Assembly (NCBI GenBank): GCA_016933215.1
Contig: JAFGBH010000069.1
Location: 1 to 59,792, forward strand
Source: Deltaproteobacteria bacterium
Lineage (GTDB): Bacteria; Desulfobacterota; Syntrophia; Syntrophales; UBA2210
Direction: 5' to 3'
Length of the DNA: 59,792 nucleotides
The translations under genes were made by a program, and so were the position numbers. Positions 1 through 59,792 of this stretch are shown in pieces (the stretch's first letter is position 1; each line of letters starts with the position of its first letter). The notes below the pieces were generated by a model that searched no databases, was not told where the DNA came from, and saw nothing but the letters and a program-made list of their open reading frames with translations.

Positions 1-106
1 AAGTACCGACGATGCCGCCCTCTGGTTCCTCAAGAATTACGAAGACCTCTGGACGACCTGGGTGCCCGCCGATGTGGCAAAAAAGGTCAAGGCAGCGATG
101 AAATAG
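1..106 (+). CDS. ABC transporter substrate-binding protein, glycine betaine type (C-terminal fragment)
   Basis: Only the last 34 codons and the stop lie in the window; the reading frame begins at base 2 and ends at TAG 104-106. The peptide closes with WVPADVAKKVKAAMK, which looks like the C-terminal helix of OpuAC/ProX-type binding proteins that deliver betaine or choline-like osmoprotectants to the membrane complex. The call rests mainly on context: the stop is 19 bases before the ATPase and permease genes of the same kind of importer. Ligand specificity cannot be read from this fragment. Confidence 0.6.
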   Translation, partial: STDDAALWFLKNYEDLWTTWVPADVAKKVKAAMK

Positions 107-125
107 GGCTGATAAGGATATAGAA

Positions 126-1367
126 GTGGAAGAAAACAGTGTTGAAAATAACGATTGCGAAATCTGTATAGAGGCGAAAGGATTGTGGAAGGTCTTCGGA
201 AAAAGGGCCGATGAAATCATGGGGTCTGACCTGCGGAACGCCTCCAAGGACACAATTCTGGAAAAGACCGGCTGCGTGGTGGCCGTCAGAAATGTGTCGT
301 TTACTGTCAAGAAGGGTGAATTCTTCGTTATCATGGGACTTTCGGGGAGCGGAAAATCAACCCTGATTCGCATGCTCCTTCGCCTCATTGACTCGACGAG
401 CGGCAGTATCCTTGTCGACGGCGAAGATGTCTTGAAATTCAACAAGAAAAAACTGAGGGATTTTCGACGTCATACCACCGGCATGGTGTTTCAGTACTTC
501 GGTCTTCTCCCTCACCGGAGCGTTCTTGACAATGTGGCTTATGGCCTTAAGGTGCAGGGTGTTTCCAAGGAAAAACGATATGCCAAGGCCCGGGAGGCTA
601 TTGAAACGGTGGGCCTGAAGGGATGGGAAGACTATCTCCCCAGCGCGCTCAGCGGAGGAATGCAGCAACGCGTGGGAATTGCCCGGGCGCTGACCACCGA
701 TCCGGAGATACTCCTCATGGATGAGCCTTTCAGCGGCCTTGATCCCCTGATTCGCCGTGAAATGCAGGATGAGCTTATCGAGCTGCAGGATAAGGTGCAG
801 AAAACGATCGTCTTCGTGACCCATGATCTCCATGAGGCATTGAAACTGGGGGGTCGTATCGCCATCATGAGGGACGGAAAAATAATCCAGGTCGGTGCTC
901 CCGAGGATGTGATCACCGATCCTGCTGATGATTACGTCCGTGAATTTGTCCAGGATGCCTCACCGGCAAAGGTTCTGACAGCCGGGGGGATCATGGAGCA
1001 ACCCGAAGCCCTTCTCTACGAATGGCAGGGCCCGAAGGCAGCGCTTCATACCTTGCGATCATTAAAAGAGGATCATGCCTTTATGGTCGGCCGGGACAGG
1101 AAACTCCTCGGTCTGGTAACGATGAAACGGCTCAAGGGCCTCATTCAGGAGAACGGCAGTTACCTCAAAGACTCCATGGAAACTGATATAGCGACTACGG
1201 GTCCTGACGTGGTGCTTGAGGAGCTCTTTCCCCTTGCGGCGGAGGCCGATTATCCAATCGCCGTTATTGACGAAGTCGGAAAATTCATTGGAGAGATACA
1301 GATCAGTTCCATCTTTGAGAATATGATTCAGGAGAAGACGGAGGGTAACAATGGCCGAATTTCCTAA
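126..1367 (+). CDS. opuAA: Glycine betaine/proline ABC importer, ATP-binding subunit
   Basis: Cytoplasmic ATPase that powers uptake of a compatible solute such as glycine betaine. The 413-residue length and layout fit the ProV/OpuAA family: Walker A GLSGSGKST at 71-79, Q-loop near Q123, signature LSGGMQQR at 175-182, Walker B ILLMDE at 195-200, H-loop His233, and a C-terminal half (about 290-400) resembling the paired CBS domains that sense ionic strength in OpuA. The start is GTG with AAGGA about seven bases upstream. It overlaps the permease gene by 17 bases, so the two are probably translationally coupled. The symbol could equally be proV; substrate choice is inferred from the family. Confidence 0.9.
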   Translation: MEENSVENNDCEICIEAKGLWKVFGKRADEIMGSDLRNASKDTILEKTGCVVAVRNVSFTVKKGEFFVIMGLSGSGKSTLIRMLLRLIDSTSGSILVDGEDVLKFNKKKLRDFRRHTTGMVFQYFGLLPHRSVLDNVAYGLKVQGVSKEKRYAKAREAIETVGLKGWEDYLPSALSGGMQQRVGIARALTTDPEILLMDEPFSGLDPLIRREMQDELIELQDKVQKTIVFVTHDLHEALKLGGRIAIMRDGKIIQVGAPEDVITDPADDYVREFVQDASPAKVLTAGGIMEQPEALLYEWQGPKAALHTLRSLKEDHAFMVGRDRKLLGLVTMKRLKGLIQENGSYLKDSMETDIATTGPDVVLEELFPLAAEADYPIAVIDEVGKFIGEIQISSIFENMIQEKTEGNNGRIS

Positions 1368-2211
1368 ATTTCTTACGATACCACTCGCCGATTGGATCGA
1401 CACCTTTATGGACTGGCTCCTGATGAACTTTGCCGGCGTCTTCGATGCAATCGGTAACGGTCTTCTAGTAATGCTGCTCTCGGTGGAACGTTTTTTCCTC
1501 TGGCTGCCCTGGTGGTCCGTCGTACTGGTTGTGGGTATTGTGAGCTGGTGGGTCATGAAAAAATGGTGGATGGGCCTTACCATGGCGCTCCTCCTCGTTT
1601 TTATAGGGTCCTTCGGCTACTGGAAACTCTCCATGATGACGCTGGCACTTACCACGTCAGCAGTCGTTGTCTCTCTGGCAGTGGGCATTCCAATTGGAAT
1701 AATAATGGCCAAGAGTGACCTTGCGGAGTCTATCATCCGGCCAGTACTGGATGCCATGCAGACGATGCCCAGCTTTGTCTACCTCATTCCGGCACTGATG
1801 CTCTTCGGTCTGGGAAAGGTGCCGGCATTGTTTGCGACGCTCATCTACGCCATTCCGCCGGTTATCCGCCTCACCAATGTGGGTATTAGACAGGTTTCGG
1901 AAAGTGTTGTGGAAGCTGCCCGTGCCTTTGGGGCCAATTTCTGGCAGAGGCTCTTCGATGTGGAGATGCCGCTTGCCGTTCCCTCCATCATGGTGGGCAT
2001 CAATCAGACAACAATGATGGCGCTTGCCATGGTTGTGATTGCCTCCATGATCGGCGCCAGGGGACTGGGACTGGAAGTGCTTCTGGCGATCAACAGGATT
2101 GAGGTGGGAAGAGGTTTCGAGGCGGGGATCTGCATCGTATTTCTCGCCATAATTATCGACCGTATTACCCACGCCCTGTCTGTTCGACAGCAGAACGGGA
2201 TGGAAAGCTGA
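1351..2211 (+). CDS. opuAB: Glycine betaine/proline ABC importer, permease subunit
   Basis: Integral membrane channel of the osmoprotectant importer. The 286-residue protein has an N-terminal pair of hydrophobic segments, then a BPD_transp_1-type core of about five more helices. The EAA-type loop that contacts the ATPase is visible around VEAARAFGANFWQRLFDVEMP. It follows opuAA with a 17-base overlap and ends just before a strong terminator, so it is the last gene of the unit. Length and order match ProW/OpuAB proteins. Confidence 0.9.
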   Translation: MAEFPKFLTIPLADWIDTFMDWLLMNFAGVFDAIGNGLLVMLLSVERFFLWLPWWSVVLVVGIVSWWVMKKWWMGLTMALLLVFIGSFGYWKLSMMTLALTTSAVVVSLAVGIPIGIIMAKSDLAESIIRPVLDAMQTMPSFVYLIPALMLFGLGKVPALFATLIYAIPPVIRLTNVGIRQVSESVVEAARAFGANFWQRLFDVEMPLAVPSIMVGINQTTMMALAMVVIASMIGARGLGLEVLLAINRIEVGRGFEAGICIVFLAIIIDRITHALSVRQQNGMES

Positions 2212-2235
2212 TTATCGTGAAGAATTAAAATTGGA

Positions 2236-2280
2236 AGAGGCACAAAGTGAAACAATTCGATCTTTGTGCCTCTTTTTTTG
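2236..2280 (+). terminator. Rho-independent terminator of the opu operon, built from the GGCACAAAG repeat
   Basis: A perfect 12-bp stem (AGAGGCACAAAG at 2236-2247 with CTTTGTGCCTCT at 2262-2273) encloses a 14-base loop and runs into a T tract at 2273-2279. It lies 25 bases after the permease stop. The arms are the same 9-mer, GGCACAAAG, that recurs in three other intergenic regions of this window. The gene on the opposite strand ends at 2283, so the hairpin may serve both directions. Confidence 0.85.
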
Positions 2281-2282
2281 CC

Positions 2283-2714
2283 TTACAATCGGTAGAGTTT
2301 CTCTCCCGGCAAAACGGTAAACCCCTTTTCCAGAAGAACATTGATCGCTTCATCGGTCTTGTCGAATCGGAATATTATGATTGCATTTTCACCGCTCCTC
2401 TCGACGAAGGCATAGGTGTATTCGACATTGACACCCCTGCCCGAGATGGCCTGCATGATGCTGTGAAGCCCACCCGGCCTGTCGGGTATCTCAACGGCGA
2501 CTACTGACGTGCGCCGCACGGTGAAGCCCTCGTCCTGAAGGGCTTTTTCAGCTTTATCCGTGTCATTGACGATGAGACGCAGGATGCCGAAATCGGACGT
2601 ATCGGCGAGTGAGAGTGCCCTGATATTAATATCCGCATCTTGTAACACCCGCGTTACGATTTCAAGTCCGCCCGGTTTGTTCTCTAAAAAGATAGAGATC
2701 TGATTTACCTTCAT
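2283..2714 (-). CDS. Tandem ACT-domain protein
   Basis: A 143-residue cytoplasmic protein made of two ACT folds. The first, about residues 1-70, begins with KVNQISIFLENKPGGL; the second, about 70-140, contains EIPDRPGGLHSIMQAI. ACT pairs bind amino acids and regulate enzymes of amino acid metabolism. It lies 27 bases downstream of the aryl-CoA ligase gene on the same strand, a pairing also known from anaerobes and archaea that degrade aromatic amino acids. A likely role is sensing phenylalanine, tyrosine or tryptophan to tune that pathway; this is inference from domain and neighbour. Confidence 0.85.
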   Translation of the reverse strand: MKVNQISIFLENKPGGLEIVTRVLQDADINIRALSLADTSDFGILRLIVNDTDKAEKALQDEGFTVRRTSVVAVEIPDRPGGLHSIMQAISGRGVNVEYTYAFVERSGENAIIIFRFDKTDEAINVLLEKGFTVLPGEKLYRL

Positions 2715-2741
2715 GAAAAAACCTCCTCCTTGCTCCCGTCC

Positions 2742-4043
2742 TTAGAGTGTCCGTTTATCTATCACGCGCTGGGCCTTCCCTTCAAATCGCTCCAGGCTCT
2801 TCGGTTGTACCAGTTTGACCTTTGTCGTGACACCGAGATAATCCTTGATATCCTTTGAGATCCTCTTTTCAATATTCTGGAGGGCTCGCACCTCATCGGA
2901 AAAGATATTCTCACTCACCTCCACGCGAATTTCGAGCGTATCGAGGGCGTCCTCCCGATCCACGATGAGTTCGTAATGAGGTTCAAGTCCTTCGATACCG
3001 AGAAGGACGCTTTCAATCTGAGAGGGAAATACATTGACGCCGCGTATGATGAGCATGTCGTCGCTTCTTCCCGAGATACGATCCATCCTCGTGAGCGATC
3101 GTCCGCAACTGCAGGGTTCCCTCATCAGCCGGGACATGTCCTTCGTTCGATAGCGTATCAGAGGAAATGCTTCCTTCGTAAGCGTGGTAAAGACGAGCTC
3201 TCCCTCCTCGCCGTCGGGCACGACCTCTCCGGTTGCCGGATCGATCGACTCCACGATAAAGTGATCCTCGAAGACATGAAGGCCGTTCCGCCCCTCTTTG
3301 CATTCCATGGCGACACCGGGACCCATGATTTCGGAAAGTCCGTAGATATTGAGGGCCCTAATATTGAGACGTTCTTCTATCTCGTCCTTCATAGTGTCGC
3401 TCCACGGTTCTGCACCGAGTATCCCCACGCGGAGTTTTAGGGATTTCATGTCAACCCCCATCTCCTCGCCCTGTTCTGCGAGGTAGAGGGCATATGAAGG
3501 GGTACAGCAGATTGCCGTGGGGCCGAAATCCTGAAGGATAAGTATCTGCTTTTTTGTACTTCCTCCCGACATGGGGATCACGCTCGCACCGAGCCTCTCC
3601 GCGCCGTAATGAACGCCGAGCCCCCCGGTAAAGAGACCATATCCGTATGCGTTGTGAACGATGTCATTTTTTGTCAGTCCCGCGGCGACAAAGGACCTGG
3701 CCATCAGTCTCGACCAGGTATCGATGTCTTTCTGGGTGTATCCCACCACGGTAGGTTTACCCGTCGTGCCCGATGAGGCGTGAAGTCGCACGATGTTGCT
3801 CATGGGTGCAGCAAAGAGGCCGAAGGGATAATTTTCTCTCAGGTCCTCCTTTTTCGTAAAGGGGAGTCTCCTCATATCGTCGAGTGTTTTGATGTCGTCG
3901 AGGGACACAGCGGCATTGTCAAAGGCCCGTTTGTAAAAACCGACGGTGTGATAAACACGCTCTAATACCTGTTTCAATCTCTTGAACTGCAGGGCTTCCA
4001 ATACCTCCCTCGGGAGGGTCTCAAACTCTTCATTATAAATCAT
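2742..4043 (-). CDS. paaK: Phenylacetate-CoA ligase
   Basis: ATP-dependent ligase that forms phenylacetyl-CoA (or a related arylacetyl-CoA) and AMP. The 433-residue length is normal for PaaK. The adenylate-forming P-loop [10 protein letters not shown] is at residues 90-99, followed by a [10 protein letters not shown] motif and the [11 protein letters not shown] motif characteristic of this branch. The C-terminal domain contains [14 protein letters not shown], typical of PaaK. With the downstream ACT protein it suggests anaerobic use of aromatic amino acids through arylpyruvate or arylacetate. No indolepyruvate:ferredoxin oxidoreductase or paa oxygenase genes are in view, so the full pathway is not shown. 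Confidence 0.92.
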
Positions 4044-4169
4044 GATGTGATCTCCTTGCCTTTGGTTTCGCCATCTCTATTTTCTCTCAGATTTCTGAAT
4101 ATTATTCCAGAGATTTTTTCCTGCCTGAATTATATCCCGAATGACCGGTCCATCATCAGCCTCGAATTA

Positions 4170-4200
4170 GAAAAGGCGAAACCCAATGTTCCGCCTTTTC
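4170..4200 (-). terminator. Hairpin downstream of the acyl-CoA synthetase gene
   Basis: A perfect 9-bp stem (GAAAAGGCG at 4170-4178 with CGCCTTTTC at 4192-4200) with a 13-base loop lies 34 bases after the stop of the minus-strand acyl-CoA synthetase. Read on the minus strand, the second arm ends in TTTTC and is followed by TAATT. The U tract is weak, so this is a probable rather than certain terminator. Confidence 0.5.
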
Positions 4201-4234
4201 GAAGATGGTGAAATTTCTGTGTTAAACGTTTCCC

Positions 4235-6025
4235 CTATGTATATTGAGCCTCTATCAGCTCCTTGTACTTATTCACCACGGTACGCCGCTTCAGTTTCAT
4301 CGTCTGTGTAAGGGTTCCGTTTTCGAGGGTGAAGTTTTCCGTGATATAGATATATTTTTTGGGGATTTCATAGCCGCCGTATTTGCCGGTAAGTGATTTC
4401 GTGATCTCAGCGGTGATCATGTCTGTCACGACTTTTTCTTTGATCAGTGATTCCGGTTCTTTGGGGAGGTTGTTTTTCTCCGCATATTTCTTCAGGACCA
4501 GAAAATCGGGTATGACGATGCATACGTTATAGGGCCTGTTCTCACCGTAGACCATGGCATTTTCCACGTAGGTAATGAGCCTGATATCCTCTTCCAGTGC
4601 CGCGGGAAAGACGAACTTGCCGTTTTCGAGCTTGTACTGCTCCTTGATCCTTCCGGTGATATATAAAAATCCGTCCTCGTCAAACCTGCCCCGGTCACCC
4701 GTTCTTACGCCGCCATCTGCCGTCATCGTCTCTTTTGTCTCTTCGGGCTTGTTGTTGTATCCCTTCATCACATTCGGACCGTATACGATAACTTCCCCGT
4801 CTTCGGCCCCCTCTTCCACCACTGATTTGTCAATAACAACCTTTACCTTCTCCACAGGTTTTCCAACGCTTCCCAGTCGGTAGTCATCGGAACGGTTCAT
4901 GGTGATGGCAGGTGATGTCTCGGTCATGCCGTAACAGTCGAAGATCGGGATCCCTATATCGAAGAAGAAGTGGCCGATTTCCACATTCATGGCGGCACTG
5001 GCGGTCATGACCCCCTCAAGCCTTCCGCCCAATCTGTCTCTGATTTTCTGAAAGACGATCCTGTCGGCAATGGCGAACTTCAGGTTCGTCATGAAATTGG
5101 ATTTTCCCGCCTCGGCAAGTTCCCTCTTTTTTCTGGCGGCCTCGACACCCATGACGAAGAGTTTTTTCGGAAGGCCGCCCTCTTCGTTCATTTTTGCCCA
5201 GAGTCCGTCGTAGATCTTGTTGAAAACGCGGGGAACGGCAATGAGCCAGGTAGGTCGTATCTTTGCCATGTCCTCGCCGATGGTTTTAACACTCTCCATA
5301 AATCCGACGGAGCCCCCGATGTAGAGAATAGTGTGGAGCTCGGCCGTCATACCGTAAGAATGTGCCCAGGGGAGGATGGAAAGACTCACACCCCCGTCGG
5401 CGATTTCGGGGTAGCACTTGCGGCCGGCATGAGAGTTACTCGTCATGTTTCCGTGTGAAAGGAGAACTCCTTTTGGATCTCCCGTGGTACCCGATGTATA
5501 AATCAGTACGGCGATTTCATCCGGATCGGGATGGTATGATGACACGGGGTTTTCCGCTCCCAGCTTTTCCAGTGCCGTCATACTGTTTTCCCCCTCAGAC
5601 TCTATAAGATAGATCTTCTCCAGTGTGGGGATGTCCTTTGGAAAATCTCTCACCTTATCCAGTATCTCTTCTCTGGCGACGAAAAGCACCTTGACGCTGC
5701 TGTCGCCCACGATATATTTCCAGACCTGGGCGAGCTCCGCCTCATACATGGGGATGAAGCGTGCTCCGAGACCATAGGTCGCAAAGGCGGCCACCGCCCA
5801 TTCTGTCCTGTTGTTTGCGATAATGCCCACGGCGTCGCCTTTGCCGATGCCTGCTGTGGCCAGGCCGCCGCGAAGTTTATCAACCCTCCTTCCTACGTCT
5901 TCGTAGGTAAGCCATTCATAAACCCCTTTATCATTTTTTGTTCCGAATAAGGGGTTATGGGGGAATTTTTCTACGCCCCTTTCAAAAAGATCTACCAGAT
6001 TGTCCGGTTTTTCGAGTTCGTACAT
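4235..6025 (-). CDS. Long-chain fatty acid--CoA ligase (AMP-forming)
   Basis: Activates fatty acids, or possibly other carboxylic acids, to CoA thioesters with ATP. The 596-residue protein has the long FAA1/long-chain acyl-CoA synthetase architecture. The P-loop YTSGTTGDPKG is at 176-186, an FDCYGMTETSPAITMN adenylate motif lies in the middle, and TGDRGRFDEDGFLYITGR precedes the small C-terminal domain. It stands alone on the minus strand, divergent from the exporter operon, with a probable terminator behind it. The chain length of its substrate cannot be inferred from sequence. Confidence 0.88.
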   Translation of the reverse strand: MYELEKPDNLVDLFERGVEKFPHNPLFGTKNDKGVYEWLTYEDVGRRVDKLRGGLATAGIGKGDAVGIIANNRTEWAVAAFATYGLGARFIPMYEAELAQVWKYIVGDSSVKVLFVAREEILDKVRDFPKDIPTLEKIYLIESEGENSMTALEKLGAENPVSSYHPDPDEIAVLIYTSGTTGDPKGVLLSHGNMTSNSHAGRKCYPEIADGGVSLSILPWAHSYGMTAELHTILYIGGSVGFMESVKTIGEDMAKIRPTWLIAVPRVFNKIYDGLWAKMNEEGGLPKKLFVMGVEAARKKRELAEAGKSNFMTNLKFAIADRIVFQKIRDRLGGRLEGVMTASAAMNVEIGHFFFDIGIPIFDCYGMTETSPAITMNRSDDYRLGSVGKPVEKVKVVIDKSVVEEGAEDGEVIVYGPNVMKGYNNKPEETKETMTADGGVRTGDRGRFDEDGFLYITGRIKEQYKLENGKFVFPAALEEDIRLITYVENAMVYGENRPYNVCIVIPDFLVLKKYAEKNNLPKEPESLIKEKVVTDMITAEITKSLTGKYGGYEIPKKYIYITENFTLENGTLTQTMKLKRRTVVNKYKELIEAQYT

Positions 6026-6255
6026 TGTATCCTCCTGCTTACTATAGTTCTCCTTCGCGTCTCCAGGGGGGTCTGCGAAGGGTTCCTGTCACAGAGCATC
6101 TGCCATTGACCGTAATCCAAAATTTAGAGCGTTCATATAATCCTTAATAGAACAATAGGCAAACTTTTTCTCTGCCGTTCGAGAACCGACCCGGTCGAAG
6201 GGGTTTTGACGGGAAGGAAAGGCTGAGCTTCCTTTTGCATGCGATTCTTTTCGCC

Positions 6256-6285
6256 TTGTCTATCTGTTCCCTAAAATGATATAGA
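6256..6285 (+). promoter_or_regulatory. Candidate sigma70-type promoter of the exporter operon
   Basis: TTGTCT at 6256-6261 and TATAGA at 6280-6285 are 18 bases apart. Transcription would begin near 6292, about 24 bases before the TTG start of the HlyD-family gene. The rest of the 290-base gap between the divergent acyl-CoA synthetase and this operon shows no other clear feature. Confidence 0.4.
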
Positions 6286-6315
6286 CATTTCAATCAATGT
6301 TAGCGGGGGGTTGCT

Positions 6316-7323
6316 TTGAAAAAAGGAATTATTCTCGTTATTTTTCTGATTCTTCTCGTCGGTGCCGGCTTTCTCGTCTATTTCGGCCAGAGGGATGCCG
6401 AGAAGAACAATTCTTACTATTCGGGTACAATAGAGGCCACCACTTCCGAATTGTCCTTTCAGATAAGCGGACGGATCACCTCTGTGTCGGTGGATGAAGG
6501 GGCATCCGTTGAGAAGGGGCAGGTTCTGGCCGAACTTGACCGGGCCGAGTATCTGGCCCGCCGGGAACAGGCGAGGGCAAACCTCAAGGCGGCGGAGGAA
6601 ACCATAGGGAAACTCGAATCACTCCTGGAGATGCTGACGAAAACACTTCCTGCCGAGGTTGCGAGAGCCGAGGCGGGTATTGAAAGTGCGCGCGCAGTGG
6701 CACTGGAGGCAAAGAAAAACAGAGAACGTTTTGACAATCTCTTTGCCGAAAAGGTCGTTTCAAAGAGTGAATGGGAGATGGCTACCCTCCATTATGAGAC
6801 GGCGAAGGCGAAATTTTCCGAAGCCGAGGCCGTTCTGATACAGGCACAAAGCAACGAAACAAAGATAAAAACGACGAGAAAGGAAATTGAGGCGGCAGAG
6901 GCACAACTTCTGTCGTTCAAGGCTGCCCTCGATTTTGCGGATATTCAGCTCGGACACGCACGCCTTCTGGCGCCCTTTCAGGGAGTCATAACAAGTCGCA
7001 GCATAGAACTGGGGGAAGTGGTGACACCGGGACGCGAGGTACTCACCCTCTCTGATCTCTCGGCCGTGGAATTGAAGATATATGTCGGGGAGACTGACAT
7101 AGGAAGGGTGAAACTAGGCCAGCCCTGTGAGGTAAAGATTGACACCTTTCCCGACCGGTCCTATCAGGGAAGGGTTTCATTCATTTCTCCCGAGGGAGAA
7201 TTCACACCGAAGATAATACAGACCCGGAAGGAACGGGTTAAACTCGTCTATCTGGTGAAGATTTCCATTTCCAATCCGGACCGTGAATTGAAATCAGGAA
7301 TGCCCGCCGATGCCTGGTTATGA
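6316..7323 (+). CDS. HlyD-family membrane fusion protein of an ABC-2 exporter
   Basis: Periplasmic adaptor that links an inner-membrane exporter to an outer-membrane channel. The 335-residue protein has one N-terminal membrane anchor (about residues 4-23), a split biotinyl-lipoyl-like hairpin (FQISGRITSVSVDEGASVEKGQ and, later, LLAPFQGVITSRSIELGEVV) and a long alpha-helical coiled coil between (about 80-200). Size and order match YbhG of the YbhGFSR exporter. The start is TTG at 6316, the first codon giving the anchor, with only a poly-G stretch upstream as a weak ribosome site. It overlaps the next gene. Confidence 0.88.
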   Translation: MKKGIILVIFLILLVGAGFLVYFGQRDAEKNNSYYSGTIEATTSELSFQISGRITSVSVDEGASVEKGQVLAELDRAEYLARREQARANLKAAEETIGKLESLLEMLTKTLPAEVARAEAGIESARAVALEAKKNRERFDNLFAEKVVSKSEWEMATLHYETAKAKFSEAEAVLIQAQSNETKIKTTRKEIEAAEAQLLSFKAALDFADIQLGHARLLAPFQGVITSRSIELGEVVTPGREVLTLSDLSAVELKIYVGETDIGRVKLGQPCEVKIDTFPDRSYQGRVSFISPEGEFTPKIIQTRKERVKLVYLVKISISNPDRELKSGMPADAWL

Positions 7324-8152
7324 GCGCAAAAACGAAAATCCCCCTTTGACAGAGAGCGAAAACAAAATGAAAACGCCTTTGGAGAGGGAAGATCCCGAAG
7401 CGGGATTTGTCCGAATTGATAATGTCTCCATGAAGTTCGGTGAGTCTGTGGCCGTTGATAGCATCTCCCTTTCCATTCCCAGAGGTACGATATGCGGCTT
7501 TGTCGGATCGGATGGTGCGGGAAAGACGACGCTTCTCAGGATGGTCGCCACCATGATACGGCCCGACTCCGGGCACATCCTTATTGGCGGCGTTGATGTC
7601 GTAAAATCGAGGGCAAGGGCCAAAACCATCACAGGCTATATGCCCCAGCGATTCGGGCTCTATGAGGATCTTACCGTCGAAGAAAACGTCGATTTTTTTA
7701 TGGACATCTTCGGGATTCATCATGACGAGCGGGAGAGACGGAAAGAACGGTTTCTTGGATTTTCGAACCTTTTGCCCTTTGTGGATCGTCTCGCGGGGGA
7801 TCTTTCGGGAGGTATGAAACAGAAACTCGGCCTCGCCTGCGTCCTCGTTCACCAGCCCCAGGTCCTGGTCCTCGATGAGCCCACAAACGGGGTCGATCCC
7901 GTCTCCCGTCAGGAATTCTGGGATATCCTCTTTCAGATGAAGAAGGAGGAAGAGGTTACCATTCTGATCTCTACCGCCTACCTGGATGAGGGTGAAAAGT
8001 GTGACTGCCTGGCCCTGATGCATCGATCGAAGCTGCTCGATTCGGGAATGCCGGAAGTTGTGAGAGGCTCATTTCCTGATCTTGAGGAGGCGATGATTCA
8101 CCGGATTCAGGAAGCCGATGAGGGGCTTGTTCATGACAACTTCAAACTCTGA
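7310..8152 (+). CDS. ABC exporter ATP-binding protein (first of two)
   Basis: ATPase of an ABC-2 efflux system. Walker A GSDGAGKT is at 66-73, the signature is LSGGMKQK, and Walker B with D-loop reads VLVLDEPTNGVDP. The 280-residue reading corresponds to the N-terminal half of YbhF, in which two ATPase domains are fused in one chain. The start is uncertain: ATG 7310 overlaps the hlyD stop, but ATG 7367 would also leave the whole ATPase domain intact. The H-loop region reads STAYLDEGEKCD, so the usual His is replaced by Ala-Tyr, as in the degenerate half of some heterodimeric ATPases. Confidence 0.88.
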   Translation: MPGYERKNENPPLTESENKMKTPLEREDPEAGFVRIDNVSMKFGESVAVDSISLSIPRGTICGFVGSDGAGKTTLLRMVATMIRPDSGHILIGGVDVVKSRARAKTITGYMPQRFGLYEDLTVEENVDFFMDIFGIHHDERERRKERFLGFSNLLPFVDRLAGDLSGGMKQKLGLACVLVHQPQVLVLDEPTNGVDPVSRQEFWDILFQMKKEEEVTILISTAYLDEGEKCDCLALMHRSKLLDSGMPEVVRGSFPDLEEAMIHRIQEADEGLVHDNFKL

Positions 8153-8888
8153 CGCCATCCGTGTTGAGAGCCTTGAGAAGAGATTCGGTACCTTTGTCGC
8201 CGTCGATAGAATCTCCTTTTCCGTGAAAAGGGGCGAAATCTTCGGGTTTCTCGGCCCGAACGGTTCAGGAAAATCGACAACGATCCGCATGCTCTGCGGC
8301 ATTCTTATGCCCACCTCCGGGAGCGGGTTCGTGGCCGATCACGACATCTTCGAAGAGCCCGAGAAGATCAAGAAATCCATCGGGTACATGTCTCAGCGGT
8401 TTTCCCTTTATGAGGATATGACTCCCCGGGAAAACATACGATTTTATCTCGGAATTTACACTGTTTCACCCGACAGGTGGGAAGAAAAAATAGACTCGAT
8501 ACTCGATCTTACCCGCCTTCATGATGTCAGTGACAGACTTACCCGGGAATTACCTCCCGGGTGGCGGCAACGGCTGGCCCTCGGCTGCGCACTTCTCCAT
8601 GATCCCGAGATACTTTTTCTCGATGAGCCCACCTCGGGTGTGGATCCGATCACGCGTCGCCACTTCTGGCAATTCATTGGCCAGTTGGCGGAAAAGGGGG
8701 TTACCGTCTTTGTGACCACCCATTACATGGATGAGGCACGAAACTGTGAGCGGATCGTGATGCTGAATGAAGGAACAATTGTTGCCACCGGGGCACCGCA
8801 GGAAATAGTTGAAAAAGCGATACCCGATAATCCTGAAGCGGATCTGAACGAAGCCTTTGTGAAATTGATGTCGCGGGGAGAACGATGA
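8133..8888 (+). CDS. ABC exporter ATP-binding protein (second of two)
   Basis: Second ATPase subunit, 251 residues from ATG 8133. That start is preferred over ATG 8118 because GAGGGG at 8120-8125 sits seven bases upstream. It has Walker A GPNGSGKST, Walker B ILFLDEPTSGVDP and a normal H-loop VTTHYMDEA. The signature region reads ELPPGWRQRL, deviating from LSGGxxQR, as in the C-terminal half of YbhF-like ATPases. It overlaps the gene before by 20 bases and the permease after by ATGA. Together the two chains probably form a heterodimer with non-equivalent sites. Confidence 0.88.
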   Translation: MTTSNSDAIRVESLEKRFGTFVAVDRISFSVKRGEIFGFLGPNGSGKSTTIRMLCGILMPTSGSGFVADHDIFEEPEKIKKSIGYMSQRFSLYEDMTPRENIRFYLGIYTVSPDRWEEKIDSILDLTRLHDVSDRLTRELPPGWRQRLALGCALLHDPEILFLDEPTSGVDPITRRHFWQFIGQLAEKGVTVFVTTHYMDEARNCERIVMLNEGTIVATGAPQEIVEKAIPDNPEADLNEAFVKLMSRGER

Positions 8889-10018
8889 ATCTTGTACGGA
8901 TGGCTGCCATTGCGCGAAAGGAATTCTACCACCTGATACGGGACTTCAGGAGTCTCTACCTCGCCTTTGCCATCCCCCTATCGCTTATCCTCCTCTTCGG
9001 CTATGCCCTCTCCCTCGACGTGGACAATGTAAAGACTGTCGTGGTGGATAATGACAGGACTCTCGCGAGCCGTGATTTTATTGCCAAACTGGATGCGTCA
9101 CCCTACTTTCGCATCGTCGCGTACCCCGAGAGCACCCGGGAGGTCACGGGATATCTCGACCACGGCCGGGCAGCGATGGCATTGATAATACCGCCCGACT
9201 GGACGGAAAAGTTGCGGGCGGAAAGGGAATCCCCGCTCCAGGTTCTTTTGGACGGGAGCGATCCCAGCTATGCCGGTATCTCAAGGGGGTACATCACAGG
9301 ATTTGTTGAAACCTATAATCGCCGTCTCCTTTCGGATTTTCTCAACAGGAAGGGGATGGAGGATATCAATCCCCCTGTCGAGGGACGTGTCAGGATATGG
9401 TTCAATGAGGACCTTGAAAGCACCAACTTCATTATCCCCGGTATCATTGCAATTATCATCATGATCGTCGGTGCCATGCTGACCGCCCTTGTTATCGCAC
9501 GGGAATATGAAAATGGGACCATGGAGACAATCCTTTCGCTCCCTGTAGGAGCGGGGGAATTTCTCGCAGGAAAGGCGATTCCCTATTTCCTCATCGCCCT
9601 CGCCGATGTGCTCGTGGCAGCCCTCATGGGGCAGATTCTCTTTGGGGTGGTCATAAAATCGAGTTTCTTCCTGCTTTTGATTGCCGCTTCCGTTTACATT
9701 GCCGTCGCTCTCTTTCTGGGACTCCTGATTTCCGTGATTACGAAATCTCTTCTGGTCGCGAATATAGGCGCTGTACTTATTACCTTTCTTCCCTCGATGC
9801 TCCTCTCCGATTTTGTCTTTCCTATTTCAAATATGCCGAAGGTCCTTCAGGTCATTACCTACATCGTGCCCGCACGGTATTTTATCGACATCCTGAACGG
9901 ACTCTACCTCAGGAATGTGGGGTTTGACTATCTGTGGCACAATTATCTTGTCCTCACCGGCATGCTCGCGATTCTTGCCATGACGACCTTCATGAAATTG
10001 CGAAGGGAGGGCCTGTAG
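8885..10018 (+). CDS. ABC-2 type exporter permease (first of two)
   Basis: Membrane subunit of the exporter, 377 residues. One helix near residues 22-42 is followed by a large extracytoplasmic domain of roughly 140 residues and then five more hydrophobic segments, the ABC2_membrane_3 pattern of YbhS/YbhR. The conserved NFIIPGIIAIIIMIVGAM and NGTMETILSLPV segments are present. It is coupled to the ATPase gene by an ATGA overlap. It likely pairs with the next gene as a heterodimer. Exported substrates of this family (drugs, cations, lipids) cannot be told from sequence. Confidence 0.9.
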   Translation: MNLVRMAAIARKEFYHLIRDFRSLYLAFAIPLSLILLFGYALSLDVDNVKTVVVDNDRTLASRDFIAKLDASPYFRIVAYPESTREVTGYLDHGRAAMALIIPPDWTEKLRAERESPLQVLLDGSDPSYAGISRGYITGFVETYNRRLLSDFLNRKGMEDINPPVEGRVRIWFNEDLESTNFIIPGIIAIIIMIVGAMLTALVIAREYENGTMETILSLPVGAGEFLAGKAIPYFLIALADVLVAALMGQILFGVVIKSSFFLLLIAASVYIAVALFLGLLISVITKSLLVANIGAVLITFLPSMLLSDFVFPISNMPKVLQVITYIVPARYFIDILNGLYLRNVGFDYLWHNYLVLTGMLAILAMTTFMKLRREGL

Positions 10019-10019
10019 G

Positions 10020-11141
10020 ATGAGGTGGCTCAGAATCAGAGAACTGGTCAGGAAGGAGTTCATACAGCTCTTCAGAGACAAGAGAAACAGGCCGATTCTG
10101 ATCATCGTTCCCTTTATACAGCTTCTGGTATTCGGATATGTGGTCACCACGGATGTGAGAAATATTTCTGTGGGGCTTCTTGATCAGTCACAATCCAGGG
10201 AAAGCAGGATGCTTTTTGATGTCCTCGATGCCAATACAACCTATGATGTGGTCTATGCCACGGGGAACCCCCGGGAACTGGAGGAGGAACTCTTACGGGG
10301 GGAAATAGATCTGGCGGTGAAGGTGGGACCCGACTTCAGTGACCGGATACGAAGCGGTGAGACGGCGCCGGTGCAGATCCTTGTTGATGGAACGAAAAGC
10401 CATATGTCGGCGATGAAGATAGCCTATACATCCACAGTCCTGGAGGGTCTGAACAGGAAGCTCATCGGTGAGCTCTATCCTTTCAGACTGGACTACGGAA
10501 GGGTGGATGCTAGGATACGGACGTGGTACAATCCAAATCTCTACAGCAGCAATTTTTATGTCCCGGGGATCGTTGCTTTCCTGATTATGATCCTTACACT
10601 TCTTCTGACGTCCATGGCGATCGTAAAGGAAAAGGAAGTGGGAACCATGGAACAGCTTATCGTGACGCCCATAGGATCCTTCGAACTTATACTGGGGAAG
10701 ACCATTCCCTACAGTATTATCGCCATCCTGCAGATGATTTTCGTGACAATCTTTGCCATATTCTGGTTTGAGATACCGATGGTGGGAAGCATCTGGCTTC
10801 TTGTGCTCTCGACCTGCCTCTTCCTTTTGAGCACACTTGCCATCGGACTTTTTATCTCCACCGTTTCCGCCACGCAGCAACAGGCGATGATGACAACCTT
10901 CTTTTTTTTACTCCCCATGTTCATGCTGAGCGGTTTCGTCTTTCCCATCTCGAATATGCCCGAGGTGGTGCAGTGGTCGACATACCTGAATCCCGCCAGG
11001 TACTTCCTCATAATCATACGGGGAATATTTCTGAAGGGTGTGGGAATGGAAGTGCTCTGGCCTCAGCTCCTGTCGCTTCTGATTCTCGGTGTCCTTCTCT
11101 TTGAAGGTGCCGTGAGGCGTTTCAGGAAGCGGCTCGATTAG
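10020..11141 (+). CDS. ABC-2 type exporter permease (second of two)
   Basis: Paralogue of the preceding gene with the same topology: an N-terminal helix, an external domain, then NFYVPGIVAFLIMILTLLLT and EVGTMEQLIVTP, and further helices; 373 residues. It begins one base after the previous stop. Its stop at 11139-11141 is followed directly by a cluster of dispersed repeats, so this is the end of the five-gene exporter unit. It corresponds to YbhR in the E. coli system. Confidence 0.9.
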   Translation: MRWLRIRELVRKEFIQLFRDKRNRPILIIVPFIQLLVFGYVVTTDVRNISVGLLDQSQSRESRMLFDVLDANTTYDVVYATGNPRELEEELLRGEIDLAVKVGPDFSDRIRSGETAPVQILVDGTKSHMSAMKIAYTSTVLEGLNRKLIGELYPFRLDYGRVDARIRTWYNPNLYSSNFYVPGIVAFLIMILTLLLTSMAIVKEKEVGTMEQLIVTPIGSFELILGKTIPYSIIAILQMIFVTIFAIFWFEIPMVGSIWLLVLSTCLFLLSTLAIGLFISTVSATQQQAMMTTFFFLLPMFMLSGFVFPISNMPEVVQWSTYLNPARYFLIIIRGIFLKGVGMEVLWPQLLSLLILGVLLFEGAVRRFRKRLD

Positions 11142-11144
11142 AGG

Positions 11145-11267
11145 TACAAAGTGAGAGAGATGCAAAGGCACAAAGATACAGAGGCACAAAGTAATAGTTT
11201 TATTCTTTCTCTGTGCCTTGGTGCCTATGTGCCTGTGCCACTGAATAAAATCTGTGCCTTTGCACCT
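11145..11267. repeat. Cluster of GGCACAAAG-type dispersed repeats
   Basis: Short units related to AGAGGCACAAAGT and its complement follow each other irregularly; exact GGCACAAAG occurs at 11167-11175 and 11183-11191. The core 11181-11219 is an imperfect palindrome with a T-rich loop. The same core, 37 of 39 bases identical, occurs inverted at 37787-37825. The array follows the exporter operon. It is not a CRISPR: units are short, spacing is irregular and there is no spacer pattern. Confidence 0.85.
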
Positions 11268-11432
11268 TTAATGAACTCAACCGCGAGCGCATTTCCCGCT
11301 CTCTGCGGCGGGGTTAGCGAGCGAATATAAAATAAACAGTTTCCTTAATCCCGACAATCGGGATAAGTGAGTTAACGAATTTATTTTCTGCCAGAAAACA
11401 CAGAAAACAAATTCTAACTTACTAACCAAGAG
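11268..11432. other. Non-coding stretch with small inverted repeats
   Basis: No gene is visible between the repeat cluster and the HDAC-fold gene. The stretch holds a GC-rich patch with two copies of GCGAGCG and possible small stems, a hairpin ATCCCGA/TCGGGAT at 11348-11364, and an AT-rich segment with an imperfect TTTTCTG/CAGAAAA inverted repeat. It looks like accumulated extragenic repeat debris. I see no B12 riboswitch or clear promoter. Confidence 0.4.
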
Positions 11433-11464
11433 GAGATTCCCTGCAACGTGTTGCGGGGAGTTTC
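11433..11464 (+). promoter_or_regulatory. Fifteen-pair RNA hairpin ahead of the corrinoid cluster
   Basis: Bases 11433-11447 can pair with 11450-11464 over 15 positions with no mismatch if three G-U pairs are allowed; the core is CCCTGCAAC/GTTGCGGGG. On the opposite strand the three G-U pairs would become A-C mismatches, so the fold is specific to the plus-strand RNA. It ends 13 bases before ATG 11478 and takes in the GGGGAG that would serve ATG 11466. It could affect translation or mRNA stability, or be a mobile palindromic repeat. Confidence 0.5.
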
Positions 11465-11477
11465 AATGGAGGAAAAA

Positions 11478-12218
11478 ATGAAAGTCATATTCCACGATGA
11501 TTTTTACGAGTCCTACTGTTACGATCCCGCGGCAGCCCCCGGGAGGATAGAGGCGATCGTGGAGGCGATAGACGGCAGGGTTGCCTTTGTCGATGCCCTT
11601 CCCGCTTCACGGGAGGATATTGCCGCCTGTCACACGGATAGTCATATTGAGCAGGTAAAGCGGCAGGGGGTCTACGATATTGCAGCGCTTGCCGCTGGCG
11701 GTGCCATTCAGGCAGCGGAGATAGGGCTTTCCGAACCCTCTTTCGCCCTCATCCGGCCGCCGGGTCACCATGCCTCGGCAAACAGCGCCTGGGGATTCTG
11801 TTACTTCAGCAACATGGCAATCGCCATTTCCAAGCTGAAACGTGAGGGGAAGATAGGAAAGGCATTCATCCTTGATTTCGACCTTCACTTCGGTGACGGA
11901 ACAGTCAATATTCTGGGACATTCGAATTACGTTAATATCCTCAATCCCTCGACATCGGATCGATCGGCATACCTGAAAGAGGTGGCACGAGTCCTTCCCG
12001 ACGATGCCGATATCATCGGCATCTCCGCCGGCTTTGACAATCACAGGGAAGACTGGGGGGGAGTGCTCGCAACCGATGATTACCGGGAGATGGGCCGCAT
12101 GGTTCGCGAGGCGAGCGAACAAAGCGGCGGCGGCTGCTTCGCCATCCTCGAGGGGGGGTATAACCACCGTGTCATAGGTCAGAATGCAATGGCCCTCATA
12201 GAGGGGCTGGAAAAGTAA
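11478..12218 (+). CDS. Histone-deacetylase-fold amidohydrolase
   Basis: Zinc-dependent deacetylase of the arginase/HDAC superfamily, 246 residues from ATG 11478. GGAGG at 11468-11472 supports that start, although ATG 11466 is possible. Family landmarks are complete: RPPGHHA with the catalytic His pair at 97-98, DFDLH with zinc ligands D135 and H137, third ligand D187 in GFD, and the catalytic Tyr228 in EGGY. Bacterial relatives include acetylpolyamine amidohydrolases and acetoin-utilisation-like proteins. It is short for the family. It heads a plus-strand run of corrinoid genes, separated by 43 bases from the next gene; the acylated substrate is unknown. Confidence 0.88.
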   Translation: MKVIFHDDFYESYCYDPAAAPGRIEAIVEAIDGRVAFVDALPASREDIAACHTDSHIEQVKRQGVYDIAALAAGGAIQAAEIGLSEPSFALIRPPGHHASANSAWGFCYFSNMAIAISKLKREGKIGKAFILDFDLHFGDGTVNILGHSNYVNILNPSTSDRSAYLKEVARVLPDDADIIGISAGFDNHREDWGGVLATDDYREMGRMVREASEQSGGGCFAILEGGYNHRVIGQNAMALIEGLEK

Positions 12219-12261
12219 AATTAGGACCTTCACGTTACGGGTACAGTAAGGAGGGCTTATA

Positions 12262-13425
12262 ATGAGTGAAGGATCGGCTGGTCTTTTGTTGAAGGCTTTT
12301 CTTAAGGGGCGCGTTCCGCCCCCGGGCCTCATTCCGGAGGGACTGCTCTATGGTTTCGCGGGTATAAGCAGCGCACGAAGTCATCTGTCCGGGCTTACCA
12401 ATATTGAACGGCTTATCACCACCTTTTGCCATCGGGAACCCGATCATGTCCCCTGCTTTCCAATGATATCGGGGGCGGGCCGGCGTCTTACCGGTGTTTC
12501 CTACCCGGAATTTTCACAAAAACCGGAAGCCGCTGCGGAGGCGCTCCTTGCCGGGTTCGATCTGATCGGGGGAGAAGCGGTCGTTCCCATGCTCGATCTC
12601 TCGATCGAAGCGGCGGATTGGGGACAGACGATGGTATATCCGGAGCATTCCACGCCCCATCCCGACTATGCCGACCCCCTGATCAAGGATGTAGACGGCT
12701 ACGAGCGGTTGAAGAGGATCGATTTCAAAAAGGCGAATCGAATGCAGGCAATGCTCGAAACCTGCCGAATACTGGTGCGCGAAGTGGGATGGAAAGGCCT
12801 CGTTTCAGGATTTGCCTTCGGTCCTCTGGGCGTATTGAATATGATGCGGGGGGCGAATCACCTCTTCAGGGACTGTGTGAATTATCCTGCAAAGGTGCTC
12901 AAGGCGATTGAGGCCATTACCGAGGTGGCAATCGAGTATGTGGAGGCTCAGTGCGATACCGGGGTGCAGGCGGTTGCACTGGATACCCTCTTTGCCTCCT
13001 GGAACGGTCTCAGTAAAGAGCTCTGGGAAAAAATTGAGGGGCCCTTTGCTCGGGAACTTGCCAATGCGGTACGCCGCAGGGGATGTGTCGTGGTGGTGCA
13101 TAACTGTGGAGACGGCGTCTATTTTGATTCTCAAATACGATTCATGGAGCCGGAAGTGATTACCTTTGCAGCGCTTCCCGATGACTGCAGAGATAGAAAG
13201 GAATTGAAGCAAAAATACGGCGACCAGGTCGTTTTGATGGGATATGTCGACACACCTCTTCTCAGCTACGGTACCCCCTACGATGTGATGGAGGAGTGCA
13301 GAAGACAGATCGAGGATCTCGCCGACGGAGGGGGTTTTATATTGGCGCCGGGCTGTGAATTTCCACCCAATGGACCGTTGGAAAACGCTCTTGCCGTGGT
13401 GAAGGCGGCAGAGATGTATGGGTAG
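12262..13425 (+). CDS. Uroporphyrinogen decarboxylase-family corrinoid methyltransferase
   Basis: A 387-residue UroD/MtaA/CmuA superfamily TIM-barrel protein. It is very unlikely to be the haem enzyme, because it carries the zinc site of cobalamin methyltransferases: His280 and Cys282 in VHNCGDG and Cys365 in APGCEFPP. A corrinoid-protein gene follows 18 bases later. It should move a methyl group between a small acceptor or donor and the corrinoid protein. The start has AGGAGG eight bases upstream. The methyl donor (methoxyaromatic, methylamine, betaine or other) cannot be read from sequence. Confidence 0.85.
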   Translation: MSEGSAGLLLKAFLKGRVPPPGLIPEGLLYGFAGISSARSHLSGLTNIERLITTFCHREPDHVPCFPMISGAGRRLTGVSYPEFSQKPEAAAEALLAGFDLIGGEAVVPMLDLSIEAADWGQTMVYPEHSTPHPDYADPLIKDVDGYERLKRIDFKKANRMQAMLETCRILVREVGWKGLVSGFAFGPLGVLNMMRGANHLFRDCVNYPAKVLKAIEAITEVAIEYVEAQCDTGVQAVALDTLFASWNGLSKELWEKIEGPFARELANAVRRRGCVVVVHNCGDGVYFDSQIRFMEPEVITFAALPDDCRDRKELKQKYGDQVVLMGYVDTPLLSYGTPYDVMEECRRQIEDLADGGGFILAPGCEFPPNGPLENALAVVKAAEMYG

Positions 13426-13443
13426 GGCAACAGGGAGGGGAAA

Positions 13444-14097
13444 ATGACCGTTGAAAAAGGGAACGAAACAGTTGTCCATGATCTGGCAGAAGCGGTAAGG
13501 GCTCACGATGAAAGGGCACTTCATGCACTCTTTGATGATGCTTCAACATCGGGCATGACAGCACCGGAGGTTCGTCGCGCCCTCATCGGCGGCCTGGAAG
13601 AGGTGAGGCAGAATCTGATGTCGAATGACGCCTCGATACCGGATTTTCTTCTCTCTCTCGATAGGGTAACGGAAGGACTCGGCAGGCTCTCTCGCTTCCC
13701 CGGATATGACAGGAGTTCTGTTGAGGACACAACAGTTGTGATCGGTGTTGTCGAGGGTGATCCCCACGACCTTGGGAAAAATGTTATCGCCGGTATTTAC
13801 GGGGCTTACGGATACCGCGTCGTCGACCTCGGACGTGAAGTATCCCGGGAGACATTTGTGAAAGCAGTGGTACAAGAGGGCGCCGAGGTCCTTGCCCTCT
13901 CGGCGATGATGTCGACGACCATGGTTGTCATGCGTGATGTTATCGGGGAGGTAAGGATCAAATCTCCCGGCACATTGGTCATCGTGGGGGGTGCCCCACT
14001 CAACGATGTCCTGGCACAGGCATATGGAGCGGACGGTTATGCCGAATCCGCCATCACTGTCCTTGAAGAAACAGAGAGACTCATGGCGGGATCATGA
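13444..14097 (+). CDS. Corrinoid (B12-binding) methyl carrier protein
   Basis: Small cytoplasmic methyl carrier, 217 residues. An N-terminal helical cap (about 1-95) precedes a cobalamin-binding Rossmann domain with DPHDLGKN at 106-113, in which His108 is the lower cobalt ligand, followed by LSAMMSTTM and GGAPLN. These are the DxHxxG, SxL-like and GG signatures of MtaC/MttC/MetH modules. The ribosome site GGGAGGGG lies close to the ATG. It sits between a UroD-type methyltransferase and a MetH-activation-domain protein, which completes a carrier-plus-partner set. Confidence 0.92.
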   Translation: MTVEKGNETVVHDLAEAVRAHDERALHALFDDASTSGMTAPEVRRALIGGLEEVRQNLMSNDASIPDFLLSLDRVTEGLGRLSRFPGYDRSSVEDTTVVIGVVEGDPHDLGKNVIAGIYGAYGYRVVDLGREVSRETFVKAVVQEGAEVLALSAMMSTTMVVMRDVIGEVRIKSPGTLVIVGGAPLNDVLAQAYGADGYAESAITVLEETERLMAGS

Positions 14098-14819
14098 TGC
14101 AGGAGGAGACCGTTCTCTCGAGAGAGTTTGATGGAAGTTTTATAAGGAAATTACGGAGGGGTGTCCGGGAAAAGCTGGGATATAGCGTCGGGGAAAGAGC
14201 GGTACCCGAAGAGATAGAAAAAACCCTGGATGATGCCGTAGCTGCGATAGAGAAGTATACCGTTTTCAGGGTGATCTATCGTGTCCTTCCCGTCGGGAAG
14301 ATTGACGAACGTGGTATTCATACGAAAGCGGGAATGATCAAAAGCGTTATGCTTTCCCGCATCGCCCGTCAGTGCAAAGGGAAACGATTTGCAGCGTTCA
14401 TGGTGGCGACCCTGGGAGGTGAGTATGAAGGCATTGGTGATGCACGGGAATCGCTGACCGAACGCTTTGTATTCGATATGGCGGGTTCGGAATGTATTGA
14501 AATGGCGGCGGATGTGCTCGAGGCCGAGTGGAAGAAAGGGGTCAAAAGCCGGGATTTTGCCTACAGTCTTCGTTTCAGCCCCGGATACTGTGACTGGCCT
14601 CTTGAGGGTCAGGCGGTACTATTCAATGCCCTCGATGCAGGAAGAATCGGCGTCCGTCTCACCCCGCACTCCGTGATGATACCGAAAAAATCCATCTCAG
14701 CCGTCGCACTCATGGCTGAAGAGGTGCCCGTGGTGAGCCCCTGTGTATTCTGTCAGAAGGGAGATTGTCCCTGGAGGAGAGGCGCGCCTGATAAAGAAGA
14801 TAAGAAGTTAGTGAGGTGA
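14094..14819 (+). CDS. MetH activation-domain protein, probable corrinoid reactivation partner
   Basis: A 241-residue protein resembling the AdoMet-binding activation domain of B12-dependent methionine synthase, seen as a stand-alone unit. The central motif SPGYCDWPLEGQ matches the family's R/SPGY...P..Q signature. The tail carries a Cys cluster, SPCVFCQKGDCPW, with three Cys. In MetH this domain supplies the methyl group for reductive repair of oxidised cobalamin. The gene overlaps the corrinoid-protein gene by ATGA, so the two are made together. A role in reactivating that carrier is the natural inference. Confidence 0.8.
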   Translation: MMQEETVLSREFDGSFIRKLRRGVREKLGYSVGERAVPEEIEKTLDDAVAAIEKYTVFRVIYRVLPVGKIDERGIHTKAGMIKSVMLSRIARQCKGKRFAAFMVATLGGEYEGIGDARESLTERFVFDMAGSECIEMAADVLEAEWKKGVKSRDFAYSLRFSPGYCDWPLEGQAVLFNALDAGRIGVRLTPHSVMIPKKSISAVALMAEEVPVVSPCVFCQKGDCPWRRGAPDKEDKKLVR

Positions 14820-14822
14820 AAA

Positions 14823-15641
14823 ATGTCCGACTACGGTGTACGTCTGGAGTGGAAGGGGCATGTGGTGATCATGACCTTTGACCGGCCCGAGAGGCTGAAC
14901 GCCTTCGATGAGAAGATGTGGGGGAGTTTCGAGGAAGCCCTGACGAAGCTGAAAGAAAAACTTCCCCGCGCCTTAGTGGTGACGGGTGCCGGGGAGAGGT
15001 CCTTTTCCGCCGGTTTTGACATCAATCCTGAAAACCCGCAGGTGGCGAATCTCATCGAAGCGGTCATGAACCGTGACCGTGGCCCTGTTGATATATTGAT
15101 AAATCGCGTAAGAAAGGCGGTAGATGAGCTTGTCTTTCTGCCCGTTCCCGTGATTGCAGCGCTGAACGGCGATGCCTACGGGGGCGGGGCGGAGATTGCC
15201 GTCAGGTGCGACATGAGGGTGATGGACCCCGGTGCCTGTATCTCCTTTTCCGAGGTAAAACTGGGACTCATGCCCGATCATGGGGGTGTCGTGGGACTCA
15301 CGCGGCTGGTGGGGCCCGGAAGGGCCGCCGATTTGATCCTCACGGCGCGAAAGATTCCAGCGGATGAGGCCCTGAAACTCGGTATCGTGAACCGCATAAG
15401 TGCTCACGGGAAGGCACTTGAAGAGGCCGAGGCCCTTGCCCGGGGAATTGCTGAAATGGGACCCCGTGCGGTACGCCATGCCCTCGAGGTTATACGGCGC
15501 ACCCCCGATATTCCCCAGAGGGAGGCCCTTGATCTGGAGACGGAAAAGGCCGTGACCCTTATCGCCTCGGGTGAATGTTATCACGGTATTCTCGCCTTCT
15601 TGGAAAAGAAGAAGCCTGAATTCCCCGATCCGCCTGACTAA
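14823..15641 (+). CDS. Enoyl-CoA hydratase/isomerase family protein
   Basis: Crotonase-fold protein of 272 residues acting on a CoA thioester. The oxyanion-hole segments SFSAGFDIN and NGDAYGGGAEIAVRCDMRV are present, and acidic residues occur at both usual catalytic positions (GGAEIA and SFSEVKLGLMPDHGG). It begins three bases after the previous stop with a GAGGTG ribosome site, so it is the last gene of the corrinoid cluster. Whether it hydrates, isomerises or performs another crotonase reaction is open. Its link to methyl transfer is unexplained. Confidence 0.88.
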   Translation: MSDYGVRLEWKGHVVIMTFDRPERLNAFDEKMWGSFEEALTKLKEKLPRALVVTGAGERSFSAGFDINPENPQVANLIEAVMNRDRGPVDILINRVRKAVDELVFLPVPVIAALNGDAYGGGAEIAVRCDMRVMDPGACISFSEVKLGLMPDHGGVVGLTRLVGPGRAADLILTARKIPADEALKLGIVNRISAHGKALEEAEALARGIAEMGPRAVRHALEVIRRTPDIPQREALDLETEKAVTLIASGECYHGILAFLEKKKPEFPDPPD

Positions 15642-15683
15642 GTGTAAAAAGGTGGTACCAATCGATTTTTTTGTGTGGCCGGG

Positions 15684-16007
15684 TTAAAAACGTATCTGTG
15701 CCAGGGGATAGCTGCTCTCGAGAATTCTTGCTATCTCGCTTTTCTCCTCGGGATCTACGATCGGTTCGACCTCGCTGACATCGAGACCCGATTCATCCTT
15801 TCCGTGTTTCCACGATAGTAAATACCCGGGGATGTCGATGAAGATGCAGCCGCCCACGCCGCAGCATGAGTTATCCACATGCCCCTCTCCGACGACGCAG
15901 AGGATGTCCCTCCCTTTATAGGAGAGTAACTCTTCTTTCAGGTAGGAATATCCTCCCGAGATGGTCTTAATCTCCGAGTGGAGTTCTTCGTGGGTGTACC
16001 GTTTCAT
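15684..16007 (-). CDS. Uncharacterised Cys-rich small protein
   Basis: A 107-residue protein I cannot assign. It contains a compact cluster NSCCGVGGCIFI near residue 48, which looks like a metal or cluster ligand set, flanked by hydrophobic strands (DILCVVGEG and FIDIPGYLLSW). There is no signal peptide. It lies 20 bases downstream of mnmE on the same strand and is the last gene of the rpmH-mnmE unit, converging on the enoyl-CoA hydratase gene. The acidic C-terminal part has EVEPIVDPEEKSEIARILE. Length and neat spacing argue for a real gene. Confidence 0.7.
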   Translation of the reverse strand: MKRYTHEELHSEIKTISGGYSYLKEELLSYKGRDILCVVGEGHVDNSCCGVGGCIFIDIPGYLLSWKHGKDESGLDVSEVEPIVDPEEKSEIARILESSYPLAQIRF

Positions 16008-16027
16008 TCTTTGCCCCAGACCTCCTT

Positions 16028-17404
16028 CTATTTCCCTATGCAGAAGCGGGAGAAAATACTGTCGAGGACCTCTTCGGTGGTCGTCACCCCGAGGATTTCG
16101 CCGAGATGATCGAGTGCTTCTCTTATTTCAAGTGAAGGGAGTTCGGGAGAAAAACCACCTGAGATACCTTCCCCGGCGGCGATACACTTTGCCAACGCCC
16201 CTTCGAGGGCCGTCTTGTGACGAAGATCGGTGACGATGATATCGGGATTGTTCCCCCCATTCTCACGAACAACGAGTGAGTGGATCTTCTCTTTCATCTC
16301 GGGGATTCCCTCACCGTATTTCGCCGATATCCAGAGCGGTTCCACCTCGGGGATCCTTTTACGAAGAGAATCGGCGGTCAGTTTCTGAGGGAGATCCGAT
16401 TTGTTCACCACCAGCGCGATCGTTCTCCCCCTGTTACGGTCGATTATTTCACGATCCTCCTTTGTGAGATCTTCACTTCCGTCGAGGAGTATTATGACCA
16501 CGTCGGCAGCTTCCGCCTTCTCCCAGACGAGGGCGATTCCTTCGCTTTCTATTTCTTCTCTCGTGTCCCTGATCCCCGCCGTGTCGACGAACGTGACCGG
16601 CAGTCCCTGTATTGAGACCGTCTCTTCAATAAAATCTCTCGTCGTTCCCGGTTCTGTTGTGACGATGACCCTTTTTTCTCCGAGGAGCCTGTTCATAAGG
16701 CTCGACTTTCCCACGTTTGGTTTGCCCGTTATGACGGCGCTGACACCTTCCCGGTGAATTTTCCCCTCGCTGTATGTGGAGAGGATACCCTGTATGTCGC
16801 GAATGACATGACCGATTTTTTCCGTAAGTTCTTTTATATTCAGAGGTTCTGCATCATCTTCGCCGAAGTCGATGGATGTCTCCAGGTGCGCCAGTATCTC
16901 GATGAGTGATTCACGAAGTGATCGTGTCTTTGCCGAGAGATCTCCCCTGAGGTGTGAAAGGGCAAATTCGAGGCCCCTCGGGGACTGCGCCTCGATCAGT
17001 TCCATGACGGCTTCTGCCTGTGAAAGGTCGAGGCGGTTGTTGAGAAAGGCCCTCTTGGTGAACTCTCCCGGTTCTGCGGGACGTGCCCCGGTCTTGATAA
17101 CCTCTCCGAGAACATTTTTCAGTATAAAAGGTCCGCCGTGACAGTGTATCTCCAGCGTGTCCTCACCCGTGTAGGAGTGGGGGGCTTTCATGAAAACCGC
17201 AAGGACCTCGTCGAGGACGGTTTTCGTCTCGGGCGAGACTATCTCGCCATGGCAGAGGCGGTGGGTTTCAAGGGGAACGTTTCCTTTCTTCGGCCTGAAG
17301 AGGGCACGGCAGATTTCCTCCGCCTGAGGGCCGCTAACCCTTATGATTCCTATCCCGCCCTTTCCTTCGGGCGTGGCAATGGCCGCTATGGTTTTTTCCT
17401 GCAC
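16028..17404 (-). CDS. mnmE: tRNA uridine-5-carboxymethylaminomethyl modification GTPase MnmE
   Basis: GTPase that with MnmG modifies the wobble uridine of certain tRNAs using a folate C1 unit. At 458 residues it has the normal length. The N-terminal folate-binding domain begins TIAAIATPEGKGGIGIIRVSG, the G domain carries GKPNVGKSS, DTAGIRDT and NKSD, and the chain ends with the diagnostic CIGK, whose Cys is essential. It follows jag by 65 bases in the classic rpmH-rnpA-yidD-yidC-jag-mnmE order. Confidence 0.97.
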   Translation of the reverse strand: MQEKTIAAIATPEGKGGIGIIRVSGPQAEEICRALFRPKKGNVPLETHRLCHGEIVSPETKTVLDEVLAVFMKAPHSYTGEDTLEIHCHGGPFILKNVLGEVIKTGARPAEPGEFTKRAFLNNRLDLSQAEAVMELIEAQSPRGLEFALSHLRGDLSAKTRSLRESLIEILAHLETSIDFGEDDAEPLNIKELTEKIGHVIRDIQGILSTYSEGKIHREGVSAVITGKPNVGKSSLMNRLLGEKRVIVTTEPGTTRDFIEETVSIQGLPVTFVDTAGIRDTREEIESEGIALVWEKAEAADVVIILLDGSEDLTKEDREIIDRNRGRTIALVVNKSDLPQKLTADSLRKRIPEVEPLWISAKYGEGIPEMKEKIHSLVVRENGGNNPDIIVTDLRHKTALEGALAKCIAAGEGISGGFSPELPSLEIREALDHLGEILGVTTTEEVLDSIFSRFCIGK

Positions 17405-17469
17405 GGTAAATTATTATTGAATGTAGGGGTTGATGTTTGGGGCCCATCCACCGAGGGGCCCAGTATCAT

Positions 17470-18195
17470 TTACTTTCCTTTTTTTGTCGGTACGATAATG
17501 ATCTTGCGAAAGGCCCCCTCGCCTCGACTCTTTGTGGTCAGGCCCTTGTCGTTTTGAAGGGCGAGGTGGATGATGCGACGGTCGTGGGCATTCATGGGGC
17601 TTACGGTGACGGATTTTCTCATCCTCTTTGCCTTTGCCCCCAGTTTTTCGGCCAGGGCAATCAGGTTTTTTTCCTTCTTCTTTCGGTAGTTTTCCGTATC
17701 CAGGATGATTCTCTTCCGGTCTCTCCCGTTTTTGTTCAACGCCTTGTTGACAATATACTGAAGTGCATCCAGCGTCTGCCCGCCCCTTCCGATAAGGAGA
17801 CCGCTCCCGTCACCCTTTATGTCGAGAACGACGTATTCATCTTCCCTGGCGGCATTGACGGGAAAATCAATTCCCATCCTCGAGAGGATGCCTTCGAGCA
17901 TCTCCTGTGCCTCTTTCGATATGGTTGGATCGTCGAACGTTTCCGGTGCCGACTCTTCGGGTGGCGCCGCAGGATCTCGCTTCGTTTCCTCTTCAACACC
18001 GTCTATCGTAATGTCGATGGACATAACACTTGCCCTGATAAGGGCCTTTTTTGATCCAACGAGTCCAAGAAAGCCAGAGGTCCCTTGCGACAGTATTTCG
18101 ATATTCAGTTTTTCTCTGGGCAGATTGAATTCTTTACAGGCCTTTTCGATTGCATCATCGATGGTTTTTCCTTCTATCTCAATAGGGTCATTCAT
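17470..18195 (-). CDS. jag: Jag/SpoIIIJ-associated RNA-binding protein (KhpB-like)
   Basis: A 241-residue cytoplasmic RNA-binding protein. An N-terminal Jag_N domain (about 1-55, beginning MNDPIEIEGKTIDDAIEKAC) is followed by an acidic linker, a KH-like domain with LIGRGGQTLDALQYIVNKA, and a C-terminal R3H domain ending around PMNAHDRRIIHLAL. It lies 19 bases after yidC, the usual partner gene. It is thought to influence translation or envelope growth; exact targets are not known. Confidence 0.93.
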   Translation of the reverse strand: MNDPIEIEGKTIDDAIEKACKEFNLPREKLNIEILSQGTSGFLGLVGSKKALIRASVMSIDITIDGVEEETKRDPAAPPEESAPETFDDPTISKEAQEMLEGILSRMGIDFPVNAAREDEYVVLDIKGDGSGLLIGRGGQTLDALQYIVNKALNKNGRDRKRIILDTENYRKKKEKNLIALAEKLGAKAKRMRKSVTVSPMNAHDRRIIHLALQNDKGLTTKSRGEGAFRKIIIVPTKKGK

Positions 18196-18214
18196 TGCTG
18201 CTACCTCATCGTAA

Positions 18215-19837
18215 TTATGTCCGCTTGTTGATATAATACTGCTGCCCGATGCTCAGGATGTTGTTGAATAACCAGTATATTACCAGTCCCGACGGAAAGT
18301 TCAGGAACAAGAAGGTAAATACAACAGGCATCCACATCATCATCTTTGCCTGCATCTCGTTTCCCCCCGGTGTGGGGCTCATCTTCTGCTGCAGGAACAT
18401 GGTGGCACCCATAATTATTGGCGTGATGTAATAGGGGTCCTTTGCCGAGAGATCCTGTATCCAGAAGAAGAATTCTGAATGTCGGAGCTCAATGGAGTAG
18501 AGAAGTGCCCTGTAGAGCCCGAAAAACACCGGTATCTGGATCAGCATCGGGAGGCATCCTCCCATGGGGTTCACCTTGTGAACCTTGTAGAGTGCCATTG
18601 TTTCCTGCTGCAGTTTCGCCTTGTCATCGGGATATTTTTCGCGAAGCTTCGCCATCTGTGGCTGGAGCTTCTGCATTTCCTTCATCGATTTGTAGCTCAT
18701 GTTGCCCAGGGGCCAGAAGATGATCTTTACCAGTGTGGTCAGTATGATGATTGCGATGCCGTAGTTATGGACATACTGGTAGATGAATTTCAGGACGGTC
18801 AGAAGGGGGATGGAGAGCCACTTTATCCATGAGCCGAAGTTGATTGAATTTTCCAGGCCCACATTCTCTGCCTTGAGAAGATCGTAATCCTTGGGCCCCA
18901 GATAGAGGATATACCGGAATACACCCGACTGATTTGAGGGTATGACGAGCTTTGGACCTTCCAGGCTTGTCGAGACAAGTTCCCTTGCATCCTTTGAAAT
19001 GACGAGGCCCGTGAGGGATGGTTGCTCCGGTATCATTGCGGCCAGAAAGTACTTGCTTTCAAAACCTCCCCAGGAGACATCGGGCCCGAAGAACTTTTTT
19101 TCATCGAGTTTCTTTACCTTTTCCGTGATGAAGTCGTCTTTGACATAGGAAACGGGTCCCTCATGACTATAACGGTCCGTCTTTTCCTCAGGATCGATAT
19201 ACCTGGTCCACGTGAGGAGGGCGTTCTCTCTGAGTGCATGGTCCGAGAGGTTCCGCACCTGCACCTCAAGGTCGAAGGTATACTTCTCAGGTTGGAAGGT
19301 ATAGGTCTTCACTATTTCGATCTCTCCCGGATAGGACCAGGAAAAGACCAGACTTTCTTTCCCCTCCGACATGGTTATATCCACTGTCTCCCTGTCGGCC
19401 TCGTAGACCACGTCGGTGGGAATGTCTATGCTGGAGCCGGGGAATGAAACGGTAAGGGGGTAGTCCATCCCCTCTCGTACATGTATCAATTCTATGAGGG
19501 CCGAATCTTTTTTGATATCTTGCCGGTAATTCTTAAGGGTGAATGATTTCAGCGCCGCGCCCCTGGTGCTGAAGGTGGCGGAGTAAAGCGGGGTTTCAAT
19601 GCTGATGTCGTTCCCCTCGCCTTTATTCTCTCCCTTTTTTTCCAGTGACTTTTGGTAGAGGGGGACATCTCCGGTTTTAATTTCAGCAGGTGATTCATCA
19701 CCCTTTGCTGTCTCAGTAACAGCTTCCTGGTTTACAATCTCGGTAGTTCGGGGTGGCTGGGTTTTTGCCACGTAGAACTGATACCCCATCAGTATTGCGA
19801 GTGAAAGGACTACGGCGAGAACCGTCCTCTTGTCCAT
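18215..19837 (-). CDS. yidC: Membrane protein insertase YidC
   Basis: Inner-membrane insertase, 540 residues, the long Gram-negative form. It has an N-terminal anchor (MDKRTVLAVVLSLAILMGYQ), a large periplasmic beta domain (about 60-345) and the conserved five-helix 60KD_IMP core starting near YGIAIIILTTLVKIIFWPLG. The MGGCLPMLIQIPVFFGLYRAL segment and a short basic tail are as expected. It lies between yidD and jag. It assists folding of respiratory and ATP synthase membrane subunits, alone or with Sec. Confidence 0.97.
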   Translation of the reverse strand: MDKRTVLAVVLSLAILMGYQFYVAKTQPPRTTEIVNQEAVTETAKGDESPAEIKTGDVPLYQKSLEKKGENKGEGNDISIETPLYSATFSTRGAALKSFTLKNYRQDIKKDSALIELIHVREGMDYPLTVSFPGSSIDIPTDVVYEADRETVDITMSEGKESLVFSWSYPGEIEIVKTYTFQPEKYTFDLEVQVRNLSDHALRENALLTWTRYIDPEEKTDRYSHEGPVSYVKDDFITEKVKKLDEKKFFGPDVSWGGFESKYFLAAMIPEQPSLTGLVISKDARELVSTSLEGPKLVIPSNQSGVFRYILYLGPKDYDLLKAENVGLENSINFGSWIKWLSIPLLTVLKFIYQYVHNYGIAIIILTTLVKIIFWPLGNMSYKSMKEMQKLQPQMAKLREKYPDDKAKLQQETMALYKVHKVNPMGGCLPMLIQIPVFFGLYRALLYSIELRHSEFFFWIQDLSAKDPYYITPIIMGATMFLQQKMSPTPGGNEMQAKMMMWMPVVFTFLFLNFPSGLVIYWLFNNILSIGQQYYINKRT

Positions 19838-19876
19838 TAAAGCCTCCGTATTTTCCCGCTCTTGCCGGGAAATTAG

Positions 19877-20095
19877 CTATTTCACGGGATCGTATCCGCC
19901 GGAATTAAAGGGGTTGCAGCGAAGGATGCGAATAAGGCCAAGCCAGACCCCCTTTATGGGACCATGGCGCTCTATGGCACCTATTGCATATTCGGAGCAT
20001 GTGGGATAAAAACGGCAACGTTGAGGAAAATAAGGCGAAATCGCTACCTGGTAGGATCGTATGAAAAAAACAAGTAATTTTTTTACTATCTGCAT
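19877..20095 (-). CDS. yidD: Membrane protein insertion efficiency factor YidD
   Basis: Small membrane-associated helper of YidC, 72 residues. The start is taken at ATG 20095 (MQIVKKLL), five bases after the rnpA stop; the reading frame is open farther upstream but that would overlap rnpA. Family features are visible: an N-terminal amphipathic helix, [19 protein letters not shown] with two Cys, and the closing [11 protein letters not shown]. It is in its standard place between rnpA and yidC. Confidence 0.94.
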
Positions 20096-20100
20096 GTGTA

Positions 20101-20439
20101 TTATCTTTGCCGAAAGAGTTTTTCCAGTTCTACACACACATCCTGATATTTTAGCGAGGACACATCTCTCCTCGCTATGATTATCATGTCTTGTGAATCA
20201 GGTAACTTGTCTTTATTCAGCCTGAAAAACTCTCGTGCGAGTCGCTTAATCCTACTTCTTTTTACCGCATTCCCTACCTTTTTGCTTACCGTTACTCCCA
20301 GCCTTTTCGTTCCCGTCTGATTGTTGTGTAATATAACGGTAAAATTACTTGAGCTTACTCGAACCCCTTTTTGATACGCCCTCAAGTAGTCTTTTCTTTT
20401 TCTTACCCTTTCGTTTTTTCCGAAGGATTGCTTTTTCAT
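20101..20439 (-). CDS. rnpA: Ribonuclease P protein component
   Basis: Protein subunit of RNase P, which trims the 5' leader of pre-tRNAs. It has 112 residues. The RNA-binding signature [18 protein letters not shown] (RNR motif) is clear, as is the early F-K-E-R-like segment around [20 protein letters not shown]. It lies 49 bases downstream of rpmH and just ahead of yidD, the near-universal order. Confidence 0.95.
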
Positions 20440-20488
20440 TATATCTGGTGTGGGGTTCAGTTTTTTCCACCAGACCCGTTACGCAATA

Positions 20489-20626
20489 TTACACGGCAAG
20501 TCGTTTTCTTCCCTTTGTCCGTCTTCTGCTCAGGACCTGCCTTCCCGCTTTTGTTGCCATTCTGGCGCGAAAACCGTGAGTCCTCTTGCGCTTGATGTTA
20601 CTCAGATTTGTCAGATTTTTCTTCAT
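20489..20626 (-). CDS. rpmH: 50S ribosomal protein L34
   Basis: A 45-residue gene. The protein begins [19 protein letters not shown] and ends KGRKRLAV, with the basic [16 protein letters not shown] stretch of L34, a small protein of the large ribosomal subunit. Stop TAA is at 20489-20491. It is the first gene of the minus-strand unit. A TATAAT hexamer is at 20647-20652 on the minus strand, but no good -35 partner is spaced correctly, so the promoter is only suggested. dnaA is not next to it here. Confidence 0.95.
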
Positions 20627-20717
20627 AGTATCTATGTCCCGTTCGAATTATATAAAGGCGTTCTTCAAACATACTTACAATCATTTGTCAAGCCTTAAAA
20701 GTATCTGCTCTCGAAAC

Positions 20718-20746
20718 TTGACAATTGTGGCATTGTCCTGTAGAGG
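20718..20746 (+). promoter_or_regulatory. Candidate promoter of the MBL-fold hydrolase gene
   Basis: A perfect TTGACA at 20718-20723 is 17 bases from TAGAGG at 20741-20746. The predicted start of transcription near 20753 leaves a leader of about 20 bases with GGGGGA at 20762-20767 before ATG 20775. The -10 element is weak (three of six consensus bases). Confidence 0.4.
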
Positions 20747-20774
20747 TGTGCCGGATTTAACGGGGGAATCATAA

Positions 20775-21761
20775 ATGTCAAAGAATGACCGGCACATCCG
20801 GGAGATTTCCCGGGGTTTTTATATGATCGATCTGCCCATGCCCTTTCGCCTGGGCCATGTCAATGTTTTTCTTTACCTTCGTGAAAAGAGAGGCATTCTC
20901 TTCGATACGGGTCTTAATGTTCACGGGGTTATGCCGCAGCTTGAGAGAGCCCTTGCAACGCTTGATCTTACGATCGAAAGTATCGATGATATATTTCTGA
21001 CCCATTTTCATGCGGACCACTGCGGCATCGCGGGCCTGATTAAGAAAAGATCAGGAGCCACCATCCATATGTCGGAAAAGGGGAAGCGGCATATTGAGAG
21101 GATGGGGAAGGCGACCCTGATGGTGGAAACCATGACCAATTTTCTCTCTCGCCACGGCTTTCCCTCGAAGACCCTTGATTCCATTATGCGCCTCTTCAGC
21201 CATTTCAGAAACGTGACCGCTCCCTTTGAAGTTGACGAGATCCTGGAAGCGGGAGAGGTTCGGTCCATAGGCGGGAGAACCTTTGAGGTCATCTCCACAC
21301 CGGGCCATGCCAATGGGCATGACTGCTTTTACTTCGCCGATGAGGGGATACTCCTTTCGGGTGATCACGTGCTTCCCCATATCACGCCGAATCTGGGTCC
21401 CGACCTCTTCGATCCAGACTACCGCCCCCTCGATTCCTTTCTTGGCTCCCTCGACAGGGTAAGGGATCTCCCCGTAACGATTGTCTGCCCGGCCCACGGA
21501 GCTCCCTTCACGGATCTCACGGCGAGGGTGGACGAGATCAAGGACCATCACCGGGAGCGAAAGGCCCTTGTCCTCGAATCGGTGCGCACAGGCGCCAAAA
21601 CCACCTATGAGATCTCTCTCGATGTCTTTGTGGATGACCTCTCCGAATTCGACAAGTTTCTTGCCCTTAATGAGACCTATGTGCATATAATTGAACTGAT
21701 AGAAGAGGGTAAGATCGGAGAGGAAGAGGAGGAAGGTCACGTCGTCTATGTTGCCCGCTGA
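20775..21761 (+). CDS. MBL-fold metallo-hydrolase
   Basis: A 328-residue protein of the metallo-beta-lactamase fold. The two-metal site motif THFHADHCG (HxHxDH) is near residue 80, with further ligands in STPGHANGHD, LLSGDHVLP and VCPAHG. An additional helical C-terminal domain (about 255-328) with an acidic end resembles the winged-helix-like tail of LACTB2-type or glyoxalase-II-related hydrolases. It is monocistronic or leads into the epimerase gene 56 bases on. The substrate is not evident. Confidence 0.88.
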   Translation: MSKNDRHIREISRGFYMIDLPMPFRLGHVNVFLYLREKRGILFDTGLNVHGVMPQLERALATLDLTIESIDDIFLTHFHADHCGIAGLIKKRSGATIHMSEKGKRHIERMGKATLMVETMTNFLSRHGFPSKTLDSIMRLFSHFRNVTAPFEVDEILEAGEVRSIGGRTFEVISTPGHANGHDCFYFADEGILLSGDHVLPHITPNLGPDLFDPDYRPLDSFLGSLDRVRDLPVTIVCPAHGAPFTDLTARVDEIKDHHRERKALVLESVRTGAKTTYEISLDVFVDDLSEFDKFLALNETYVHIIELIEEGKIGEEEEEGHVVYVAR

Positions 21762-21780
21762 GAGAAGGTTTGGAAAAGGC

Positions 21781-21809
21781 TTGACATACCTCTGTAATTA
21801 CATTAATTT
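21781..21809 (+). promoter_or_regulatory. Candidate promoter directly abutting the epimerase start
   Basis: A perfect TTGACA at 21781-21786 and TAATTT at 21804-21809 are separated by 17 bases. Transcription would begin around 21816, essentially at ATG 21818. No ribosome-binding sequence precedes that ATG, so a leaderless transcript is possible; the next in-frame starts would cut into the NAD-binding motif. Confidence 0.35.
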
Positions 21810-21817
21810 TCCGGTCC

Positions 21818-22834
21818 ATGAAAAGAATACTCGTTACAGGTTCGGCCGGCTTCATCGGTTTTCACCTCTCAAAGAGACTTCTGGATAACGGCTTTGTTGT
21901 CTTCGGAATCGATAATCTCAATGAATACTACGACGTTACTCTCAAAAAATCTCGTCTGCATATCTTAGAGGCCTATGATACCTTTACCTTTTTCAAGGCC
22001 GATATATCTCACAGAGAGGCTGTCGCAGACCTCTTCAAGGAAAAAGGTTTTGAGGTTGTCGTTCACCTGGCCGCCCAGCCGGGAGTCCGGTATTCTCTTG
22101 TTAACCCCGATGCCTACGTTTCGAGCAACCTTGTGGGATTCGCCAATATTCTTGAAGGGTGCAGACACTCTTCGATTGACCATCTGATTTTCGCTTCCTC
22201 GAGCTCCGTATACGGTGGAAACAGAGAGATACCCTTTTCGGTGAATCATAATGTGGATCACCCCATAAGTCTCTATGCGGCAACCAAAAAATCGAACGAA
22301 CTGATGGCCCATTCGTACGCCTCGCTTTTTAATCTGCCTTGTACCGGGCTTCGTTTCTTTACCGTCTACGGTCCCTGGGGGAGGCCCGATATGGCCTATT
22401 TCCTCTTTACCAGGGCACTTTTCGAGGGGAACCCGATTGACGTATATAATTACGGCAGGATGAAGCGGGACTTTACCTATGTCGACGATATCGTCGGATC
22501 ATTGCTCAAGCTGATAGGGAAAATTCCCGATGCGGACCCCGATTGGAAAGAAGGAGGGTCGGCGACGGGCTCGAGTTTCGCACCCTATAAAATCTACAAT
22601 ATAGGAGGCAGCAATCCTGTCGAGTTGAAGAGATTTATCGAGATTTTGGAGCAGTATACAGGGCGAAGGGCAGTGAAAAATCTCCTCCCCATGCAACCCG
22701 GTGACATGCTGGAGACCTTGGTCGACGTCGGCAATCTTGAAGAGACCATTGGATATAGACCAACTGTGGGAATCGAAGAAGGTCTCCGGCGGTTTGTCGA
22801 ATGGTACCGGGACTATTACGGAATTAATGACTGA
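21818..22834 (+). CDS. NAD-dependent nucleotide-sugar epimerase (UDP-glucuronate 4-epimerase-like)
   Basis: Extended short-chain dehydrogenase of 338 residues. The NAD-binding GSAGFIGFHLSKRL begins at residue 7, so the start cannot lie much later. The catalytic Ser cluster SSSSVYGG and YAATKKSNE (YxxxK) are present, with GPWGRPDMA, typical of UDP-glucuronate 4-epimerases, farther along. It probably provides a uronic acid or hexose for the LPS core assembled by the locus that faces it. It converges with the next gene. Confidence 0.88.
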   Translation: MKRILVTGSAGFIGFHLSKRLLDNGFVVFGIDNLNEYYDVTLKKSRLHILEAYDTFTFFKADISHREAVADLFKEKGFEVVVHLAAQPGVRYSLVNPDAYVSSNLVGFANILEGCRHSSIDHLIFASSSSVYGGNREIPFSVNHNVDHPISLYAATKKSNELMAHSYASLFNLPCTGLRFFTVYGPWGRPDMAYFLFTRALFEGNPIDVYNYGRMKRDFTYVDDIVGSLLKLIGKIPDADPDWKEGGSATGSSFAPYKIYNIGGSNPVELKRFIEILEQYTGRRAVKNLLPMQPGDMLETLVDVGNLEETIGYRPTVGIEEGLRRFVEWYRDYYGIND

Positions 22835-22867
22835 CGGTATATACTCCCTTACGACAATTGCGTTTTT

Positions 22868-24157
22868 CTATTTCAGAGTTGCTTCCTTTACAAAATTAAA
22901 GAACGAGACACTTTCGTTCACCGTTCTCTCTGTGTTGCAGAGGGCTAAGTACTTAGAGGGCTTTGAGAAATAACAGGTCAGGTAATTATTGAAGATCAGA
23001 TCCCAATCTTCCGACGATATTTCATCCTTTCGTTTTTTGGCAATCTCGTAAGGTACATCCAGAATAAATAGGCATCTTGGCCTCGGAGTAAGGTAACATC
23101 CGAGCCTGTGCCACCAGACCTCATGCCCTTTTTGTTTTTGATCCCGGATTCCCGTCAGGAGAAGATCGTAGAAGTAGCGATCAAGGATGATCAGTTTTCG
23201 AAAGTAAAGGATCCTGAAAAAGAAAAAAACGGTAGAGGACCAGAGAAAGTGGACTCCTGAAACCCTCTCGTCTATCTGATTTCTCTTGAGGCCCTTTTCA
23301 GGATAGTACTTACGTATCAGCTTATCGATGCCGTTGTGCTTTCTGTAAAGGTCCTTGAATTTGCAATACTTAAGCGACCTGTCGTCAGTTGGGATTGCCT
23401 TTTTGAGGATCGTCGTTTTTCCCGAGCCATCGGGACCCACGACCGCCATGAGGGAGAGGGGTGATCCACCGGAAAGAAATTCTTGCCATCTCATCCGCAG
23501 TGCATACAAAAAGGCATGTACCGGCCTGTAAGCGCCAGCTCCTTTCAGAAGAGAGAGGGCCTTTCTGTTTCCACTTCTCAGATTTTCCCTGCCCTCAGCG
23601 AGATTCCCGAGAATTTCGGGCAACAGGCCGTGCCTTGATTCTCCCGGGATGCACTGTTCCCTGAAGTATCTGAGCCTTACCACCGTTTCCGGTTTTCTCT
23701 GATCCTTTTTCTTTGCCTTCAAATGTGTAATGTAGATGAGGGCCCGTATATGGGGATTGATGCTGTAACCATCCGGTCCGGAAGAGATGAATGTTTCAAG
23801 ATCCTTCCATGTCAGGGCTGAAGAATAGTGAAAACCGCCCATGGAGGGTGAAATTATCGAGGCTGACCAGAATTCCAGTATGATGTTCTTGCCGCTCTTG
23901 TAATCGTAGATCTTGACCTGCAGTTTGTGAAGGCTTTTTCTTCCGACTATGAAGGACGCACCTCGATTCTTCAAAAAGAGGGTAATCTCCCGTATCAGGG
24001 TCGATTTTCTTTCACCGTTGTACAAGAAATCATAATCTCCCTGAAAACATTCTTCGAGAGACAATGCTTTTGGTCTCAATTCCGCAAAGGGGAAGTGCAA
24101 CTTTCTGAGATGGTTTAATAATTGATTGCAGGTTTCAAGAGAGGTTGTTGTATTCAT
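22868..24157 (-). CDS. Nucleotidyltransferase-like plus thymidylate-kinase-like P-loop protein
   Basis: A 429-residue protein of unassigned function. The C-terminal half (about 235-429) is a P-loop kinase related to thymidylate kinases, with VVGPDGSGKTT as Walker A and LIILDRYFYDLLLTG as the DR-Y acceptor motif. The N-terminal part has GDYDFLYNG, resembling the GD(Y/F)D core of nucleotidyltransferases, plus a helical middle region. Proteins of this type occur in polysaccharide and LPS loci, which fits its position at the 3' end of the core locus. A phosphotransfer to a sugar or nucleotide is plausible but unproven. Confidence 0.7.
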   Translation of the reverse strand: MNTTTSLETCNQLLNHLRKLHFPFAELRPKALSLEECFQGDYDFLYNGERKSTLIREITLFLKNRGASFIVGRKSLHKLQVKIYDYKSGKNIILEFWSASIISPSMGGFHYSSALTWKDLETFISSGPDGYSINPHIRALIYITHLKAKKKDQRKPETVVRLRYFREQCIPGESRHGLLPEILGNLAEGRENLRSGNRKALSLLKGAGAYRPVHAFLYALRMRWQEFLSGGSPLSLMAVVGPDGSGKTTILKKAIPTDDRSLKYCKFKDLYRKHNGIDKLIRKYYPEKGLKRNQIDERVSGVHFLWSSTVFFFFRILYFRKLIILDRYFYDLLLTGIRDQKQKGHEVWWHRLGCYLTPRPRCLFILDVPYEIAKKRKDEISSEDWDLIFNNYLTCYFSKPSKYLALCNTERTVNESVSFFNFVKEATLK

Positions 24158-24316
24158 AGGATCTATTAAGACCGCCTCGATTTAATGTGCAACTTACTAT
24201 CATATCGGTATTTGCTAGTCAAATATAGGACCTTGAAGCGGTCTATTCTCTCTTTTGCCAATAATATGTGTACGTAACTGAGCCATTTCACGCAGGTAGG
24301 ATAAATTCCCCTTTTA

Positions 24317-25453
24317 TCAGCTTCCCACAAGTCGTGGGTCCCAGGACAGATCTATAACCAGGGGAGGGTTTGCGGAATTTGCAATAGATTCCCAGGGCAC
24401 GAGCTTGAAATTTTGGTGTTCTCCCTTGGAATTGTTATTATCTTGGGCGACAAAGACACCTTCGGGAAAATCATCGTTCAGAAAGATGTTGACAACATCG
24501 ATACCGTCAGTAGTTGACACAGCATCGATATCGTTTTCCGCTTCTATGGCAAAAGTCGTGACATATTCATTTGTTCCGTCCCGTTCGTATATTACAAAGG
24601 TGCTGTTTCCCTGACTTGAGGCTATCAGATATCCCCCGGCTTTACCGGCATAATAAATGGTAAGGCCCTCCACATCGCTCATGAAATGATTGCCTGTCCT
24701 GTCAACCAGTAAGCGTTCCTCACCATCTCCCGGTTCCGCACCGTACCTCCATATGGCGTCGTTTTCCTCACCGACATAAAGAAGGGCCGCTTCATCATCA
24801 GCCACGCATCCTTCGGCACCACTCCCCACGTCAAAGGTACGTTCCAGCGATGCATCCACCAGACCGCTACCGTTATCGAAAAGTTCCCACTGCTGCACCG
24901 TGCCGTTTGTTGAGGTGACAAAAGAGTAATATTTTCCGCTTATGGGGCTATGGTACATGCATAATCCGTATACGCTGATGCCTGTATCGATTACTCCCAC
25001 CGCAACCGGCTCGAGTTCACCCGTGGCGGTATTGATTGTGTAAATAGCGATGGTATCCTCGCCAAGGTTTGTTGCCGTGACAAGGGCAACATCATCTCCC
25101 CCCAGAGGAAAATTATAGCGAATGTCCACATTATTCATTTTTCCGTCGGCACGATATTGAATTTCCCGTCCCGAAAGATCATAAACGCCGATTCCGCCTC
25201 TCTTATCCGTCCCTACTATAAGAGACTTTGAAAGGTCTGTGGGGTGTATCCATATGCAGAGGTCGTCGGCAGCATCCCCACCGTTGGGTATCGAATCTGT
25301 TTCAACGGTGGCGGTCACAAAAAAGGGTTCATCAAGATAGGCCCCCGATCCATCATTGCTATCGCCGCATCCGCCTAAACAGGTGATAATCATTGCTAGG
25401 GCCGAAAATGCAGCCATTTTTATTGTCCGTCTCATTATTTCTGATCTCATCAT
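24317..25453 (-). CDS. Beta-propeller phytase-like lipoprotein
   Basis: Exported phosphatase of the beta-propeller phytase type, 378 residues. A signal peptide ends at a lipobox (LGGC, Cys29), predicting a membrane-anchored lipoprotein. The family's metal and phosphate motifs are in order: DAADDLCIWIHP (60-71), SLIVGTDKRGG, NNVDIRYNF (107-115), EGCVADDEAALLYVGEE and the late DVVNIFLNDDFPEGVFVAQD. These calcium-dependent enzymes release phosphate from inositol phosphates. AGGAG precedes two adjacent ATG codons, so the start could be 25453 or 25450. It lies among LPS kinase genes, an unusual setting. Confidence 0.85.
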   Translation of the reverse strand: MMRSEIMRRTIKMAAFSALAMIITCLGGCGDSNDGSGAYLDEPFFVTATVETDSIPNGGDAADDLCIWIHPTDLSKSLIVGTDKRGGIGVYDLSGREIQYRADGKMNNVDIRYNFPLGGDDVALVTATNLGEDTIAIYTINTATGELEPVAVGVIDTGISVYGLCMYHSPISGKYYSFVTSTNGTVQQWELFDNGSGLVDASLERTFDVGSGAEGCVADDEAALLYVGEENDAIWRYGAEPGDGEERLLVDRTGNHFMSDVEGLTIYYAGKAGGYLIASSQGNSTFVIYERDGTNEYVTTFAIEAENDIDAVSTTDGIDVVNIFLNDDFPEGVFVAQDNNNSKGEHQNFKLVPWESIANSANPPLVIDLSWDPRLVGS

Positions 25454-25537
25454 TGACTCCTTTTCTCAGAATGAAAACCCTTCTAAATACTATCAATTAT
25501 TACAACTGGTTGCAAAAAAGACAATTCAGACAACAGA

Positions 25538-26542
25538 TCAGAAACAGAGTTTATCGTTGTTGTTTGCCGAATACTCGAACAGATCAATCCATGCTTTTGC
25601 TGGTTCTCGTCCCCGCATGTTGAATTTTATTCTCGCCTTCACAAGAAAATGCAGCGGAAAGAGAGATCGTCCCAGATTCCTGTCAAACCCGGTTTTAATA
25701 CAGTACTCCTCGACGGTTTCTCTTATCAGGCCCGAAAACCAGTTGTTGCCGAAGTATGCTTCACGGACTCACCTCCACCGGTCTTTTGGTCGAACCTTCA
25801 GGTTGTGAATATATTTGGACATGAAATAGAAAAGGTCCAGAAAGGGGAGACTTTCTTCTATGGCCGTCTCCCAGTCAATAACCGTGATACGGTTATCCGG
25901 ATTCACGAATATGTTTGTCGCCGAATAATCTCCGTGGGCGGGTACGACAACGGGACTCTCTCCCATCTCTTTCTCTACCTCTTCTAGAATTGATGAGAGT
26001 TTCTCGTTTTTTGGATTCGATTCTTCAAAGGTTTCATAGAACGAGGCAATGGGCCCCGTCGCCGTCTTTCTGAATTCCTCTGTGCCGATGTGATGTTTCA
26101 TGACTTTGTTAAAGGGAGCCGCAAATGTCAGAGCATGATGAAAGGCCTTTTCTATCCCTTCCTTCTGAAAAAAAAGGGTACGATGAGTGCCCATTAAGGT
26201 TAGAAGCCTCGTGCCGTGACAAGCCCCCTGAATGATTGCGCTGTGTCCAGAAATAGCGACATGTTTTATCGGGAGGGGCAGAAAAGGAGCAATCTCATTA
26301 TGAGCTGCCATCATCTCCATAATTCTGTATTCTCTGTCGAGGGAATCATATCTTTCTTCCCTCATTACCTTGATGAAGAGAAGCGGATCTTTTTCTCCTC
26401 CGTTAAAAACAAGAAAATTTATCCTCCCCTCATTCCAGGGGTTCCCTCCCGCCTTGAAGAAGCAAAGCTCAACTCGATTGACTTCGGGCAATCCCAGTTC
26501 ACTTCGGTTTTCATCCAGATATCGTGAGAGTTCCGTAAGCAT
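25538..26542 (-). pseudogene. Aminoglycoside-phosphotransferase-fold kinase interrupted by in-frame TGA
   Basis: The first 257 codons encode an APH/choline-kinase-like protein with the catalytic loop VPAHGDYSATNIFVN and metal-binding VIDWETA. The frame stops at TGA 25771-25769 after RPKDRWR, in the middle of the C-terminal helical lobe. Reading on in the same frame gives 76 more sensible codons (VREAYFGNNW onward) to TGA at 25540-25538, making 334 codons plus a stop. No frameshift is needed. A single nonsense mutation is the simplest explanation; I see no convincing selenocysteine insertion element. A shortened 257-residue product may still be made. The adjacent methyltransferase gene ends one base upstream. 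Confidence 0.75.
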
Positions 26543-26543
26543 C

Positions 26544-27575
26544 TTATTTCCCGGCTGTTATAATAAGGTACGGCGCAAAAAAATCTTCGATGCCCAGTAT
26601 CGAGGCAGTTTTAAAAAACCGATATTCAAAGGCGCCAGTGGTTTTCATAAAATTTTCCCTGTAGTAAGTAAAAATATTTCTGTTCCCCTCGGGCACTATA
26701 TATTTGGGGTTTCTATAGTCGGGCCAGGTAAAATAGAAGATGATGTTTTCGTAGCCCGCCTCGCGAAGCAGCTTCCGGTATCCCCTGATCGTATGCGAGT
26801 AAGTTGTATACGTTTTTCCCCCAGCCACGAACATAATAAACTTTGCAACAACCCGCGGTACGACACCGGCGAGGTAGAGCCCCGTCACATCGCGTTCTCT
26901 GTAAAAGAAGTCCAGACCGTATCTATTCGGGGCGGAAAGGAAAAGGTGTCCCCCCTTCTTCAGAAGACGATAGGTAAGGGTCAGAAGATCCTTCTGAGAT
27001 GCCAGCGGATCTCTTCCCTTTACGAAATTTCCGATATATTCGACCGCGCCGTTCATTGCGATATGATCGAATGATTCTGGGCCAAAGGGGAGAGAGGTAG
27101 GTTCTCCATGTATGGTGGTGATATTTGCGATGCTGTCATTCTTCTTTCGTATCTCGAGAAACATTAAGTCGGAAAGGGAATGATCGAAAGCAAAGACATG
27201 TCGGCACATCCCGGCGGCAGGGATGGAAAGCGATCCCGGACCGCAACCCAGATCGAGCAGTAGGTCGTTTTTGCCGATGGGGAGAAAATAGAGGCCATCA
27301 GCCCTGTTGTTCCGCAAAGCGTCTGAAAACTTCTTTAGATTCTCGGAATTATGCGATGCGAGGTAATCCTCCATTTCAAGCCGTGTCATCTCGGAAATCT
27401 TCTTGAGTAGGGTGTTCTGAATTCCCCCATCTCCGGTCAGGAAATGTCCGGACATAAATGAAAGGATCCCCTTTTTCCTCTCCCAGAGACGGAGACAGTT
27501 CCCGCAGTGAAGGCCCCCCTTTCTTTCTTCGAGCATTTCCATACACTGAGGGCAAAGGAGGTTTATGATTGTCAC
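26544..27575 (-). CDS. SAM-dependent methyltransferase with N-terminal zinc ribbon
   Basis: A 343-residue protein. The N-terminal 30 residues hold two Cys pairs (LCPQCMEML and CGNCLRLW), a Trm112-like zinc ribbon. A class I methyltransferase follows, with LLDLGCGPGSLSIPAA as the AdoMet loop and HIAMNGAVEYIGN as motif IV. The overlap of four bases (ATGA) with the upstream kinase gene suggests coupled synthesis. In this LPS locus it probably methylates a sugar or phosphate group; the acceptor is unknown. Confidence 0.8.
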   Translation of the reverse strand: MTIINLLCPQCMEMLEERKGGLHCGNCLRLWERKKGILSFMSGHFLTGDGGIQNTLLKKISEMTRLEMEDYLASHNSENLKKFSDALRNNRADGLYFLPIGKNDLLLDLGCGPGSLSIPAAGMCRHVFAFDHSLSDLMFLEIRKKNDSIANITTIHGEPTSLPFGPESFDHIAMNGAVEYIGNFVKGRDPLASQKDLLTLTYRLLKKGGHLFLSAPNRYGLDFFYRERDVTGLYLAGVVPRVVAKFIMFVAGGKTYTTYSHTIRGYRKLLREAGYENIIFYFTWPDYRNPKYIVPEGNRNIFTYYRENFMKTTGAFEYRFFKTASILGIEDFFAPYLIITAGK

Positions 27576-28333
27576 TCGATCTCTCCCTTTTTAGTGGGTG
27601 CACCCCTCTTGCTTCGAAGGCATGCACCATAGCTTTCGAGGAAGTAATCCCACTCCTCCGCCGAGACAATGCCTTTCCTGAGAATTTTTTGAAACCTCTC
27701 CAGAGCAATTGTCTCGTACTTACTGGGTGGTCCCTTTATCCTCTCCAGATCGTTGTCGATCCACAAAATTTGCGACGGGGAGTTCCATAGGCAGAGAATA
27801 TTTCCTAGGTGGCTGTCCCGATGAAAAAGGCCCTTGCCGTGTATTGTTGCCAAGTCGTGGGCCGCAGTTTTGAGTAAAAGTTTCCGTGATTGCTTGTCCC
27901 GATGGTGAAGGAGATACTCTTTCCCCGTTACGGCGTCCCTGATATATTCCGATATATAGAGAGATTCGTAGGGACCGAAGGGGGAAAGATTTACTCCTCG
28001 GGCAATCGGTTCAGGGCAGCCAACTCCGATGGAACGGAGAGTGAAGGAGGCCGAAAATTCCCTCGTTGTCTGAGATCTCCCGAGATAGCGTCGTAAGTAA
28101 TCGGCAGCTACCTGAGCCCTGATTTTTTTTGCCGCAATCTTCATATCATATCCTGCGGACGACAAGATGGCGATATCCGAATAATTCTGCGAAAGATCTG
28201 TCCTGTGCAAGGCATTTTTATTTACCAAGAGTATCTTTATCATTTCGGAGTGAGCTGGATTTACCTTAAAAAACCAGCAGTCTGCTCTGTGAAAAAGCGA
28301 TCCGGCATATATGGTGTAGAGTTTCCGCTTCAT
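27572..28333 (-). CDS. LPS core kinase-like protein (Kdo/WaaP kinase family)
   Basis: A 253-residue kinase-fold protein resembling KdkA/WaaP enzymes that phosphorylate Kdo or heptose of the inner core. The catalytic loop is LFHRDSHLGNILCL (HRDxHxxN-like) and the metal-binding Asp appears in LWIDNDLER. The N-terminal lobe is short. It is coupled by ATGA to the methyltransferase gene after it. Phosphorylation of LPS heptose is a reasonable inference, given three heptosyltransferases in the same locus. Confidence 0.72.
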   Translation of the reverse strand: MKRKLYTIYAGSLFHRADCWFFKVNPAHSEMIKILLVNKNALHRTDLSQNYSDIAILSSAGYDMKIAAKKIRAQVAADYLRRYLGRSQTTREFSASFTLRSIGVGCPEPIARGVNLSPFGPYESLYISEYIRDAVTGKEYLLHHRDKQSRKLLLKTAAHDLATIHGKGLFHRDSHLGNILCLWNSPSQILWIDNDLERIKGPPSKYETIALERFQKILRKGIVSAEEWDYFLESYGACLRSKRGAPTKKGEIE

Positions 28334-28367
28334 AAAAAAGCAGTTTTCCTTCCGGGTGCATCCTTAT

Positions 28368-29186
28368 TCAACTCAGGGAGGCGAGAATATCGTAAAGCGT
28401 TGTCTTCTCCGGCGCCCTCTGTTTTTTCCTGCTGTCCCGATAGCGATGAAGTCCCTGGAAGGGCCTCCCCGTTATCCCCTCTCTGATATGATCGTATACC
28501 GCCCCTTCCCGATAGCAGGACCTGAAAAGATTGATGACGGTTTCCCTTCGTTCCGATTCCACATCGTCGGCAATGGATATGAGCATTTTCAGTATCTCAC
28601 GTGCAGCAGATTGTACAATCGGTTCCCAGGGTCTCCCCATCTCGAAGTCACAGTGGCAGACGGCATCACCGGCAAACAAGATATTTCTCGAATTTGCATC
28701 AATATGAAAGAGTCTCACGTCCCCCGACTCGAAAACATGGGTGTGCCGGGTTGAGACTTCTTCAAAGAGGGCTTCCAGTTTTTTCTCTTTTATAGACCAG
28801 GCCATACCTTCATCCTGTATGATTTCCCTAAGGGTTATCCCTTCGATAAAGGTGGTCGTCAGCGTCGTAAGGTTCTCAAGTTCGGAAAAGGGATTCTCTC
28901 GTACTAGGGGAACACAATACCCGTGATTCTTCCAGAGAGCGAGGGTTTCCTCCTCAAATATCTTCCGCTTTCGTGGACTCATGTATTCTACGGGCTGTCT
29001 CATCCCCATAATATCGAGAAATTTTCTTATCTCATAGGTAAGGCGGGGGTGCTTGGGGCCGTAGACCTTGAGAAAGAGATAGGTGTTTTCAAAGGGGATC
29101 TTGAAGGCGGCGTTGGAATGGGTTGAGGCTATTCGGTATGCACCGAATCTCCTCAACATTTCGCCGCTATTGTTTCTGAAAGACAT
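28368..29186 (-). CDS. Second kinase-fold protein of the LPS locus
   Basis: A 272-residue protein with a compact protein-kinase-like fold. The catalytic loop LFHIDANSRNILF (HxDxxxxNxL) and the metal site VCHCDFEMG are recognisable, as is a TFIEGITLREII hinge-like segment. The start ATG 29186 has AGGA about eight bases upstream and overlaps the end of the upstream methyltransferase gene by 20 bases. It may phosphorylate a core sugar. It is distinct enough from the preceding kinase-like protein to act on another site. Confidence 0.65.
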   Translation of the reverse strand: MSFRNNSGEMLRRFGAYRIASTHSNAAFKIPFENTYLFLKVYGPKHPRLTYEIRKFLDIMGMRQPVEYMSPRKRKIFEEETLALWKNHGYCVPLVRENPFSELENLTTLTTTFIEGITLREIIQDEGMAWSIKEKKLEALFEEVSTRHTHVFESGDVRLFHIDANSRNILFAGDAVCHCDFEMGRPWEPIVQSAAREILKMLISIADDVESERRETVINLFRSCYREGAVYDHIREGITGRPFQGLHRYRDSRKKQRAPEKTTLYDILASLS

Positions 29187-29805
29187 AAATAAGGTCCTGG
29201 CTGAAAAGTGTGGGCCGTAGCTTTGCCCTAATCGTTGTTTTGGGTGTCGTAAGTTTGTTGAGCATGAACCCCTCGCCGGTTACCATTCGCTCGAAATCGG
29301 GACCTGTCTGAAAGTTCACATGGGCTCGAGAAATGGGGGGAAACTTCCCGATGAGGAATTTTAAACGGTGATGATAGTAGCAGATATTTGGAACAATACC
29401 CATAAACCATCCTCCTGACGTTATGACATCCCTGACGCGGCTGACAAAGAGGGCGGGATCTTCCATGTGATGGACGATTCTACTTGCGATGACGAGGTCC
29501 ATCTTTTCTGGATAATCGGGAAGACCGTTGTTCATATCCCATATGGTTATATTGTTCGTATCGAAATCGTAGAGTTCAAAGGCCTTTTCTGATATCTCGA
29601 TACCGAAGGTATCATAGTAATCCGAAAGGACACGAAAGACATGACCGGGGCCAACGCCACAGTCGAGGACACGAGCCTTCCTCGTGCCGAGAATCTCTCG
29701 GGCCGTCGTTATGATTTTACGATGGACGTCGGTAAACTGGTAGTGCTTGTCGGCGAACCGGCTTTCCCAGTAATTGTCGTAGTCGGTAACTCCGAACCGT
29801 TTCAT
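29167..29805 (-). CDS. Class I SAM-dependent methyltransferase
   Basis: A 212-residue methyltransferase with the AdoMet-binding loop VLDCGVGPGHVFRVL, the acidic end of strand 2 (FGIEISEKA) and motif IV MDLVIASRIVHHME, the pattern of Methyltransf_11/UbiE-like enzymes. It overlaps the CgeB-like glycosyltransferase gene by ATGA. As a second methyltransferase in the same locus it probably modifies a core or O-chain sugar; the target is not evident. Confidence 0.82.
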   Translation of the reverse strand: MKRFGVTDYDNYWESRFADKHYQFTDVHRKIITTAREILGTRKARVLDCGVGPGHVFRVLSDYYDTFGIEISEKAFELYDFDTNNITIWDMNNGLPDYPEKMDLVIASRIVHHMEDPALFVSRVRDVITSGGWFMGIVPNICYYHHRLKFLIGKFPPISRAHVNFQTGPDFERMVTGEGFMLNKLTTPKTTIRAKLRPTLFSQDLIYVFQKQ

Positions 29806-30812
29806 GTCGTCTCCTGTGAATTTTCCTCGACCCAGTGGAATATCTTTTTCATCTGGTCCTTGTAAGTGTAGTTGCCGAGGATTTTTTTCTGACCCTTCAG
29901 TGCGATTGCTTTTCTCTCATCCTCGTTGTTAAGATAGTATCTGACCTTTTCGATCATTTCATCATTCGAGTCATAAACGTCGCATTCGCGTCCAATATCA
30001 AAGAGAAATTCTATACCCGGTGTCCGTTTGCAGAGGTAGAATCCCCCGCACCCGATAACGGCGAGACTCCTGTTGCTAAGGTATCTTCCCCGAATGGGAA
30101 TGTCGGCGTCCTCGCCGATGAAGACTTTTGTGTGTCCGATTACATCTGCAAAATCTTTCATGTAGACTTCTCTTCCTGCCCACATCCGACCGATACCCCG
30201 AAGGTGATATTTCAGGTTCCTGAAATCGCGTGAGAGATGGGGTCCCCACCACTTAACATCGAAGCCGTTTTTTTTCAAGACGAGGGCACGTTCGCACCTC
30301 TTGTTATAGATAGGGTTTCCCATGGAGCCTATCATTGCTACATCCGCATACCAGTGGCCTTGCGGCACTTTCCCCTTCTGGTCGATTCCGAAAAATTCCG
30401 GTGCGAATCCCTGATGAACCCATTTTACGTTTTGAATACCTTTTTTCCGGAAGTAATCAACGTGGTCTTCCACGTTGGTCATGACAAAGTCCAGGGCCTT
30501 AGCAAAGGGAATCATCCAGTCCTCGAGGGGAACCATGGTAAACCAGAGGATCGTCTTGGTGCCCAGTGACTTGAGCGCTCCGATGAGATCGAGGGTAAGC
30601 TTCTCTCCCTTGAGAACGAAAACATAACCCGGTTTTTCTTCACTTGCGATGCGGATCAAGTCGTCCTCTCTTCCTCCTGCCGTCCGGTAGTCGTATCCCC
30701 GTACCTCGTATCCGAGTTCCTCCATTCCGGCGATCATGTAGCGTCCCGAATTCAAAGGATTGTCAATGGGTCCACAGAAAAGTACTTTCTTGTCTTGATT
30801 TATTCGTGCCAT
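29802..30812 (-). CDS. CgeB-like glycosyltransferase
   Basis: A 336-residue GT-B-like protein related to the spore-maturation CgeB/DUF3880 glycosyltransferases, which in Gram-negatives are found in surface-glycan loci. It begins VLFCGPIDNPLNSGRYM and carries the conserved middle VKWVHQGFAPEFFG and the C-terminal RGRYLSNRSLAVIGCGGFYL segment, close to the sugar-nucleotide site of the family. It precedes the methyltransferase gene with ATGA coupling. Donor and acceptor sugars cannot be inferred. Confidence 0.75.
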   Translation of the reverse strand: MARINQDKKVLFCGPIDNPLNSGRYMIAGMEELGYEVRGYDYRTAGGREDDLIRIASEEKPGYVFVLKGEKLTLDLIGALKSLGTKTILWFTMVPLEDWMIPFAKALDFVMTNVEDHVDYFRKKGIQNVKWVHQGFAPEFFGIDQKGKVPQGHWYADVAMIGSMGNPIYNKRCERALVLKKNGFDVKWWGPHLSRDFRNLKYHLRGIGRMWAGREVYMKDFADVIGHTKVFIGEDADIPIRGRYLSNRSLAVIGCGGFYLCKRTPGIEFLFDIGRECDVYDSNDEMIEKVRYYLNNEDERKAIALKGQKKILGNYTYKDQMKKIFHWVEENSQETT

Positions 30813-30848
30813 CGTGTCCTCTCCAATAGATCAAGATATGTTTCAATT

Positions 30849-31418
30849 TTAATGAGAGAAAAATCTCCTGATAGTCCAGACTATTGACCACCTCGTTGAC
30901 GCATTAGAATTATTAATTAATGTTATGTCCTTGCCGAATACGAAGGGGGGTTCAACAGGTATTGTCGTTTTTTCTTTCTGAATGAGAAATTTTTCAGGTG
31001 CTTTTCTATACCTTTTTCGTAAACGCCTTAAACGTTCACTCTCATTAAGCTCGAGGTATATCATTATATCGGCAAAATCTATAAAGCGACTCGGAATCCA
31101 GTTTGAAAAGAAAACGATTTTTGTATCAATTGAATTTACCATCCCATTAATGGATTTCTTATCATCTTTAATTTTAGTCCACTTTAATTTCCAGAATTTC
31201 GTAGTGTAAATAATATTGTCGTCGATTACGGTTACATCACGTCTATGAAAATTTCCGAAACCGAAACGGATAAAATTTTTTACCAAGTGTGTTTTACCTA
31301 TTCCGGGAAGACCTGCTATCGCAATGACCACCTTATCTTTTACCAGAAGGAGGCTATTTATTTCTTTTAATAATATTTCAAATCCTTGTTTTTCCTTATA
31401 TGTGCCTAAATTTGTCAT
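30849..31418 (-). CDS. Small P-loop NTPase/kinase-like protein, AT-rich
   Basis: A 189-residue protein with Walker A AGLPGIGKTHL near residue 36 and a basic region YLELNESERLRRLRKRYRK that could be the lid of an adenylate-kinase-like enzyme. I do not recognise a specific family. The gene is visibly AT-richer than its neighbours and uses many Ile, Lys and Asn codons, which suggests later acquisition. It lies between two glycosyltransferase genes. A phosphorylating role is possible but unsupported beyond the fold. Confidence 0.6.
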   Translation of the reverse strand: MTNLGTYKEKQGFEILLKEINSLLLVKDKVVIAIAGLPGIGKTHLVKNFIRFGFGNFHRRDVTVIDDNIIYTTKFWKLKWTKIKDDKKSINGMVNSIDTKIVFFSNWIPSRFIDFADIMIYLELNESERLRRLRKRYRKAPEKFLIQKEKTTIPVEPPFVFGKDITLINNSNASTRWSIVWTIRRFFSH

Positions 31419-31444
31419 ATAATCTCATTACTTCATAACATTAT

Positions 31445-32524
31445 TTATGCCTCTAAATTGTTGACAGACTCAATCTTTCTCATCTGTAAATCTATTGCCG
31501 GAATTACTTCTTCAACTGTAAGTTTCTCGAGACAGAGACTCGTCGTTCCTTTATCGTCGCATCCTTTCTTTCTGCAGGGAACACATTCCCAGGATTTCTG
31601 AACGACCATATGTCCTTCACCCCATGGACCCCACCTACGTGGTTCCTGTGGGCCAAAGATTGCAACGACAGGTATTTTTAATGCCGCAGCGATGTGCATA
31701 GGGCCCGAATCGATGCCGACGTAAAGTATAGCATTGGCTATGAGCGCTATGAGCTGTCTCAGTGTAAGCTGGCCTCCAAGATTGATAACAGGGCTGTTTG
31801 CTTTCAGAGAAACCTGTTTTGTAAAATCCATTTCTTCTGCCGTTGGACCACATATCAAAATCGGTCGCACCTTCCAACGGTTAAATAAATAGTCACACAA
31901 CAGAGAACAATCCACTATATTCCACTTTCTGTACTTTGCGTGCAATGTTGGATGGATTACAGCGAATTGTTCATCGAATGAAGCCCCTTCTTTTTCGAAT
32001 ATCTTGCGACACATCAATTCTTCTTCCTTACTCCAGAAAAGTGCTGGAGCTGTCATTATTGAATCGGATTTAAGATGTCTGATCATTTCAAGGTGACGAT
32101 CTACAATATGCAGCCCTTTTTTGGTTTTCACGAGATCAGTGAAAAGAAGGTGCCTGTCAAGTATCTTTATCCTTTTCGGCCTGTAGCCGAGACGCCTCTT
32201 CGCCGCGCTCAGAAAGCTATAGGCGGCTCCTCGGTCATTGTTGGTCAATTCTAATGCAAGATCAAAGCGTAATTTTCTTAGTTTGGCTATCAGACTGAGT
32301 TGTTTTTTCAGGTCGGCGATATGGTTTTTGTCCCTTTCGAGGACGAAAATCCTGTCCACATTGGGATTCTTCACCAGCATGGTTTCGGTACCCTTGTTGA
32401 CTAAGGCCGTTATTGATGCCTGAGGATAAAACTGACGAAGCGATTCGAAGACAGGTGTCGTGAGGACAACGTCTCCCAGGTATCTCAGCTTGATAACCAG
32501 TATCTCTTTTATTTCTTTTTTCAT
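31445..32524 (-). CDS. Glycosyltransferase family 9 protein (heptosyltransferase-like)
   Basis: GT9 enzyme of 359 residues from ATG 32524, chosen because it overlaps the upstream GT4 stop by ATGA; an earlier in-frame codon would extend into that gene. The family marker YVGIDSGPMHIAAAL and a following GPQEPRRWGPWGEG are clear. A Cys set (CVPC...GC...C) near the C-terminus is shared with the two other GT9 proteins in this window. It probably adds a third heptose or another sugar to the core, similar to WaaQ. Part of the gene is AT-rich. Confidence 0.82.
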   Translation of the reverse strand: MKKEIKEILVIKLRYLGDVVLTTPVFESLRQFYPQASITALVNKGTETMLVKNPNVDRIFVLERDKNHIADLKKQLSLIAKLRKLRFDLALELTNNDRGAAYSFLSAAKRRLGYRPKRIKILDRHLLFTDLVKTKKGLHIVDRHLEMIRHLKSDSIMTAPALFWSKEEELMCRKIFEKEGASFDEQFAVIHPTLHAKYRKWNIVDCSLLCDYLFNRWKVRPILICGPTAEEMDFTKQVSLKANSPVINLGGQLTLRQLIALIANAILYVGIDSGPMHIAAALKIPVVAIFGPQEPRRWGPWGEGHMVVQKSWECVPCRKKGCDDKGTTSLCLEKLTVEEVIPAIDLQMRKIESVNNLEA

Positions 32525-33660
32525 TTCCCCGCTATTTCGTCGTAGACAGTACACACCTTTTCTATGTGTTTTTCCCAGGTGAAATTCTTCAGCATCGTCG
32601 AATTGACCTTTTTGACTTCATCTCTGTCGAGCATGAGCCCCTTTTTTATCTTGTCAGCTATCTCAATATGATCGATAGGATTTTCGATGACGTAGCCGTT
32701 CTTTCCTTCTATTATAATTTCCGAGGCCCCGTTGATTTGCGATGTAGCCACCGGAAGACCGGAGGCCATGGCCTCGAGGCAGACATTGCTGAAGGGTTCG
32801 TAAATAGTTGGAAAGATAAAAAGATCTGAAGCTTCGTAATATTGTTCCACGAAAGAAACAGGCCCGATGAAATGAACGTCTTTTTCCTTGCCCGCTTTTC
32901 GTGCAAGCGACCGGTAGGGGGCGATCCTGTCCTTTCCTATGACAATAAGGTGGGTGTTTTCGCCCACCATCGGGAGAGCTTCTATGACCCCCGTAAGGCC
33001 CTTTCTCCTGAATCCCGAGCCGACGAAGAGAAGCACCCTGGTCTCATCCGGTATTCCCAGAGAATCCCTGACTCTTTTCCCCCGTTCGGGGGGGTGGTCC
33101 ATGGGAAAATGGGTCCTGTCCACGGGCGTGTAAATCACCCGGATTTTCTCCGACGGAACGCCGTAGTGGGCCATTATTTCGGCCTTTCCCCTTTTTGAAT
33201 TAGCGATGATCGCCCTGTAGTTTCCCTCCCGGAAAATCTCCCTCTCTATACGAAGGAGGCTCAGATGTAAAGGATTGATTGCCTGGGTCATCCTCTTGTG
33301 CCATGGATCGATCTTCTTCCGCTGTATGAGCCATTCCCGGTGGCATCCATCACCGGCGCGGTAGACATCCTGATGGAGAGTTCTTTCGAAACTGTGAATA
33401 ATATCGAACTGCTCCCGCTTCAGCATCCGGCGGGAGTTGTAAGCAAAGCTCACCACCTCCAGAACTGAAAGACCTTTCAGCATGGGGACGTGGTGAAAGA
33501 TGATACCCTCACCATTCGCCTTATTCTTTTTTCCCTTCCACTCGTTGGCGAAGACGTGGACCTCGTGACCTGAGTCGATAAGGTGCTCCGCCAGAGCCGA
33601 CGTATAGCGCTCCGCACCGCCGAAATCAGTATACTGCTGTCTCACAAGGGCGACCTTCAT
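32521..33660 (-). CDS. Glycosyltransferase family 4 protein (WaaG-like)
   Basis: A 379-residue GT-B glycosyltransferase. It starts MKVALVRQQYTDFGGAERYT, typical of WaaG/RfaG-like LPS core glucosyltransferases, and has LLFVGSGFRRKGLTG and the donor-binding EPFSNVCLEAMASGLPV (E-x7-E). It is coupled by ATGA to both the GT2 gene before and the GT9 gene after. A role as core hexosyltransferase is likely; donor sugar is unknown. Confidence 0.87.
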   Translation of the reverse strand: MKVALVRQQYTDFGGAERYTSALAEHLIDSGHEVHVFANEWKGKKNKANGEGIIFHHVPMLKGLSVLEVVSFAYNSRRMLKREQFDIIHSFERTLHQDVYRAGDGCHREWLIQRKKIDPWHKRMTQAINPLHLSLLRIEREIFREGNYRAIIANSKRGKAEIMAHYGVPSEKIRVIYTPVDRTHFPMDHPPERGKRVRDSLGIPDETRVLLFVGSGFRRKGLTGVIEALPMVGENTHLIVIGKDRIAPYRSLARKAGKEKDVHFIGPVSFVEQYYEASDLFIFPTIYEPFSNVCLEAMASGLPVATSQINGASEIIIEGKNGYVIENPIDHIEIADKIKKGLMLDRDEVKKVNSTMLKNFTWEKHIEKVCTVYDEIAGK

Positions 33661-34427
33661 TGTTCTATAACCTGAAGTTCACGCAACTTTGTGTACTTTG
33701 AAAAGGTGTAAAAGGAATAGAGGATTGAAAGCGTAAATCCGAGGTAGCCGTCGAGAAATCCCAATCGTATGACATACATGTGAAAAAATGTGTAGAGAGG
33801 ACGAAAGGCGATATGGTGGATCCCGTAACGTTTTTTTTCCTTCAGGAGTTCCTTCGCTGCCAGCGAGGAATAGCGGTCAAGCCGTTGCAGGTAATCGCTG
33901 ATGGTTTTGTAGGTATAGTGCTCCATCGGATGCTTCAGGTGTCCCGTATCTCCTCTAACTGAGAGACTCTCGTGGACTTCCCGCTCGCCGAATGACCCCG
34001 TTCCCTTCTTGAAGAGCCTGAGGGTGTAATCGGGATACCAGCCGCAGTGCCTGATCCACCGTCCCAGAAAGAAATTCTTTCGCGGAATGAAATAGCCGGT
34101 CTTTGTAGATCCGCTCTCACAAAGAGCGGTTATTTCTCTCCTCAGTTCCGGCGTCACCCTCTCGTCGGCATCGAGACTCAGGATCCAGTCGTTTGTCGCC
34201 TTCCCAATGGCGCTGTTTTTCTGGGCGGAAAAACCCTTCCACGGTTCGGTATAAAACCGAACACCGCATCGTTCGCAGATATCCGCTGTTCCGTCATCAC
34301 TTCCGGAATCGACCACGATTATCTCATCTGCCCACTTAACGCTTTCCAGGCAGCCCCCGATATTGTCCTCTTCATTCTTGGTTATAATTGCTACCGATAC
34401 CATAGGTGCCTCTGGCATAAATATCAC
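33657..34427 (-). CDS. Glycosyltransferase family 2 protein (WaaE/KdtX-like)
   Basis: A 256-residue GT-A glycosyltransferase with VAIITKNEEDNIGGCL, the donor site VVDSGSDDGTADIC and the metal-linked LSLDADERVTPEL. FLGRWIRHCGWYPDYTLRLFKKG is typical of WaaE/KdtX enzymes that add glucose to heptose I in the inner core. Several Met codons (residues 1, 4 and 9) could be the start; the earliest is used. It is coupled to the GT4 gene. An 81-base gap separates it from the Trm112-like gene upstream. Confidence 0.85.
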   Translation of the reverse strand: MIFMPEAPMVSVAIITKNEEDNIGGCLESVKWADEIIVVDSGSDDGTADICERCGVRFYTEPWKGFSAQKNSAIGKATNDWILSLDADERVTPELRREITALCESGSTKTGYFIPRKNFFLGRWIRHCGWYPDYTLRLFKKGTGSFGEREVHESLSVRGDTGHLKHPMEHYTYKTISDYLQRLDRYSSLAAKELLKEKKRYGIHHIAFRPLYTFFHMYVIRLGFLDGYLGFTLSILYSFYTFSKYTKLRELQVIEQ

Positions 34428-34508
34428 AATTCCTACAGGTTACATGCACGTTCCTGTCAGCCGGACAGGAAACATACAAGAGGGTCATTCAACCGCCCCG
34501 GTGTTCCC

Positions 34509-34682
34509 TTAGTCTTCAATCGTTATCGCCTCGTCGATCAGCATAACGGGGATATCATCCTCGATTCTGTAGATGAGCCTGCAGTTGTCACAGATCAGAC
34601 CATCTTCCGTTTCATTCAAATGTATTTCACCCTTGCATTTCGGACAGGCGAGTATTTCGAGAAGCTCCTTGTCGATTGCCAT
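34509..34682 (-). CDS. Trm112-family zinc-ribbon protein
   Basis: A 57-residue protein starting MAIDKELLEILACPKCKG; ATG 34682 is preferred to the upstream ATG 34700 because AAGGGA lies just before it. Two Cys pairs (CPKC and CDNC) form a zinc ribbon of the YcaR/Trm112 type. The C-terminal YRIEDDIPVMLIDEA is the family signature. Such proteins often sit in LPS gene sets, next to lpxK or kdsB in enterobacteria, and may activate methyltransferases. It is the first gene of the core glycosyltransferase run. Confidence 0.9.
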   Translation of the reverse strand: MAIDKELLEILACPKCKGEIHLNETEDGLICDNCRLIYRIEDDIPVMLIDEAITIED

Positions 34683-34740
34683 TGATTCCCTTTCCTCCAT
34701 TTATGAAATGAATAGCGAGCGCATACAACAAATATTTTCC

Positions 34741-34792
34741 CTAACAGTCGGAGCCTCCATCAGAAAGGCTTCGGTGATCTTTAATCTGTTAG
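34741..34792 (-). promoter_or_regulatory. Structured 5' leader of the LPS-core transcript
   Basis: Two nested inverted repeats lie between the candidate promoter and the Trm112-like gene. The outer one is CTAACAG (34741-34747) with CTGTTAG (34786-34792). The inner one is CGGAGCCT (34749-34756) with AGGCTTCG (34766-34773), seven of eight paired. The RNA could form one long stem-loop. It matches no riboswitch class I know. Confidence 0.4.
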
Positions 34793-34830
34793 CTACTTAC
34801 GCACCGCAGAGCCGTATTACCTGTGAAGGT

Positions 34831-34860
34831 TATTTACAGGGAAATATGTTTCCCTGTCAA
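34831..34860 (-). promoter_or_regulatory. Promoter whose spacer is a perfect palindrome (candidate operator)
   Basis: On the minus strand TTGACA (34860-34855) and TAAATA (34836-34831) are 18 bases apart. A perfect inverted repeat, ACAGGGAAA/TTTCCCTGT with a 4-base centre, spans 34836-34857 and so fills the spacer. The start of transcription would be near 34824, giving a leader of about 140 bases to the Trm112-like gene. This arrangement is typical of a repressor- or activator-controlled promoter. The remaining bases 34861-35012, between it and the waaC stop, show no further feature. Confidence 0.5.
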
Positions 34861-35012
34861 GGATGAAGGTCTCCCGACGAATCGAAAATCACGGGATCTT
34901 TGAAGAATCCGAGAATAAAAAAGGCTGCTGATGTGGTTAAAGAAGGAGTCGAATAGATGTATAAGGGGTTCAGGCTATGGATTAGGGACGGGCGAGATGT
35001 TTTCTTTTCAAT

Positions 35013-36062
35013 TTACGATTTTCGGTTTCCCAATTCCAGTGTTTCTTTTACCGCCCCGAAGACATCGTCCACGGTGATCTCCTTCATGCATCGCACGGTG
35101 TCACACTCCTTCTTAAAACAGGGGCTGCAGTGGAGGCCTTTTCTTATAACCCTGTGGCCTTCGCCATAGGGGCCGGTCCTCAGGGGATCAGTGGGACCGA
35201 AGAGGGCCACCGTGGGGGTACCCACCGCGGCGGCAATGTGCATGGGGCCCGAATCGGTGGTGACCACAACGGTGGCGAGCTCGTAAAGGTACGCCAGGTC
35301 CCTGAGAGATGTCTTTCCCGTCAGGTTTGCCGAGTAGAAGTTCATCATGTACTGGATACGTTCAACCACGTCGTCATTTTTCCCTCCCGTAAAGACGACT
35401 TTTGTCTTTAATTCGCTTGCAATCCTGTCACAGAGTTCGGCGAATTTTTTCTCTTCCCAGAGCTTGGTCTTCCAGAATGCCACGGGGTTTACGGCCACGA
35501 AGGGACTATCCCCGTCTATTTTGTGCTCTTTTAAGAGGGTGTCGACTCTCAGCCTGTTTTCTTCCCGAAGGGGTATCAGAAACTCGGGGCTTTCGATGTT
35601 TGCCCCGAGGTAGCGGGGAAGATCGAGATAGCGGTCCACGGCGTGCTTTTCCATGTCCTCGTATATCTTTTCATTAAGAAAGAGACCGGAGAGTTCCTGC
35701 AGGCTATTGTATCCTATTTTTCGTTTCGCACCGCTTATGCCGACGATCAGGGCGCTCTTAAAGAGGCCGTGAAAGTCAATGACCATATCGTATCTGCGTT
35801 CCCTCAGGGCAGCGATGAATTGACGAATTTCTTCCAGGGCAGGGCCTATCTTTTTGATATTTCTGAGATTTGTTATCCACTGCTTTCTGTGGGAGATGAT
35901 GACCCTGTCAAGGTAAGGGTGGCTCTCGATTAAATCGGAGGAGGCCTCCTCGATGACCCATGTGATATGGGCGTCGGGAAAACGCCTTCTCAGGGCCGCG
36001 AGAGAGGGAAGGGTGTGGACCACGTCTCCTATGGCACTCAGTTTTACGATGAGAAGGTTCAA
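35013..36062 (-). CDS. waaC: Lipopolysaccharide heptosyltransferase I
   Basis: GT9 enzyme that adds the first heptose to Kdo on lipid A. At 349 residues it has the WaaC start MNLLIVKLSAIGDVVHTLPSL and the acceptor-proximal INPVAFWKTKLWE-like region (here VNPVAFWKTKLWEEKKFA). The GT9 donor motif TTDSGPMHIAAAVGTPTVAL is complete. A Cys set CSPCFKKEC near the end matches its paralogues. The gene is coupled to gmhB by ATGA. Heptosyltransferase I is preferred over II because of the N-terminal sequence. Confidence 0.88.
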   Translation of the reverse strand: MNLLIVKLSAIGDVVHTLPSLAALRRRFPDAHITWVIEEASSDLIESHPYLDRVIISHRKQWITNLRNIKKIGPALEEIRQFIAALRERRYDMVIDFHGLFKSALIVGISGAKRKIGYNSLQELSGLFLNEKIYEDMEKHAVDRYLDLPRYLGANIESPEFLIPLREENRLRVDTLLKEHKIDGDSPFVAVNPVAFWKTKLWEEKKFAELCDRIASELKTKVVFTGGKNDDVVERIQYMMNFYSANLTGKTSLRDLAYLYELATVVVTTDSGPMHIAAAVGTPTVALFGPTDPLRTGPYGEGHRVIRKGLHCSPCFKKECDTVRCMKEITVDDVFGAVKETLELGNRKS

Positions 36063-36622
36063 TGTTCTCTATCCTTCAGTATCCAGTTTACGGCATCCAG
36101 AAGGTCTGCTGCGACGTAGGCAGCCCCTTCCGTGTTCCCTATATCTTTGCCGTATCCCGTTCGTACCAGGACGCCGGTGACACCGGCGTTTCGTGCCGTT
36201 TCGAGATCCCTCTCCGTATCGCCCACCATGTATGAGCGGGAAAGATCAATGTCAAGCTCCTTGGAAGCCACCAGAAGCATTCCCGTTTTCGGTTTTCTGC
36301 AGTGACAGTCGCGAACGTATTCGCCCAGTCCTTCCGTGGGGTGGTGGGGACAGAAGTAAAACCGGTCTATACCGGTTCCCTCCTGAGAAAGGATGGCATT
36401 TATGCGCTCATGGAGGGCTGTTACAAAATCCTCGTCGAAAAAGCCCCGTGCCACGCCGGACTGGTTTGAGACTACCACAGCCTTCATGCCCGCTTCTCGA
36501 ATCATACCGACGGCTTTGGCCGCGAAGGGGAACAGTCTCAGATCATCGAAATGTTTCAGATAGCCGACTTCCTCATTGATCGTGCCGTCTCTGTCGAGAA
36601 AAACCGCCCTGTTTTTTTTCAT
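36059..36622 (-). CDS. gmhB: D-glycero-beta-D-manno-heptose-1,7-bisphosphate 7-phosphatase
   Basis: HAD-family phosphatase of 187 residues in the ADP-heptose pathway. It removes the C7 phosphate from the product of HldA. HAD motif I is FLDRDGTINEE near the start, motif II is VVSNQSG, a zinc loop CPHHPTEGLGEYVRDCHCRKP is present, and MVGDTERDLETA is motif IV. It lies between waaF and waaC, the users of the finished heptose. HldA is encoded at 53.5-54.5 kb in this window; GmhA and the nucleotidyltransferase HldC are not in view. Confidence 0.95.
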   Translation of the reverse strand: MKKNRAVFLDRDGTINEEVGYLKHFDDLRLFPFAAKAVGMIREAGMKAVVVSNQSGVARGFFDEDFVTALHERINAILSQEGTGIDRFYFCPHHPTEGLGEYVRDCHCRKPKTGMLLVASKELDIDLSRSYMVGDTERDLETARNAGVTGVLVRTGYGKDIGNTEGAAYVAADLLDAVNWILKDREH

Positions 36623-36667
36623 GATTCGATCTTTTCGGTTTTAGAGTTTTACGTTTCGAGTAATCCT

Positions 36668-37744
36668 CTAATCCTTAGTCCTGTGATGCCTCTTTAGTAG
36701 TTCCCGCGCCTCGTTGTAGACGTCATCTGCTCCTATAAGATCCATACACCGGAAATCAGTCGGACAAGTTTTTTTCAGACAGGGACTGCAGTCCACGTCC
36801 CTGTGGACAACGACACTTTTATCGCCCAATGGTGAGGTCGTCAAGGGATTCGTAGAGCCGAATATGGCCACGAGGGGTATGTCGAGTGCTCCTGCGAGAT
36901 GCATAAGCCCGGAATCATTGGAGATAAAAAGATCGCACCCCGCGATGAGAGATATTGCCTCGGCAAGACCCGTTTCACCCGCCATATTGATGAGATTATG
37001 GTGTGCATGCCCCTTCACGAGGGTAGCCCTTTCTCTGTCTTCTCTGCTTCCAAAGAGCATCACGTCTGCCGATAATTTGTCGATGAGATGGTCCGCCACG
37101 GTAGCAAATCGATCAGGATGCCACATCTTGGCCGGTCCATAGGTAGCGCCGGGAGCGATTCCCACCAGCGGGCCCTTACCCTTGACATCGTATTGTTTCC
37201 GCAGTTCCTCTGCCCGTCTCTTAAGGTCGTCCTTTATAGTCAGTCTGATATTTCTTTTCCCCCCGTGGAAACCGAGGGCCTTTACCATCTCCAGGTAATA
37301 GCCAACCTGATGTATCTCCCTGATTTTCTGAGTCCTTTGCACCGAGTGGGTGAGGAGAATGCCCCTGCCGTCTGAATTGTAACCCGCCCTCACCGGTATT
37401 CTGGCCAACCATGTGATAATGGCGGCCTCGATGGCATTCTGAAGGAGGAGGGCAAGGTCAAAGTTCATTGTTTTGATCTCACCGGCGAGTCGTATCTTTC
37501 CGCTGATTCCATCGTGAATCCCGGGGCTCTGAAAGGGAATAACCTCGTCGACATCGGGTGAAAGCCGGTAAATGTCGGCTACCCAGGGTTTTGCGAGAAC
37601 AGATATCTGTGCGTCGGGGAGGGTCGCTCTCACGGCGGAGATAGCGGGCAGCGACATGATGACGTCTCCGATCCAGTTCGTTCCGCGAATAAGGACCCGT
37701 TTCACATTCTTAAAGGGTATTTTTTTTGATCCTCTTACGTTCAT
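36668..37744 (-). CDS. waaF: Lipopolysaccharide heptosyltransferase II
   Basis: GT9 enzyme that adds heptose II, 358 residues. After a short basic lead it has VKRVLIRGTNWIGDVIMSLPAI, the WaaF signature, then GIAPGATYGPAKMWHPDRFA and the donor motif SNDSGLMHLAGALDIPLVAI. The C-terminal CSPCLKKTC cluster is shared with the other GT9 proteins here. It lies 45 bases upstream of gmhB on the same strand. The 80 bases between its start and the lpxL stop are almost wholly dispersed repeat. Confidence 0.93.
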   Translation of the reverse strand: MNVRGSKKIPFKNVKRVLIRGTNWIGDVIMSLPAISAVRATLPDAQISVLAKPWVADIYRLSPDVDEVIPFQSPGIHDGISGKIRLAGEIKTMNFDLALLLQNAIEAAIITWLARIPVRAGYNSDGRGILLTHSVQRTQKIREIHQVGYYLEMVKALGFHGGKRNIRLTIKDDLKRRAEELRKQYDVKGKGPLVGIAPGATYGPAKMWHPDRFATVADHLIDKLSADVMLFGSREDRERATLVKGHAHHNLINMAGETGLAEAISLIAGCDLFISNDSGLMHLAGALDIPLVAIFGSTNPLTTSPLGDKSVVVHRDVDCSPCLKKTCPTDFRCMDLIGADDVYNEARELLKRHHRTKD

Positions 37745-37761
37745 TTTTTACTCTTAGTTAT

Positions 37762-37850
37762 AAAGGCACAAAGTACCAGAGGCACAAAGGCACCGAGAAA
37801 GAATAAAACTATTACTTTGTGCCTTTATTGCTTTGTCACTTTGTGCCTTG
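37762..37850. repeat. GGCACAAAG-type dispersed repeats overlapping the lpxL 3' end
   Basis: Exact GGCACAAAG or its complement is found at 37765-37773, 37781-37789, 37815-37823 and 37839-37847. The core 37787-37825 is the inverted counterpart of 11181-11219 (37 of 39 bases). A second shared block, GGCACAAAGTACC plus nine more bases (20 of 22 identical), recurs at 59628. The last units lie inside the lpxL reading frame, whose stop codon is itself within the array. Confidence 0.88.
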
Positions 37851-38754
37851 GCAACCGGCTTAAGCCGGTTGCACTTCGCTTTCTCACCTGACATTTTTTT
37901 GTCTTCCACCTTTGGTGGAGCCAGAACCATTGCTCCGGATGCTCACGGACGACTTCCTCAACGATGGTGGTAAACCTCTGGGTGTTGAGAAGGACGTCAC
38001 GGTCGTAATCGCCGGTACGGATTATCTCCGCTTCCTTTACGACAATCTTGTATCGTCCGTCATCCTGCCTGAATATGAAGACAGGCAGTACGGGCGATCC
38101 TGTCAGAAGGGCGATCTCTGCAAATCGCCGCGTGGTGCATGCCGGTCTTCCGAAGAAATCGACAAAAACACCCTCGCGCCACGACATGTTCTGGTCCATC
38201 ATAATTCCCACTACTTTGTTTTCCTTGAGAATTTTGATAATCTTTCTCACTACGCCCCCCTTGCTAAGGAGTTTGTTTCCCGTAATGCTTCTCTCCATCA
38301 GCAAGAGGTCTTCCAGGATGGGATTGTCGAGGAGTCGGTAAATCGCATACAAGGGTTGATACCCGAGGGCGAAGGCTGCCGCCCCCAGCTCCCAGTTTCC
38401 GAAGTGGGCCGAGTAAAAGAGGAGCCCCTTTCCCCTCGCAAGGGCTCTTTCGTAGACGTCACGTCCCTCAAAATCCACCCAGTCAGTAATATTATCCCTG
38501 GTGAAGCCGAAGACCTCGAAAAATTCCGCCGCCATAATCCCGAGATTTTGAAAGGAACCCTTGGCAATCTTTTTTATCTCAGAGATGTTCTTTTCGGGGA
38601 AAGAGCGTATGAGATTATTAAGGGTAATCACTCTATGCTTGAGAGAGATATGATAGACAAGCAGGGCAATGCCCTTGAAGAGGGCACGTCTGACGCCCAG
38701 GGGTATAGACCTGAAAACTATCAGGATTATTCTCGTCGACAGTTTCTTCTTCAT
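37825..38754 (-). CDS. lpxL: Lipid A biosynthesis acyltransferase LpxL/HtrB-like
   Basis: Inner-membrane acyltransferase that adds a secondary acyl chain to lipid A, 309 residues. There is an N-terminal hydrophobic stretch, the catalytic HX4E motif in YSAHFGNWELG, GIMMDQNMSWREGVFVDFFG, and the terminal family motif WFWLHQRWK near 280. Residues 295-309 (ATGLSRLPRHKVTKQ) are translated from a 22-base palindrome and repeat DNA and look like an accidental tail. The gene is coupled to lpxK by ATGA. Position among the LPS genes supports the call; which acyl position is filled is not evident. Confidence 0.88.
   Translation of the reverse strand: MKKKLSTRIILIVFRSIPLGVRRALFKGIALLVYHISLKHRVITLNNLIRSFPEKNISEIKKIAKGSFQNLGIMAAEFFEVFGFTRDNITDWVDFEGRDVYERALARGKGLLFYSAHFGNWELGAAAFALGYQPLYAIYRLLDNPILEDLLLMERSITGNKLLSKGGVVRKIIKILKENKVVGIMMDQNMSWREGVFVDFFGRPACTTRRFAEIALLTGSPVLPVFIFRQDDGRYKIVVKEAEIIRTGDYDRDVLLNTQRFTTIVEEVVREHPEQWFWLHQRWKTKKCQVRKRSATGLSRLPRHKVTKQ
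37851..37872. repeat. Perfect 22-base palindrome inside the end of lpxL
   Basis: GCAACCGGCTT followed by AAGCCGGTTGC is a perfect palindrome of 22 bases with no loop. It lies within codons 295-302 of lpxL, directly next to the GGCACAAAG repeat block. It could extrude as a cruciform or form a strong RNA stem after the functional end of the protein. Confidence 0.85.
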
Positions 38755-39842
38755 CCTCTCAGTCTTTCCAGAATAAGCTCTCTGAATTCGTGATTCGAGG
38801 GGGTAATTTTCATTGTTATCTTCAGGAGGTGAATATCCTGAAGGAAACGTGGAAAGTCAATCAGTTTCACGCCGTCTTTTTCCGTGGTAATGACTATCTC
38901 TGCCGACGATTCGGTTGCCCTTCTCCCTATTTCTTCGATGTCTCCCTTTGTATAGACATGGTGATCGGGGAAGGGGATGAACGAAGCGATAGTCCCTCCC
39001 AGGCTTATCAGAGTTTCTCTGAAACTCTCCGGTTTTGCTATACCAGAAAAGGCACAAATCCTTTTCCCTTTGAGACAGTCGAGGGGCCGCTTCCCTCCGG
39101 TTTTACCGTCGATGACGGACTTCGGTCTCCGGGAGGCGTAAAAGAGGGGGGCTTCGGTGTATTTTCTCATGAGTTTGCCCGTCCCTTCTAATTTCTTCTC
39201 CTCCCCATCATTTCCCGTGATTACAATGATATCGGCTCGTTTCAATGCATTCTTTGATTCCCTGAGGGTTCCCCTGGGGAGCATGTAGCCGTTTCCGAAG
39301 GGCCTTTCGGCATCGAGAAGCACAATGTCGAGATTCCGCTCAAGTGAGCGGTGCTGAAAGGCATCATCAAGCAGGAGAATGTCTGCCTCAAGGTGATCTA
39401 TGGCATATCTCCCCGTCCTGTACCTTTTTTTGCCGGTGATGACGGGCACATCACCAAGGGATTGCGCCATGAGAAGAGGTTCGTCGCCGGCCTCCTGAAT
39501 ACCCATGAGGATATTGTTTCCATCCGAAACGACGTTGATTTCCTCTTTTTGCCTTCCACCGTATCCCCTGCTCAGGACAGCCGGCCTGAAGCCCTCTTGT
39601 TTGAGTGTCTCCGCGAGCATGATAACCATCGGGGTCTTTCCCGTTCCTCCCACGGTGATGTTCCCAATGCTCACAACGGGACAGCTGAGCCTTCGCCTCT
39701 TTATCATGCGGGCCTTGTAACAAGAGTTTCGAAGGCGAACACTACTCCCGTAGAGGATGGAAAGGAAAAAGAAGGGAAAATATCCGCCCTTCGTTTCATC
39801 ACTTTTCATCATGTCAGTTATGAATGTTTTCAGGTCTTCCAT
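38751..39842 (-). CDS. lpxK: Tetraacyldisaccharide 4'-kinase
   Basis: Inner-membrane-associated kinase that phosphorylates the 4' position of the lipid A disaccharide. From ATG 39842 it has 363 residues (MEDLKTFITDMM); the frame is open farther upstream inside msbA, and ATG 39812 is another option. The family P-loop SIGNITVGGTGKTP, SRGYGGRQKE, and LLDDAFQHRSLERNLDIVLLD are all present. It lies between msbA and lpxL. The start codon choice is uncertain because no good ribosome site is visible. Confidence 0.92.
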   Translation of the reverse strand: MEDLKTFITDMMKSDETKGGYFPFFFLSILYGSSVRLRNSCYKARMIKRRRLSCPVVSIGNITVGGTGKTPMVIMLAETLKQEGFRPAVLSRGYGGRQKEEINVVSDGNNILMGIQEAGDEPLLMAQSLGDVPVITGKKRYRTGRYAIDHLEADILLLDDAFQHRSLERNLDIVLLDAERPFGNGYMLPRGTLRESKNALKRADIIVITGNDGEEKKLEGTGKLMRKYTEAPLFYASRRPKSVIDGKTGGKRPLDCLKGKRICAFSGIAKPESFRETLISLGGTIASFIPFPDHHVYTKGDIEEIGRRATESSAEIVITTEKDGVKLIDFPRFLQDIHLLKITMKITPSNHEFRELILERLRG

Positions 39843-41586
39843 TGCGGGTTTCGCCGTTCGTCGTTTTCTTGTCCTTGAATTGCATATTGTAGAGCTTGAA
39901 GTACTCTCCCTCTTTTGCAATGAGGGTGTCGTGGGTTCCCTCCTCGATGATGATCCCGTTGACGATGACGATAATCCTGTCTGCGTTTCCTATGGTGGAA
40001 AGACGATGGGCAATAACGAGGGTTGTCCTCCCCTTCATCAGGTTTTCAAGTGCTTCCTGGACCTCCATTTCGGCTTCCGTATCGAGCGAAGAGGTAGCCT
40101 CATCGAGAATAAGAATGGGTGCATTTTTCAGGAGCGCCCGTGCAATGGAAAGCCGCTGCCTTTCTCCCCCGGAGAGTCTTACTCCCTGTTCGCCGATAAC
40201 CGTATCATACCCCTTCGGCATATTCATGATGAAGTTGTGGGCATTGGCCATTCTGGCTGCATGAACTATTTCGTCATCGGACTTTTCTATGTCCCCGTAG
40301 GCAATATTGTTTCTGATGGTTTCGTTAAAGAGAATGGTCTGCTGCGTCACGATGGCGATCTGCTTTCGCAGGGACTCGACGGTCACATCCCGGATATCAT
40401 GGTCGTCTATGAGGATGCTTCCCTCGGTGACGTCGTAGAATCTCGGTATAAGATTGACGAGGGTTGTCTTTCCCCCGCCGCTCATCCCCACAAAGGCGAC
40501 GATCTCGCCTGATTTTACCGTAAGATTTATGTTTTCAAGAACGGGCTCCTTATCATAACTGAAAGATACATTCCTGATTTCTATGCCTTTTGAAATCGGC
40601 GGCAGGGAATAGGAATCTTCACGATTCCTGATTTCCGGCTCCAGGTCCATGATACCGAATACGCGTATCGCAGCCGCTATCCCCTGCTGTATGGTATTGT
40701 TCACGTTTGTCAACCGCTTTACGGGCTCATAGAGGAGGAGCAGTGCCGCCAAAAATGAGAAAAAGGTTCCAGGAGACGAGATTCCCTTTATTACCTGATA
40801 ACCGCCGTAATATACGATGGCGGCGACTCCGAGGCCGCCGAGAAGCTCCATGAAGGGGCTCGATATGGCCCGCACCGATACGGTCTTCATAAAGAGTTTG
40901 AAGAGTCTCTCATTTTCTTTGTCGAATCTCTTCCCCTCATGATTCTCCATGCCGAAGGCCTTGACAATCCTGGTTCCGGAGATCGTCTCCTGAAGGAGGC
41001 TGGTAAGGCTTCCCATGGTGACCTGTCTTTTTGTGGCGTACTTTCTCATCTTCTCGCCGAATTTGGTGATGGGATAGATGGTGAGCGGAAATACGAAGGT
41101 CGCTATTATGGCGAGCTTCCAGTCACGATAAAAGATCACAAAGATAAGTCCAATAAGGGTGAAGGAATCCTTCAGAAAACTCGTAACGGCCTCCGAAACC
41201 GCACTCTGGATGAAACCGACATCATTGGTGATCCGGGACATGAGAATCCCCGTGGGATTGCTGGTGAAAAAGGCAAGAGGTTGTTTCTGTATATGGTTGT
41301 AAAGCTGGCTTCTAAGGTCCGTCACGACCCGCTGACCGATGAAGCTCATAAGCATTGTCTGACCGTAACTACATCCCCCCTTTATGATATATATGGCTAT
41401 AACGACGATGGGAATCAGTTTCAGCATATCGGCATTTTGCTTCAGAAATATCTCGTCCAGCGCCGGTTTGACGAGAAATGCGAGGGCTGATGTGGTGGCA
41501 CCCACGGCGAGCATGCAGGTCATGGCACATAAAAATTTTATGGTGTGCGGTTTTGCGAGACTTAAAAGCCTTCTGTATATGTTCAT
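39814..41586 (-). CDS. msbA: Lipid A export ATP-binding/permease protein
   Basis: Half-size ABC flippase of 590 residues that moves lipid A-core across the inner membrane. Six N-terminal helices (about 15-310) precede one ATPase domain with Walker A GMSGGGKTT, signature LSGGERQR, Walker B ILILDEATSSLD and H-loop VIAHRLST. Its place between lpxB and lpxK matches the msbA-lpxK pairing known from many Gram-negatives. It begins 12 bases after the lpxB stop. Confidence 0.93.
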   Translation of the reverse strand: MNIYRRLLSLAKPHTIKFLCAMTCMLAVGATTSALAFLVKPALDEIFLKQNADMLKLIPIVVIAIYIIKGGCSYGQTMLMSFIGQRVVTDLRSQLYNHIQKQPLAFFTSNPTGILMSRITNDVGFIQSAVSEAVTSFLKDSFTLIGLIFVIFYRDWKLAIIATFVFPLTIYPITKFGEKMRKYATKRQVTMGSLTSLLQETISGTRIVKAFGMENHEGKRFDKENERLFKLFMKTVSVRAISSPFMELLGGLGVAAIVYYGGYQVIKGISSPGTFFSFLAALLLLYEPVKRLTNVNNTIQQGIAAAIRVFGIMDLEPEIRNREDSYSLPPISKGIEIRNVSFSYDKEPVLENINLTVKSGEIVAFVGMSGGGKTTLVNLIPRFYDVTEGSILIDDHDIRDVTVESLRKQIAIVTQQTILFNETIRNNIAYGDIEKSDDEIVHAARMANAHNFIMNMPKGYDTVIGEQGVRLSGGERQRLSIARALLKNAPILILDEATSSLDTEAEMEVQEALENLMKGRTTLVIAHRLSTIGNADRIIVIVNGIIIEEGTHDTLIAKEGEYFKLYNMQFKDKKTTNGETRNGRPENIHN

Positions 41587-41598
41587 GAAACCTCTTTC

Positions 41599-42768
41599 TT
41601 AACCCTGTAACAGTTCATATGCCAACCCCGCCGTTCGTTCCGCTGCCCCGGGATTGCCAAGCCTCTGTCTTAGATTCCTGAGGTCGCTTTTTATACGATC
41701 CGCCAAGGCCCTGTCGGAGAGGATTTTTTCTGTTTCTTCAGCTATCTTTCCAGCCGTTGCATCTCCCTGAATGATCTCGGGGACGACCCTTTTCCCGGCA
41801 ATGATATTGATGAGACCTATATGCTCAACGTCGATAACTATCCTTCCGACCAGGTAGGTAAAGGGAGAAACCTTATAGACTATTATCATGGGAATTTCAA
41901 GGAGGGCCACCTCGAGGGTTGCCGTACCCGATGCGACTATGGCCATGTCCGACTCGCCTATTGCGTCATAGGTATCGTTGTTCCTCACTATTTTTATATC
42001 GACAGAATAGTTTTCTGCAATCGTCGTTATCATCTCAATCGGGAGGGTGCCGGCAAGGGGAAGGATAAACTGGACGGACGGTATCCTTTCTTTAAGTATC
42101 TCAGCTGCCCCGAGCATTTCGGGGAGGAGTCTCGTAACCTCCTTCTCTCTGCTTCCCGGAAGGATAGCAACGATTTTGCGGTCCGCCTCAAGGCCTAATT
42201 GGCCTAAGATTTCACTTCTCGACCGTGTCCTTTTTACCGTATCGAGAAGGGGATGACCCACAAAATCGACATCGAGAAGTACGCTGTTGTAAACCTCCTT
42301 CTCGAAGGGGAGGATAACGGCCATCCTGTCAACACATCTCGCCAGATCATTGACCCTTCTTTTCCTCCATGCCCACACCTGCGGGCTTATGTAGTAGAAG
42401 ACCTTGACGTTGCTTTTTTTTGCCACCTTGGCGAGAGAGATATTGAAGTCGGGATAATCGATAAGAATAAGGAGATCGGGATGTTCCTCTTGTATGGATT
42501 TTTTCAGTCTGTGACGAACCTTGAGGATAAATCCGAGCTTGGAGAGGACCTCAGTTAAACCGACCACTGCCATGTCGGAAGAATCTGCAATGATATCAAC
42601 GCCCGCATCCCTGAGCTTTTCGCCCCCTATGCCGTAAAAATTGAGGGATCTATCTTTCGAAAGCATGGCCTTTACGAGATTCGAGCCGTGCAGGTCTCCC
42701 GACGCCTCCCCTGCGACGATCATTATTTTTTTGAATTTCCTGTTCCCTTTATTTCGTTCAGGATACAT
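41599..42768 (-). CDS. lpxB: Lipid-A-disaccharide synthase
   Basis: GT19 glycosyltransferase that joins UDP-diacylglucosamine and lipid X, 389 residues. It has the N-terminal IMIVAGEASGDLHGSNLVKAM, the central YYISPQVWAWRKRRV and ILPGSREKEVTRLLP, and late MIIVYKVSPFTYLVGR, all conserved in LpxB. The start at 42768 overlaps gnnB by 11 bases. In this organism the acceptor and donor sugars may carry a 3-amino group because GnnA and GnnB are encoded next to it. Confidence 0.95.
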   Translation of the reverse strand: MYPERNKGNRKFKKIMIVAGEASGDLHGSNLVKAMLSKDRSLNFYGIGGEKLRDAGVDIIADSSDMAVVGLTEVLSKLGFILKVRHRLKKSIQEEHPDLLILIDYPDFNISLAKVAKKSNVKVFYYISPQVWAWRKRRVNDLARCVDRMAVILPFEKEVYNSVLLDVDFVGHPLLDTVKRTRSRSEILGQLGLEADRKIVAILPGSREKEVTRLLPEMLGAAEILKERIPSVQFILPLAGTLPIEMITTIAENYSVDIKIVRNNDTYDAIGESDMAIVASGTATLEVALLEIPMIIVYKVSPFTYLVGRIVIDVEHIGLINIIAGKRVVPEIIQGDATAGKIAEETEKILSDRALADRIKSDLRNLRQRLGNPGAAERTAGLAYELLQG

Positions 42769-43852
42769 TATTTATCACATCTGAGATACGATGTATTTCT
42801 TCTTCCAGAAGTTCGGGAAACATCGGCAGTGACAAAACTTCTGAGGCAGACGTCTCACTTTCCCCAAGATCTGAGGCACCACTCATCAGGGTGGCAAATA
42901 CCTCCTGCCTGTGGAGCGGAACTGGGTAATAGATCGCTGATGATATGCCCTTTTCCTTCAGGGCATGGGCCAGGGAATCCCTCTTTTTTGATCTCAGAGT
43001 GAACTGGTGGTAGACGTGCCTGCAGTCCCTGTCTTCTGAGGGAAGGGTGAGGTCGTCACGCCTGATATGAGCCCTGTAGAGATCGGCATTTCTTCTCCGC
43101 GACTCATTAAATTCGTCGATTCTCTTTAGCTTGACCCTGATAATCGCTGCCTGGATTTCGTCGAGACGGCTATTATAACCGAGGATAGAATGGTAATATC
43201 TTACTTTACTTCCATGATTTCGAAGCATCCGGATCGTCGTTGCCGCGTCTGCGTTTTTGGTGACGACCATCCCGCCGTCGCCGTAGCAGGCGAGGTTTTT
43301 GCTCGGGAAGAAGCTGAAACATGCGCAATCTCCGAAGGTACCCACTTTCCTCCCGCGGTATTCGGCCCCGAAGGCCTGGGCGCAATCCTCGATAATCTTG
43401 AGACCATGCCTTTCGGCGATTGTGACAATGGGGTCCATGTCTGCCGGATGGCCAAAGAGGTGGACCGGTATGATGGCCCGCGTCCTTTCGGTGATTTTTT
43501 CCTCTATTTTTCCCGGATCTATGTTGAAGGTGTCCGGTCGTATGTCGACGAAAACGGGGATAGCCTGAAGCTGGGCAATGACCTCCGCCGTGGCGATAAA
43601 GGTGAAGGGTGTGGTAATGACCTCGTCACCCGGTCCTATGCCGCACCCCTTGAGTGCCAGGAGAAGTGCATCCGTTCCGTTTCCCACACCGATCGCGTGA
43701 GAGATGTTGTGGTAGGCGGCGATCTCACTCTCAAGAGAAGAGACGTTTTCTCCCAGGATGAAGCTGGTTTTGTCGAGTACATCCTGTATCGCAGCATCAA
43801 TCTCGATTTTCAGGGAGCCGTACTGCCTCTTCAGATCAACCATTTGAATCAT
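42758..43852 (-). CDS. gnnB: PLP-dependent sugar aminotransferase, probable GnnB
   Basis: DegT/DnrJ/EryC1/StrS-family aminotransferase of 364 residues. The PLP-binding Lys lies in CFSFFPSKNLACYGDGG, and the cofactor-binding EDCAQAFGAEYRG precedes it. It sits with a Gfo/Idh/MocA oxidoreductase between lpxA and lpxB. In Acidithiobacillus and Leptospira, GnnA and GnnB make UDP-GlcNAc3N, the 2,3-diamino sugar used for lipid A, and their genes flank lpxA. That placement is the main reason for the name; the sequence alone only shows a sugar aminotransferase. AAGGA precedes the start. Confidence 0.8.
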   Translation of the reverse strand: MIQMVDLKRQYGSLKIEIDAAIQDVLDKTSFILGENVSSLESEIAAYHNISHAIGVGNGTDALLLALKGCGIGPGDEVITTPFTFIATAEVIAQLQAIPVFVDIRPDTFNIDPGKIEEKITERTRAIIPVHLFGHPADMDPIVTIAERHGLKIIEDCAQAFGAEYRGRKVGTFGDCACFSFFPSKNLACYGDGGMVVTKNADAATTIRMLRNHGSKVRYYHSILGYNSRLDEIQAAIIRVKLKRIDEFNESRRRNADLYRAHIRRDDLTLPSEDRDCRHVYHQFTLRSKKRDSLAHALKEKGISSAIYYPVPLHRQEVFATLMSGASDLGESETSASEVLSLPMFPELLEEEIHRISDVINNVS

Positions 43853-44825
43853 TATAGAATTCCTTTCTTTCCTCTATTTTCTCGACAATTCGAAGGGCCA
43901 GCTCGAGCGATTTTCTTCCCTCCCTCCCCGATACGAGAGGAGGTTCTCTGGTTGCCACGGATTCGATAAAGGCCCGTACCTCTTCTTCAAGGGGATCATT
44001 CATTATGACATCGATCTGATTTTCGCTGATTTCCATTGCCGAACCGTCAATGGTCTTCCTTCTCAGCGAGACCAGTTCTTTTTTTGCGAAGTCGACGGAG
44101 TGATAGCCTTTGACCTCGAAGATCCTGATTTTCTGCATCTTCTTGTTTGTTACCCTGCTTGCAGTGATGTTGGCGACGCAGCCGCTCTCGAAGGTGATTC
44201 TGACATTGGCGATATCGACCTTGTCCGAGAGGACCGAAACTCCCACGGCATCAATGGTAGCGACGGGCGACTTTACCGAATCGATGATGATATCGAGGTC
44301 GTGAATCATCAGGTCGAGGATGACATCCACATCGGTGCCGCGGCTGAAAAAGGGATGGAGGCGGTGCGTTTCTATGAAAAGCGGATCGCCAATGATTTTT
44401 TTCAGGGCCACGATGGCGGGGTTGAACCGCTCGACGAAACCTATCTGGAGGATGGCATCCTTTTCTTCTGCAATCGATATGATATCATCCGCTTCCTCAA
44501 GGGTGAGGGTTATCGGCTTTTCAAGAAGAACGTCGATTCCCTCTCGAAGAAAGTCTCTCGCTATTAAATGATGGGACACGGTGGGGACGGAAATGCTGAC
44601 GGCATCGACCTTCCCGAAAAGATCTCTGTAATCTGAAAAGGCCTCACAGCCGAATTCCCCGGCAGCGGCGACGGATCGTTCCTCTTCGATATCCGAGACC
44701 CCGATTATCCTGCAGCCGGGAAGTTTTTGATATTTCTGCAGGTGATAGGTGCCAAGATGGCCGATTCCCACCACGCCTACCCTTATTTCTCCCATTTCAA
44801 ACTGAGACGACGCGACGTCAGGCAT
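43836..44825 (-). CDS. gnnA: Gfo/Idh/MocA oxidoreductase, probable UDP-GlcNAc 3-dehydrogenase GnnA
   Basis: NAD-dependent sugar oxidoreductase of 329 residues. The Rossmann motif [13 protein letters not shown] is near residue 16, followed by [14 protein letters not shown] (the EKP motif of the family) and a C-terminal alpha/beta domain. It would oxidise the C3 hydroxyl of UDP-GlcNAc, giving the ketone that GnnB aminates. It overlaps both lpxA (by 8 bases) and gnnB (by 17), so the four genes are likely made as a set. Naming relies on genomic context; a different nucleotide sugar is possible. Confidence 0.8.
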
Positions 44826-45606
44826 GACCCTTGTCGCGACAGACTCCCCTTTCCGATTTTTCTATAAACTCTATAAAATGATCGACCTCCGGCGAATTAG
44901 TGACCTCTTTTTTCACCTTTTTGATGGCTTCGGCACGGAGCAGCGATGACCTGAAGATTATCCTGTATGCCTCTTTCAGATTTCTCAGGGTTTCCTCCGA
45001 AAATCCCCGTCGCTTCAGGCCGATAAGGTTGAGACCAAAAAGGGTCGCATGATTGCCAGCGGCCAGCACATAGGGCGCCACATCCTGAGTGACGGCGGAT
45101 GCCCCGCTTATCATGGAGTGACAGCCTACTTTCGTAAACTGATGAATTCCTGTCAGACCCCCTATGATGGCGTGATCTTCTACCTGAATGTGGCCAGCCA
45201 GATTAACGGCATTTGACATTACGATATTATTTCCAAGCTCGCAGTTGTGAGCTACGTGGCAGTATGCCATAAGGAGGTTATTGTCTCCTATGATCGTCTT
45301 TCCGATATCTGCTGCGGTTGCCTTATGGATCGTTACAAATTCCCTTATGGTGTTGTTGTTCCCAATAATAACCTTGCATTCTTCACCTTCGAATTTGAGA
45401 TCCTGTGGAACGGCACCGATGGCGGCAAACTGGAATATCCGGCAATTCTCGCCTATTTCAGTGGGGCCCTCAATGACCACGTGGGGTGCGACGGAGGTGT
45501 TTTTCCCTATACTGACGTTGGGGCCTATTATACTGTAGGGACCGATTTTGACACCTTCCTCCAGTGATGCCTCGGGCGATACGATGGCAGTGGGATGTAT
45601 GTTCAT
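44818..45606 (-). CDS. lpxA: UDP-N-acetylglucosamine acyltransferase
   Basis: First enzyme of lipid A synthesis, 262 residues, built of left-handed beta-helix hexapeptide repeats with a helical C-terminus. The catalytic His is H120 in [27 protein letters not shown] is the conserved substrate loop. By eye, the position equal to E. coli Gly173 (the acyl-chain ruler) is also Gly, suggesting a long hydroxyacyl chain. It overlaps lpxD by ATGA. fabZ, normally between lpxD and lpxA, is absent. With GnnA and GnnB beside it, it may prefer the 3-amino substrate. Confidence 0.95.
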
Positions 45607-46658
45607 CTCTTCAAGTCCTTTAATTTTTCTATTTCTGCCTCAAGTTCTCCTATCTTTTTCAAAAGAGAACTCATTGTTTTTCTCATTTCAGGAAGTTTCG
45701 GGATCGAGGCCTGTATTCTCAGCCACTCAGTGTGAGGCATATTCGGCGCACCTGATATTATCTGATTCGGTGGTACGTCCTTGTGGACGCCCGACTTGGC
45801 CGCCACCATTACATTGTCACCGATACTGATGTGGCCGACGATTCCTGCCTGGCCGCCAAGGATCACGCTTTTGCCCAGTTTTGTGCTCCCCGATATCCCC
45901 ACCTGGGCAACGATGATGGAATCTTCTCCGATAACGACATTGTGTCCAATCTGAACCAGATTATCGATCTTGACGCCCCGTTGTATCCATGTCTTTCCGA
46001 GAGTCCCCCGATCGATTGTAGAGTTTGACCCCACCTCCACATCGTCGTCTATCTGGGCAAAACCTACCTGGGATACCTTGAGATTATCCCTCCCCGGATT
46101 AGCAAAGCCGAATCCGTCACTCCCGACGACGACACCGGCATGAAGAATGACCCTGTTTCCGATCCTGCATTTCCGGTACAATATAACATTCGGGTGTAAG
46201 ACAGAATCCTCACCAATAACCGAATCGTTGCCGATAACAACACCGGGATAGAGAACCGTTCCCCTCCCGACCCGTACATTTTTGCCGATGTAGACCCCGG
46301 GGTAAACAACAGTGCCTTCTGCGATTGTCGCATCACGTTCTATCCATGCATTTTCACTGATTCCCAAGATGGGCTTTTCCTCGGGATAGAGAAGCGTAAG
46401 GGCTCTCGCCATGGATGAGTAGGGATCATCGACGACAAGGAGGTTTTTGTCGGATGTCACCATATCGTGTCCGACAATTACGGCCGATGCCTCGGTACTT
46501 TCAAGTTTTTTCCGGTATTTGGGATTGGCAATGAAGGTGAGGTCTCCTTCTCCGGCCTCGTCAATACCCCGTATGTCATGAATCTCTATATTCCCGTCGC
46601 CAACGACTGTGGCTTCGAGATATTCTGCGATTTCATGTAGCCTTTTTATTACCGTCAT
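45603..46658 (-). CDS. lpxD: UDP-3-O-(3-hydroxyacyl)glucosamine N-acyltransferase
   Basis: Adds the N-linked hydroxyacyl chain in lipid A synthesis, 351 residues. An N-terminal uridine-binding domain (about 1-100, ending around [10 protein letters not shown]-like [16 protein letters not shown]) precedes a long beta-helix with hexapeptide repeats and the catalytic segment [12 protein letters not shown]. The C-terminal coiled part is [20 protein letters not shown]. It lies 37 bases after skp and overlaps lpxA by four bases. Confidence 0.95.
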
Positions 46659-46695
46659 GTAAAATATCCGAATTGCCGGTTACTCTTCTCTTGAT

Positions 46696-47220
46696 TTACT
46701 TCTTCTTGGCATGTTCCTTGTTGTATTTTTCTATCACCTCTTCCGTGATATCCTTTGCCTTGGAATAGTAGGGGAGGAGTCCGGTGCCGATATCCACAAT
46801 CATTGTGTAGTCTTCCTTTTCACCGATGGAACTGACGACCTTCATTATTTCAGGGATCAGCTTCTGGAAAAGCTCCTGCTCCTTCAGCTGCATTTCCTCA
46901 TTTGAATCCTCGATGAAGCGTTTGTAATCTCTGAACTTTTTCTGATAGTCCAGTTCCTTTTCATTATAGGCACTCTCCGTCAATACCGTGCGCTGCTTCT
47001 CCAGGTCTGCCTTCAGGACCTTTAACGCCTCTTCCTTTTCCGTGATAAGCACCTTTTTTTTATCGACAATCTTTTTCAATTCCTGTGCCGCGTCTTTTCC
47101 GGCCTGTGACTGGAATAGAATCGATTTGACATTGATAAAACCAATTTTCTCCGCCGCAACGGCGCAGGTGCCATAAAGAACAAGCGTTACAACAACGAGA
47201 ACGGTCAATATTTTCTTCAT
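46696..47220 (-). CDS. skp: Periplasmic chaperone OmpH/Skp
   Basis: Secreted chaperone of 174 residues that carries unfolded outer-membrane proteins to BamA. A signal peptide (MKKILTVLVVVTLVLYGTCAVAA) is followed by a small strand region and long charged helices rich in Lys and Glu, the tentacle arms of Skp. It lies 50 bases after bamA and 37 before lpxD, the usual bamA-skp-lpxD order. Confidence 0.92.
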   Translation of the reverse strand: MKKILTVLVVVTLVLYGTCAVAAEKIGFINVKSILFQSQAGKDAAQELKKIVDKKKVLITEKEEALKVLKADLEKQRTVLTESAYNEKELDYQKKFRDYKRFIEDSNEEMQLKEQELFQKLIPEIMKVVSSIGEKEDYTMIVDIGTGLLPYYSKAKDITEEVIEKYNKEHAKKK

Positions 47221-47270
47221 AGACTATTTCCCCCTATAGTTGTTAAAATTAAAGTCTCTTTTTCTCTTCG

Positions 47271-49907
47271 TTACATAAACATTCCGATTGTAAATTCCCA
47301 TCTGCTGGCGGGTTCGTCTTCCTTTCTGTCAATGACATGACCCCATTCGAGTCTCAGGGGACCCATGGGAGAGTACCAGCGGATACCGAAACCGGCCGTT
47401 TGCCTCATATCATCAACATAGTATCCGCTTTCCCATGCGTTACCCGTATCGTAGAATACAACTCCTCGCAACCCCGCATCCTTGATAAGGGGAAAAACAA
47501 TCTCCGCATTGAAATTGAGCATGGTTTCGCCACCGATGACGTCATCGGTTTCAGGGTCCCTGGGGCCGACTTCTCGAAGACCCCTCAGCGAGTTTATCCC
47601 ACCCAGATAAAATCGTTCATAAATCGGTATTTCCTTTCCCTCGTTTCCGTGTACATACCCGATCCTCCCCCTGATGCCGAAGGCACTGTCCAGCGGGAGC
47701 GGGAAAAACCAGCTTGAGGAGGCCAGATATTTTGTGAAACTCGTATCTCCCTGGAATATTGTTCCCGTGTGCTCCACCGATATCTTGTTTTTGGAGCCCC
47801 TGGAGGGGAATATCGCGTCATCAGACGTGTCTCTCGAAAGGGTAAGGGTTACACCGCTGGAGGTTATATACCCTTCCTGCTCCTTGATGTAGGTGGCTGC
47901 CGTATCGAGGACATTTTTCACGTTATCGGCAGTCAGTTTATACCCGGCATAGCCGATTATCCTTTCCCAGAGAGGATATCCAAGCGTAACTTGAAAACCC
48001 TGTGTGTCCAGGTCGTAGGAGTCATATTCTTTCGCCATGTTCCAGACATCGAATTTGCTCCAGAGGGGAATATCGAAAAGCCATGGTTCGGTGAAGGATA
48101 TCTCGTAGTTTGTTGTTCGTCCCCCTACGTATGCATTGAGACTTAAGGTCTGCCCCCGCCCGAAGAGGTTTCGCTGGGCTATCTGGGTCATGATAACGGC
48201 CTTGTCCTCAGCACTGTAGCCGGCACCGATACTGAACATTCCCGTGGGCTGTTCTTTGACCTGGACATTTATGTCCATGAGGTCTTCCCGGGGACCCTTT
48301 TCAGTCTGGAAGTTGATCTCCTCGAAGTACCTGAGGCGGTTGAGTTTCATATAGCTTGCACTCAAATTGCTGCGGTTGTAGAGATCACCTTCAATGACAT
48401 TAAGTTCTCTCCTGATAACCTTGTCTCTCGTCCTGGTATTCCCCATTATCGAGATTACATTTATATAGACAAGATTCCCCTTGTCTATATTGAAGGTCAC
48501 ATCGACTTTCTGCTTCTCTTCGTGAGGTATTGTTTGAGGGACCACGGTGGCGTAGGCATACCCTTCATTGTTGCAGGCCTCCGTTAGATAATCGATATCT
48601 GTCACGATCGCTTCCCTGTCAAAAAAGTCCTTCTTGTTGATTTTCAGTTTTTTCAAGAGGTCGGACCGGGGGGTGGCGAGCAGATCTCCCGTTATCTCCA
48701 CTTCTCCTACCATGAACTGCTTGCCCTCGATGACAGGTATGGTGATGTAGATCCATTTCTTGTCGTTTGTTATATTGGGTTCGCCAATCTGGGCGTTGAT
48801 ATAGCCGTTGTTTAAATAAAAGGCGGTGAGTTTGGTTATATCGAGGTTTAGTTTATTTTCGTCCAGAAGGCCGGAATCCGTAATGAAGGAGAAGATCCCC
48901 CATTCGGAGGTATCCATCATGTTCCTCAGTTCCTTGTCAGTATAAACCCTGTTTCCCTCAAAGGAGATCTCTTTGACGAGAAGCTTTCTGTTCTCGACAA
49001 TGGTAAAGAGAACACGTAACGCCTTTTCATCTTCCTCTATCTCGTAGGATACTTCTGCATTCAGATACCCTTTGCTCCGATACAGTTCCTTTATATTTTC
49101 CACACTCGATTTTACCTTGCTTTCATCGAGCATCTGCCTCGTTTCTATGATGATAACACCCTCGATATCTTCACGATCGATGTCGTCATCTCCCTTTATT
49201 TCTATGTCGGTTATACGCGGCATCTCCTCGAGGACGAAGGTCAGTACCTTTCCTTTCGTGCTGTCCGTTATTGTGGCCTTGACATCTCTGAAATAACCCA
49301 TTCGATAGATGGCCTTTATGTCTTCGGAGAAGTTCTTCTTGTCAAAAAGCGTTCCCTTTGTACTGGAAAGGATATTGTAGAGGGCGCTGTCCTCAATCCT
49401 TTGGTTGCCGGTGAAGACGATATCGGCGATCCTCTCCTCTGCGAGGACCTTCAAAAGGATATCCGTTGCAATCTGTGAGGCTATCGTTCCAATATTTTTA
49501 AGCCCTGTTCCCTGGGCGAATATGCCGGTGTGGACCCTCTCATTTTTTATATCCACAACCCTGAAATCTGTGCTCATGAGATTCCCCATCCTGGTAAGGC
49601 TTCCCATGACGACAAAATCCGCACCCGTTTCCCCCCCTACGCTGATTGCTAATTGTTCATCTATTGTTTTGTCTTTTATAAGTTTTTCAATCTTATCCCC
49701 TTTGATGATCCGTAGGTGTTGAGATTTTTCAAGCTCAGCGGTCAGTTTCTCCTGCAGCTGGTTTCTCAGATAGGCCACATCGGACTTGCTATATATCTCG
49801 GGAGGGAGAATGATCATGCTTTTTGTGTTTTGTGAAAATGCAGTTCCCGGGGAAAAAACAAGGTAGATGAGGAGTATGAAAAGACACTTTTTACATTTCA
49901 ATATCAT
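47271..49907 (-). CDS. bamA: Outer membrane protein assembly factor BamA with extended N-terminus
   Basis: Outer-membrane insertase, 878 residues from ATG 49907, which overlaps the end of lolD and has GGAGAG upstream. After the signal peptide there is an extra domain of about 140 residues with GGETGADFVVMGSLTRMGN and FRVVDIKNERV, reminiscent of CsgG/FlgO or TolB-N-like folds. Five POTRA repeats then begin near residue 160 (IADIVFTGNQRI), followed by the 16-strand barrel with the loop-6 motif SLRGLREVGPRD and a C-terminal beta signal ending in IGMFM. E. coli BamA is 810 residues and lacks the extra domain. LPS and skp genes follow. Confidence 0.94.
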   Translation of the reverse strand: MILKCKKCLFILLIYLVFSPGTAFSQNTKSMIILPPEIYSKSDVAYLRNQLQEKLTAELEKSQHLRIIKGDKIEKLIKDKTIDEQLAISVGGETGADFVVMGSLTRMGNLMSTDFRVVDIKNERVHTGIFAQGTGLKNIGTIASQIATDILLKVLAEERIADIVFTGNQRIEDSALYNILSSTKGTLFDKKNFSEDIKAIYRMGYFRDVKATITDSTKGKVLTFVLEEMPRITDIEIKGDDDIDREDIEGVIIIETRQMLDESKVKSSVENIKELYRSKGYLNAEVSYEIEEDEKALRVLFTIVENRKLLVKEISFEGNRVYTDKELRNMMDTSEWGIFSFITDSGLLDENKLNLDITKLTAFYLNNGYINAQIGEPNITNDKKWIYITIPVIEGKQFMVGEVEITGDLLATPRSDLLKKLKINKKDFFDREAIVTDIDYLTEACNNEGYAYATVVPQTIPHEEKQKVDVTFNIDKGNLVYINVISIMGNTRTRDKVIRRELNVIEGDLYNRSNLSASYMKLNRLRYFEEINFQTEKGPREDLMDINVQVKEQPTGMFSIGAGYSAEDKAVIMTQIAQRNLFGRGQTLSLNAYVGGRTTNYEISFTEPWLFDIPLWSKFDVWNMAKEYDSYDLDTQGFQVTLGYPLWERIIGYAGYKLTADNVKNVLDTAATYIKEQEGYITSSGVTLTLSRDTSDDAIFPSRGSKNKISVEHTGTIFQGDTSFTKYLASSSWFFPLPLDSAFGIRGRIGYVHGNEGKEIPIYERFYLGGINSLRGLREVGPRDPETDDVIGGETMLNFNAEIVFPLIKDAGLRGVVFYDTGNAWESGYYVDDMRQTAGFGIRWYSPMGPLRLEWGHVIDRKEDEPASRWEFTIGMFM

Positions 49908-50565
49908 AAAACTCTCCGTCTTTAAGGCCTGTGACACGGGACATGCGCTGGGCCAGCGCAGTGTTGTGGGTTACGACCACCAGCGTGGATCTTTTTATCT
50001 CGCAGAGATTGAGGAGCAGGTCCTCTATCTTTTTTCCCGTTTCTGTATCGAGATTTCCCGTCGGTTCGTCGGCAAGCAATATCTCCGGTTCCATCAGCAT
50101 TGCCCTGGCAACCGCTACCCTCTGCTGTTCGCCTCCTGAAAGCTCGCCCGGTTTGTGAGACAATCTATCACCAAGGCCCACGTCAGTCAAGGTAACCTCC
50201 GCCCTCAGCCGGGCTTCACGCCGCCCTATGCCGCCTATCAGGGCTGGCATCATGGTATTCTCCAGGCAGGTGAACTCGGGAAGCAGATGGTGAAATTGAA
50301 ATACAAATCCTATCGTTCTGTTTCTGAATTCTGCCCGTTTCCTGTCATTTAATTCGGATACCTTTACACCGTCAAAGAGCACGTCACCGGAGGTGGGCTG
50401 ATCGAGGATGCCGAGGATCTGCAGGAATGTGGTTTTTCCCGCACCGGAGGTGCCGAGAATTGCCAGTGATTCGCCTCCAATGATTTCGATGTTTATGTCC
50501 CGGAGCACCTCTATCGTCGCCCCGTTCTTTTTGAAAGTTTTGGTAAGATTTTTTACCTCTATCAT
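49891..50565 (-). CDS. lolD: Lipoprotein-releasing system ATP-binding protein
   Basis: ATPase of the LolCDE complex that extracts lipoproteins from the inner membrane. From ATG 50565 (MIEVKNLTKTF, AGGGG upstream) it has 224 residues; ATG 50580, inside the lolC stop, is an alternative. Walker A is LGTSGAGKTT, the signature is LSGGEQQR, Walker B ILLADEPTGNLD, and H-loop VVTHNT. It lies between lolC and bamA and shares a short overlap with bamA. Confidence 0.95.
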   Translation of the reverse strand: MIEVKNLTKTFKKNGATIEVLRDINIEIIGGESLAILGTSGAGKTTFLQILGILDQPTSGDVLFDGVKVSELNDRKRAEFRNRTIGFVFQFHHLLPEFTCLENTMMPALIGGIGRREARLRAEVTLTDVGLGDRLSHKPGELSGGEQQRVAVARAMLMEPEILLADEPTGNLDTETGKKIEDLLLNLCEIKRSTLVVVTHNTALAQRMSRVTGLKDGEFYDIEM

Positions 50566-50572
50566 AGTGCCC

Positions 50573-51835
50573 CTATTCATATCTCAGTCCCTCTGCGGGA
50601 TCGAGCCTGGATGCGTTCCATGAGGGGTATATCGCTGCGAGGAAGCTTATGAGGAGTGCAGTGGCTACGATAATGGCCACATCTCCGTAGTTTACCCGTG
50701 ACGGGAGTTCACTGAGGTAGTAAACGTCTTTCGGGAAAACGGTGAAACCGAAGAGATCCTCGAGGAAGGCGGCAATCTTTTCCAGATTGAGGGCCAAGGC
50801 TATCCCCGCTATACCCCCGAGTGTGGTGCCTATTATCCCCATTACCAGTCCCTGCACCATGAATATCTTCATGATGCTCCTCGATGTGGCCCCCATTGAT
50901 TTCAATATTGCGATATCCTTGGCTTTTTCCATTACGGCCATGATGAGTGTGGTGATGATACTGAAGGCGGCGACCAGTATGATAAGGCTGAGTATAATAA
51001 ACATAACCCTCTTTTCCATTTTGAGCGCCGAAAAGAGATTTTTGTTCAACTCCATCCAGGTCCTTGCCCAGTAAGGATAACCGAGCTTTGCCTCGATATC
51101 TTCGGCTATTTCAGTGGCACGGTAGATGTTCGCTATCTTTATTTCGATACCCGTGACGGTATCTTCCATGCCGAGGAACTCCTTGCAATTTTTGAGAGAC
51201 ATAAAAAGAAGCGTGGAATCGTATTCATAGGATCCCGACTCGAATATGCCGACAACGCTGAATTTCCTGATTCTCGGCACCATACCCATCGGGGTTGGTA
51301 TACCCATGGGAAGCAGCACCTCCACAGTATCGAAGAGATTAAGGCTCAGGATTTCAGCGAGTTCTTTTCCGAGAATAACCCCTGGTAGATCAGGCATATC
51401 CTCACCCTTGTAATTCTCCGAGAGATAGTCGATGCTTCCCTCTCGTATCTCCCCGAGATTCAGGACCGTAAGGGCGCTTTCGGGTGAAATTCCTCTCAGA
51501 ATGACGCCGGTTACCCTGTCCTCATTCTTCAGCATGGCCTGACTGTATATGAAGGGAGTCGAGGCCACGACACCCTCAATTTCTTCAACGCTTTTCATTA
51601 CGTTTTCATGGTCTTTCATCTCCCCCGTCAGCTCCATAAGGACGATGTGGGAATTGATGCCGAGGATCTTGTCACGGAGTTCCTTTTCAAATCCGTTCAT
51701 GACGGCGAGGACAACAATTAATGCCGCAACACCCAGGAATATGCCTGCGATCGAAATCACGCTGTTGATGGATATAAAGGTCTGTTTCCTCTTGGCCCTG
51801 AGGTATCTGAGGCCTATGAATAATTCATATGACAT
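50573..51835 (-). CDS. lolC: Lipoprotein-releasing system permease LolC/LolE
   Basis: Membrane subunit of the Lol exporter, 420 residues. An N-terminal helix (about 25-48, after YELFIGLRYLRAKRKQTFISINSVIS) precedes a large periplasmic domain and three further helices, the MacB_PCD plus FtsX topology. A single LolC/E gene implies a homodimeric form (LolF-like). It lies between lysS and lolD. The conserved MGATSRSIMKIFMVQGLVMG coupling segment is present. Confidence 0.93.
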   Translation of the reverse strand: MSYELFIGLRYLRAKRKQTFISINSVISIAGIFLGVAALIVVLAVMNGFEKELRDKILGINSHIVLMELTGEMKDHENVMKSVEEIEGVVASTPFIYSQAMLKNEDRVTGVILRGISPESALTVLNLGEIREGSIDYLSENYKGEDMPDLPGVILGKELAEILSLNLFDTVEVLLPMGIPTPMGMVPRIRKFSVVGIFESGSYEYDSTLLFMSLKNCKEFLGMEDTVTGIEIKIANIYRATEIAEDIEAKLGYPYWARTWMELNKNLFSALKMEKRVMFIILSLIILVAAFSIITTLIMAVMEKAKDIAILKSMGATSRSIMKIFMVQGLVMGIIGTTLGGIAGIALALNLEKIAAFLEDLFGFTVFPKDVYYLSELPSRVNYGDVAIIVATALLISFLAAIYPSWNASRLDPAEGLRYE

Positions 51836-51854
51836 AGTGTGTCGGGTATTTTCT

Positions 51855-53342
51855 TTATTTTTTGTTTTTTGATCTCATATGGGGAAAGAGGATGACGTCC
51901 CGTATCGAAGGAGAATCAGTAAAGAGCATCACAAGCCTGTCGATGCCGATTCCTTCTCCCGCTGTGGGTGCCATGCCGTATTCGAGGGCCCGTATGTAGT
52001 CTTCATCCATTTCGTGAGCTTCTTTATCCCCCGCTTCCCTCTCTTTAAGTTGCATTACAAATCGCTCCCTCTGGTCTTCCGGGTCGTTCAACTCAGAAAA
52101 GGCGTTTGCAATTTCCTTACCCGAGATATAGAGCTCGAAACGGTCAACGACGGTGCTGTCTTTTTCACTTTTTCTCGAAAGAGGAGAGACCTCAAGAGGA
52201 TACTCAGTGATAAATGTCGGTTGTATCAGTTTGTCTTCTACCAGCTCTTCAAAGATGGCGATTATTGCCTTCCCGAGAGATTCTTCGTCATCTAGGGGAA
52301 GTCCGATACCCTTGCCATACGCCACTGCCCTTTTCCTGTCTTCGAGTATTTCAGGACGTACATCCGAATACTTCACAATGGCCTCTTTGACGGTGAGTCG
52401 CTGCCAGGGGCGGGTCAGATTAATGTCACATCCCTGGTAGGTAAAAATGAGGGAATCGAAAAGCTCTTTGGCAATAAAGGTAAACAGCTCTTCGGTCATT
52501 ATTATGAGATCTTCATAGGTTGCGTAGGCCTGGTAGAATTCCATCATAGAGAATTCCGGATTGTGAAATGTCGATATCCCCTCATTTCTGAAATTTCTGT
52601 TTATCTCGTAAACCCTCTCCATGCCCCCGACAACGAGGCGTTTGAGGTAAAGCTCGGGTGCTATTCTGAGATAAAGATCCATTCCCAGTGCATTGTGATG
52701 GGTCTTGAAGGGCTGTGCCATGGCACCCCCCGCTATCGGGTGCATCATCGGTGTTTCCACCTCGAGAAAGTCCCTTTTCTGCATGAAATCTCTTATCAGT
52801 GCCATAATTCGGCTTCGCGTGTAAAAGACCTTCTTCACATTTGGGTTCATTATGAGATCGAGGTGTCGCTGACGGTACCTGGTTTCTACGTCCGTGAGAC
52901 CGTGCCACTTTTCCGGAAGGGGACGCACCGATTTTGAGAGTAACCTGATGGTGTAGGCCTCGATGGTGAGTTCACCGGTTCTCGTTTTAAAGGGTTTCCC
53001 CTCGAAAGAGACGATGTCTCCAATGTCGAGTTTTTTGAAGAGGCTGTAGGCATTGTCTCCCACCCTGTTTTTGGCGATATAGGCCTGAATTTTTCCGCCC
53101 CTGTCCTGTACATTTATAAATGCCGACTTGCCGAAGTTTCTCACCGCCATGATTCTTCCGGCCAGAGCGAATCGTTCCTCCACCTGATCCAGGGTTTCCT
53201 TGTCGGTATCGCCGAAGCGATTCAGGATAGTTTCCGTTGTAGCCGTTACCGTTACATCGTTTGGATAGAGCGCTATCCCCTCGCTCTTCATCAATACTAT
53301 TTTTTCTCGTTTCTTTTGTATTAGGTCGCTTTTCTCATCCAT
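51855..53342 (-). CDS. lysS: Lysyl-tRNA synthetase, class II
   Basis: Charges tRNA-Lys; 495 residues from ATG 53342, which has AGGA seven bases upstream and lies after the predicted transcription start. An OB-fold anticodon-binding domain (about 45-135, GRIMAVRNFGKSAFINVQDRGG) is followed by class II motifs: RHLDLIMNP, FRNEGISTFHNPEFSMMEFY (motif 2) and GIGIDRLVMLFTDSPSIRDV (motif 3). It is the first gene of the lysS-lolC-lolD-bamA run, driven by the promoter at 53375-53403. Confidence 0.96.
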   Translation of the reverse strand: MDEKSDLIQKKREKIVLMKSEGIALYPNDVTVTATTETILNRFGDTDKETLDQVEERFALAGRIMAVRNFGKSAFINVQDRGGKIQAYIAKNRVGDNAYSLFKKLDIGDIVSFEGKPFKTRTGELTIEAYTIRLLSKSVRPLPEKWHGLTDVETRYRQRHLDLIMNPNVKKVFYTRSRIMALIRDFMQKRDFLEVETPMMHPIAGGAMAQPFKTHHNALGMDLYLRIAPELYLKRLVVGGMERVYEINRNFRNEGISTFHNPEFSMMEFYQAYATYEDLIIMTEELFTFIAKELFDSLIFTYQGCDINLTRPWQRLTVKEAIVKYSDVRPEILEDRKRAVAYGKGIGLPLDDEESLGKAIIAIFEELVEDKLIQPTFITEYPLEVSPLSRKSEKDSTVVDRFELYISGKEIANAFSELNDPEDQRERFVMQLKEREAGDKEAHEMDEDYIRALEYGMAPTAGEGIGIDRLVMLFTDSPSIRDVILFPHMRSKNKK

Positions 53343-53374
53343 TAGTAAATCCTGACTTTGATATAAACCCAGCA

Positions 53375-53403
53375 AAGCTATATTCTTTTCGTGATTTAGT
53401 CAA
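53375..53403 (-). promoter_or_regulatory. Promoter of the lysS-lol-bamA transcript
   Basis: On the minus strand TTGACT (53403-53398) lies 17 bases from TAGCTT (53380-53375); TATAGC two bases closer is an alternative -10. Transcription would begin near 53368, 26 bases ahead of the lysS ATG at 53342. This excludes the more upstream in-frame ATG as the start. Confidence 0.55.
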
Positions 53404-53421
53404 GAGTTTTGAGAAAAAGGA

Positions 53422-53450
53422 TTGACAAAAAAATTGCATAATAATAGCAT
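53422..53450 (+). promoter_or_regulatory. Promoter of the hldA-pilC transcript
   Basis: A perfect TTGACA at 53422-53427 and TAGCAT at 53445-53450 are 17 bases apart. Transcription would start near 53457. It is divergent from the lysS promoter, with only about 18 bases between the two -35 elements, so a single regulator could affect both. Confidence 0.55.
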
Positions 53451-53518
53451 ACTTGCCCGTGTTGGAAGATTATTTTGACGAATACAGCGGGGGAAATGGA
53501 CGAAACTTGGCACAGGGT

Positions 53519-54502
53519 ATGAAAAGAATCGTGAGCAGAAAGCGGTCGCTTGAGATCATTGAGGGATTTTCAAGGTCGAAGGTTCTGGTGGTCGGTGACG
53601 TCATGGTGGATCAGTTTATCTGGGGAAAGGTGTCCCGAATCTCTCCGGAGGCGCCTGTTCCCGTCGTTCGTGTTACCTCGGAAAATCTCCTTCTGGGTGG
53701 CTGCGCCAATGTACTCAATAATGTCTATTCCATGGGCGGGCGGGTCGCTGTGGCAGGAGTTATCGGATCAGATGAAATGGGAAAATGGCTCGCGGGCGAA
53801 CTCAGAAAGTTGAAAATAGATACAGACGGAATCGTGGTGGAAAAGAAACGCCCCACCTCTGTTAAAACGAGAATTATTGCCCACAATCAGCAGGTGGTGA
53901 GATTCGACAGGGAAGACAAGGGCCCCGTTAAGCCGGGAAGTATCAGAAAAATAATTGATTACATAGATTCCATAAAGGATGGCCTGGGTGCGATCGTTGT
54001 CTCGGATTATAACAAGGGTGTTGTTTTTGAAAGGCTTGTCGAGGGAATACGAGGGGTGATCTCAGGACGGGATATTACTCTTTGTATCGATCCGAAACAG
54101 AACAATTTTTCTCTCTACAGCGGCTGTGATCTGATCACACCGAATCAGCAGGAGGCGGAACGCGCACTGGGGGTTGAGTTTGAGTGTGATGATGATGTCA
54201 TAGAAGGCGGAAGAAAACTCCTCAGTCGTTTTGGTTTCAGGGCTCTCCTCATAACGAGGGGTGAAGAGGGTATGATTCTCTTTGAGAATAACGGCGATAT
54301 CGTGCACATTCCTGCCGTTGGCAAGGAGGTCTTTGATGTAACGGGAGCGGGTGATACGGTGATCGGCATATTTGCCCTTTCCGTGGCCGCAGGCGCCACG
54401 TTCAAAGAAGCCGCGGTTCTTGCAAATCACGCGGCGGGAATTGTTGTGGGCAAGATAGGGACGGCGAAGGTTACTCGGCAAGAATTGCAGAAGGTGGTAT
54501 GA
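53519..54502 (+). CDS. hldA: D-glycero-beta-D-manno-heptose-7-phosphate kinase
   Basis: PfkB-family kinase that phosphorylates heptose 7-phosphate at C1 for ADP-heptose synthesis. From ATG 53519 it has 327 residues. Family features: VVGDVMVDQFIWG, SRISPEAPVPVVRV (the HldE signature), GGCANVLNNV and the catalytic TGAGDTVIG. It lacks the nucleotidyltransferase half of E. coli HldE, so a separate HldC is expected elsewhere. An earlier TTG at 53453 lies upstream of the predicted transcription start and is rejected; GTG 53531 remains possible. It overlaps the DUF4416 gene by ATGA. Confidence 0.93.
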   Translation: MKRIVSRKRSLEIIEGFSRSKVLVVGDVMVDQFIWGKVSRISPEAPVPVVRVTSENLLLGGCANVLNNVYSMGGRVAVAGVIGSDEMGKWLAGELRKLKIDTDGIVVEKKRPTSVKTRIIAHNQQVVRFDREDKGPVKPGSIRKIIDYIDSIKDGLGAIVVSDYNKGVVFERLVEGIRGVISGRDITLCIDPKQNNFSLYSGCDLITPNQQEAERALGVEFECDDDVIEGGRKLLSRFGFRALLITRGEEGMILFENNGDIVHIPAVGKEVFDVTGAGDTVIGIFALSVAAGATFKEAAVLANHAAGIVVGKIGTAKVTRQELQKVV

Positions 54503-55041
54503 GCGAACCGAAGATTTCCGACCCCGTTAAGCTGATATCGAGCATATTTTCCGGCGACAGCGTTCTCGTGGGAGAGGCAATCAGGAGATTGTCCCAGAAA
54601 TTCGGCACGATCGACTTTATCAGCGAATACATGTCCTTTGAATATACCGGTTACTATGCGAAGGAGATGGGAGATGCTCTCGTCAGGCGCTTTATTTCTT
54701 TCGAGGACCTCGTTGACGCCACCTCCCTTCCCGATGTAAAGCTCTATACAAACGAAATAGAAAAAGAGCTCTCAAAAGGGAAAAAACGGAAAGTAAACAT
54801 AGATCCGGGGTACCTGTCCGAGGGCCATCTGCTCCTTGCGACGGGAAAGAAATACGCCCATCGTCCCTATCTGAGAGATGGGATATACGCTGATTTAACA
54901 TTGATATATCAAAAAGGTGCTTTTCAGCCCCTTGAATGGACCTATCCCGATTATGCGGGATCGGAAATTATTAATGCGCTGATTTCGATAAGGAGGCAAT
55001 ACCTTATGAAGCTGGCGAAGATGAAAGAAGAAAAGGACTGA
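54499..55041 (+). CDS. DUF4416 family protein
   Basis: A 180-residue cytoplasmic protein of a family without known function, common in deltaproteobacteria and other anaerobes. It has DPVKLISSIFSGD at the start, YTGYYAKEMGDALVRRFISF and the hallmark NIDPGYLSEGHLLLATGKK and EWTYPDYAG. The ATGA overlap with hldA and three-base gap to yicC show it is part of the same transcript. No catalytic motif is evident to me. Confidence 0.85.
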   Translation: MSEPKISDPVKLISSIFSGDSVLVGEAIRRLSQKFGTIDFISEYMSFEYTGYYAKEMGDALVRRFISFEDLVDATSLPDVKLYTNEIEKELSKGKKRKVNIDPGYLSEGHLLLATGKKYAHRPYLRDGIYADLTLIYQKGAFQPLEWTYPDYAGSEIINALISIRRQYLMKLAKMKEEKD

Positions 55042-55044
55042 AAA

Positions 55045-55929
55045 ATGATAAAGAGTATGACGGGGTATGGCAGATCTGAGACCGCTCTGGGAGGAAGAAA
55101 CGTGGTTATAGAGATCAGATCGCTCAACCATAGAAACCTGGAAGTGATCGCTCGTTTTCCCGCTTTTTTGAGCTTCCTGGAAATGGATATCAAAAAAAGA
55201 TTGAATGAAAAGATTTCCAGGGGGAGGGTGGAGGTCAGTATAAAGGTGGATGCGGACCCCGGAATGAACGGCGGGGAGAAATTGAATGTCAATTTTCCTC
55301 TGATCCGCGATTACTATTCGATTTTGACCGATATCAAAAAAGAACTGGGCCTTGAGGATGAGATAACACTGGGTCTTATCGCCAGACTCAAAGACGGGAT
55401 ATATGTATCAGATGTTGAAATTGATCCGGAAGAGGCATGGGAGACGATAAGCGGCGCACTCGATGAGGCTGTTGCTTCTCTCATGAAGATGAAGGAAAAG
55501 GAGGGTGAAATGCTCTATGATGATTTTATCGAACACCTCACCCTTACGGAAGAATATATAAAAAGCCTTGAGGTGCGGTCACCTCAGGTGGCATTGGAGT
55601 ATCAGGAACGACTTAAGGAGCGGATAGCGGAACTGGCCGGGGGAGTGGAAATCGATGAGGCAAGGGTGAGTCAGGAGATTGCAATTCTCGCGGAAAAGAG
55701 TGATATCAATGAGGAAACGGTGCGTCTGGCGAGTCACATCGTTCAATTCAGGGAGATGATAAAAGCGGGGGGCACAATCGGACGGAAGCTTGACTTTTTG
55801 CTCCAAGAGATGCACAGAGAGATCAATACAATAGGTTCGAAAAGCGGCGATCTTGAAATATCCCATAATGTGATAGAAATAAAGACCGAGCTTGCGAAAT
55901 TACGGGAACAGGTCCAGAATATTGAATAG
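55045..55929 (+). CDS. yicC: YicC/YloC family endoribonuclease
   Basis: A 294-residue protein of the YicC family, which cleaves RNA and affects small-RNA decay. The N-terminal IKSMTGYGRSE and LNHRNLEVIARFP are diagnostic, and the C-terminal DUF1732 region shows GRKLDFLLQEMHREINTIGSKSGD. It lies three bases after the DUF4416 gene and 12 before gmk, the conserved yicC-gmk-rpoZ order. Confidence 0.95.
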   Translation: MIKSMTGYGRSETALGGRNVVIEIRSLNHRNLEVIARFPAFLSFLEMDIKKRLNEKISRGRVEVSIKVDADPGMNGGEKLNVNFPLIRDYYSILTDIKKELGLEDEITLGLIARLKDGIYVSDVEIDPEEAWETISGALDEAVASLMKMKEKEGEMLYDDFIEHLTLTEEYIKSLEVRSPQVALEYQERLKERIAELAGGVEIDEARVSQEIAILAEKSDINEETVRLASHIVQFREMIKAGGTIGRKLDFLLQEMHREINTIGSKSGDLEISHNVIEIKTELAKLREQVQNIE

Positions 55930-55941
55930 AGTTTCACCGTT

Positions 55942-56562
55942 ATGAAAGAATTGTCATCTGATATATCGGGTCTCCTCGTCGTTGTTTCCGCTCCTTCCGG
56001 TACGGGAAAGACGACAATTTGTAAAGAGGTTCTGAAAATCGTCCCGGAGCTGCGCTTTTCCATATCCTGCACGACACGCGAACCGCGCAAAGGGGAAAAA
56101 GATGGGAGAGATTACCATTTTATCTCCAGAGAGGAATTCGAAGAGCGGATATCGGGAGGTGATTTTATCGAGTGGGCCGAGAATCATGGTCATCTCTACG
56201 GGACGCTGAAGAAGGATGTGGAGAGCCTGGTGAAGGAGGGACATGATGTCCTTTTCGATGTGGACCCGAGAGGTGCAAAAAAGCTGAAATCGCAGTACAA
56301 TAATGCCGTTTTCGTTTTTATACTTCCCCCTTCAATCGATATATTAAAGGAGCGTCTAAAAAAGCGTGGTTCCGAGAAGGATGCTGTAATGAAGGCACGC
56401 TTCGAGAGGGCCTTTAAGGAGATACGGGAAGTTGTATGGTATGATTATGCCATTTTTAATGATATAATAGACGAGTCTGTCGATGTCTTGAAGTCCATCT
56501 ACAAGGCGGAGAAGAACAGAAGAGAACGACTGACAAAGAGAATAACGAATATAATTGGATAA
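55942..56562 (+). CDS. gmk: Guanylate kinase
   Basis: Phosphorylates GMP to GDP with ATP. The 206-residue protein has the P-loop APSGTGKTTICKEV near the start, the GMP-binding CTTREPRKGEKDGRDYHFIS, EWAENHGHLYGT and VLFDVDPRGAKKLK (the usual D-x-D-x-Q-G motif with Pro-Arg in place of the Gln-containing part). Its tail after about residue 185 is basic. It follows yicC and precedes rpoZ. Confidence 0.95.
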   Translation: MKELSSDISGLLVVVSAPSGTGKTTICKEVLKIVPELRFSISCTTREPRKGEKDGRDYHFISREEFEERISGGDFIEWAENHGHLYGTLKKDVESLVKEGHDVLFDVDPRGAKKLKSQYNNAVFVFILPPSIDILKERLKKRGSEKDAVMKARFERAFKEIREVVWYDYAIFNDIIDESVDVLKSIYKAEKNRRERLTKRITNIIG

Positions 56563-56580
56563 CTGGAGGTTCAAAGAAGC

Positions 56581-56853
56581 ATGGCACGAATTACCGTAGA
56601 GGATTCATTAAAGGAAGCAAAAAACAGGTTTGCCCTGGTCTTGCTGGCCGCCCAGAGGGTGAGGCAGCTCTTTCAGGGCTCAAAGCCTTTGAGTGAAAAG
56701 AAGAAAAACAGGGAGGTTGTCACTGCCCTGAGGGAAATTGCCGAGAGTAAAGTGCAGTATTCTCATCCGGAACATTTATCCCCCGCCGATCTTGAAAAGA
56801 AGTACATCGAAAGTGATACGGAAACTGTCGGAGCCAAGGATGATTTCGAATAG
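56581..56853 (+). CDS. rpoZ: RNA polymerase omega subunit
   Basis: Small RNA polymerase subunit that helps assemble beta prime and may bind ppGpp. The 90-residue protein begins MARITVEDSLKEAKNRFALV and has LLAAQRVRQLF and NREVVTALREIAESKV. A GGAGG ribosome site precedes it. It overlaps the start of pyrF by 14 bases. Confidence 0.95.
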   Translation: MARITVEDSLKEAKNRFALVLLAAQRVRQLFQGSKPLSEKKKNREVVTALREIAESKVQYSHPEHLSPADLEKKYIESDTETVGAKDDFE

Positions 56854-57595
56854 AGCAGGCCGTGAAAGATTGATCTTTGCCCTTGACATGGTAGAGGATA
56901 TGAAGGGGGTCGAGGAGTGGATAGAAGTGCTCAAGGATCACGTGGGGATGTTCAAGGTCGGAAAGGAGCTCTTCACACGATTGGGTCCACCCGTCGTTTC
57001 CAGGATAAAGGAGAGCGGAGGAGAGGTTTTTCTCGATCTTAAATTTCATGACATTCCGAATACGGTGGCGAAGGCCTCGGAAGCTGCTGTTAATCTGGGC
57101 GTTTCCATGTTTAACATTCATGCCCTCGGTGGAAAGAAAATGATGGAAGAGGCTGCCCGTTCGGTACGAGAATGTTCCGAAAAGATGAAACTTCCCGTGC
57201 CCTCCGTTATAGCGGTTACAGTTCTTACCAGCTTGGATGATGCCGATATCAGAGAAATCGGTTTTGATTGTTCGACGGCTGAGCTTGTCCCGAAGCTGGC
57301 CGGATTTGCCCGTGACGCCGGCCTTTCTGGTGTGGTGGCCTCTGCCCAAGATGTATCTTCCATCCGGGAGGCCTGCGGTGAAGATTTTTTAATCGTGACA
57401 CCCGGTATCAGGGTTGATGAAGGCATTGTCGGCGACGATCAGAAGCGTATTCTCACACCGAAGAGGGCTATCAGTATGGGGGCCGATTATATCGTCGTGG
57501 GGAGACCGATCAGAATGGCGGACGACCCTGTTGCCATGGCGGATAGAATAAGCGGGGATATTGAAGAAGGCCTCGGGGAAAGAGTAAGACACTGA
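56840..57595 (+). CDS. pyrF: Orotidine 5'-phosphate decarboxylase
   Basis: Last step of UMP synthesis. From ATG 56840 (MISNRAGRERLIFALDMVE, GGAG upstream) it has 251 residues; the frame is open upstream but that stretch overlaps rpoZ. The catalytic DLKFHDIPNTV with Lys and two Asp and the phosphate-binding VTPGIR and IVVGRPIRMADDP are present. The gene overlaps rpoZ by 14 bases, so translation is coupled. Confidence 0.95.
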   Translation: MISNRAGRERLIFALDMVEDMKGVEEWIEVLKDHVGMFKVGKELFTRLGPPVVSRIKESGGEVFLDLKFHDIPNTVAKASEAAVNLGVSMFNIHALGGKKMMEEAARSVRECSEKMKLPVPSVIAVTVLTSLDDADIREIGFDCSTAELVPKLAGFARDAGLSGVVASAQDVSSIREACGEDFLIVTPGIRVDEGIVGDDQKRILTPKRAISMGADYIVVGRPIRMADDPVAMADRISGDIEEGLGERVRH

Positions 57596-57618
57596 AACTC
57601 TCGCTCTGAAAGGAAATC

Positions 57619-58359
57619 ATGCAGGTCATCTATGGCATCCATCCGTCGATAGAAGCATTGAGAAGCGGCAGAGACGAAATAGAAAAGATTGTTCTAGCAC
57701 GGGGGAGAAGGGGACCTGATGTAAAGAAAATACGGGATATTGCGGCTGAAAAGAAGATTCCTGTGGAGTTCGGCGAGAGGGAATATCTCGACAGACTCAC
57801 CAACGGGAGTGCTCATCAGGGCGTTGTGTGTCAGTGCAAGCCCTACGCCTATTATGAACTGGATGAGATACTTGATGGGTGTCGCGATTCGGTAAATGAT
57901 TGTCTTATTCTCATTCTCGATTGCATTGTAGATCCCCAGAACCTGGGTTCATTGATAAGGACGGGTCACTGTTTCGGCGTAGCCGGCATCGTAATTCCGG
58001 AAAAAAGGTCGGCATCGGTAACGTCCTCTGTCATTAAGGCATCAGCGGGAGCGGCTCATCATGTTCCGATAGCCAGAGTTGTAAATATAGCAAGAACGGT
58101 TGACTATTTGAAAGAAAGGGGATTCTGGATTTACGGGGCCGATGTTTCCTGTGAAAAGGATCTCCGGTCGTTCGATTATGAAGGCCCGATCTGTCTCATA
58201 ATGGGGAGCGAAAAGAAGGGTATACGGCCGCTGGTTAAGAAGAAGTGCGATTTTCTGGTATCAATACCAATGATGGGTCATTTTGATTCTCTGAATGTGT
58301 CAGTAGCGGGTGGTATTATCCTTCATGAGATACATGAAAGAAAGTTTGGGATGTTGTAA
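57619..58359 (+). CDS. rlmB: 23S rRNA (guanosine-2'-O-)-methyltransferase RlmB (SpoU family)
   Basis: TrmH/SpoU-family methyltransferase of 246 residues. An N-terminal substrate-binding domain (about 1-75) precedes the knotted AdoMet domain with VDPQNLGSLIRTGHCFG, LIMGSEKKGI and IPMMGHFDSLNVSVAGGI, the three SpoU motifs. It probably modifies 23S rRNA, though tRNA targets are possible for the family. It follows pyrF by 23 bases. Confidence 0.9.
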   Translation: MQVIYGIHPSIEALRSGRDEIEKIVLARGRRGPDVKKIRDIAAEKKIPVEFGEREYLDRLTNGSAHQGVVCQCKPYAYYELDEILDGCRDSVNDCLILILDCIVDPQNLGSLIRTGHCFGVAGIVIPEKRSASVTSSVIKASAGAAHHVPIARVVNIARTVDYLKERGFWIYGADVSCEKDLRSFDYEGPICLIMGSEKKGIRPLVKKKCDFLVSIPMMGHFDSLNVSVAGGIILHEIHERKFGML

Positions 58360-58409
58360 ACTATACTTGGTTCCTCTTTACCTAAAACTCAAATAAAAGG
58401 GGGTTAGAT

Positions 58410-59618
58410 ATGCCCGTATATCTTTGGGAGGGAACAACAAGAAAGAACGAAGAGAGGAAGGGAGAACTGGAGGCACCTGACGAGAGTGCAGTCAGGGTGA
58501 TCCTTCGCCGGCAGGGTGTACGACTGACAAATATCAAGAAGAAGCCGAAAGATCTTCTTGAAGATATTCCCTTTTTCCAGGAAAAGGTCAAGGAAAAGGA
58601 TGTTGTGATTTTTGCCCGTCAGTTCGCCACGATGATAAACGCCGGACTTCCTATCATTCAGTGTCTGGAATTGCTCAGTTCCGAGGAACCGAACAAGACC
58701 TTTAAGAAAATCATCATCGCTATCAAGGATGATATAGAAGGCGGTGTTTCTCTCTCGGATGCATTAAAGAAGCATCCCGACGTCTTCGATGAGTTGTTTA
58801 TCAACCTCGTGGCTGCGGGGGAGGCGGGTGGAATACTCGATGTAATCCTTAACCGTCTTTCGGCCTACATGGAAAAGGCCATGAAACTGAAGGCCAAGGT
58901 AAAGGGTGCCATGACCTATCCTGCGGCAACGCTGGTGATAGCCATGGCGGTTACCATTCTTCTTTTGTACAAGGTTGTCCCCGTGTTCGAAGATATGTTC
59001 AGCGGTTTCGGCCATGCCCTGCCCGGTCCGACACAGGTCCTTGTCAATATGAGTGGATTTGTTCAGCACAACATTCTCTACATGATTGCCGGCCTTGTGA
59101 TTGCCGTTATCGCCTACAAGAGATATTACAAAACCGAAAGGGGGAGGCTCCAGATAGATACCCTCGTGCTCAAGGCTCCCGTGTTCGGTATCCTGTTAAA
59201 AAAAGTGGCTGTCGCCAAATTTTCCAGGACCCTTTCTACAATGATGAGCAGCGGTGTCCCAATCCTTGACGGTCTTGAGATCGTCAGTAAAACAGCGGGA
59301 AACAAGGTTGTTGAAAACGCCCTTATGGAGACGAGAAAGAGCATAAGCGAGGGTAAGACAATTGCGGAACCCCTGTCGGAATCAGGTATATTCCCCTCCA
59401 TGGTGGTTTCAATGATATCCGTTGGAGAAAACACGGGGGCCCTTGATGCTATGCTCGGCAAGATTGCCGATTTCTACGATGATGAGGTTGATTCCGCCGT
59501 TGACGCAATGACGGCGCTCCTTGAACCCTTTATGCTGGTCTTTTTAGGGGGTGTTGTGGGCGGTATGCTGATTGCCCTCTATCTGCCAATTTTTTCCATG
59601 GCGGGGGCGATACAGTAA
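58410..59618 (+). CDS. pilC: Type IV pilus inner-membrane platform protein
   Basis: GspF/PilC-family membrane protein of 402 residues. Two T2SSF domains (about 67-190 and 270-392) each begin with helices and the motif FARQFATMINAGLPIIQCL or, in the second, KFSRTLSTMMSSGVPILDGL. Three hydrophobic segments lie around 170, 220 and 375. The N-terminal YLWEGTTRKNEERKGELEA is typical of PilC. It would anchor pilus assembly ATPases. No other pilus gene is in view; pilB or pilT may be beyond the window or elsewhere. GGGGG precedes the ATG. Confidence 0.93.
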   Translation: MPVYLWEGTTRKNEERKGELEAPDESAVRVILRRQGVRLTNIKKKPKDLLEDIPFFQEKVKEKDVVIFARQFATMINAGLPIIQCLELLSSEEPNKTFKKIIIAIKDDIEGGVSLSDALKKHPDVFDELFINLVAAGEAGGILDVILNRLSAYMEKAMKLKAKVKGAMTYPAATLVIAMAVTILLLYKVVPVFEDMFSGFGHALPGPTQVLVNMSGFVQHNILYMIAGLVIAVIAYKRYYKTERGRLQIDTLVLKAPVFGILLKKVAVAKFSRTLSTMMSSGVPILDGLEIVSKTAGNKVVENALMETRKSISEGKTIAEPLSESGIFPSMVVSMISVGENTGALDAMLGKIADFYDDEVDSAVDAMTALLEPFMLVFLGGVVGGMLIALYLPIFSMAGAIQ

Positions 59619-59627
59619 TATACCAAA

Positions 59628-59697
59628 GGCACAAAGTACCTAAGGCACAGAGGTGAAATACAGAGACGCAAAGTTACAGAGGCACAAAGCGTCTCTG
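59628..59697. repeat. GGCACAAAG-type repeats with terminator-like hairpin
   Basis: Exact GGCACAAAG occurs at 59628-59636 and 59681-59689. The unit GGCACAAAGTACC and nine following bases match 37765-37786 at 20 of 22 positions. The inner part has a perfect 9-bp stem, CAGAGACGC (59661-59669) with GCGTCTCTG (59689-59697). Lying between the convergent pilC and tRNA-Pro genes, it could end both transcripts. Confidence 0.85.
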
Positions 59698-59712
59698 TTA
59701 ATCTTATAAAAA

Positions 59713-59789
59713 TGGTCGGGATGGCGCGATTTGAACGCGCGACTCCTGCGTCCCGAACGCAGTGCCCTACCAGGCTGGGCCACATCCCG
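59713..59789 (-). tRNA. tRNA-Pro (anticodon CGG)
   Basis: The minus strand gives a complete cloverleaf of 77 bases with encoded CCA. The acceptor stem is CGGGATG paired with CATCCCG. The anticodon stem is CTGCG/CGCAG around loop TTCGGGA, placing CGG as anticodon. The T arm is GCGCG-TTCAAAT-CGCGC. The discriminator base is A. Five T residues follow directly after CCA on the minus strand. Confidence 0.97.
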
Positions 59790-59792
59790 ACA

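Follow-up and report, generated by a model that had tools for sequence, protein, structure and literature searches.

A Recurrent Corrinoid Methyltransferase Trio with a MetH-Activation-Like Protein, Flanked by HDAC-Fold and Crotonase Genes, in a Draft Syntrophales Genome

The window, a 59,792-nt stretch of contig JAFGBH010000069.1 from a Deltaproteobacteria bacterium of the order Syntrophales, carries five adjacent genes encoding an HDAC-fold amidohydrolase (HDAC), a UroD-fold methyltransferase (MT), a corrinoid protein (CP), a MetH-activation-like protein (AE), and a crotonase (ECH). This block is probably composite: a mobile MT-CP-AE module, predicted to perform methyl transfer at sulfur or selenium with a SAM-dependent AE, has been joined to a stand-alone ECH between an old resident HDAC gene and the orf107-mnmE genes. 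Elsewhere, the trio is found at loci that have nothing in common with this one, and relatives have the HDAC locus with no trio in it.

Organization of the Five-Gene Block

The initial annotation had named the five genes correctly. They are real and co-directional, as confirmed by their open reading frames, their Pfam matches and, for AE, a match to PDB 1j6r (table 1), and their adjacency is genuine. The HDAC gene starts with an ATG preceded by GGAGG, a GTG at position 11448 being a possible alternative. From HDAC to ECH, the intergenic gaps are 43, 18, −4 (the ATGA overlap), and 3 bp. A sequence scan identified no terminator-like or promoter-like site on the + strand inside the block, so read-through across the five genes is possible.

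Table 1. Features of the Five-Gene Block and Its Surroundings (Positions in the Window)
Feature	Position	Strand	Evidence and assignment
HlyD, two ABC ATPases, two permeases (ABC exporter)	6316-11141	+	5' of HDAC in relatives too
HDAC	11478-12218	+	Pfam Hist_deacetyl, 2.3e-38; HDAC-fold amidohydrolase; resident of the locus, outside the module
MT	12262-13425	+	Pfam URO-D, 1.8e-57; UroD-fold, MtaA/MtbA-like corrinoid methyltransferase; module core
CP	13444-14097	+	Pfam B12-binding, 1.1e-22, and B12-binding_2, 4e-5; corrinoid carrier protein
ATGA overlap	14094-14097	+	CP stop/AE start; predicted translational coupling
AE	14094-14819	+	Pfam Met_synt_B12, 6e-5; putative MetH-activation-domain-like reactivase
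ECH	14823-15641	+	Pfam ECH_1, 1.9e-46; crotonase-fold enoyl-CoA hydratase/isomerase; neighbor, outside the conserved module
orf107	15684-16007	-	bounds the empty site of relatives on the right
mnmE, jag, yidC	16028-19837	-	ancestral right-hand neighbors of HDAC

The MT-CP-AE Trio Recurs at Unrelated Loci

Members of the MT subfamily were found in 4 of the 155 genomes of the order, the class-level search covering these same 155 genomes, and in 14 of the 395 genomes of a phylum sample; a single scan of genome contigs with MT gave two loci only. The MT-CP-AE order is kept in 11 further genomes of the phylum (G096, G035, G031, G282, G194, G229, G155, G417, G528, G189, and G475), some of these loci being interrupted by a contig end. 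All lie at unrelated positions, and none of the 11 has an HDAC or ECH ortholog beside the trio. Since neither HDAC nor ECH accompanies the trio at any of these loci, the module consists of three genes. Two loci (L033 and L118) carry MT and CP without AE. The identities of MT, CP, and AE correlate across genomes (Mantel p ≤ 0.0008). This correlated divergence, together with the conserved order, supports the methyl shuttle that had been predicted from these three genes.

The MT of the window is closer to its counterparts in G282 and G417, whose family is a different one and lies outside the order, than to the MTs of G031 and G035, which are members of its own order. This fits horizontal transfer of the trio as a unit. 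In G031 and G035, the trio is flanked by leuABCD, a split MetH activator, and MetH, whereas enolase flanks L033 and the other loci examined share no common partner. In L034, a MerB-like gene lies upstream of the trio. An organometal substrate hinted at by this gene was set aside, as the gene was found in one genome and reaches 43 bits to SaoL, for which the cut-off is 140.

A Zinc Site of the Sulfur or Selenium Type

MT and the methylcobalamin:CoM methyltransferase 4ay7 share 26% identity across 323 aligned residues. The zinc motif of MT is H280-x-C282 ... C365, in which H-x-C and PGC align with the motifs of 4ay7. H-x-C is invariant in 18/18 orthologs and PGC in all 17 that reach this position. 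CP carries the cobalt-ligand motif DPHDLG (DxHxxG) and matches the corrinoid proteins 1y80 and 7xcn at about 1e-23. In this superfamily, a His-Cys-Cys zinc site marks the S-methyltransferases and serves as the S/Se criterion, the Cys being replaced in O-enzymes (PMC10418091). The HCC site of MT thus favors sulfur or selenium, and the reading we favor is that the trio is a methyl-sulfur or methyl-selenium transfer module, with a role like that proposed for mlp clusters. The genome encodes SelD with an in-frame TGA, and the organism therefore uses selenium. A second UroD gene, with its own CP and AE, is present on another contig.

According to this model, the His-Cys-Cys zinc of MT would hold a soft atom, S or Se, and MT would shift a methyl group between this atom and the corrinoid of CP, which would alternate between Co(I) and CH3-Co(III). 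A single MT could run both half-reactions, with a methyl-S or methyl-Se compound as the donor and a thiol as the acceptor. The dimethylsulfide enzyme MtsA of Methanosarcina offers a precedent for one enzyme catalyzing both, in the account of Tallant (2001) given in PMC10418091.

The trio might alternatively supply methyl groups to methionine, MT-CP methylating homocysteine or another thiol in a salvage pathway that cooperates with MetH. The HCC zinc would fit the thiol of homocysteine, a salvage route has been proposed for mlp clusters not related to selenium (PMC10418091), and the trio of G031 and G035 lies between a MetH-type activator and MetH. However, this link to MetH is confined to two species of one genus; elsewhere the trio is found with rplU-obg, with enolase, or with no common gene. 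In the genome studied here, MetH lacks an activation domain and is encoded together with a split activator, AE1, on a contig (C72) where neither is linked to the trio. We therefore consider this role unlikely.

A catabolic demethylase of methoxyaromatics, methylamines, or betaines, feeding methyl groups to tetrahydrofolate, would also resemble the trio, as the O-demethylases VdmB, OdmB, MtvB, and MtoB have the UroD fold and a methyltransferase, a corrinoid protein, and an activator form their usual layout (PMC13222342). However, we detected no separate folate methyltransferase (MTII), either near the block or by searching the genome, and no CdhD-family (CODH/ACS) protein in the genome; its pterin-binding proteins are FolP and MetH only, both on contigs other than that of the block. 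The assembled sequence, a draft that is 97.8% complete and in which absences are not proof, therefore encodes no folate route with an MTII of its own. Betaine and TMA methyltransferases moreover have the MttB fold and not the UroD fold. As the zinc ligands of MT are also of the S/Se type, a demethylase of this kind is improbable.

AE Belongs to a Widespread Group of Cysteine-Tailed, Activator-Like Proteins

AE scores 23.0 bits against Met_synt_B12, just under the Pfam cut-off of 25 bits, and matches at 1.2e-4 the solved split MetH-activation protein of Thermotoga (1j6r). The SAM-binding motif RxxxGY is kept as RFSPGYCDW, and the protein has a C-terminal tail of the form C217-x2-C220-x4-C225-x2-RR. 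This CxxCx(4-5)C..RR tail is invariant in 11/11 aligned AEs. Conversely, the MetH-partner activators of the same genome (on C72) and of G031 and G035 have neither the tail nor the Cys of GYCDW. AE relatives were identified in 84 of the 395 phylum genomes, and the matches to the AE profile fall mostly into two groups, which either reach the tail or, like MetH itself, end at positions 204–210. The tail is widespread among these relatives, and we rejected the idea that it is specific to the trio. Among the tailed AEs inspected, five have an MttB-family methyltransferase as neighbor (L133, L135, L138, L139, and L140), and others a UroD protein (L146), corrinoid proteins (L130 and L143), a B12-binding radical SAM protein (L147), or a RACE protein (L148). 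By association with the MttB, UroD, and corrinoid genes, the tailed AEs therefore appear to serve stand-alone corrinoid proteins.

In known catabolic corrinoid systems, reactivation is carried out by the ATP-dependent RACE, whereas the activation domain of MetH performs a SAM-dependent reductive methylation. Like this domain, AE would rescue CP whose cobalt has been accidentally oxidized to Co(II), using SAM for a reductive methylation in which the electron perhaps passes through the Cys tail. A search of the genome with PF14574 gave no RACE/RACo-type activase. That the tail holds a metal site is conjecture on our part; the AlphaFold model of AE, built from two sequences, was too poor (mean pLDDT 44) and was discarded. 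We tentatively propose that the Cys-tailed AEs may represent a distinct class of SAM-dependent corrinoid reactivases with a bound metal site, perhaps an Fe-S cluster formed by the tail and the Cys of GYCDW, which would replace the ATP-driven RACE for UroD- and MttB-type corrinoid proteins across the phylum. The trio of the window would then employ one of them in a minimal module for S/Se methyl recycling. In the open-access literature searched, we found no clear match for MetH-type activators in corrinoid clusters. A SAM-binding, Cys-tailed relative of the MetH activation domain would be a testable mechanism, less explored than RACE, by which corrinoid methyltransferases stay active. If confirmed, it would change how the use of methyl-sulfur, methyl-selenium, and methylamine compounds is read from the genomes of these anaerobes.

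The Two Outer Genes Have Their Own Distributions

About 25 genomes within the order have an ECH ortholog with 55–68% identity, identity beyond these being at most 38%. None of the eight ECH loci inspected has MT, CP, or AE nearby. In three genomes that carry the trio (G031, G035, and G096), HDAC and the ECH ortholog are encoded on contigs other than that of the trio. A crotonase gene is found about 1.25 kb downstream of AE in G475 (L034/L107), with an opposite-strand ORF in between; it is a 26% paralog and not an ortholog of ECH.

ECH could nevertheless have been functionally joined to the module in this lineage only, acting for instance on the CoA ester of a demethylated acid, with HDAC unrelated. 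Judging by its sequence, it has both catalytic Glu positions (GGGAEIA and FSEVKLG), and its 3-bp spacing from AE and shared direction may allow co-expression in this lineage alone. However, the arrangement is known from a single genome and ECH orthologs of the same family lie away from any MT-CP-AE trio, so that we give little credence to this association.

HDAC has a match in 150 of the 155 genomes of the order, in most cases an ortholog with 59–82% identity and the same length of 246 residues. It lies next to mnmE-jag-yidC in 8 of the 12 loci inspected, and it has these same neighbors in the window. In four relatives, HDAC adjoins orf107/mnmE, and MT, CP, AE, and ECH are absent (L065 in G096, L066 in G095, L069 in G111, and L070 in G140). 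The closest three (G096, G095, and G140) also keep the HlyD/ABC/ABC/permease/permease order 5' of HDAC. The site that relatives keep empty is therefore occupied in the window. The cleanest case is G096, with the empty HDAC site on contig C66 and the trio on C12, where MT (74% identical), CP, and AE are followed by rplU-rpmA-obg. At the window locus, a search for flanking repeats and a composition shift as an insertion signature gave nothing convincing, and no scar was seen.

The HDAC protein contains the motifs PPGHHA, DFDLHFGDG, SAGFD, and EGGYN, corresponding to the His-His, the D-x-H and D zinc ligands, and the catalytic Tyr. It was aligned to HDAC6 chains, and its sequence features are those of the zinc-dependent HDAC family. 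It would be a protein or small-molecule deacylase. A protein-acylation economy has been described in syntrophs, with sirtuins as the sole deacylases named (PMC9676460), and one may speculate that HDAC acts in it. We infer that HDAC and ECH have jobs separate from that of the trio and share with it at most a transcript.

In the scheme proposed by the initial annotation, a substrate is freed from its acyl or amide form by the HDAC-fold enzyme and then demethylated by the shuttle, after which the crotonase acts on the CoA ester; the co-directional genes, short gaps, and absence of an internal terminator-like site agree with such a five-gene catabolic pathway, but it is very improbable given that nearly every genome of the order has HDAC but not the other genes, and that its locus has an empty-site version, that ECH orthologs lie in other contexts and MT loci lack HDAC and ECH orthologs, and that the block contains no CoA ligase or uptake gene. 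Relatives carrying only the three corrinoid genes had been named beforehand as evidence against the unity of the block, and they exist: the five-gene order is not conserved in the 11 other genomes with the trio. A tempting but false five-gene pathway is thereby removed, and the three-gene shuttle stays supported.

Comparison with Known Systems

The trio is a variant of anaerobic methyltransferase systems already known, from which it departs slightly. Type 1 mlp clusters are defined by at least two Mlps, a co-directional corrinoid protein, and Ram/RACE, by an Mlp more than 25% identical to SCMT with HCC ligands, and by the absence of a folate methyltransferase within 20 kb (PMC10418091). In the block, the identity of MT to 4ay7 (26%) and its HxC ... 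PGC ligands are within this definition, as is the co-directional corrinoid protein without a folate methyltransferase within 20 kb. Like the mlp clusters (Mlp1-3, corrinoid protein, and Ram/RACE) and SdmC of M. voltae (PMC10418091), the trio combines an MtaA-like HCC-zinc UroD enzyme, one corrinoid protein, and an activator, has no folate methyltransferase in the cluster, and belongs to a selenium user. Unlike them, it has one UroD gene instead of at least two Mlps, and a SAM-binding activator of the MetH-activation type instead of Ram/RACE.

The single UroD-type HCC-zinc enzyme with one corrinoid protein also recalls the dimethylsulfide:CoM methyltransferase MtsA/MtsB of Methanosarcina (Tallant 2001, cited in PMC10418091); there, the acceptor is coenzyme M, whereas the trio is bacterial and has an activator of another kind. 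With the O-demethylase and chloromethane systems of acetogens (MTI-CP-MTII-AE; VdmB, OdmB, MtvB, and CdmBCA; PMC13222342), the trio shares a UroD-fold MTI, a corrinoid protein, and an activator. It differs from them by having neither the methyl-CP:H4folate methyltransferase MTII nor a RACE-type activator, and by its S/Se-type zinc ligands. Finally, AE probably belongs to the fold family of the MetH activation domain and of the split activators TM0269 of T. maritima (1j6r) and AE1 of the same genome, and shares their SAM-binding R-x-x-x-G-Y motif. Unlike TM0269 and AE1, it has the GYCDW motif and the CxxCx(4-5)C..RR tail, and it is encoded with MT and CP and not with MetH.

Corrinoid Methyltransfer Genes in the Host Genome and Its Relatives

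The MetH of the host genome is split: the protein, of 799 aa, lacks the activation domain, and its start codon abuts the stop codon of another gene, whose 213-aa product is a separate activation protein without the tail. A second methyltransferase trio in this genome encodes a UroD protein (396 aa), a corrinoid protein (235 aa), and a MetH-activation-like protein (227 aa); near it lie another activation-like gene, divergent and encoding a Cys-tailed product, and two FAD-linked oxidase genes. The host SelD gene (G000:C61:84488-85417) contains one in-frame TGA that is read through, and SelD itself is therefore probably a selenoprotein.

Features outside the window
Feature	Locus	Coordinates	Position
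Split MetH and separate activation protein	L106 (G000:C72)	2952-5992	
Second MT-CP-AE trio	L105 (G000:C93:8000-25339)	9569-14061	
MerB-related protein gene	L034 (= L107)	9007-9912	Just 5' of MT-CP-AE

The MerB-related protein has SaoL as its top NCBIfam match, at 43 bits (below the cut-off of 140), and its gene is positioned behind a weak flavodoxin-like match. MttB-family methyltransferase genes directly adjoin those of Cys-tailed activation-like proteins in five loci (L133, L135, L138, L139, and L140), the activation-like gene of L139 being adjacent to one for a glycine-betaine binding protein.

The HDAC-Fold Gene and Its Upstream Region

The HDAC-fold gene (window 11478-12218) and its orthologs encode a short protein of 246 aa that is near-universal across the order, with mnmE as the usual neighbor. 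The intergenic region 5' of this gene (window 11142-11460) contains imperfect repeats of the TCTGTGCCTTGGTGCCT type, which are absent from one relative's locus, L065; in two others, L066 and L070, the HDAC end of the locus has different repeat tracts close by.
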